From a virus: a DNA stretch of 25,376 bases. A model generated the notes under the pieces. The model was not told the origin of the DNA and did not search any database. It saw only the letters and a program-made list of their open reading frames with translations. This document shows positions 1 through 25,376 of this stretch, piece by piece; positions within the stretch are counted from its first letter, which is position 1, and each line of letters begins with the position of its first letter. The stretch spans positions 1 to 25,376 of the IMG/VR virus record IMGVR_UViG_3300037584_000119; one strand, written 5' to 3'. A program made the translations under genes and the position numbers.

Positions 1-2043
1 TTAGTAGCAGATGGTGCAGTTCTTGTAGATACTGCAGGTGATATAACTTTAGATGCAGATGGTGGAGATGTTGTACTTAAAGATGGTGGAACACAGTTTG
101 CTTCTCTTACAAATACTAGTGGCAACTTAATAATTAAGTCAGGCACTACAACTGCCATGACATTTGATGGTGCTAACGTAACTTTTGCAGGAACAGTAAC
201 AATAGGTTCTGCAGGTATATCTGAAGCAGAACTAGAGATACTAGATGGTGCTACAGTTACTACAGATGAACTTAATGTTCTTGATGGTATAACTTCTGTA
301 GTAGGTGAACTTAACATTGTAGATGGTGACACTAGTGCTACATCAACTACAGTAGCAGATGCAGACAGAGTTGTTTATAACGATGCAGGAACTATGAAGC
401 AAGTTGCTGTTACAGATTTAGATACATACTTTTCTGCTACATCAAAGACACTTACTAACAAAACTTTAACAACTCCTATAATTGCAGAAATAGACTCAGG
501 CTCTACTATAACATTAGATGCTACCACAGACATTGTTTTAGATGCAGATGGTGGTAATGTAATATTCAAGGATGGTGGCACATCAATACTTGATATAGCA
601 AACAACTCAACAGATGTAGAGTTAACTGTAAGCACTGCAGATAAAAACTTTGCAATAAAAGGAACAGATGGTTCTAGTGCAATAACTGCTCTTGACATTG
701 ATATGGCTCTAAATGGTAAAGCTACTTTTAGTGGTGACGTAGTTGTTACAGGTGACTTAACTGTAACAGGTGATGACCTAACTATGGGTACTAATACCAG
801 TGGTCATATCATGGTTGCAGATGGAACTAACTTTAATCCTGTAGCAGTATCAGGTGATGTTACAATATCTTCTGCAGGTGCAATAACTATTGCTAATAAT
901 GCAGTAGAAACTGCAATGTTAAATGCAAATGTTATAACAGGACAGACTGCTGAAACATCACTAGACTCATCTAATGATACATTACTTGTACATGATGCAA
1001 GTGCTAGTGCATTAAGAAAAACTACATTAGCTTCTATATCCTCTGCTCTCGGTGGTATCACAGACGTTGTAGCTGATACAAGTCCTCAACTTGGAGGTTC
1101 ACTTGATGTAAACGGAGAGGATATTGTTTCTACATCTAATGGCAATATTACACTTACACCAAACGGAAGTGGTGTTGTAAGAATAGATGGTTCTAATGGT
1201 ATTGATATGCAGTCAGGTGCAATATCAATCAAGAACTCAGGTGCTCAATCTTATGTAAGATTCTACTGTGAATCAAGTAATGCTCACTATGCACAATTAC
1301 AAGCACCTGCTCATGCTGACTTCTCAGGTAATACTACATTAACACTACCTGCAACAACAGATACAATAGTTGGAAGAGCAACAACAGATACATTAACAAA
1401 TAAAACATTAACAACTCCTACAATTAATGGAGCTACTATTGGTTCTGCCAATATAGCGACTGCTAGTAATGGTGATATTAACTTTGCACCTAATGGCACA
1501 GGTAAGATTGTTGTAAGGGGTAATACTAACCAAGGTAAAATAGTATTAAACTGTGAGAGTAACAGTCACGGACAAACAATTATAGCTGCACCACATTCTG
1601 AAAGTGCAAACAATGTTCTTACATTACCTAGTACAGGTGGAGATGCTAGATTAGTCTCAGCAACTTCAACTGCTACACTTACAAATAAAACACTAACATC
1701 TCCAAAGATAAATGAGGATGTAGCAGTAACTGCAACTGCAACAGAGATAAACATACTTGATGGAGTAACGTCTACAACTGCAGAGCTAAATATATTAGAT
1801 GGTGTTACATCCACTACAGCCGAATTGAACATCTTAGATGGTGTGACTGCAACAGCAACAGAGCTAAACATCATGGATGGTGATACGTCTGCTACTTCTA
1901 CAACATTAGCTGACGCAGACAGAGTGGTAACAAATGACAATGGTACAATGAAACAGGTAGCATTGACAGATGTTAAAACATATTTATCTAGTGCAGGTTT
2001 TACTACGGATGACCCCACTGCATTAGCGATTGCCCTCGGTTGA
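1..2043 (+). CDS. Tail fibre / virion adhesion protein, 5' end cut by window edge
   Basis: The frame is open from base 1, so the gene starts left of the window; 680 codons are visible and the first internal ATG (157) is not the true start. The product is Thr/Ala/Asp/Gly-rich and highly repetitive, as in elongated beta-structured phage fibres. It has three TLTNKTLT motifs (near 448, 1390 and 1675), two arrays of a 13-residue ELNILDGVTSTTA-type unit (229-345 and 1744-1899), and a 43-residue module present twice (307-435 and 1861-1989). Such motifs are common in marine phage fibre proteins. No enzymatic domain or C-terminal chaperone domain is visible; the C-terminus is short and ends in LAIALG. 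It precedes the spike cassette, supporting a role in host recognition, but the attachment domain is off-window. Fibre call fairly sure; receptor unknown. Confidence 0.75.
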   Translation, partial: LVADGAVLVDTAGDITLDADGGDVVLKDGGTQFASLTNTSGNLIIKSGTTTAMTFDGANVTFAGTVTIGSAGISEAELEILDGATVTTDELNVLDGITSVVGELNIVDGDTSATSTTVADADRVVYNDAGTMKQVAVTDLDTYFSATSKTLTNKTLTTPIIAEIDSGSTITLDATTDIVLDADGGNVIFKDGGTSILDIANNSTDVELTVSTADKNFAIKGTDGSSAITALDIDMALNGKATFSGDVVVTGDLTVTGDDLTMGTNTSGHIMVADGTNFNPVAVSGDVTISSAGAITIANNAVETAMLNANVITGQTAETSLDSSNDTLLVHDASASALRKTTLASISSALGGITDVVADTSPQLGGSLDVNGEDIVSTSNGNITLTPNGSGVVRIDGSNGIDMQSGAISIKNSGAQSYVRFYCESSNAHYAQLQAPAHADFSGNTTLTLPATTDTIVGRATTDTLTNKTLTTPTINGATIGSANIATASNGDINFAPNGTGKIVVRGNTNQGKIVLNCESNSHGQTIIAAPHSESANNVLTLPSTGGDARLVSATSTATLTNKTLTSPKINEDVAVTATATEINILDGVTSTTAELNILDGVTSTTAELNILDGVTATATELNIMDGDTSATSTTLADADRVVTNDNGTMKQVALTDVKTYLSSAGFTTDDPTALAIALG
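229..345 (+). repeat. 13-residue (39-bp) tandem array A, three units
   Basis: Units begin with Glu codons at 229, 268 and 307 and share an EL-x-(I/V)-(L/V)-DG-x-T pattern. The period is exactly 39 bp. The third unit runs into the longer 43-residue module that recurs near the gene's end. Confidence 0.8.
307..435 (+). repeat. 43-residue fibre module, copy 1
   Basis: This 129-bp in-frame module begins ELNIVDGDTSATSTT and ends TYFS. By eye 35 of its 43 residues match copy 2 at 1861-1989. The copies lie 1554 bp (518 codons) apart and flank the gene's central region. Confidence 0.8.
1744..1899 (+). repeat. 13-residue (39-bp) tandem array B, four units
   Basis: Units start at Glu codons 1744, 1783, 1822 and 1861, exactly 39 bp apart, and encode near-identical (E/A)LNILDGVT-type segments. 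Synonymous positions differ widely between units (for example ctaaatata against ttgaacatc), so the repetition is kept at the protein level and is not a fresh duplication. Confidence 0.85.
1861..1989 (+). repeat. 43-residue fibre module, copy 2
   Basis: This 129-bp module begins ELNIMDGDTSATSTT and ends TYLS. It is the second copy of the segment at 307-435, differs at 8 of 43 residues, and sits close to the fibre's C-terminus. Confidence 0.8.
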
Positions 2044-2072
2044 TTTTACTTGACAAATCAGGCAAAACCGAG
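2035..2072. repeat. Imperfect inverted repeat spanning fibre stop codon and promoter -35
   Basis: CTCGGT (2035-2040) pairs with ACCGAG (2067-2072), and TGATTT (2041-2046) pairs with AAATCA (2055-2060). This gives 12 base pairs with an 8-nt loop and a 6-nt bulge (GGCAAA). It overlaps the fibre stop and the TTGACA box. No T-run follows, so it is not a standard intrinsic terminator; it could be an RNA processing or end structure, an operator, or chance. Confidence 0.4.
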
Positions 2073-2078
2073 TATAAT
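2050..2078 (+). promoter_or_regulatory. Consensus sigma70 promoter ahead of the spike cassette
   Basis: TTGACA at 2050-2055, a 17-bp spacer and TATAAT at 2073-2078 match both consensus boxes perfectly at the optimal spacing, in a short intergenic gap. The start of transcription would fall near 2085. That leaves only about 12 nt before the ATG at 2098 and puts the GAGGA ribosome binding site at the extreme 5' end of the message. Host RNA polymerase should recognise it. Confidence 0.75.
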
Positions 2079-2097
2079 TATATAGAGGAAAAAACAA

Positions 2098-2457
2098 ATG
2101 GCAAATACTTTTAAAGTAGTCACATTCGCTGCCGAACCTGCTAGTGCAGGAACTCCGTACACAGTATATACAACTCCGAGTAGTACAACTACAGTAGTGA
2201 TTGGACTCATACTTACAAACATACATACTGCTCAAGTAACAGCAGATGTAAAGCTCGTATCTGACACATCAGGTGGTGGTAGAGCTGCAACCAACGGAAC
2301 AGCGTTTCTAGCAAACGATGTGCCTATACCTGTAGGTTCATCACTAGAACTGCTATCAGGTGGTAAGGTCATACTTGAGACAACAGATGCTATACAGATA
2401 GATTGCTCTGTAGCAGATAAGATATCAGGAACACTAAGCATAATGGAGATAACATAA
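2098..2457 (+). CDS. Small virion-associated beta-rich protein (119 aa), probable tail/fibre accessory
   Basis: This is the first gene behind the 2050-2078 promoter. AGAGGA at 2084-2089 is its ribosome binding site, eight bases before the ATG. The sequence is Thr/Val/Ser-rich with alternating hydrophobic strands, an LPIP-like segment (VPIPVGSSLELL, about residues 75-87) and no signal peptide or membrane segment. Short proteins of this type are often found next to fibre genes in marine podoviruses and are usually annotated only as structural. The stop is one base from the next start, so it is probably co-translated with the spike. No catalytic motif is seen. The virion role is inferred from context and composition. 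Confidence 0.6.
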   Translation: MANTFKVVTFAAEPASAGTPYTVYTTPSSTTTVVIGLILTNIHTAQVTADVKLVSDTSGGGRAATNGTAFLANDVPIPVGSSLELLSGGKVILETTDAIQIDCSVADKISGTLSIMEIT

Positions 2458-2458
2458 G

Positions 2459-4150
2459 ATGCCATACATAGGTAGTGACCCATCCAACAGATTTGTAGCA
2501 CCTAAAGCAGCATCTGTATTTTCAGGTGATGGTTCTACAACTGCATTTACATTAGACCATGCAGTAGGTTCTGATGAGGACATACTTGTATCGGTGGATG
2601 GTGTTATCCAAGAACCATCTGTAGCATATGCAGTGAGCAGTGGAACTACACTTACATTTACTGCTGCACCATCAAGTAACTCAGGTAATAACATCTTTGT
2701 GTATTACTTGTTTAGAACAGTGGGTACAGTAAGTCATCCAAGTAATAATGCTTTGAGTGCGACAACAGGTACATTTACAGGTGCTTTATCTGCCAAAGGT
2801 GGTGCAGTCTTTAACGAAGATAGTGCTGATGTAGATTTCCGTGTTGAGTCAAATGGTGAAGCAAATATGCTTGTTGTTGATGGTGGAAATAATGCAGTTG
2901 TAATTGGGGAGTCTGCACCTGATACAAGTATTAGTGGTGGAACTCCTGCTTTTCAAGTTATTGGAAGTGCATTTGATTCTTTTATGTCTTTGACAAGAAG
3001 AGTGGCATCTGCTTCTGCACCAGTTCTAGCATTAACAAAAAGTAGAAACACAAGTGTAGGTTCTCATACTATAGTACAAGATGGTGATACAATAGGTGAA
3101 ATTAACTTCTTTGCAGATGATGGAACAGACTTTGATTCAAGAGTTGGAACTATAAAAGCTCAAGTAGATGGTACTCCGGGTGCAAACGACACTCCGGGCA
3201 GATTAGTTTTTATGACATCAGCAGATGGCTCAAACTCACCATCAGAACGTATGCGAATAGATAGCAGTGGCAATGTTGGTATTGGAGGTAATGGTAATCC
3301 TACGTTATATGTAGTTAATAACAATGCAGGTCCGGGATTAACTGCTGCAAATGCAACAGCAGTATTTCATGGTTCTGTTGATGCAGGAAAAGGTGGTTGT
3401 ATAGGCTTTGATTTTGGAGCATCACATACAAACTATCCAGTAGGTATAGGGTATGTAATTACAAGTCAATCAGGCTCTACCAAAGGTGATTTGTGTTTTT
3501 ACACTAGAAGTGGAACTGGAGATGATGCACCTTCCGAACGTATAAGAATTACATCTGATGGTCGTGTTGGAATAAATGATAGCACACCTACAGCAGGTGT
3601 TGATATAGCTTTTGATACTCAACAAGTTCATGCTTTACAAATTAGAAACAGTAATTCTTCTACTGGTGGTGGTAAATACATACAATTTGCAAAAGCAAAT
3701 GGTGATTTTACTGGAAGTATTACTCAATCTTCAGACCAAAATACAGTTGCTTTTAACACAAGCTCTGATTACAGATTAAAAGAGAATGTTTCATATGATT
3801 TTGATGCAACATCAAGATTAAAACAACTTAAACCTGCTAGATTTAATTGGATTTCAGATGAAAATAATACAACAATAGATGGTTTTATCGCACATGAAGT
3901 ATCAGGTATTGTTCCTGAAGCAATAACAGGTGAAAAAGATGGAACACAAGATGTTGGAACAATTAAAGATGAAGATGATAATGTTTTACATACTGATGTA
4001 CTAGAAATCACAAAGCAAGATGGAGAAACATGGACTAAAACTGGAACAAAAAATGTATATCAGGGCATAGACCAAAGCAAACTTGTACCTTTACTCGTAA
4101 AAACCATACAAGAATTAGAAGCTAGAATTACAGCATTGGAGAACGCATAA
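2459..4150 (+). CDS. Tail spike/fibre with C-terminal S74 intramolecular chaperone (spike 1)
   Basis: 563 aa. The N-terminus MPYIGSDPSN resembles that of the second spike (4703-6127) and may be the virion-docking end. The middle is a beta-rich shaft with motifs such as SSGNVGIG. The C-terminus from about residue 436 is a Peptidase_S74 domain: Ser436-Asp437-Tyr-Arg-Leu-Lys441 fits the family's Ser/Lys self-cleavage dyad, followed by the DGFIAHEV motif and a final coiled coil (about 543-563). In this family the domain drives trimer folding and then cuts itself off. The stop overlaps the next ATG as TAATG (4148-4152), implying coupled translation. The receptor-binding part is probably the variable central region. 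Confidence 0.85.
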   Translation: MPYIGSDPSNRFVAPKAASVFSGDGSTTAFTLDHAVGSDEDILVSVDGVIQEPSVAYAVSSGTTLTFTAAPSSNSGNNIFVYYLFRTVGTVSHPSNNALSATTGTFTGALSAKGGAVFNEDSADVDFRVESNGEANMLVVDGGNNAVVIGESAPDTSISGGTPAFQVIGSAFDSFMSLTRRVASASAPVLALTKSRNTSVGSHTIVQDGDTIGEINFFADDGTDFDSRVGTIKAQVDGTPGANDTPGRLVFMTSADGSNSPSERMRIDSSGNVGIGGNGNPTLYVVNNNAGPGLTAANATAVFHGSVDAGKGGCIGFDFGASHTNYPVGIGYVITSQSGSTKGDLCFYTRSGTGDDAPSERIRITSDGRVGINDSTPTAGVDIAFDTQQVHALQIRNSNSSTGGGKYIQFAKANGDFTGSITQSSDQNTVAFNTSSDYRLKENVSYDFDATSRLKQLKPARFNWISDENNTTIDGFIAHEVSGIVPEAITGEKDGTQDVGTIKDEDDNVLHTDVLEITKQDGETWTKTGTKNVYQGIDQSKLVPLLVKTIQELEARITALENA

Positions 4151-4686
4151 TGGCATTAACAAAGGTACAAGGTGAAGGAATAAATGGGATAAGCATTACT
4201 TCTGGTGGTGTTGTTACTATGGCTAGTACAACATTTGCACAAGCCTTCAGACTGACATCAAACTTAACATCAAATGGTGATTTGACTAATTGGGAGGCTT
4301 GTGATGATGCGAGTTCTGGAGCAGTAGGAACTGCAATTACAGTGGGTAGTGGACTTTTTACATTTCCTATTACTGGACTTTATAAAATTGATTATTTTTA
4401 TCAAACATTTAATGGTAGTGGGTCACAAGATAATTACATAACTTTGAATTTGTTTCATAGTTCTAATAGTGGTTCAGACTTTGACCAAATAACTGAATCA
4501 TCTGCAGGTGGTACAGATGACATGAGTGCTTCTGGTACTGGAATGGCTCTTGTTAATGTTACCAATGCTTCAACACACAAAGTTAAATTAACAGGTGGCT
4601 CAATAGCAAGTGGTTCACTCATATCAGGCAATTCAGTAGCTAATACAACTGCAATAATATTTCAGAGATTGACAAATAGTCAATAG
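4150..4686 (+). CDS. C1q/TNF-like jelly-roll protein (178 aa), probable fibre tip or accessory
   Basis: The start is fixed by the TAATG overlap with spike 1. Residues 68-84 carry the core C1q-type signature: Phe70 and Phe72, then Pro, Gly76, Tyr78 and aromatic Tyr82/Phe83. This is followed by beta-rich sequence to the end (IIFQRL near the C-terminus). C1q/TNF-like folds form trimeric jelly rolls that bind sugars or proteins and occur at phage fibre ends. Lying between two S74 spikes, it is likely a surface-exposed binding or collar component. The family match rests on the short signature only; a generic beta-sandwich fibre protein is the alternative. Confidence 0.6.
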   Translation: MALTKVQGEGINGISITSGGVVTMASTTFAQAFRLTSNLTSNGDLTNWEACDDASSGAVGTAITVGSGLFTFPITGLYKIDYFYQTFNGSGSQDNYITLNLFHSSNSGSDFDQITESSAGGTDDMSASGTGMALVNVTNASTHKVKLTGGSIASGSLISGNSVANTTAIIFQRLTNSQ

Positions 4687-4702
4687 TAAAGAGGTATAAA
4701 CA

Positions 4703-6127
4703 ATGGCATATATAGGAGTCAGTCCATCTAATGGAGTACGTAGGGTTCACACCTACACTGCAACAGCATCGCAGACCACATTCAGTGGTGCAGGTGCAGA
4801 GGGTACATCTTTAAGTTACAAAGACAGTAACTTTGTAGATGTGTACCAAAATGGTATCAAGTTAGGTGACGCAGACTATACATCAACAAGTGGTACATCA
4901 ATCGTACTAGCACAAGGAGCATCCGTAGATGACCTCGTGGTGGTCGTGGTATTTGATGTATTCTCGGTAGCAGACACTGTAAGTAAAGCAGATGGTGGCA
5001 CGTTTGATGGTGCAGTTACTTTTGCAGGTGGTGTGTCAGGTGTGCTTGATGCAGATGATGGCATTACAGTAGATAACATAACAATAGATGGTACAGAGAT
5101 TGACTTATCAAGTGGTAATTTAACGATAGATGTAGCAGGTCAATTAGTAATAAATTCAGATTCTGGTCAAGTAGTGTTACAAGATGACACAGTTAATTGG
5201 GGTAATCTTCAAAACTCATCAGGTGATTTTGTTATTGAATCATTAGGTACAGACAAGGATATAATATTTAAAGGTCTTGATGGTTCTTCTACAATAACTG
5301 CCCTTACACTTGATATGTCAGCTAATGGAGATGCAACTTTTAATGGTCAAATAATTGTACCACAATATATAGCTCATCAAGGGGATGGCAATACATTTAT
5401 AGAATTTGGTACAGACCAAATGGGTTTCAGTCAGGGTGGTGTTGAAAGATTTGAAATGAACAAATCAGGAGGTGTTGTAAGAATAAAACCCGGAGGTAGT
5501 AATGTAATATATTTTGATGGTAATGGACAATCTATTAATAGTGAAACTAGGAGAGGTAGATTAGATATAGAATCAAATATTGCAGCTTATGCCATTGCAA
5601 GTTGGAAAAATCAAGTTAATAACACAGGTAGTTTTTTCTTGTCTTGTTTAAATCACTCAGGGAGTGGAATAGGTGGTATAAGTCAAGCATCTGAAACCAC
5701 ATTAGCTTTTAATACCTCATCTGATTACAGATTAAAAGAAAATGTAGAATATGATTGGGATGCAACAACTAGACTAAAACAACTCAAACCTGCTAGATTT
5801 AATTGGATATCTGATGATACTAATACTGCACAAGATGGTTTCTTAGCACATGAAGTTTCAGATGTTGTGCCTATAGCAATCAATGGTGTTAAAGATGGCA
5901 CTAGAGATATTGGAACAATCAAAGATGCAGATGGAAATGTTTTACAAGAAAATACTATTGAAGCAAGAAAAGAAGATGGGCAAACATGGACTAAGACAGG
6001 CACAGAGGTCATGTATCAATCCATAGACCACAGTAAACTTGTACCTCTTCTAACAAAGACATTACAAGAAGCACTTACAAGAATAGATACACTTGAGGCA
6101 GAAGTGAAAGCATTGAAAGGTGAATAG
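4703..6127 (+). CDS. Tail spike/fibre with C-terminal S74 intramolecular chaperone (spike 2)
   Basis: 474 aa, preceded by AGAGG about nine bases upstream. The N-terminus MAYIGVSPSNGVRR parallels spike 1. Residues 1-90 look like a compact beta adapter (YQNGIKL, then a run of Val and Phe), followed by a repetitive shaft. The Peptidase_S74 domain starts near Ser340-Asp341-Tyr-Arg-Leu-Lys345, the expected Ser/Lys dyad, with DGFLAHEV after it and a coiled-coil tail. That domain is very similar to spike 1 even at DNA level, while the central regions differ. It should trimerise and self-cleave like other S74 spikes. The next gene begins immediately after the stop. Confidence 0.85.
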   Translation: MAYIGVSPSNGVRRVHTYTATASQTTFSGAGAEGTSLSYKDSNFVDVYQNGIKLGDADYTSTSGTSIVLAQGASVDDLVVVVVFDVFSVADTVSKADGGTFDGAVTFAGGVSGVLDADDGITVDNITIDGTEIDLSSGNLTIDVAGQLVINSDSGQVVLQDDTVNWGNLQNSSGDFVIESLGTDKDIIFKGLDGSSTITALTLDMSANGDATFNGQIIVPQYIAHQGDGNTFIEFGTDQMGFSQGGVERFEMNKSGGVVRIKPGGSNVIYFDGNGQSINSETRRGRLDIESNIAAYAIASWKNQVNNTGSFFLSCLNHSGSGIGGISQASETTLAFNTSSDYRLKENVEYDWDATTRLKQLKPARFNWISDDTNTAQDGFLAHEVSDVVPIAINGVKDGTRDIGTIKDADGNVLQENTIEARKEDGQTWTKTGTEVMYQSIDHSKLVPLLTKTLQEALTRIDTLEAEVKALKGE

Positions 6128-7252
6128 ATGACCAAAGCAGCAGAATTAGCAAAGATGGGTGAAGTCCTAACCAATAGTCAGATTGGTGGGCGAAGGAATT
6201 TGCTTTTTAATGGTGCAATGAATGTAGCACAAAGAAGCACAAGTCTAACTAGTCAAGGTGCTTATCCGGGAGGTTATCTAACTGTAGATAGATGGAAGTT
6301 TGTAACTAATAATTCGGCAGGAAGATTTACTGTTACACAAGAAGCAATCACAGACCTTCCGGGATTTTTAAATTGCACTAAATTAGATTGCACAACAGCA
6401 GATACCTCTATCGCATCAGGAGAATATTTATTATTCTCACAATATCTTGAAGGACAAGACCTTCAACAAATAAAAAAGGGCACAAGTGAAGCTGAAAAAA
6501 TTACATTATCTTTTTATGTGAAGGGCAATGCTTCAGCAACATATACTGCTGAAATAGAAGATAGTGATAATTCAAGATATAATTCTCAAGAATTTTCTGT
6601 AACAACAAGTTGGAATAGAGTTGTTTTAACTTACAATGCAGACACTACAGGAGCATTTGATGATGATAATGCTGCATCTTTAAGATTAAATTTATGGATT
6701 CATTCAGGTTCAGATTTTAGTAGTGGCACACATACTAGCAATGCTTGGCACACAACTGCTACTCAAAGATTTGGAGACAATTCCAACTCTTTTTATTCAA
6801 GTACAGACAATACGTTTTTTATTACTGGAGTCCAGTTAGAAGTAGGCTCACAAGCCACACCATTTGAGCATAGGTCATATGGAGAAGAATTACAGCTTTG
6901 CCAAAGATATTTTGAAATAATGTTTAGAGGTAGTAATGCACAAAATGGGACACAAAAAACAACTGTAGGTGCTGGAGTTTGGTATGGGGCAAATCAAGTT
7001 TTAGCAACAATGCTATATTCTCCTAAAAGGACGCAACCAACAATAACTCAAAGTGAAACTGGTGCTTTAGGTGCTTATGGCAATGCTTATTTTAGAACTT
7101 CAACCGATTCTACACCTTTTGATTCTATTACTGAAACAGGTTGTAGACTAAATATAGAATCTTTTAATGCTAGTGGTACAGCAGGTGATGGGGTATTTGC
7201 AATGTTAGTTAACCCTAATTCTAGTAGTGTATCAATAGATGCAGAATTGTAG
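6128..7252 (+). CDS. Tail fibre protein (374 aa), carbohydrate-binding-like beta sandwich suspected
   Basis: The ATG directly follows the spike 2 stop; GGTGA six bases upstream is a fair ribosome binding site. Near residue 24 is NLLFNGAMNVAQR and near residues 235-262 is an LEVGSQATPFEHRSYGEEL block followed by CQRYF. Both are recurrent in phage tail fibre and minor tail proteins, where they bracket a beta-sandwich that resembles carbohydrate-binding modules. The region between them (about 45-230) has alternating strands and aromatic residues. The C-terminal 100 residues are likely exposed. No enzymatic residues are evident. Role in glycan binding during adsorption is inferred; fibre identity is reasonably sure. 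Confidence 0.7.
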   Translation: MTKAAELAKMGEVLTNSQIGGRRNLLFNGAMNVAQRSTSLTSQGAYPGGYLTVDRWKFVTNNSAGRFTVTQEAITDLPGFLNCTKLDCTTADTSIASGEYLLFSQYLEGQDLQQIKKGTSEAEKITLSFYVKGNASATYTAEIEDSDNSRYNSQEFSVTTSWNRVVLTYNADTTGAFDDDNAASLRLNLWIHSGSDFSSGTHTSNAWHTTATQRFGDNSNSFYSSTDNTFFITGVQLEVGSQATPFEHRSYGEELQLCQRYFEIMFRGSNAQNGTQKTTVGAGVWYGANQVLATMLYSPKRTQPTITQSETGALGAYGNAYFRTSTDSTPFDSITETGCRLNIESFNASGTAGDGVFAMLVNPNSSSVSIDAEL

Positions 7253-7260
7253 GAGAGATT

Positions 7261-7434
7261 ATGAATATTACATCAGCACAATATAAAGTTGATTTAGATG
7301 GCAAAACAAAGGTAGGTATAAAAGCAAAAATAGATGGAATATGGTGTGTTGTACCACTAGATTCTACCAACAGACACTACATGGCAATCCAAGAATGGAT
7401 GACTGCTGGTAACAAGATAGAGGATGCCGACTAA
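7261..7434 (+). CDS. Hypothetical small protein (57 aa)
   Basis: A clear AGGAGA ribosome binding site (7252-7257 region) lies four bases before the ATG. The 57 codons end at TAA 7432-7434. The product starts MNITSAQYKVDLDG, has a central GIWCVVPLD segment and ends in acidic IEDAD; no membrane segment or known domain is seen. It fills the only gap between the fibre gene and the membrane protein gene, and the next likely ATG lies one base after its stop. Its good ribosome site and tight packing argue that it is real. Function unknown. Confidence 0.65.
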   Translation: MNITSAQYKVDLDGKTKVGIKAKIDGIWCVVPLDSTNRHYMAIQEWMTAGNKIEDAD

Positions 7435-7435
7435 C

Positions 7436-7672
7436 ATGGAAAGCATTGACCCAATGTTATTTTGGAACATAATCCTGACTATGGTCGTTGTACCATTCGG
7501 TTGGGCATTTAACAAGATGTTCCAAGAGGTCAAGCGTATACAGATACTCCTTAACAAGACACGAGAAGAGTATGCACGTAAGGATGACGTTAAGGATGAT
7601 ATGCACGAGTTGATGGATGCACTAAGAAGATTAGAAGATAAGTTAGACAAAGTATTAATAGGAAATAGATAA
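7436..7672 (+). CDS. Membrane-anchored coiled-coil protein (78 aa), possible holin/spanin-like lysis or ejection factor
   Basis: One hydrophobic segment (about residues 7-26, LFWNIILTMVVVPFGWAFN) is followed by a highly charged heptad-like helix (EVKRIQ to KLDKVL), as in small phage membrane proteins of the holin/XhlA or spanin-like kind. The ATG at 7436 was preferred: it follows the previous stop by one base and has AGAGGA at 7419-7424 upstream. An ATG at 7424 would add four residues but directly abuts that site. The stop overlaps the next start (TAATG). Without a visible lysis enzyme in the window, a lysis role is only a guess; an inner-membrane part of the DNA ejection channel is also possible. 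Confidence 0.55.
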   Translation: MESIDPMLFWNIILTMVVVPFGWAFNKMFQEVKRIQILLNKTREEYARKDDVKDDMHELMDALRRLEDKLDKVLIGNR

Positions 7673-9744
7673 TGCAGATGGCACAACAAAACATATCTGA
7701 TATTTTAAATGCTAAAAAGGCATTTTTACGAGCTAAACAAGATGTTATTGTTCCTGAACAAAACATGAGTATGGCAGAAGGTGGTATGTATATGGGTCGC
7801 TTTGACCAAAGACAAGACACTGAAGGTGTCGGTTCTTTTGTACCACCACCAAGACAATCTTTTCAGACAGGTGGTACACCTACTGTACGAGAACGTAAGG
7901 TGATATTTGATGACCAAGGTATGCCGGGAATTGCTTTCGCAGACCCTCAACCGGGTGACCCTTTGTATGAACCACCCCACCTTCGTAATGTTCCTCCGAG
8001 AGTAAACACAATGGCAAAGGCTACAGGAATACAAGTCTTACCTACTGTACAAAATCCAAGTGCTACATATAACCCTAATGCAACTATAGGTGATATATCA
8101 GCACAGATGGCAACTGCTCCTGCATTACCTGAAGGTGCTCAAATACAACCTGTAGGCACAACTCCTACAGCAGGACAACTTTTACCTACAGACATAGGTG
8201 TAACAGGTCAAGTTGCACTACCTGCCGCACAAGCAGGAACAGCAACTGCACAGCAACAAAGTAAAGCTGATGCTCAACAACTACAAGCACAGGCTGTAAC
8301 TCCACAGATACGAGAAGCATTACAAACAGTTCAAGGTGCTCAAGTAACTGACCAAGAAAGACAAAGGTCACAAGTACAGGCACAACAACAGACAACAACT
8401 TCTGTAGCAGATTTAACTGCCGCTCAAGGTGTTGCAACTCAGATGACAAACCCTATTCAAAGGGAAATACAAGCAGGTGAGTTAGTATCCCCTACAGCTA
8501 ATGCAGAGAAAGCAAAGACATTTACAGAACAAGTACAGGCGGCTACAGCGTCACCTACAGACAAAGCAACTGTAGCAGGACAACTAGCAAGTCTTACTGC
8601 AAACTTTGATGCAACAAATCCACCATCATGGGCAGCAGGAGCAATAAGAGGTGTCCAAGCAGTTATGCAACAAAGAGGTCTTGGTGCTTCTAGTATTGCA
8701 GGACAAGCTCTTGTACAGGCTGCTATGGAATCAGCGTTACCTGTAGCACAAGCCGATGCAAGAACATTTGCTACTTTTGAAACACAGAATTTATCTAATA
8801 GACAACAACGTGCTATGTTAGCGGCTCAACAAAGAGCACAGTTTATAGGACAAGAGTTTGACCAAGGTTTTCAAGCTAGAGTACAAAATGCCGCAAAGAT
8901 AAGTGATATAGCTAATAGAAACTTTACTGCAGAGCAACAGGTAGGATTAGAGAACTCTCGTGCTGCTCAAACTATGAATCTAAATAACTTGTCTAATAGA
9001 CAGGCATTAGTAATGGCAAATGCTTCTGCTCTTTCAGGTTTAGATACAGCAAACTTAAATGCAAGACAACAGTCTGCAGTGCAGAATGCACAATCATTCT
9101 TACAAATGGATATGGCTAACTTATCTAATAGACAACAGGCAGATATGTTTGGAGCACAGCAACAGATACAATCTTTGTTCACTGACCAAGCTGCTCAAAA
9201 TGCCGCAAGACAGTTTAACGCAACATCACAGAATCAGGTTGACCAATTCTTTGCTAACTTAGGACAACAAGCTAATCAGTTTAATGCGACACAGATGAAT
9301 GCACAGTCACAGTTTAACGCAGGTCAGGCTAATACAATAGAAAGATTTAATGCAGAAATTAATAATCAGCGTGACCAATTCAACGCACAGAATCAATTAG
9401 TGATTGCACAAGCAAATGCTAATTGGAGAAGACAGTTAGCTACTCAAGATACCGCTGCTATTAATAGAGCTAATGAATTGAATGCTCAGAATATATTAGG
9501 ACTAAGTAATCAAGCCTATAATAACTTATGGCAATATTATGGTGACACTATGGAGTGGGCATGGACATCTGCAGAGAATGAAAGAAGTCGTGTTATTGAA
9601 CTTGCAAAAGCACAGCTACAAGCTGACAGTGCTTTTAATATACAAGACATGAAAAATGATTATGCCTCTTCATCTGCTTTTGGTGGATTGATTGGTAAGT
9701 TTGTAACAGGTTCAATGTTTGGTGGTGGAGGATTATTCGGATAA
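7672..9744 (+). CDS. Gln/Asn-rich internal virion protein with 11/22-residue helical repeats (690 aa)
   Basis: The ATG overlaps the previous stop, and AGGAA (7660-7664) lies seven bases upstream. Residues 1-120 are Pro/Gly-rich and probably flexible, and 150-300 are Ala/Gln/Thr-rich. From about 373 to 605 the protein is helical, with Leu/Phe at 374, 396, 418, 440, 462 and 484 (period 22) and Phe at 515, 526, 537, 548, 559 and 570 (period 11). The final 20 residues are Gly-rich and hydrophobic (GGLIGKF, FGGGGLFG), perhaps a membrane-active tail. Position next to the large late proteins suggests an ejection protein of the T7 gp14/gp15 kind; no sequence match to those is claimed. Confidence 0.65.
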   Translation: MQMAQQNISDILNAKKAFLRAKQDVIVPEQNMSMAEGGMYMGRFDQRQDTEGVGSFVPPPRQSFQTGGTPTVRERKVIFDDQGMPGIAFADPQPGDPLYEPPHLRNVPPRVNTMAKATGIQVLPTVQNPSATYNPNATIGDISAQMATAPALPEGAQIQPVGTTPTAGQLLPTDIGVTGQVALPAAQAGTATAQQQSKADAQQLQAQAVTPQIREALQTVQGAQVTDQERQRSQVQAQQQTTTSVADLTAAQGVATQMTNPIQREIQAGELVSPTANAEKAKTFTEQVQAATASPTDKATVAGQLASLTANFDATNPPSWAAGAIRGVQAVMQQRGLGASSIAGQALVQAAMESALPVAQADARTFATFETQNLSNRQQRAMLAAQQRAQFIGQEFDQGFQARVQNAAKISDIANRNFTAEQQVGLENSRAAQTMNLNNLSNRQALVMANASALSGLDTANLNARQQSAVQNAQSFLQMDMANLSNRQQADMFGAQQQIQSLFTDQAAQNAARQFNATSQNQVDQFFANLGQQANQFNATQMNAQSQFNAGQANTIERFNAEINNQRDQFNAQNQLVIAQANANWRRQLATQDTAAINRANELNAQNILGLSNQAYNNLWQYYGDTMEWAWTSAENERSRVIELAKAQLQADSAFNIQDMKNDYASSSAFGGLIGKFVTGSMFGGGGLFG
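8788..9486 (+). repeat. Coding hendecad repeat region of the 690-aa virion protein
   Basis: It encodes residues 373-605. The first part repeats every 22 residues with N-(L/F)-(S/T/N)-x-(R/E)-Q starts (NLSNRQQ at 373 and 483; related units at 417, 439 and 461). The second part repeats every 11 residues with a (Q/R)FNA core. Register shifts by two residues between the parts, near residue 505-515. The DNA is not tandemly identical. Confidence 0.8.
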
Positions 9745-9935
9745 TGGAAACAAACCCTTCTTTAAATATATATAGAAAATTATCTAAGATGCAAGTAGAG
9801 CCTATGCAAGAGCCTAAAGGTGGTCTACTATCTAAAACTATGTCTACTAAAGCTAAAAAATATAAGCCTAATGTAGATGTAACTATGCGTGTAGCAAGAT
9901 ATATACAAGATATTAAGGATTATAATAATGCGTGA
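9744..9935 (+). CDS. Hypothetical small basic protein (63 aa)
   Basis: The start overlaps the preceding stop (TAATG at 9742-9746) and the end overlaps the next gene by eight bases (9928-9935), a typical phage operon arrangement. The product is Lys-rich in its middle (KTMSTKAKKYKPN) with a C-terminal amphipathic stretch (VARYIQDIKDYNNA). No membrane segment or known domain is visible. Its location between two probable virion proteins suggests a structural or assembly role, but the sequence alone does not say. Confidence 0.6.
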   Translation: METNPSLNIYRKLSKMQVEPMQEPKGGLLSKTMSTKAKKYKPNVDVTMRVARYIQDIKDYNNA

Positions 9936-10425
9936 TGTTGACCAAATATCATTTAGTGCTCCTATTCCGGGGCAATCTCTTACACATGAGTTAAGGGCAA
10001 GACCTTGGCAAAACCCACCACAGTTTAACACTGTAGAAGAATCTATGGATTGGTATTTAGAAAGGTTTGATAATCCTGAATTAGTGCAAGAATTATTATC
10101 TGTAATGGAATCAGGTGTACCTATTAGTACAATAGCTAATTCTATGCAACTTGGTGCAGTATTACAAGGTGTGCATAGTATAGATGTGGGTGTTTTAGTT
10201 ATGCCTATACTTATGGAGATAATGAAAACATTAGCAGAGAGAACAGATACTAAGTATGTAATGGGTGATGAGCCTGAAGAATCAGACAGACCATCTGATG
10301 CTGTATTAGATTCTGCTTTGAATAAGATTAAAGGCATGACAGTAGAGGATATGCCTGAAGAAGAAGAGATGATGGAAGAAGAGACACAAGAAGAACCTAT
10401 GGGTCTTATGGCGAGGAGAGCATAA
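9928..10425 (+). CDS. Conserved marine-phage protein of unknown function (165 aa), virion-associated by context
   Basis: The N-terminal blocks (FSAPIPGQSLT, then ARPWQNPPQF) and the central GVHSIDVGVLVMPILMEIMK segment look like a family I have seen repeatedly, uncharacterised, in marine podoviruses next to internal virion protein genes. The C-terminus is strongly acidic (EDMPEEEEMMEEETQEE, about 144-160) and probably disordered, then ends in Met/Arg. The gene overlaps both neighbours (8 bases upstream; TAATG downstream), so translation is likely coupled. No catalytic motif is seen. It could be a scaffold or chaperone for the ejection proteins, but that is speculation. Confidence 0.6.
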   Translation: MRDVDQISFSAPIPGQSLTHELRARPWQNPPQFNTVEESMDWYLERFDNPELVQELLSVMESGVPISTIANSMQLGAVLQGVHSIDVGVLVMPILMEIMKTLAERTDTKYVMGDEPEESDRPSDAVLDSALNKIKGMTVEDMPEEEEMMEEETQEEPMGLMARRA

Positions 10426-11876
10426 TGGGATTTAACTTTGGTGCATTTTTAGGTGGAGCAGCTTCACAGATAGTTGAAGATATTGATGAGCAAGAAAAAG
10501 AAGTAAAGCTCCGTACTAGAACTATACTTGATAGACAAGTAGCTGAAGCTGCAGAGAATAGAAAAAAGTTTCAAGATGATAAAGAGAAGATAGAGAAACA
10601 AATAACATCTATAGCTCAACTGTTTGGAGAGAATGACCCATTTAGATTTAACAAAGCTAGGTCTATTGTTGCAGGTGGTGATGAGCACTACAATACTATG
10701 TATAAAGAATTATCTACACATAAAAGACTTGGTGGTGACATGGGTCAAGCATATGATTATACTGCCGCTAACGAAGAGCAAGGCTTTGCAGGTGTTGCAG
10801 ATGCTGCGAAAGGTCTAGCCAAACTAAGAACAATAGAAGCACCTGAGTTTACAGAGGGCGTAAGAAGTAAAGGTCAAAAGTTATTTGGTATAGACTCAAA
10901 GAGTATGTATGAGAAAGCTAGGTCACAGTATGAACAGGCAGGACTATTGCCTAGTTCAAGTGCAGAATTAAAAGAAACTGTAAAGAAGTATGGAACAGGT
11001 AGTATAAACTTTCAGAACTTAAAGAAAGATGTGAAAGACGTGCAGACTATGTATGCTCAGAACGCTCAAGCTATATTAGCATTAGATAAAACTGCTCCTG
11101 ATTATAAAGAGAAAAGAGCTAAGCTAGAGGCAGATAATAAAATATTAACAGAACAAGTATCTAACATGAACATGGTTAGTGCATCTGTAATAGCAGAAAA
11201 GCTAAGACAAGACAATAAAGATACAGGTCAGTCATTAACGGAGATGAAAAATCTTTACAAAGACTCTAGAAATAAGTATGAGAAAAGTCTCCAATACAGT
11301 AAAACTGATGGTATCATAGATGATAATGGTAACAATTTGTTTGATAATGAAGCTAAAGAATACTTTGATAAAAAAATGGAAGAGTGGGATAATAATTATG
11401 TCAAAGGATTAATAGATGGTAATGGTGACTTAATAGATAATAGTGCCGATAGTCAGGCATTTATAAAATCCTTTGGTCTTGATAAATATGTAGGTAAACC
11501 TAAAGAAGAAGAAGAGAAAGTTGATAAACCTAAAAAAATTACATTTGAAGACAAAGTTAAAAGTGCTCAAGATGCAGGTAGTCCTGAAGCATTTTTACAA
11601 GGTGAGTTAGGTAAGATATCCAAAGGATTAAGTAGTGAAAGAAAAAATAAGATATATCAAAAGATATTTGAGATAGTTCAAAATGCATATCCTAATGCTA
11701 CTAACATTCAAGAGATAGTAAATAAAGAAATAGATAAGTATGAGGCGGCACAAAAAACAAAAACATTTGTTAGAAACAAAGGTGATGTGGCTGAGAATAC
11801 GGAAAAACCTATCATACTAGATGATAAAGGCGAAGAGATAACAAACCCCAACTTTAAATATTCAGGTGCTATATAG
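10425..11876 (+). CDS. Coiled-coil internal virion protein candidate (483 aa)
   Basis: A strong GAGGAGAG ribosome site lies within the previous gene's end, five bases before the ATG. The first 17 residues are Gly-rich and hydrophobic (GFNFGAFLGGAASQIV). They precede long charged helices (about 20-70, 195-260, 360-420) with predicted coiled-coil character and no beta-rich adhesion motifs. Lys and Glu dominate the second half. Its place just before the largest late gene matches T7-like internal core proteins (gp15 position), but no direct homology is visible to me. It ends 12 bases before the next GTG start. Product class inferred from order and helix content. Confidence 0.5.
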   Translation: MGFNFGAFLGGAASQIVEDIDEQEKEVKLRTRTILDRQVAEAAENRKKFQDDKEKIEKQITSIAQLFGENDPFRFNKARSIVAGGDEHYNTMYKELSTHKRLGGDMGQAYDYTAANEEQGFAGVADAAKGLAKLRTIEAPEFTEGVRSKGQKLFGIDSKSMYEKARSQYEQAGLLPSSSAELKETVKKYGTGSINFQNLKKDVKDVQTMYAQNAQAILALDKTAPDYKEKRAKLEADNKILTEQVSNMNMVSASVIAEKLRQDNKDTGQSLTEMKNLYKDSRNKYEKSLQYSKTDGIIDDNGNNLFDNEAKEYFDKKMEEWDNNYVKGLIDGNGDLIDNSADSQAFIKSFGLDKYVGKPKEEEEKVDKPKKITFEDKVKSAQDAGSPEAFLQGELGKISKGLSSERKNKIYQKIFEIVQNAYPNATNIQEIVNKEIDKYEAAQKTKTFVRNKGDVAENTEKPIILDDKGEEITNPNFKYSGAI

Positions 11877-11888
11877 TAGGAGAAAAAA

Positions 11889-14800
11889 GTGAAAGAGCTT
11901 AAAACAGGTGACTCTTATTATGACTCGTTATTTGAAGAAGAAGAAAAAGAAACAACTCAAACTCCTGTCGTAGAAGATTCTTATTATCAATCCCTATTAG
12001 ACGAAGAAGAAATACCTGCAGAAAAAGAAGAGATTTCTGTAACAGGAGACTCCTTTTATGATTCTCTAGTAGAGGAAGAGGCTACTTACGAATTAAATCC
12101 AGAATATGCAGAAGAAACAAAAGTAGATAGAGTAAAAACTCTAGACGAGTTCTCTAAAGATGAGAACTTCCTATCCACACTACGCTCCTATGCCAAGAAA
12201 AGGTTTGGTGACTCAGGTCTTCAAGAAGAAGGCGAGAGTAATAAAGACTATGTGCGTAGATTTCTCACCCACTACAGACAATTTAGTTCTAATACATTAG
12301 ACTTGGCTAGTCAGGTTGACTACATTCGTGGTGCAAACGACCAAGACAAAGCAGAGTTTGGTGCATTATATAGAGATATACAAAGACTCCCTAACTTCTA
12401 TGAAGAAGGTGGTGACAGAAGTCTTGGTGCTTTTTCAGATTATGCATTCTCTTTCTTTGCTGACCCTCTTGTGCTCTTCGGTTTTGGTGCAGGTAAAGCT
12501 GCCACAACAGGTGCAAGAAAAGCAGCCGAACAGCTATTCTTAGATGTAGGTAAAAAGGGTGCTATGAGAGAAGCAAGTAAACTAGGGTTTAAAGCTATAA
12601 GAAAACCACTTGCTATAGAAGCAGGTATAGAAGGTATACGTGCAGGTTATGAGACTCAGGCAGAGTCAGAGCTTGAAGAAGCGGCAGAATTAAGAGAGGG
12701 TGATGCCTCTATAGGAGAGATATTAACAGGAGCTACTATAGGTGCGACAGTTGTTGGTGCTATTGGTTTACCTTTTGCAGGTAAGTTAGGTAAAAGTGCT
12801 GTAAAAAAAGTTATTGAGGATGACGCTAAAAATATAGTAGAAGGAATAGAAAAGTCAGAGGCAGGTAAAACTGTATTTGCAGGTAAGTTCAGCGTTAATG
12901 CTGATGACATATCTTTTGACCCTTTAGAGGGAAGAACTATATTAGATAATATAGACCCTAATCTAGACCTATCTAATCTAGATTTATTGGATAAGAAAAC
13001 TAAGAAAGATGTAATACATAGAGTTGGTAAGTTTGCTACAGAAGTTGTAGAAGACATGATGAAAGACCCCAAGGGTAGATTTGATGACTTCTTAGCAGAG
13101 TATAGGTCAGGAGAAAAGACTGCATCAGAAGCCATAGGAAATATATTAAATAGACTAGAAGACTTCAAAGACATAGACGCAGATATTTTAGATGGTGCTA
13201 TAGCAAGAGCAGGTTTATCTCAAGAGCAGTTTGCTAAGATTACTTTCACATCTTTCAGTGAAGCAGGTAGCATATTAAGTGCAGCTAGTCCTCTAGGTAA
13301 GTTGATAAAAGGATATAAAGATGCAGACCCTGAGATAAAAAAGTTATATGAAAATACTTTTGGTAAAGAGGGAGACTCTTATACAGGTAAGTTTGGAGAG
13401 GTTATGCATCGTCTTGATAGAGAAAGACGAGCACTCATGGTTACACAGGTGTCTACCACTGTTCGTAACGTAGCCACAGGTGTGGCAAGATTAGGTTTTG
13501 ATACAGGCTATAATATAATGGAATCAACTCTGTACCACGCAGGTAGAGCTTTTGATTCTTTAATTAGTGGAAGAGCTGCACAAGATATAGAGTCAGGTAA
13601 ATTTACTCAAGGTCTCAGAGATATAGCAAGAGACAGCTTTGGTTTATTAGCTTTTACACTAGATAGGTTTGACCAAACAGGTGACCTAGTACAAGGTATG
13701 TTACAATACAATCCCCAACTCTTGAAGGTATTAAATAGAACAACAGGTGAGGTATCAGGAACTGAAACCTTATCTAAATTTACTATGGGTATGAACAAAC
13801 TTAATATAATGCAAGATACATTTTTTAGAAAAGGTGTATTTACTGCATCAGTAGATAAAAAACTAAGAAGAATGGGTTTGAGTTTAGAAGAAGTCTTAGA
13901 AAAGAATATGGTGCTACCAACTAAACTTTTGAGTGATGCAGTGGAAGATTCAGTAGCGTTTACATTCTCTCGTATGCCTAAAGAAAACTCTAAGAAATAT
14001 GTAGGTGATAGCTTGGCTCACACCTTTATAAAGTTTAATGAGAAGTTAGGACCTTTACCCGGACTTATTGGTGCTCCTGTAGGTACAGGTGCATTTCCTT
14101 TTGCTAGGTTTATGGCAAACGCTATGCAGTTTCAATTCCAATATAGTCCTCTCAGCTTCGTAGGAGCTACACTTAATAGTGCAGGTGGTGCATTAAAGTA
14201 TATGAAAGCTGCTATGGGAGACATGAATGATGCTCAGAGAAAGCAATTATTACAAGGGGGTAAGGCTAACATAGATAAAGCAAGAGAACAGTTTGCTAAA
14301 GGTATGGTAGGTTATGGTGCTTTAATGACAGCTATTCATCACAGAGCTAATAATCAAGATGTCAGATGGTATGAAGGTAAGACTGAAGATGGTAGAACAA
14401 CAGACCTAAGACCTTTCTTCCCACTTGCTCCATATCTAGTTGTAGCTGATTTGATTGTTAAGTGGGATAACAACGAACTAGACAAGATAGATGCTAAGAA
14501 AGTATTAGAAGGATTGACAGGCACTCAGTTTAGAACAGGTGCAAGTTCATATATGATAGACTCTTTCTTTAGGGGTCTAAGAAGTCCTTCAGGATTAACT
14601 GACATATCAGGTGAAAAAATAGGTGAATATGTTGGTGGATACGTGGGTGAACTTGTAGGTGGTGCGTTAACTCCGGGTAGAATTGTAAGAGACGTAGTGG
14701 CTGCCTTTGATGAAGAAGAGGCAAGACTCAAGGACTTTAATAAGATTGAAGGTACAGGATTTAATGAGAGAGGTCTCAGTAAATTTAGTAACACTATAGC

Positions 14801-15386
14801 ACGTAACCTACCTTTTATGTCTAAGTATGGTGGTTATGATGAGCTACAGAGTCCTACTAGAGAGGGTGCTATAATAAGGCAAGACCCCATAGGAACTCAG
14901 TTGACAGGTATAAGAAAAGAGCAGAGAAGAACTCCTATAGAAGAGGAGCTAATTAATCTAGGTCTTGAAAACTATATGGTAGTTCCTTCATCAGGTGATA
15001 AAGAAGCTGACTTCTTTGTTAAAAAATACATGGGTAAGTACGTACAAGATGAAGTATCTAAACTTATTGAGACAGATAGATATAAGAATGCTAGTAATAT
15101 AAAGAAAAGAGTCATGATGAAAAGAAGACTCGCTAGATTCAGAAAGATATCTAAGAAAATAGGTGAGGTAGAAGCTAGGAAAGAGGCGAGAGATGAGGGC
15201 AAGGCATTCACTGCATTTGATAGAGCACAGTTCCTAAGAATAGGAAATGAGAAGCGTAAACTAGCAGATGAATACTACATGGATAAGTATGGAAGCACTG
15301 TTATGGAAATGCAGGAAGCAGAACCTGAAGTCAATCATCTAAAAAGAGGTAAAAGAATAGGTCAGATACTCTCTAGAAGAAGCTAA
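11889..15386 (+). CDS. Large internal virion / DNA-ejection protein (1165 aa)
   Basis: It begins with GTG; AGGAGA five bases upstream (11878-11883) supports this start. The N-terminus is acidic and carries three SYY-type repeats (residues 7-19, 29-41 and 53-65). Amphipathic and Gly-rich hydrophobic stretches occur around 195-215 and 274-300 (GEILTGATIGATVVGAIG), and a conserved-looking FFPLAPYLVVADLIVKW lies near 843. The C-terminus is very basic (KKRVMMKRRLARFRK, about 1073-1087), suiting DNA or membrane contact. Size and last position in the structural operon parallel T7 gp16, but I see no transglycosylase motif. The stop overlaps that of the converging mazG gene. Confidence 0.6.
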   Translation: MKELKTGDSYYDSLFEEEEKETTQTPVVEDSYYQSLLDEEEIPAEKEEISVTGDSFYDSLVEEEATYELNPEYAEETKVDRVKTLDEFSKDENFLSTLRSYAKKRFGDSGLQEEGESNKDYVRRFLTHYRQFSSNTLDLASQVDYIRGANDQDKAEFGALYRDIQRLPNFYEEGGDRSLGAFSDYAFSFFADPLVLFGFGAGKAATTGARKAAEQLFLDVGKKGAMREASKLGFKAIRKPLAIEAGIEGIRAGYETQAESELEEAAELREGDASIGEILTGATIGATVVGAIGLPFAGKLGKSAVKKVIEDDAKNIVEGIEKSEAGKTVFAGKFSVNADDISFDPLEGRTILDNIDPNLDLSNLDLLDKKTKKDVIHRVGKFATEVVEDMMKDPKGRFDDFLAEYRSGEKTASEAIGNILNRLEDFKDIDADILDGAIARAGLSQEQFAKITFTSFSEAGSILSAASPLGKLIKGYKDADPEIKKLYENTFGKEGDSYTGKFGEVMHRLDRERRALMVTQVSTTVRNVATGVARLGFDTGYNIMESTLYHAGRAFDSLISGRAAQDIESGKFTQGLRDIARDSFGLLAFTLDRFDQTGDLVQGMLQYNPQLLKVLNRTTGEVSGTETLSKFTMGMNKLNIMQDTFFRKGVFTASVDKKLRRMGLSLEEVLEKNMVLPTKLLSDAVEDSVAFTFSRMPKENSKKYVGDSLAHTFIKFNEKLGPLPGLIGAPVGTGAFPFARFMANAMQFQFQYSPLSFVGATLNSAGGALKYMKAAMGDMNDAQRKQLLQGGKANIDKAREQFAKGMVGYGALMTAIHHRANNQDVRWYEGKTEDGRTTDLRPFFPLAPYLVVADLIVKWDNNELDKIDAKKVLEGLTGTQFRTGASSYMIDSFFRGLRSPSGLTDISGEKIGEYVGGYVGELVGGALTPGRIVRDVVAAFDEEEARLKDFNKIEGTGFNERGLSKFSNTIARNLPFMSKYGGYDELQSPTREGAIIRQDPIGTQLTGIRKEQRRTPIEEELINLGLENYMVVPSSGDKEADFFVKKYMGKYVQDEVSKLIETDRYKNASNIKKRVMMKRRLARFRKISKKIGEVEARKEARDEGKAFTAFDRAQFLRIGNEKRKLADEYYMDKYGSTVMEMQEAEPEVNHLKRGKRIGQILSRRS

Positions 15387-15745
15387 CGACTATCTCCTGA
15401 CCCTCGTAATGTTCCTCGTGTCTTTCTATCGTTAAGTTTATACAGATTATCTTCCATAATCTTACCTAGATTAGCACCTAACTCATTCGCTAACATGGCA
15501 CAATACCAAAGCACATCACCTATCTCAGACGCTACATTTGATTCTGTGCCATCACGAATATGTTTCTTTACTTTCCCTGCTACCTCTCCTGCTTCACTCA
15601 CAAGTCCAAGAGATAGGTAAGCTATGGCATCTTTCTTAGGATAGATAGCTGTAGTCTTACACTTCTCTTGGTATTCATTTGCAGTTATCAAACTCTTATT
15701 GTGCAACTGCATGAACTTCTTGGCTTCTTCTTCTAGCTTCGTCAC
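15383..15745 (-). CDS. mazG: MazG-like nucleotide pyrophosphohydrolase (120 aa)
   Basis: A MazG/all-alpha NTP pyrophosphohydrolase fold is indicated by the paired acidic motifs Glu51-x-x-Glu54 (in LVSEAGEVAGKVKK) and Glu74-x-x-Asp77 (in SEIGDVLWY), which bind Mg2+. The family hydrolyses (d)NTPs to monophosphates and pyrophosphate; phage versions have been linked to nucleotide balance and, more speculatively, to ppGpp. Length is typical of the single-domain form. The GTG start at 15745 is backed by GGAGAA eight bases upstream; it lies 50 bases inside the previous gene. It is the last gene of the replication arm, and its stop overlaps that of the 1165-aa virion gene. Confidence 0.85.
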   Translation of the reverse strand: MTKLEEEAKKFMQLHNKSLITANEYQEKCKTTAIYPKKDAIAYLSLGLVSEAGEVAGKVKKHIRDGTESNVASEIGDVLWYCAMLANELGANLGKIMEDNLYKLNDRKTRGTLRGSGDSR

Positions 15746-15980
15746 GTTTTACTTTCTCCAACTGTTTAGAGTAGGCAAAGTTATATCCTCTTTGCCACTC
15801 TCTATGTTGCATGGAGTTAGGATTGTATGGACTCTCTGTACATATAATCTTAGCACCAAACTTAGCAACATTACGTATATATTGTTTGCCTTTGAAGGCA
15901 TTGACCCCACGCTCAAACTGAATACGTAGGGGTGCATCATACTTACTTAGATTTGGATTCCTTTTTTTCTTCGATTTCAT
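15696..15980 (-). CDS. RMF-like (ribosome modulation factor) protein (94 aa)
   Basis: Residues 21-69 follow the layout of ribosome modulation factor: QFERGVNAF with Gly25 and Ala28, a Ser50-Pro51-Tyr52 in the place of RMF's Cys-Pro-Tyr, then Arg60, Trp62, Gly65, Tyr66 and Ala69 (HREWQRGYNFA). RMF dimerises 70S ribosomes during stationary phase. Here a roughly 15-residue insertion separates the two halves and both ends are very basic, as expected for RNA contact. AGGAG lies about eight bases before the ATG. The gene overlaps its upstream neighbour by 38 bases and mazG by 50. The assignment rests on a short pattern and could instead mark an unrelated basic protein. Confidence 0.45.
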   Translation of the reverse strand: MKSKKKRNPNLSKYDAPLRIQFERGVNAFKGKQYIRNVAKFGAKIICTESPYNPNSMQHREWQRGYNFAYSKQLEKVKRDEARRRSQEVHAVAQ

Positions 15981-16191
15981 TTGCTTGTCTCCTTTCTAAA
16001 TATTTGATTATCATTGAAAGTCTTGAGTCATACTTTTCAATGCAATCTATCTCTTTATCCATAGCTTCTATGATATCAGAGTGTTCTCCAATACCTGTAG
16101 ACCTACTTAGATAGATTTCTACATTGGCAATATGTTTGTTTATGTGTCCTACGTAATAGGACTTCAAAGCTGATAATAACATCTCTCTCAT
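15943..16191 (-). CDS. Conserved marine-phage protein of unknown function (82 aa)
   Basis: The sequence starts MREMLLSALKSYYVGHI and contains GIGEHSD at residues 33-39, followed by a helical acidic stretch (IIEAMDKEIDCIEKYD) and a basic tail. I recognise the arrangement from uncharacterised proteins in other marine phages, without a function. AGGAGAAC four bases before the ATG is a strong ribosome site, and the start overlaps the preceding stop as TAATG. The 3' end overlaps the RMF-like gene by 38 bases. The helical character fits a small adapter or inhibitor of a host protein, which is only a guess. Confidence 0.65.
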   Translation of the reverse strand: MREMLLSALKSYYVGHINKHIANVEIYLSRSTGIGEHSDIIEAMDKEIDCIEKYDSRLSMIIKYLERRQANEIEEKKESKSK

Positions 16192-16607
16192 TAATGTTCT
16201 CCTTTAAATGTTTTTATAACGTCAGATGAAAACAATTTATCTAGTTTTAATAAGTACATTCTAGATGCATTGTGGTCTCCACCTGATACACTTCTCTTGT
16301 AATCTAATCTATCAATTAGTTTCTTGAGATTCTCTACATTAAAAACAAGTGTGCAAAAAACATCATCACCTATACATAAATTATGAAACCAATAGTCTGC
16401 TTCTGTTGCATTGATACCACTAGGCTTACCATATGATTCATATTCTATAGCTATGTTGCCTGTCTTCTGCCACTTATCTCTTTCACTTTTTACTTCTATC
16501 TTTTTATTTTGTAACATATCTGCTACGAACTGTTCCCTCACTTTACCATACTCTAGGTCTATGTCAAACTTTTTTCTGTCTTCTTTACTTGGTTCTAGGT
16601 TTTCCAT
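16191..16607 (-). CDS. PD-(D/E)XK-like nuclease-fold protein (138 aa), function uncertain
   Basis: Glu25 in a helix (LEYGKVREQFVADML) is followed by Glu38-Val39-Lys40 in IEVKSERDKW and then a strand NIAIEYES with Glu55. This resembles the E...ExK core of PD-(D/E)XK nucleases. The following GKPSGI and ATEADYWFH segments are typical of small phage members of this fold. Substrate is unknown; similar genes in cyanophages and pelagiphages are usually unnamed. AGGAG lies eight bases before the ATG. It overlaps the upstream membrane peptide gene by 23 bases and touches the downstream gene as TAATG. Whether it cuts phage intermediates or host DNA cannot be told. Confidence 0.55.
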   Translation of the reverse strand: MENLEPSKEDRKKFDIDLEYGKVREQFVADMLQNKKIEVKSERDKWQKTGNIAIEYESYGKPSGINATEADYWFHNLCIGDDVFCTLVFNVENLKKLIDRLDYKRSVSGGDHNASRMYLLKLDKLFSSDVIKTFKGEH

Positions 16608-16764
16608 GTGTAACTCCTTTCACTTTGGGTTTAAGATGTAATAGTTCCCTTATGTGTAGCTTTCTACCTTTAAAGAAAACGATTAAGTTTATTGTCGTAT
16701 TTATAGTGATGGCAATAAGTAACCACCATTGCCACCATATTAGTTGCTCTGTATTTTCTAACAT
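16585..16764 (-). CDS. Trp-rich single-membrane-span peptide (59 aa)
   Basis: The reading frame starts at an ATG that overlaps the ribonucleotide reductase stop (TAATG) and ends at TAA 16585-16587, 23 bases inside the next gene. The peptide has a Trp-rich entry (IWWQWWLL, residues 9-16) leading into a hydrophobic span to about residue 31, followed by a basic tail (FKGRKLHIRE, then KPKVKGVTHGKPRTK). By the positive-inside rule the tail would be cytoplasmic. The ribosome site is weak (AGG seven bases upstream), so translation is likely coupled. It accounts for an otherwise empty 156-base gap. No known domain; a membrane-acting host takeover or lysis-timing peptide is possible. Confidence 0.6.
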   Translation of the reverse strand: MLENTEQLIWWQWWLLIAITINTTINLIVFFKGRKLHIRELLHLKPKVKGVTHGKPRTK

Positions 16765-18674
16765 TAACTAGCCTGTATGTCAACCATTTCACAAGCATCA
16801 GCAGTACACGCTAATTCTTTAGAGCCACTTGTCGTGTCCTCTTTCTCAAAGTCTGCTAACTTAGACCAATCAATAGAGGTAGGCATCTTCTTATACAACT
16901 CATCATATTCCTGTTCGGTTATATCTTGATAAGGTGCTTGTGCATATGTATGGTCACTGAAAGGTAAGAAGGATATACCTGATACCTCATCAAAGTTTTT
17001 ATACACCCAAGCTCCTACATCCATCCACTCATCTTCCTTTACAGATATAGTTACAGATGGTTTGTGCTCACACCAATGCCTTTGGAACATGAGCCAATAT
17101 TCTAACTGCTGTATGGCAGTCATCTCGGTTCTAGTGATAGCACCTGTAGGTGACTTCATAGGAAAGCTGAACACAGTTGTGCTGTCAGGCTTCATCACGT
17201 CAGGCTCACTAGGGATACCACTCTCTTTCATAAACTGTGTGAGTGGGTCTTTGTTATCACCACGTACAGTTCTAATATAGAAAGGATTATGTCTTGCGTG
17301 TATACCTGATGCACTGTCTACTAACTGAGACACTGTGCCACTAGGTTTTACACAAGTGATTGCAGTAGACTGTGGTATGCCTAATGCTTTAGCAATCTTT
17401 TTATTTGCTTCAACTGCTACTTCTTTTAATATAATTAATACTTCTTCTGACCATATATCTGTATCTAAGATACCTGTCAAAGACACACCTAACAATCTTT
17501 CTTCTTCTGTATTAGTCTTCCATACCTTGCGTAGATACTTGAAGTCTGTAAGTGTAGATTGAAACGTACCTAATATAGTAGCCATACGCACCTTCTCTGT
17601 TAGAGTTGCTAAATCGTCTGTTTCACGTGCAACAACTTCTGTAAGGTTACAGAACTGATAAGGTCTAAGTATAATTTCACTACATGGATTACAACCAAAA
17701 TAGTGATTAGCATCACGTCTACCATTCTCAGACGCTTTTACTCTAGCTGCCTGTCTATTAAATATACCACGTTCTCCTGACTTAGATTCGTATAATGATG
17801 TCCACTCTCGCATAAATGTACCCATTTCAGGTTTACCTTTAAATGCTACAGAGTTATTAGCTAATGCTCTTTGTCCTTCATTCTCCCACCACTGTCCTGA
17901 TTTGGCATGACGCATTTGGTCATCTCCTAAGTTAGACAAAGATATAAGAGCAGAGCGTCTTACACCACCAACAACTACAACTTCTCCTATCTTGCACATA
18001 ATATCATGGCACTCAATAGGGAATAGTCTTCTACCCTTTGCACCTTCAAACTTCTGTATACAAAACTTAAACAGGTCTATAAGAGGAGCAGGTCCTGATG
18101 CTCTACCACCGAAAGTTTTTAGTCTAGCACCTGCAGGTCTTACCTCTGACACATCCCATGTAGGTATCTGTCCTGCATACAGTAAAGATATTAACTCACG
18201 CAAAGCTCTTGACCATCCGGGTCTACTGTCACCCACCTTTATAATAGTAGATGACTTTTCAAAATGTTCGTTTACAACAGGTAGTTTATCTACATTCTCT
18301 CGCTCAACAGAGAAACCTACACCTGTGCCACACATAAGTATATACATACATTCATCAAAGCTACGTGGACTATCTACAGGTATGTAGCTACAATTATATC
18401 CTGCTACATGACATCTATCTAGTGCTATACCTGCAGTCATTAATGCTCTCATACTTGGCATAGTGCCAAGAGATAATATAGATTCATTTAGTTTCTCTTT
18501 GAGAGCCTTAGTAATCGTGTAGTTGTAGTTAGTTTGTAGATGATTATCCATATAATCTATGTATCTATCCACAGTCTCTATCCAAGTCTCTCGTCTTTGC
18601 TCATCGTCTTTCCATCTTGCATATCTAGAAAGAGCTATAAAATTTTGATAATCAGTTGGTAAATAGTTTTGCAT
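16764..18674 (-). CDS. nrdJ: Class II (adenosylcobalamin-dependent) ribonucleotide reductase, monomeric NrdJ/RTPR type (636 aa)
   Basis: It reduces ribonucleotides to deoxyribonucleotides using a B12-derived radical. The catalytic motif is at Asn329-Pro-Cys331-Ser-Glu333, with Cys331 the thiyl-radical cysteine. Cys95 (in AGYNCSY) and Cys342 (in YQFCNLTEV) fit the redox pair, and Cys623/Cys628 at the C-terminus fit the disulfide shuttle. MCGTGVGFSVE near 114-124 is typical of the class. It is shorter than the roughly 740-aa Lactobacillus enzyme, as phage forms often are. No separate small subunit or activase is present or needed. AGAGGAGA precedes the ATG. It supplies dNTPs for replication and would depend on host cobalamin. 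Confidence 0.93.
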   Translation of the reverse strand: MQNYLPTDYQNFIALSRYARWKDDEQRRETWIETVDRYIDYMDNHLQTNYNYTITKALKEKLNESILSLGTMPSMRALMTAGIALDRCHVAGYNCSYIPVDSPRSFDECMYILMCGTGVGFSVERENVDKLPVVNEHFEKSSTIIKVGDSRPGWSRALRELISLLYAGQIPTWDVSEVRPAGARLKTFGGRASGPAPLIDLFKFCIQKFEGAKGRRLFPIECHDIMCKIGEVVVVGGVRRSALISLSNLGDDQMRHAKSGQWWENEGQRALANNSVAFKGKPEMGTFMREWTSLYESKSGERGIFNRQAARVKASENGRRDANHYFGCNPCSEIILRPYQFCNLTEVVARETDDLATLTEKVRMATILGTFQSTLTDFKYLRKVWKTNTEEERLLGVSLTGILDTDIWSEEVLIILKEVAVEANKKIAKALGIPQSTAITCVKPSGTVSQLVDSASGIHARHNPFYIRTVRGDNKDPLTQFMKESGIPSEPDVMKPDSTTVFSFPMKSPTGAITRTEMTAIQQLEYWLMFQRHWCEHKPSVTISVKEDEWMDVGAWVYKNFDEVSGISFLPFSDHTYAQAPYQDITEQEYDELYKKMPTSIDWSKLADFEKEDTTSGSKELACTADACEMVDIQAS

Positions 18675-18839
18675 TTAAGTCTCCTCTGTTACTATTTTTA
18701 TACTCTTAACTTTCACTCCTTCTATCTCGTGAAAAGTCTCATTGATGTATTCTTCCATCTCTTCGTCTACGTTGCCATCGGCAGGTACTGCATAATCTTC
18801 AGGGTCAATTAGCAGTGTCATCATAATCTTAACTCGCAT
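18675..18839 (-). CDS. Hypothetical small acidic protein (54 aa)
   Basis: The frame fills the gap between the DUF3310 gene and nrdJ, and its TAA is immediately followed by the nrdJ ATG. Starting at ATG 18839 gives MRVKIMMTLLIDPEDYAVP, a strand-like start, followed by an acidic helix (VDEEMEEYINETFHEIEG) and a final strand (VKVKSIKIV). Starts at 18824 or 18821 would lose the first strand; no strong ribosome site separates the options. The beta-alpha-beta outline and location resemble short unnamed proteins in other marine phages. Function unknown. Confidence 0.6.
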   Translation of the reverse strand: MRVKIMMTLLIDPEDYAVPADGNVDEEMEEYINETFHEIEGVKVKSIKIVTEET

Positions 18840-19137
18840 CTTTTTCAACCACGTCTATTAGTTCTGTAAGATACCATTGTGCTTTCTTCAAATCCTCTAC
18901 ACCATTCTTATATCTATATCTCCAAAGATACTTCATGATGTTACCTTGTAAGTAATACTCAAACCCACCATCTGTCATAGCCTTTATAGCATCGATAGTT
19001 TCTATACCTGCTTTGTTATAATGAGGTGGATGGTTTACCATATCATCTTTTTTTCCTGATAAATACTTCACTGTTTTCTCCTTTGATTTCTCTTCAACTT
19101 CTTTAAGTTTGTTTTTCATATACTCCAAATGTCTCAA
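18829..19137 (-). CDS. DUF3310 family protein (102 aa)
   Basis: Residues about 33-98 match the DUF3310 pattern: VNHPPHYN, then IETIDAI, GNIMKYLWRYRYKNG and LKKAQWYLTELI. As I recall, the same domain occurs in T7 gp1.7, reported to be a nucleotide kinase; whether this short version has activity is unknown. The gene stands beside ribonucleotide reductase, fitting a role in nucleotide supply. The start is probably TTG at 19137, overlapping the previous stop (TTGA) with GGAGAG five bases upstream; an ATG six codons later (19119) has a GGAG only three bases away. It overlaps the 54-aa gene at its 3' end. Confidence 0.75.
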   Translation of the reverse strand: MRHLEYMKNKLKEVEEKSKEKTVKYLSGKKDDMVNHPPHYNKAGIETIDAIKAMTDGGFEYYLQGNIMKYLWRYRYKNGVEDLKKAQWYLTELIDVVEKDAS

Positions 19138-19481
19138 TGTAACTCTCCGTCAGGTTTAAAGTTAACGTGTATAACATTATCACGTTCTTTAATCTTAGTC
19201 AACCTATCTATGCCTTGTGTTAACTCTTCATGTGATAAATATTTATCTGCTAGTCTTTCAGTTTCTTCTCTAAATATTTTATTCTCTTCCATCAAAGGAA
19301 CGGAAGCACATATCTGTTTAGTAAAGCCAATCATAGAATAGAAATCGTCATCATCAAGTTTATTAGCCTTGTCCACCACCATTTTAAGAGTGACTTCTCC
19401 TGTCCATTTATTTTTCTTATCAAGGTGTGGTCTAACTATAATCATAAAATCAGATGTAAATACAGGTTCTTTAGTTGTCAT
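19134..19481 (-). CDS. Hypothetical protein (115 aa)
   Basis: GGAGA lies four bases before the ATG, and the start is one base after the endonuclease I stop, so co-translation is likely. The N-terminal half is strand-rich (DFMIIVRPH, then WTGEVTLKMVV), with LDDDDFYSMIGF near 42-53 and CASVPLMEENKIF after it; the C-terminal half is helical and charged. I recall similar unnamed proteins in marine phages between endonuclease and nucleotide genes. No catalytic signature, membrane span or zinc site is visible. The 3' end overlaps the TTG start of the DUF3310 gene. Confidence 0.65.
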   Translation of the reverse strand: MTTKEPVFTSDFMIIVRPHLDKKNKWTGEVTLKMVVDKANKLDDDDFYSMIGFTKQICASVPLMEENKIFREETERLADKYLSHEELTQGIDRLTKIKERDNVIHVNFKPDGELH

Positions 19482-19482
19482 G

Positions 19483-19953
19483 TTATCTCCTTATCTTTGC
19501 TGTAGAAAATCGTATGAATTTAGGGTGTTTGTTTTTACCTTTCTCTTTCAACCAATCTTCAGGTATTATTCTATCATAATATCTAAATCCATATTTAATA
19601 CACCATTCTGCATATGATGACTTTGCACCTTTTCTAAGTTTCTTTCTGCTATTTTCAAATACAAATCTAATGTCTAAGTTTGGATGTTGTTTCTTTATTG
19701 CTAGGTGTTTTCTTCTATCCATAGTAAGAAATCTACCTTTAGTTTCTATTATAATCCCATTCTTTAATATGAAGTCAGGGGTATAGGTTCTGTAGGCTAA
19801 ATCTTCCCACTCTATCTTAATACTTTCGTAGTCATACTTGTATCTAATAGTATCAAGAGCCATAGAAATTTTTAATTCTAACCCACTCCTATACCCATGC
19901 TTTATCGCATCTCTGCGTATCTTATGTGGAGACACTAGAGATACCTTCTCCAC
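19483..19953 (-). CDS. Endonuclease I, Holliday-junction resolvase of T7 gp3 type (156 aa)
   Basis: The T7 endonuclease I active-site set is present: Glu26 (SGLELKIS), Asp60 in YTPDF, Glu70 and Lys72 in IIETKGRF, corresponding to Glu20, Asp55, Glu65 and Lys67 in T7. The enzyme is a dimer that cuts branched DNA, helping recombination, debranching before packaging and host DNA breakdown. SYAEWCIKYGFRY and PEDWL near the end are also family-like. Length is close to T7's 149 aa. The start used is GTG at 19953, which overlaps the upstream gene by 19 bases and lacks a good ribosome site, so it probably depends on translational coupling. Confidence 0.88.
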   Translation of the reverse strand: MEKVSLVSPHKIRRDAIKHGYRSGLELKISMALDTIRYKYDYESIKIEWEDLAYRTYTPDFILKNGIIIETKGRFLTMDRRKHLAIKKQHPNLDIRFVFENSRKKLRKGAKSSYAEWCIKYGFRYYDRIIPEDWLKEKGKNKHPKFIRFSTAKIRR

Positions 19954-20171
19954 CCTGTAAAAGGATTGAACTCGTATGAGTCATGAGAATATGAAACACC
20001 AAGAGCTTTCATCTCTTCCTTTACAGCTTCGTCAGCTAACTTCTTAGCTTCCATAGCTTCTCTCAAACCCTTAGTTCTCATATCACGAAGGGTTTTCTTA
20101 GCTTCAGCTAACTCTTTTTCCATAGTCTCAATATCCTTTTGCAGGTCTTCTATCTTTTTAGAATCAGTCAT
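19935..20171 (-). CDS. Small coiled-coil protein (78 aa)
   Basis: Residues about 4-58 form a charged helix with heptad spacing (KIEDLQKDIETMEKELAEAKK onward), followed by a short tail with SYEFNPFTGWRRYL. The ATG at 20171 was chosen because it overlaps the exonuclease stop (TAATG) and has GGAG nine bases upstream; an ATG at 20186 would add five residues but lacks a ribosome site. Its 3' end overlaps endonuclease I by 19 bases. Such coiled-coil proteins could bridge nuclease subunits or bind the adjacent exonuclease; that is speculative. Confidence 0.6.
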   Translation of the reverse strand: MTDSKKIEDLQKDIETMEKELAEAKKTLRDMRTKGLREAMEAKKLADEAVKEEMKALGVSYSHDSYEFNPFTGWRRYL

Positions 20172-20917
20172 TATTTTAAACTCCATATTTTACTCGCTTC
20201 ATCTTTCATACCTGTCCACAACCAAGAGTCTAAGTTAGGGTATGTAAGAGAAGCTATCTCATGCTTGTCATTACTGACAGACAAAAACTTTTGTATACCA
20301 AAAGCTACCTTAGTAAGTTGCTTCTTGTATGCAGATAAGTTTTTAAGTGTGAATACCTTGTGTTCTTTAGGACTTGCAAAGAACAGGTCTACACTATTCT
20401 TAGGGTATGCCATAGAGTATAATGCCATTTGTCTTTTCTGTGCTTCAGTTGGTCTTGTAGGCATCCTTGTGGTTGTCTTCAAGTCAACTATCTTGTCAGC
20501 AAAGCGAAAGTCAATATACCCTATAATAGGCACAGGCAGGTCATCAATCTGAACTGATACTTTTTCTTGGTATGCTTCAAGATTATCATAGTTAAAGTTC
20601 TCATCAATGACTTTGCCGAAACCTTCCAATAACTTCTTCTCTTTAGCTGTCTTTATATCTCCTAAATCAACACCTGATTCAGCACACAGAGACATGAAGT
20701 GCATATCTAAATAGTTAAAGTCAAAGGTTTTCTTTTCATACTTGTCTGCTAAAGTAGCTTCAGTAGCAATACCCCTCACAGCACTAGCACCACTAGATGA
20801 CTTAACACCAAACAAATACCTAGCAACCCACAAGGCATTATCATTAATGTATGTGTTGATGCTACTAGGTGACAAGTATTTGATACCATGCACTGCGAAG
20901 GGATTATTACTTAACAC
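20171..20917 (-). CDS. RecB/Cas4-like PD-(D/E)XK exonuclease (248 aa)
   Basis: The RecB-family nuclease core is visible: Gly49/Glu53 helix (RGIATEATL), Asp136 (GYIDFRFAD), Asp145-Leu-Lys147 and the hallmark Gln163-x-x-x-Tyr167 (RQMALYSMA). Phage members act as DNA exonucleases and take the place of T7 gp6 in degrading host DNA and making recombination ends. No helicase part and no four-cysteine iron-sulfur cluster is evident. The start is GTG at 20917, overlapping the preceding stop (TAGTG), with GTGGAA about nine bases upstream. It forms a nuclease block with endonuclease I downstream. Confidence 0.8.
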   Translation of the reverse strand: MLSNNPFAVHGIKYLSPSSINTYINDNALWVARYLFGVKSSSGASAVRGIATEATLADKYEKKTFDFNYLDMHFMSLCAESGVDLGDIKTAKEKKLLEGFGKVIDENFNYDNLEAYQEKVSVQIDDLPVPIIGYIDFRFADKIVDLKTTTRMPTRPTEAQKRQMALYSMAYPKNSVDLFFASPKEHKVFTLKNLSAYKKQLTKVAFGIQKFLSVSNDKHEIASLTYPNLDSWLWTGMKDEASKIWSLK

Positions 20918-21822
20918 TATGCGTTTTCCACTTCTATGAAGTTATCCTCTGCGTCAATGATGTCACTAACTGCAGTGGACATATCTTCATCAATGGAGTT
21001 TTGAGAAGCCTGTTCGCTCCACTCGGATACTATATACTGATTATAGTTCTCCACCCAAGCTAGAAAGTCTCCAAACATAACTTGGTCTTTATCTGACAGG
21101 TCTATCTTCTCAGACAAGTTCAACGTGCTAGTAGGTAAATAGAACTTACTACCATTAGGTAGCTTTCTAGGTTCAGTAGCTAGAGCTATAGTATGTTGAA
21201 CAGGTAAGCACTTTTGCTTGGCAAGTTTTGTAAAGTTAGCACCGATAGTTTTGAATGCTTCTCTATTATCTATCTCCCATATAAAAGGAGTAGTTTCAAA
21301 CTCAACTTTATTACCATTAGCATCAACAGCATCATGTAAGTCTACTAAACCAAACACTACACGTACACGTTTAATCTGCTTGATAAGGTCTTTAGTTTTA
21401 TCAGGCAGAGCATCAAAGTCTTGTATCCAACCTGCAGGTTTACCACAGTTGAATCCACCTTGATTATCCTTTAGGTCTTTATTAAGATTGTCAGCCATGA
21501 CAGTCTTATGATAAGTACCCATAGGTTCTCCTTTTTTTGCAGACATATTCTTTACAAATCTTTTGTACATATACCTCTGCATGAAAGGTCTGATAGTTGC
21601 AGTCTTACCATACAACACCTGACCTTCAGGGATGTCTAATTTGTAAGTACCACCCTTCACTATAATCTCATCATCCTCTTCAATCGGAGCATGATTGATT
21701 CTAAATCTAGGTAGTTGTGGAGATTTCTTTTCCACTGTATTAGACTCATTTGCTATTCCCATAGCCTTTGCCATAGATTCATAATTGTTAGTGTCTATGG
21801 TCACCAAGTTTGCTTCTGTCAT
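20917..21822 (-). CDS. Putative single-stranded DNA-binding protein (301 aa), assignment by context
   Basis: AGGAGA lies seven bases before the ATG, and a near-consensus promoter lies just upstream (21859-21887). The middle is strand-rich (ATIRPFMQRYMYKRF, RVRVVFGLVDL) with a charged, aromatic surface. The last 25 residues are strongly acidic (SIDEDMSTAV to DNFIEVENA), like the partner-binding tails of ssDNA-binding proteins such as T7 gp2.5. Its location between polymerase and exonuclease fits a replication cofactor. Against this, I see no clear OB-fold signature, and the protein is longer than typical SSBs. It could equally be a recombination or exonuclease-partner protein. Confidence 0.45.
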   Translation of the reverse strand: MTEANLVTIDTNNYESMAKAMGIANESNTVEKKSPQLPRFRINHAPIEEDDEIIVKGGTYKLDIPEGQVLYGKTATIRPFMQRYMYKRFVKNMSAKKGEPMGTYHKTVMADNLNKDLKDNQGGFNCGKPAGWIQDFDALPDKTKDLIKQIKRVRVVFGLVDLHDAVDANGNKVEFETTPFIWEIDNREAFKTIGANFTKLAKQKCLPVQHTIALATEPRKLPNGSKFYLPTSTLNLSEKIDLSDKDQVMFGDFLAWVENYNQYIVSEWSEQASQNSIDEDMSTAVSDIIDAEDNFIEVENA

Positions 21823-21858
21823 ATATATTCTCCTTTCAGAAAGTTAAAATGTTTCATA

Positions 21859-21887
21859 GTTATATCAGCTAACATCTTTAGTGTCAA
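21859..21887 (-). promoter_or_regulatory. Near-consensus sigma70 promoter with extended -10, reading into the 301-aa gene
   Basis: On the minus strand TTGACA (21887-21882) and TATAAC (21864-21859) are separated by exactly 17 bp, and TGA directly before the -10 gives the extended TGn element. It overlaps the polymerase stop codon. Transcription would begin near 21852, giving a leader of about 30 nt that keeps the AGGAGA ribosome site. One mismatch to consensus in total. Confidence 0.7.
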
Positions 21888-23895
21888 GCCAATTATCACC
21901 TATTTTTGCTTCTAATAATAAAGGCACATTGAAGTCTATTCTAAACTGTTGATTTATAATAGTATTCATGTCTTCATTAATAGACTTTAAGATGAAAATA
22001 ACTTTGTTAATTTCATCAGGGTGTACATCAATCACAATAGAATCATGTACTGTATTCACGATACAAGACTGAAGTAACTTTAATCTGTCTTCTATGTGTG
22101 TAAGAACCAATGGAACTATATCTGCAGTTGCAAAACTCTGCACAGGATAATTCTTTATCTGTGTAAAGTTAGACACAGAGCCATTCATTCTTCTTTGAAC
22201 ATCAGGAAAACTAAACTCTCTTCCTGATGGTGTAGTAATACTCCTTTTTTCTAGAGCTTCTTTAGCCAATCTGGAGTGCCATGATGCAACTCCTTTGTAC
22301 TTCTTGGTGAAGTCTTGGTAGTACCTCGCTTCTGCTTTTGTCCTACCAAATCCTGTCGCACCATATAACGGAGCAAAGGTATGTGCTTTTGCATCTTGCC
22401 TAGTAGTAGGCTGACCTGATTTCGTAATGATGTCAGCAGTGTATGCATGAACATCAAAGCCTGTTTTAATCTCATTTATAGCCACCTTATCTTGTGATAA
22501 ATATGCGGCAGTTCTAAACTCTAGCTGTGCAAAGTCTGCTTCTAGAATCTTACCACCTTCCCAACGTGATACAAACACCTTCTTCACAGGAAACGTGCCA
22601 CCTCTAGGCATATTCTGCATATTAGGGTCTGCTCCACTAAATCTGCCTGTCGCAGTTCTATGTTGTAATAGTCTTACGTGTAACATACCATCAGACTTTA
22701 CGTGTGTCTTGATTCCTTCAACGAAGGAAGACAGATATGTATCTAATGCAGACAATCTCTTGAGGTCTTGTAAGAAACCACTAGCTTCTTTCATACCTGC
22801 CCTGTTTGCCATGCCTTGTAATACATCTAGATTACCTTTGGATACACCAAAACCATTTGCAGATATCCACTTGGCATTTGGTGCATTAAACTTTAGTCCT
22901 GCTATCTTAGCTCTGTCATCATGAAAATGATAACCAAGACCATTACAAGCAGGGTCTTTATTGGTATTAGCGTAAGGAGTTCCATTCTTTCTTACCTTTC
23001 TTATATTGCCTGTGCCATTACATGACTTGCACATAACAGCTTTTGTTTTATATACAATGTCAGAGTTCTCTCTGATTGCTCTCTTGAAGTCATCGTGAGC
23101 CATGTGAGGAATAAACTCATTTGCCCACATAGCTTTGTCTTTAGGTTTTCTACTATAGATAACCCATGACATCTGTTCAGGACTGTTAAGATTGATAGGC
23201 ATATCCCCCATTAGATTTCTTACTTGTGAAGTAAGTCTCTTCTCAATCTCTTGCTTCTCTGTCTCAAACTCTTTTCTTACAGACTCTAGTTTAGTCTCGT
23301 CTACCTTGAACCCATTCCTGTGTGTCCTAGCTAGGGTAACACATACTTTATTTGTAAGTAAAACTGTGTCCATAAGATGAGCGTACTTAGTGGAGTTGAG
23401 TTTCTTGTACTGCCTATCAGACAACTGCTGTGTAGCGTGTAAGTCTGCAGACAAATACTGTCTTAGCTCTCCTCTAGGTATCTCATCTGTAGCATAACCC
23501 TTTGCAAAGTATTCCTTCAAGGTATCTTCTTTCTTTGTCTCTAGGTCATACCTTTCGGCACAGTCTTTGAGATGCAAAGGTTCTTTGAGACCTCTCTGTA
23601 ATATATACTCTGTAAGCATGGTGTCAAAGACAGGACCATCATACTTGAATCCACATTCCCACATCCACATTAGGTCATATGCTATGTTATGTCCTATAAG
23701 TATTGTTGCTCTGTCAAGCAACTCTTGTATGTCGATGTGCTGTGTACCACCTGAGTCCATATTAAACAGATACTCGTTACCTATATCTGTCAGACATCCC
23801 ACCATAACTAACTTGTTAGTAGGTTCGTATGGGTCGAGATGCATTCTACCATCTCTCTTTGTTACTGTATTTTCTACGTCTAATGTTAACTTCAT
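21865..23895 (-). CDS. polA: Family A DNA polymerase with 3'-5' exonuclease and DnaJ-like zinc insert (676 aa)
   Basis: Replicative phage polymerase. The exonuclease domain has Asp6/Glu8 (LDVENT), Asn70-Asp74 (HNIAYD) and Tyr147-Asp151 (YLSAD). Residues about 287-325 form an insert with Cys289-x-x-Cys292-x-Gly-x-Gly and a second, partial Cys317-x-Gly-x-Gly site near His323/His325. The polymerase domain has TATGRFS (414-420), motif A Asp454 (EADFAQLEFR), motif B Arg499-x3-Lys503-x3-Phe507-x3-Tyr511-Gly and motif C His617-Asp618-Ser619. Phe507 aligns with E. coli Phe762. The start overlaps the helicase stop (ATGA), with GAGG eight bases upstream. The DnaJ-like insert recalls the HMO-2011 phage polymerase. 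Confidence 0.93.
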   Translation of the reverse strand: MKLTLDVENTVTKRDGRMHLDPYEPTNKLVMVGCLTDIGNEYLFNMDSGGTQHIDIQELLDRATILIGHNIAYDLMWMWECGFKYDGPVFDTMLTEYILQRGLKEPLHLKDCAERYDLETKKEDTLKEYFAKGYATDEIPRGELRQYLSADLHATQQLSDRQYKKLNSTKYAHLMDTVLLTNKVCVTLARTHRNGFKVDETKLESVRKEFETEKQEIEKRLTSQVRNLMGDMPINLNSPEQMSWVIYSRKPKDKAMWANEFIPHMAHDDFKRAIRENSDIVYKTKAVMCKSCNGTGNIRKVRKNGTPYANTNKDPACNGLGYHFHDDRAKIAGLKFNAPNAKWISANGFGVSKGNLDVLQGMANRAGMKEASGFLQDLKRLSALDTYLSSFVEGIKTHVKSDGMLHVRLLQHRTATGRFSGADPNMQNMPRGGTFPVKKVFVSRWEGGKILEADFAQLEFRTAAYLSQDKVAINEIKTGFDVHAYTADIITKSGQPTTRQDAKAHTFAPLYGATGFGRTKAEARYYQDFTKKYKGVASWHSRLAKEALEKRSITTPSGREFSFPDVQRRMNGSVSNFTQIKNYPVQSFATADIVPLVLTHIEDRLKLLQSCIVNTVHDSIVIDVHPDEINKVIFILKSINEDMNTIINQQFRIDFNVPLLLEAKIGDNWLDTKDVS

Positions 23896-25115
23896 GCACT
23901 ATACCTCGCTGTGTGTGGGTTGATGTTGCAGTTTATCATGCCATGCCAACCTGTAATTTTGTTCTTAACAACATTCAAATGTCTCATGGTTGATTCCTCA
24001 TCAATACCTTCAACACTTGCAGGTTGTCCTATTAATATCATTAAGTCAGCTTCTGCTGCCTTGCCTGTACGTGAGCCTTCCATCATTGCCTGATTAAGTC
24101 TCTGTCTACCCTCTGCTTCTGCATTGAGTTGTGACATATAGAATATAACACAATCATATTGTTTTGCAATCTGTCTTGCATATATTGCATTTGCCTTGAG
24201 TGCTTCATCAGGTCTAGCATATCCTGCAGTACGTGCAAACTTATCTCCCATGTCAATCACAACCACGTCAGGATTAACACTCTTACACATACTTTCCACC
24301 CAAGACATATCTTCACCTGTTACATCCTTTATCTTTAGATTGGGCGATATCTCTTTGTATCTATCCCTTGCCTGTGCAGGATTATCTTTTATCTGATACT
24401 TATCCATGTTTGAGGATGCAGTCAGATATCTAAATCCTACTCTGTCATATGACTCTTCATTACATAAGACAACACACTTAGCACCTTGCCTTGCAAAACC
24501 ATTGTCTCCTACAAGAAGAGATGCATGAAAGCTAGTCTTACCTGTGTTGGGTCTTGCACCCACCTCAACAAGATAGCCACCATTGACACCTTCTACTTTT
24601 CTAGCTAACTCAGGCAGATTAAATGACCACCTAGTCTGCTGACTCTGTTTAGCCATGAGAGTATCAAATGAGATATCATCCCATTCTATTCTCATCTCAG
24701 GTGTGAAGTCATCGTTGTACTTCTCTAGTAAATCACGTAGAGGTTTCATACTTGTCTGCACACCATTGACAAAGTCGAAGCCAAGATTGGCTACGTCTTC
24801 CCCAATAACTTGTTGGAACAACTTAGATAACACATCCTGTGCTACGTCTGTTCCCATAGGCTTCTGCCTTTTAATATCGTTGAACAATGCAGAGTAACCT
24901 TGCTTCTGTGCAGTAGTCATAGCAGGATTGCTAGACAAGAACAGAGCTTCAAGTTCATCAGGGGTCACATCCCTGTCATACTTTCGCATTGCTTTATCTA
25001 TGGTATGCTTGATAGTCCTAGCATCTTTGCTAAACAATCTATCAGGACACCTAGCACCTCTATGGTCTTCATAGAAGTTCTTGTTCATTAAACTACGTAG
25101 TAGTGATAATTCCAT
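23892..25115 (-). CDS. Replicative DnaB-like DNA helicase, RecA fold (407 aa)
   Basis: The Walker A loop is Gly186-x5-Gly192-Lys193-Thr194 (GARPNTGKT), and the Walker B strand is DVVVIDMGD (283-291) with Asp288. Downstream, IFYMSQLNAEAEGR near 329-342 fits the sensor-like H3/H4 region of the SF4 family. It should form a hexamer that unwinds the fork ahead of the polymerase. The first 140 residues are helical and lack a primase or zinc domain, unlike T7 gp4. AGGAGA seven bases upstream supports the ATG at 25115. Its start lies 23 bases inside the primase gene and its stop overlaps the polymerase start, so the three genes form a translationally linked replisome unit. Confidence 0.88.
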   Translation of the reverse strand: MELSLLRSLMNKNFYEDHRGARCPDRLFSKDARTIKHTIDKAMRKYDRDVTPDELEALFLSSNPAMTTAQKQGYSALFNDIKRQKPMGTDVAQDVLSKLFQQVIGEDVANLGFDFVNGVQTSMKPLRDLLEKYNDDFTPEMRIEWDDISFDTLMAKQSQQTRWSFNLPELARKVEGVNGGYLVEVGARPNTGKTSFHASLLVGDNGFARQGAKCVVLCNEESYDRVGFRYLTASSNMDKYQIKDNPAQARDRYKEISPNLKIKDVTGEDMSWVESMCKSVNPDVVVIDMGDKFARTAGYARPDEALKANAIYARQIAKQYDCVIFYMSQLNAEAEGRQRLNQAMMEGSRTGKAAEADLMILIGQPASVEGIDEESTMRHLNVVKNKITGWHGMINCNINPHTARYSA

Positions 25116-25376
25116 GTTGGTTCTCCTTTGGGGTTAGTTTATATAAGTTGTTTAAGTCTTCGTCTTCTCCATATTTCAAATCATCTTTCAGTCTCAAAAC
25201 TTTTACGTCATTGACATATCCTCGTAACTCTTTTGCAAAGGCTAGTGTCTTGGGCATTGCATCAGGGTCTAAGGCTATGATAGCAGTTGAGAATTGTGAT
25301 AGGTATCTCTTGTGTGAATCGCTTAATGATGTTCCCAACACAGCTACCCCTACATAAACACCATTGCCTACAACAG
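25093..25376 (-). CDS. DNA primase, Toprim domain, N-terminus beyond window edge
   Basis: The frame stays open to the right edge, so only the last 93 codons are visible; an internal GTG at 25341 is not the likely start. The visible part has a VGVAVLGTSLS segment and the Toprim acidic pair in AIIALDPDAMPK, followed by VKVLRLKDDLKYGEDEDL and a short tail. In primases of T7 gp4 and DnaG types, these residues bind Mg2+ for RNA primer synthesis. The stop lies inside the helicase gene (23-base overlap), so primase and helicase are separate polypeptides here. The zinc-binding N-terminus would be off-window. Confidence 0.8.
   Translation of the reverse strand, partial: VVGNGVYVGVAVLGTSLSDSHKRYLSQFSTAIIALDPDAMPKTLAFAKELRGYVNDVKVLRLKDDLKYGEDEDLNNLYKLTPKENQHGIITTT

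Follow-up and report, generated by a model that had tools for sequence, protein, structure and literature searches.

Background

The intramolecular chaperone (IMC) fold consists of a helical body, a β-hairpin tentacle and a C-terminal coiled coil. A Ser-Lys dyad has been described for S74 domains (PMC3742443). Additionally, excerpts of reports on T7 and K1F tail fibres and on Klebsiella phages describe modular receptor-binding proteins with exchanged ends (PMC6872550; PMC10684548). Here we analyzed a 25376-bp DNA fragment (the window), for which an earlier note proposed that one of two neighbouring S74 ends arose by recent duplication or gene conversion. The genes concerned, A and D, are best explained as coding for tail spikes (fibres) within a phage's host-recognition region. 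Very probably they encode three-module spikes whose shaft/S74 ends were drawn separately from a shared phage pool, with no recent copying between them.

Two neighbouring spike genes in an HMO-2011-type phage

Judged by its sequence, the phage of the window is an HMO-2011-type marine podovirus. Its DNA polymerase is 64.8% identical over the whole length to that of Puniceispirillum phage HMO-2011 (NC_021864), and the gene order g2 - A anchor - D anchor - g6 - g7 - g9 is common to both; by record lengths, genomes of this type measure ~52-55 kb. The region of interest contains the following features, all on the + strand:

2459..4150, +, spike gene A in slot A, 563 aa (open reading frame; S74 match)
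2459..2782, +, A anchor, residues 1-108 (sequence comparison with other contigs)
2783..3763, +, A shaft, residues 109-435 (sequence comparison)
3738..4114, +, A DNA homologous to 5694-6070 (80% over 3738-3990, 74% over 4012-4114)
3764..4147, +, A S74 domain from the predicted catalytic Ser436 to the end, cleavage predicted (S74 match, alignment)
3764..3766, +, predicted catalytic Ser436 codon of A (partner Lys441 codon at 3779-3781)
3830..3852, +, 23-base run in A identical to 5786-5808 (no longer than expected)
4150..4686, +, g4, 178 aa, N-terminus MALTKV (open reading frame)
4703..6127, +, spike gene D in slot D, 474 aa (open reading frame; S74 match)
4703..5035, +, D anchor, residues 1-111 (sequence comparison with other contigs)
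5036..5719, +, D shaft, residues 112-339 (distal end common to locus L009)
5694..6070, +, D DNA homologous to 3738-4114 (DNA alignment)
5720..6124, +, D S74 domain from the predicted catalytic Ser340 to the end (S74 match, alignment)
5720..5722, +, predicted catalytic Ser340 codon of D (partner Lys345 codon at 5735-5737)

Peptidase_S74 (Pfam PF13884) matched both proteins above its curated cut-off of 22 bits (A, 32.0; D, 28.6), in each case at the extreme C-terminus (residues 436-563 of 563 in A and 340-474 of 474 in D). Serine and lysine residues stand five apart at the start of each domain (S436/K441 and S340/K345). Across alignment A4, comprising 68 sequences picked from 189 S74 domains, S11 and K16 were invariant; the pattern S-D/N-x-R-x-K was missing near the start in 14 of the 189. 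A predicted S74 model (pLDDT 71.6) contained a hairpin and a C-terminal helix, and its top fold matches were weak (3gw6, E 0.043, TM 0.19; in another comparison 4uw8, Z 2.4). A profile search of solved structures returned a weak match to MYRF (7dc3, E 0.0071), and an earlier sequence search of solved structures with seven query sequences found no match. By analogy with known S74 domains, those of A and D would bring about trimerisation and folding of the shaft and then cleave themselves off before Ser436 and Ser340, and we infer a receptor-binding role for the variable shafts.

Homology between A and D ends near the S74 border

The earlier note described the S74 DNA of the two genes as nearly identical. 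The similarity is real, but the phrase is too strong for a gap-free identity of 80% (203/253; 3738-3990 versus 5694-5946), followed by 74% over 103 bp (4012-4114 versus 5968-6070). The domain starts first placed at 3761 and 5714 lie near the predicted catalytic serine codons, being 3 and 6 bases off. Homology begins ~26 bp 5′ of these codons: in 30-base windows, identity was 0.87 from the serine codon onward, 0.57 just upstream and 0.23-0.40 in the next four windows upstream. The protein parts preceding S74 gave no mutual blastp match at E 1e-3. Divergence is thus unequal along the genes, stepping near the S74 border, and the shafts are unrelated, as had been judged by eye. Since S74 would be cut off before the serine, most of the DNA common to A and D encodes a part predicted to be discarded and so missing from the mature virion.

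The 23-base identity between 3830-3852 and 5786-5808 is present, as reported. When whole codons of the 253-bp alignment were shuffled, however, the longest run averaged 21.1 bases and reached at least 23 with P=0.33, and this ordinary feature of 80% identity was therefore dropped as a mark of gene conversion. The same 23-mer was found in 4 of 349 other loci, two of which (L098 and L099) have the same gene; L001 and L002 are the window itself and were left out of this count.

The S74 domains of A and D are not closest relatives

A tree was built from 118 columns of the 189 S74 domains, a first, narrower set whose profile missed some divergent members (L199 was found by Pfam); 83 of its 181 inner branches are open. 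The underlying scans kept the best 80 loci, and the contigs are fragmentary. Among the matches listed, the S74 of A is sister to that of locus L003 (SH-aLRT 99), and D falls in a separate set of nine rows (SH-aLRT 98), so that starred clades keep A and D apart. The A domain is 90% identical to that of L003 at the protein level versus 70.7% to D, and over the first 54 codons 0.96 of the residues identical between A and L003 use the same codon. By score, 11 of 180 foreign S74s among the matches listed surpassed D as relatives of A, and 3 of 180 surpassed A as relatives of D, L003 being one of these three by a narrow margin. Furthermore, S74 domains within a phage were no closer than those of different phages (0.403 versus 0.377; permutation P=0.25, seven phages).

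These comparisons argue against the proposal that one S74 end was lately copied over the other within the phage lineage, despite several likenesses that it would explain. The A-D score (0.70) is the second highest among 48 co-resident pairs and narrowly tops its row and column in a 7 x 7 phage table; residues identical in A and D use the same codon in 0.74 of cases versus 0.51 expected, a synonymous excess in the top 5.7% of 6433 pairs. Considering that A and D do not appear to be each other's closest relatives, a freshly made copy is not supported and we regard it as very unlikely. A literature search on concerted evolution of tail fibres, at the level of its hit list, brought nothing relevant. 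The likeness of the two domains probably reflects constraint, which in the C-terminal half is strongest on S74.

S74 follows neither the anchor nor the gene slot

Other contigs match the A anchor at up to 97-98% identity, which drops to background past ~residue 110, a junction as sharp as the S74 border; for the D anchor the identity reaches 94%. Phage_T7_tail (PF03906) scored 17.8 bits with A, below its cut-off of 25.2, and did not match D, and 23 of 53 slot-A proteins reached E 0.001. A structure model of the anchor was too poor for comparison (pLDDT 51.7). In HMO-2011 both anchors are short stand-alone proteins (149 and 153 aa), and a search of that genome found no S74 match.

The A and D anchors found in the same phage are correlated (rho 0.60, p 0.002, n=53). 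The earlier note had suggested setting the S74 phylogeny against that of the shafts; because shafts are too unlike to align, S74 was instead compared with the anchor, which it does not follow within a gene (rho 0.09, p 0.16, n=45). Nor does it follow the slot. Among 53 phage groups, window included, slot A ends in S74 in 8 and C1q in 21, and slot D in S74 in 29 and C1q in 2; a revised S74 search and Pfam agree on the S74 totals (8/53 and 29/53). Slot labels, available for 58 domains, changed 12 times on the S74 tree versus 12.7 after shuffling (183 of 500 shuffles were as low), with only 4 changes forced by starred branches alone.

An older local duplication would have produced both genes from a single ancestral spike gene; S74 would have been conserved since then, and shafts and anchors would have changed past easy recognition. 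Both N-termini read M-x-YIG-x-x-PSN and a D-type relative matches the A N-terminus (31% over 125 residues), so that the two anchors may go back to an ancient paralogy. In addition, slot D tends to have S74 when slot A has it (7, 1, 22, 23; Fisher p=0.059). Together with the A-D score rank, synonymous excess and table position, this co-occurrence leaves such an event some probability. However, S74 is unlinked to anchor and slot, HMO-2011 has both anchors without S74, and the chimaeras L083 (a D-type anchor joined to an A-type distal shaft) and L092 (87% N-terminus but 58% S74) indicate separate histories of the parts. On balance we consider an old duplication unlikely, and separate acquisition the better account.

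Modules are joined in different combinations among relatives

Identity upstream of S74 was profiled in fixed register from the serine for 171 of the 189 domains; 14 were dropped for lack of the S-D/N-x-R-x-K pattern and the rest for having <100 upstream residues. BLAST HSP length was rejected as a gauge of upstream homology, as strong S74 scores pull the alignment through shaft of 20-30% identity. In 1245 cross-phage pairs with 80-90% identity in the S74 core, mean identity fell from 0.99 at the serine site to 0.08-0.13 at 24 residues upstream and beyond, against a background of 0.076. Likewise, among the 87 pairs whose cores were ≥90% identical, 65 had no alignable shafts, although these pairs are not independent.

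Such a step could arise in place, without module exchange, if shafts mutate fast and S74 is under strong purifying selection. At the synonymous sites of S74 most pairs are nearly saturated, the mean excess being 0.12-0.19 in identity bands under 90%, and for these constraint alone could yield the pattern. It does not easily explain L102, L104 and L093, whose S74 DNA is 93-95% identical over the first 54 codons, with the same codon at 85-88% of identical residues (51% expected), and whose upstream sequences are unrelated and at background. Moreover, the conserved anchor ends equally abruptly, and C-termini switch among S74, C1q and other unrelated ends. We judge in-place mutation very unlikely; the sequence comparisons give good support to an exchange of modules between phages. 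A further pair, L264 and L130, was not counted, one upstream 30-base window being 0.67 alike.

The joins are not confined to one place. Residues 360-427 of the A shaft are 82% identical in L003, and the D distal shaft is common to L009; the loci nearest in S74 to A and D among the matches listed thus have the matching distal shaft as well, so that there the join lay elsewhere than at the S74 border. In L003 the A-like S74 and distal shaft belong to a MALTKV gene, a slot unlike that of A; upstream of it lies an A-type anchor that stands alone, and immediately downstream a D-type anchor. Leaders of the MALTKV type typify genes located between slots A and D. Relatives show joins at the anchor border, at the S74 border and within the shaft. 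The suggestion that breakpoints would lie at the S74 border thus holds for the A-D pair and the 1245 pairs but misses the other sites, and the picture of S74 as an exchangeable cassette, while borne out by the breaks in homology near its border, is incomplete.

A model for A and D, and known systems

Taken together, the data suggest that an N-terminal anchor of ~108 residues stays in its gene slot and is passed down along with the phage, and that it carries a variable, presumably receptor-binding shaft, which the C-terminal S74 chaperone would trimerise and fold before cutting itself off. Independently of each other, A and D would have gained shaft/S74 ends from a pool circulating among marine phages and among gene slots. 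It is plausible that the S74 and anchor ends serve as homology arms driving recombination. A bolder and rather doubtful extension is that S74, because it is discarded, is a phage-wide recombination handle, the shaft between it and the conserved anchor being swappable by homologous recombination, free of cost to the mature particle, between slots and between unrelated phages.

The locus offers a countable example of how host-range diversity may build in ocean phages, the anchor being inherited and the shaft and disposable chaperone end not. It also indicates that neighbouring spike genes can resemble each other without recent duplication. Exact sites at which to seek recombination are given by the borders of S74 and of the anchor.

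The build of A and D is the usual mix-and-match phage spike architecture, of an already known kind. Their S74 domains resemble those of the phage K1F endosialidase, T5 pb1 and the GA-1 neck appendage (IMC or ICA domains) in being C-terminal, and these and MYRF in the Pfam S74 match and in a Ser and Lys five apart. Unlike in those systems, two occur here in one phage, on unrelated shafts, with cleavage predicted. Compared with HMO-2011, polymerase and gene order are kept, whereas the anchors of that phage stand alone and its genome gave no S74 match. Marine-phage host-recognition islands, in the portions of the report at hand, likewise combine a T7-like N-terminus, a variable C-terminus and nearby C1q genes, and name S74 in a figure legend (PMC3909814); these portions concern HTVC010P-related pelagiphages and read recruitment, without a breakpoint or linkage test. 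Finally, as in the modular receptor-binding proteins excerpted above (PMC6872550; PMC10684548), a conserved N-terminal anchor is combined with a swapped centre and C-terminus and an optional chaperone, and beyond what those excerpts describe, in the present group of marine phages the S74 end is linked to neither anchor nor slot.

The S74 ends of spike genes A and D

The 25,376-bp IMG/VR fragment comes from a phage of HMO-2011 type. Across its full length the DNA polymerase is 64.8% identical to the enzyme of Puniceispirillum phage HMO-2011, and the gene order g2, A anchor, D anchor, g6, g7, g9 is identical in the two. The neighbouring spike genes A and D each encode an N-terminal anchor, a variable shaft and a C-terminal S74 chaperone domain.

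1726-1896: near-tandem 39-base repeats in fibre F1, encoding ELNILDGVT-like units
2459-4150: gene A, 563 aa, C-terminal Peptidase_S74
4150-4686: g4, with a MALTKV-like N-terminal leader
4703-6127: gene D, 474 aa, C-terminal Peptidase_S74
15383-15745, minus strand: MazG-like pyrophosphatase gene, replication arm
16764-18674, minus strand: ribonucleotide reductase gene, replication arm

An earlier note had described the S74 DNA of the two genes as nearly identical and the shafts as unrelated. The ends are indeed alike, but at 80% (203 of 253 positions match, 3738-3990 versus 5694-5946), with a further 103 bases of shared DNA at 74%; upstream of S74, blastp gave no match between A and D. The same residue is encoded by 64 of 84 codons, 47 of them identical. 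The 23-base identical run singled out by that note is present but carries no special signal at this level of identity (P=0.33).

Ser436 (A) and Ser340 (D) were placed as the start of the cleaved part by alignment with known S74 proteins, and the Ser and Lys of the dyad, described in a portion of PMC3742443, are invariant across 68 aligned sequences; a portion of PMC4690869 places the cut in T5 pb1 before Ser1264. Homology between A and D begins ~26 bp upstream of the Ser codon, identity being 0.57 in the last 30 bases before it and 0.23-0.40 in the preceding four windows, so divergence is not equal along the whole gene. If cut at the predicted Ser, mature A and D spikes would retain about nine residues of the shared block.

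Homology steps in other phages

S74 pairs were aligned on the Ser and identity was averaged over four-residue blocks (background 0.076). For the 1245 cross-phage pairs whose cores are 80-90% identical, mean identity was 0.99 from Ser onward and fell upstream to 0.73 at -4, 0.41 at -8 and 0.18 at -12; it was 0.43 at -16, where a G-x-I motif (positions -15 and -13) is conserved, then 0.16 at -20 and 0.08-0.13 farther upstream. Bands of 50-80% core identity had a similar upstream profile. The 87 pairs above 90% were higher (0.16-0.30 at -20 to -60), 65 being without upstream similarity and 22 having the adjacent shaft in common, as did ~2% of pairs in the 60-90% bands (pairs are non-independent throughout). 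At three loci on other contigs (L102, L104 and L093), unrelated shafts precede S74 ends whose first 54 codons are 93-95% identical and show high synonymous identity as well, indicating that exchange is needed and that fast-changing shafts are insufficient.

Some joins lie inside the shaft. Gene A shares 68 shaft residues at 82% identity with locus L003 in addition to S74, and D has its distal shaft in common with L009, where one 30-base window is identical and its upstream neighbours reach 0.67-0.83; the unit in the window's recent history is thus distal shaft plus S74. A homology break near the S74 border, where the earlier note advised looking, is seen for A versus D and in the mean profile of the 1245 pairs, but not for every join. 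Locus L083 joins a D-type N-terminus to an A-type distal shaft, and L092 is 87% identical to D over residues 1-219 and 58% in S74. A possible role for S74 homology as an arm for shaft swapping would be consistent with these maps.

Origin of the A/D likeness

Among the matches listed, the S74 nearest to A's was in L003 (90.2%), in a gene with a MALTKV leader (L003:2606-3589) that is preceded by a stand-alone A-type anchor and immediately followed by one of D type; those nearest to D's were in L009 (72.6%) and L083 (71.3%). The S74 domains of A and D were 70.7% identical in the same comparison. Within a set of 189 S74 domains, the partner was outscored by 11 of 180 foreign domains for A and by 3 of 180 for D, the latter including L003 by a narrow margin. 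In the S74 tree (118 columns; 83 of 181 inner branches open), A grouped with L003 (support 99) and D fell in a separate nine-row set (support 98). Across the seven phages with S74 in both slots (gene positions marked by A-type or D-type anchors), S74 identity was 0.403 within and 0.377 between phages (P=0.25). These results argue against the recent duplication or gene conversion that had been suggested, and from sequence comparison the A/D likeness does not appear to be a recent copy. An older local duplication is possible on four counts: A-D has the second-highest score among 48 co-resident S74 pairs; by excess of synonymous identity it ranks among the top 5.7% of 6433 pairs; its value in the 7 x 7 table exceeds, by a narrow margin, all others of its row and column; and slots A and D tend to have S74 together (Fisher p=0.059).

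Anchors and slots

Both anchors are conserved modules, spanning residues 1-108 of A (up to 97-98% identical in other contigs, among the matches listed) and the N-terminal ~111 residues of D (up to 94%, best 80 loci). For groups of relatives with at least 75% anchor identity (54 for A, 65 for D), identity to the window reaches background at residues 111-116, a border as sharp as that of S74. The A and D anchors of one phage covary (rho 0.60, p 0.002, n=53). No such covariation links an anchor to the S74 of its own gene, either in slot D (rho 0.09, p 0.16, n=45) or in slot A (rho -0.32, n=13). Among named phage records, 10 match the A anchor and 42 match the D anchor; in just one of the latter does the match span at least 80% of anchor length. 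HMO-2011 has its two anchors as separate proteins (149 and 153 aa) and lacks an S74 match. Anchored spikes seem to alternate between a fused and a split form. Stand-alone anchors of ~150 aa, with neither shaft nor chaperone, occur in HMO-2011 (NC_021864 30913-31362 and 27647-28108) and on several contigs, among them L003 (131-580).

Each scan covered its best 80 loci, on contigs that are fragments, and loci were grouped by shared 200-base words. The matches listed comprise 53 phage groups, counting the window, in which both anchors are complete; of these, 7 have S74 in both slots, 22 in D only, 1 in A only and 23 in neither. The 40 groups reached by anchor scans alone, kept separate because S74-seeded loci enrich for S74, divided as 5, 16, 1 and 18. 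By Pfam, slot A ended in S74 in 8/53 and C1q in 21/53, and slot D in 29/53 and 2/53. C1q is the commonest recognised slot-A end (e.g. L287:1769-2818, L249:1636-2556), making S74 there, the window's case, the rarer state. Slot labels changed 12 times on the S74 tree versus 12.7 in shuffles. A relative of g4 forms the end of three slot-A proteins (L143, L265, L325). One of 53 slot-D proteins matched Peptidase_G2, another family of self-cleaving chaperones.

MALTKV-like leaders (loose pattern; MALTKVIG commonest, 44) head 103 otherwise different ORFs, 12 with S74; on loci with both anchors, 68 of 71 lie between slots A and D. Fibres that have no anchor may use the leader as a docking peptide.

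Comparison with known systems

As a chaperone, the S74 end is both optional and portable. In S74 proteins the chaperone trimerises and folds the shaft, then departs; we infer that the window's S74 domains would likewise perform trimerisation, shaft folding and release. Relatives of A's S74 occur in 63 named records of very different phages (pelagiphages, cyanophages, Vibrio and Achromobacter phages). In the portions of the open-licence literature consulted, no test of S74 linkage to anchor and slot was found. Modular anchors, swapped C-termini and optional C-terminal chaperones are already known from sections of PMC6872550 and PMC10684548, as is sharing of tail fibres and chaperones by distantly related marine phages from part of PMC10579305. 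Part of PMC3909814 describes host-recognition islands of marine phages in which T7-like N-termini occur together with C1q and S74.

Follow-up and report, generated by a model that had tools for sequence, protein, structure and literature searches.

The 690-residue protein P0001, encoded on the plus strand at positions 7672..9744 of the 25,376-nucleotide stretch of viral DNA analyzed here (the window), contains a rod of 22- and 11-residue repeats whose length varies among relatives in whole steps of 11 residues. Rod length was measured between HMM-modelled flanks, from the PIAQ motif (residue 358) to the Trp of NxxWRR (residue 585). By this measure the flank-to-flank distance is 227 residues in the window protein, and it equals 7 mod 11 in every complete homologue measured (about 220, among them 46 of 46 representatives at <70% identity and four further phages). 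Ten distinct lengths were found (139, 150, 161, 172, 183, 216, 227, 282, 315 and 337 residues), and of the moduli 2 to 39, 11 alone makes all ten congruent. A preliminary description of this DNA had tied its repeat to homologues keeping the 11-residue spacing, and every complete homologue maintains it. Whole-hendecad lengths are the expectation for a continuous helical rod under register constraint.

The rod lies between two conserved anchors, all parts being encoded on the plus strand. The N-terminal part (residues 1-290; 7672..8541) begins with a short helix at 5-26 and continues as a low-complexity Ala/Gln/Thr/Pro-rich stretch that is predicted to be mostly disordered (AlphaFold2 pLDDT <50 over most of 30-277). 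It is followed by a conserved helical pre-repeat domain (residues 298-372; 8563..8787; pLDDT 76-89 in the first AlphaFold2 model), which carries the motifs ATVAGQL...RGLGASS...PVAQADA and serves as the left anchor. The rod proper consists of six 22-residue units with an NLSNRQQ core (residues 373-504; 8788..9183), a conserved junction, DxAAxNAA (residues 505-514; 9184..9213), and six Phe-marked 11-residue units with a QFNA core (residues 515-580; 9214..9411). The right anchor (residues 581-660; 9412..9651) contains the conserved NxxWRR and LWxxYxDxxEWAWxSxENExxR motifs. The protein ends in a Gly-rich hydrophobic segment (residues 665-690; 9664..9741) with a 19-residue hydropathy maximum of 0.95; the Gly-rich hydrophobic C-terminus noted earlier is real and generally conserved, a comparable segment being present in most relatives with G671 nearly invariant.

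The two parts of the rod are quantised separately. The distance from the left anchor to the junction takes values of 59, 81, 103, 136, 147 and 213 residues, the copy number of the 22-residue unit differing among relatives over this range, and the distance from the junction to the Trp takes values of 69, 80, 102, 113, 124 and 201 residues. The 125/36 split of L210, in which the junction model landed on a different unit, was left out of these values, and distances of 51 in L140 and L218 were excluded as artefacts of proteins cut off at contig ends. Although the right anchor is in register with the repeat, its position in complete proteins is fixed by the unique EWAW segment, which the anchor model also covers. 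As a control, the stretches preceding the first anchor and following the second were measured in the same set; their lengths are scattered over all residue classes mod 11, and the N-terminal part varies freely in length. A tree of the flanks (a quick one with some long branches) requires at least 11 length changes; were these random whole-codon indels and independent events, the chance that all 11 changes are multiples of 11 would be 11^-11, or ~4e-12. The same step is visible at the DNA level in two pairs of relatives (86% and 81% DNA identity), whose rod-coding sequences differ in length by exactly 66 nt in one pair and exactly 33 nt in the other.

Within the window protein, the repeat first reported at 8788-9486 corresponds to residues 373-605 of the ORF at 7672-9744. 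Direct reading confirms both of its elements: Leu/Phe recurs every 22 residues (L/F/F/L/L/L at 374, 396, 418, 440, 462 and 484; 374+22n), and Phe recurs every 11 residues (515, 526, 537, 548, 559 and 570; 515+11n). None of 1000 shuffles produced the run of six Phe at spacing 11, and 9-11 of 1000 (~1%) produced the L/F-class run. For a run of any big hydrophobic residue at spacing 22, shuffles gave a p-value of about 0.09-0.10; thus, the repeat claim is carried by the Phe run and the family evidence, and the 22-residue period taken alone in a single sequence would be weak. No tandem repeat was detected by TRF in the underlying DNA, which indicates that the repeat is old and maintained at the protein level. 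Residues 363-605 contain 33% Asn+Gln and have a net charge of +1.

The two parts of the rod differ in the kind of hendecad that they contain. Fourier analysis of the hydrophobic residues showed periods of 11 and 11/4, which dominate residues 373-504, unlike the 11/3 of residues 511-605; hydrophobic residues at 11/3 in a helix, as expected of a hendecad coiled coil, are clear in this second half only. In a profile of 85 proteins of the 227-residue class, aligned to the window protein without gaps, the hydrophobic residues of the 22-residue part occupy hendecad positions 0, 3, 6 and 8 and span about 200 degrees of the helix. This unusual 3-3-2-3 spacing is a non-canonical hendecad seam, and position 0 alternates between Ala and Leu/Phe, which generates the 22-residue period. 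The Phe-marked part follows the classical, canonical 4-4-3 pattern, and several of its other positions carry Asn/Gln. The suggestion of right-handed or straight helical packing suits the 4-4-3 pattern of residues 515-580 only, and not residues 373-504 with their 3-3-2-3 spacing. The proposed two-residue register shift between the parts is borne out: the distance from 484 to 515 is 31 residues, or 3x11-2, in agreement with the family profile, in which the hydrophobic stripe shifts in phase by about 180 degrees at residues 504-515 and moves to the opposite helix face.

The rod is predicted to be mostly helix, with moderate to low model confidence. A first AlphaFold2 model, built with 67 homologues, places helices at 341-432, 440-502 and 520-609, with the lowest rod confidence at 493-525; a second model, of residues 290-690 with one length class, places them at 342-392, 398-480 and 486-680, with pLDDT of about 42-77 (mean pLDDT 61 for the first model and 58 for the second). 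Disorder over residues 373-605, which the preliminary description had counted as evidence against its repeat, was not predicted apart from the low confidence at 493-525, and the hendecad helix is supported by the Fourier tests, the family profile and both models. A hinge at 505-515 had also been suggested. The seam does change face there, and one model has its lowest confidence in this region, but the second model is one unbroken helix across it; the helix breaks thus differ between the two models, which supports the helix and leaves the hinge not established. Searches of the PDB by sequence and by fold gave no useful match, and none to phiX174 protein H. A BFVD fold search gave four strong matches, two of which have the lengths of family members (1021 and 460 aa, CRP-9 and CHOED).

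The window derives from an HMO-2011-type marine podovirus, although no near DNA match to it was found among phages. P0001 is the orthologue of phage1322_25 of Puniceispirillum phage HMO-2011 (65% identity over residues 138-674), shares the pre-repeat, repeat and WRR/EWAW homology and the 7 mod 11 length, and has the 165-aa partner gene next. Further relatives occur in Roseobacter CRP phages, Pelagibacter HTVC phages, Sinorhizobium phiM6, Vibrio CHOED, Aeromonas MQM1 and Pseudoalteromonas Slicky01, and one scan of viral contigs gave 596 relatives. The proteins of the named phages form the same sequence family in the same gene order, with optional N-terminal extensions and C-terminal modules; their rods range from 150 to 315 residues in the isolates and reach 337 in the metagenome-assembled ctYwJ313. 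All relatives are annotated as hypothetical protein, save for one arbitrary "huntingtin" label in ctYwJ313. RCA phages of this group are short-tailed podoviruses (PMC6918029).

Some relatives carry additional parts. In L052, L080, L082, L087, L088 and L229 the rod homologue has a large N-terminal extension and reaches about 1000-1250 residues. HMO-2011 and several relatives (C-termini of L081, L025, L041, L055, L057, L072 and L078) have an optional module, CWVAREVYG...W..FR.WL...AP.W, with no Pfam match. A Peptidase_S74-type module (SDxxLKxNV...) ends 5 of the 67 homologues (L095, L096, L177, L209 and L192) and is absent from the window protein.

The window rod protein matched nothing in Pfam or PHROG, tape-measure families included. 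An identity as a PHROG "DNA ejection protein" or "virion structural protein" was considered for the family and rejected: these matches vanish once S74 is removed and hence give no evidence of core homology. With hhalign, the rod family had no match to T7 gp14 or P22 gp7 and aligned to Salmonella phage 7-11 gp20 and Pseudoalteromonas H6/1 gp17 in the S74 region only; a scan for H6/1 gp17 relatives from which to build a gp7-type profile found none. By sequence, the rod protein is a member of no family tested except the HMO-2011-type family.

Downstream of the rod gene, and also on the plus strand, lie a 63-aa ORF (9744..9935), the next gene of the cluster, present in nearer relatives only (66 loci); the conserved rod partner gene, encoding a 165-aa protein (9928..10425), found in all named relatives and at 200 loci; a 483-aa candidate middle ejection-type protein (10425..11876), like T7 gp15 and P22 gp20 in size and position without a sequence match; and a 1165-aa candidate large ejection-type protein (11889..15386), like T7 gp16 in size and position, again without a sequence match. 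The order rod, small protein, about 165-200 aa, 306-935 aa and 817-1893 aa is common to relatives and is kept in HMO-2011, CRP, HTVC, phiM6, CHOED, MQM1 and Slicky01. This small-medium-large order, and the sizes, resemble an ejection operon, although extra genes are present and the neighbors had no match to the Salmonella phage 7-11 and T7 proteins tested. The gene directly behind the rod gene in three Roseobacter phages encodes a recognizable cell-wall hydrolase, of a different family each time (L088:5318-6256, L228:4316-5191 and L226:4289-5902; Hydrolase_2, SLT/phage lysozyme, and LysM with weak GH19). These hydrolases fit envelope penetration but may be lysis genes.

The explanation that we favor, and to which we give about an even chance, is by analogy with known ejection systems that the rod protein is the first of a four- or five-gene ejection-type cluster and acts as an ejected oligomeric DNA conduit or its lining. 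It would probably be packaged inside the virion and then ejected. Several copies, each with the pre-repeat domain, a hendecad helix of about 227 residues (about 340 Å if fully helical) and the Gly-rich end, would stand side by side; the hydrophobic seams would make helix-helix contacts, the Asn/Gln-rich surfaces would either face solvent or, like those of the phiX174 H tube, line a DNA lumen, and the C-terminal hydrophobic part would insert in the membrane. A role as a DNA channel is plausible by gene position, Gln/Asn composition and the Gly-rich hydrophobic end.

Support for such a conduit comes from the whole-hendecad lengths and the 66-nt and 33-nt indels, from the mostly helical models, and from the Asn+Gln content, which may be compared with the lumen of phiX174 H. 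The gene order is like that of T7 14-15-16 and P22 7-20-16 (PMC8954989) in a group with short-tailed RCA members, and P22 gp7 likewise ends in a Gly-rich hydrophobic stretch. The S74 module of some homologues also occurs on P22-gp7-type DNA ejection proteins, and the hydrolase genes behind the rod gene point the same way. Against the conduit, S74 aside, there is no sequence or profile match to T7 gp14, P22 gp7 or other ejection proteins; the family measures 459-1251 aa, compared with 181-240 aa for gp14-like proteins (PMC8954989); model confidence is moderate to low; the hydrolases could belong to lysis; and our literature search found no virion proteomics for the HMO-2011-type phage group. 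In podovirus SU10 of the phiEco32 group, gp22 (annotated as a DNA injection protein), gp23 and gp24 were found in virions (PMC4281155), which bears on the rod protein as analogy only.

The conduit analogy is based on the channels of gp14 and DEV gp73 (PMC8954989, PMC10925440). T7 gp14, P22 gp7 and DEV gp73 resemble the rod protein in gene position, at the head of what would here be a small-medium-large ejection-type cluster, and in their Ala/Gln/Asn-rich helix; gp14 and gp7 differ in size (about 200 aa versus 690 aa), and a long quantised rod is not reported for any of the three. In the phiX174 H tube, 18 of 23 lumen residues are Asn, Gln or Arg, and the coiled coil starts with three hendecads (PMC7354561). 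H is alike in being rich in Gln/Asn/Arg and in having hendecads that change to another pattern along one helix, and it is a virion protein that delivers DNA, as we propose for the rod protein. No sequence relation between the two was found. H forms a decameric tube in a tailless ssDNA phage, whereas the transition in the rod is from hendecad to hendecad with a face switch.

A further, tentative reading is that short-tailed phages possess a tape measure of their own, an ejected helical rod in which the count of 11-residue units would determine how long the DNA conduit (or an internal core) is. It would evolve by gain and loss of whole units, as do siphophage tape measure proteins. The latter contain 11-residue repeats marked by F/W, and the published search pattern requires seven F/W at spacing 11 (PMC3271669). 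They share with the rod protein the period of 11, the Phe marker, the variable number of whole 11-residue units and the helical rod. In contrast, the relatives of the rod phage are short-tailed according to the literature (PMC6918029) and lack the long tail whose length a tape measure sets. The rod gene also differs from tape-measure genes in position, flanks and sequence, and its product has six Phe in a row rather than seven and combines 22- and 11-residue units, with a face switch between them. Rod length is unlikely to act as a simple ruler of the host envelope, since phages of the same host strain, FZCC0040, have rods of 161 (CRP-212 and CRP-3) and 216 residues (CRP-207). Inspection of the named phages showed no obvious correlation between rod length and the size of the downstream proteins.

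The same-host lengths, in arguing against a length set by the envelope, would also suit an internal structural rod or core protein, such as a lining of the portal barrel or an organiser of packaged DNA, that is no part of a trans-envelope channel. Gene position and helical repeat would fit such a protein equally. We nevertheless regard it as unlikely: the Gly-rich hydrophobic C-terminus and the conserved aromatic segment suggest a membrane step, and the gene order resembles that of ejection operons. An external tail part in the form of a trimeric fibre or needle, with a shaft of coiled coil and, in some homologues, S74 as the usual fibre chaperone, appears quite unlikely. The rod gene does lie close behind tail-fibre genes, and S74, a module common on tail fibres, ends a few homologues; but S74 is also found on proteins annotated as DNA ejection proteins, in most homologues, the window's included, it is absent and the C-terminus is Gly-rich and hydrophobic, and the pattern is a hendecad with Asn/Gln, not a heptad trimer. 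In apolipoproteins and synuclein, 11-mer repeats form amphipathic helices on the membrane surface. That the rod is a monomeric helix of this type, coating or disturbing the host membrane, is very improbable despite the 11/3 periodicity of 511-605 and the few charges, as residues 373-504 are broad and weakly amphipathic and the quantisation of both rod halves suggests a partner register, although an amphipathic helix would also favor multiples of 11.

In our best reading, the rod protein represents a podovirus ejection protein of a new and enlarged form, a hendecad-ruler variant. The 11-residue quantisation offers a testable ruler hypothesis for envelope spanning by podoviruses, and the rod would connect short-tailed phages with the tape-measure principle known from long-tailed ones; if true, the ruler reading concerns a phage group that ranks among the most abundant in the sea. 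For a large family of hypothetical proteins, the flank-to-flank distance of 7 mod 11 provides an easy annotation mark.

Several features around the cluster were also noted. Just upstream of the rod gene, window positions 7424-7672 encode an 82-aa protein that has a single hydrophobic segment at its N-terminal end and a tail that is charged and coiled-coil-like; its PHROG matches were all weak. Several tail-fibre-like genes stand in succession at positions 1-7252; the S74 end is confirmed for one of them, another has an end similar by eye, and one repeats a LNILDGVTSTTAE motif. In Pelagibacter phage HTVC115P, annotations for a toxin-activating lysine-acyltransferase and Hsp20 lie around the ejection-type cluster (L085:12892-13341 and 23089-23508). 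Gene direction and GC skew both switch at about 15.4 kb (window positions 15383-15750), the meeting point of the structural genes (plus strand) and the replication genes (minus strand).
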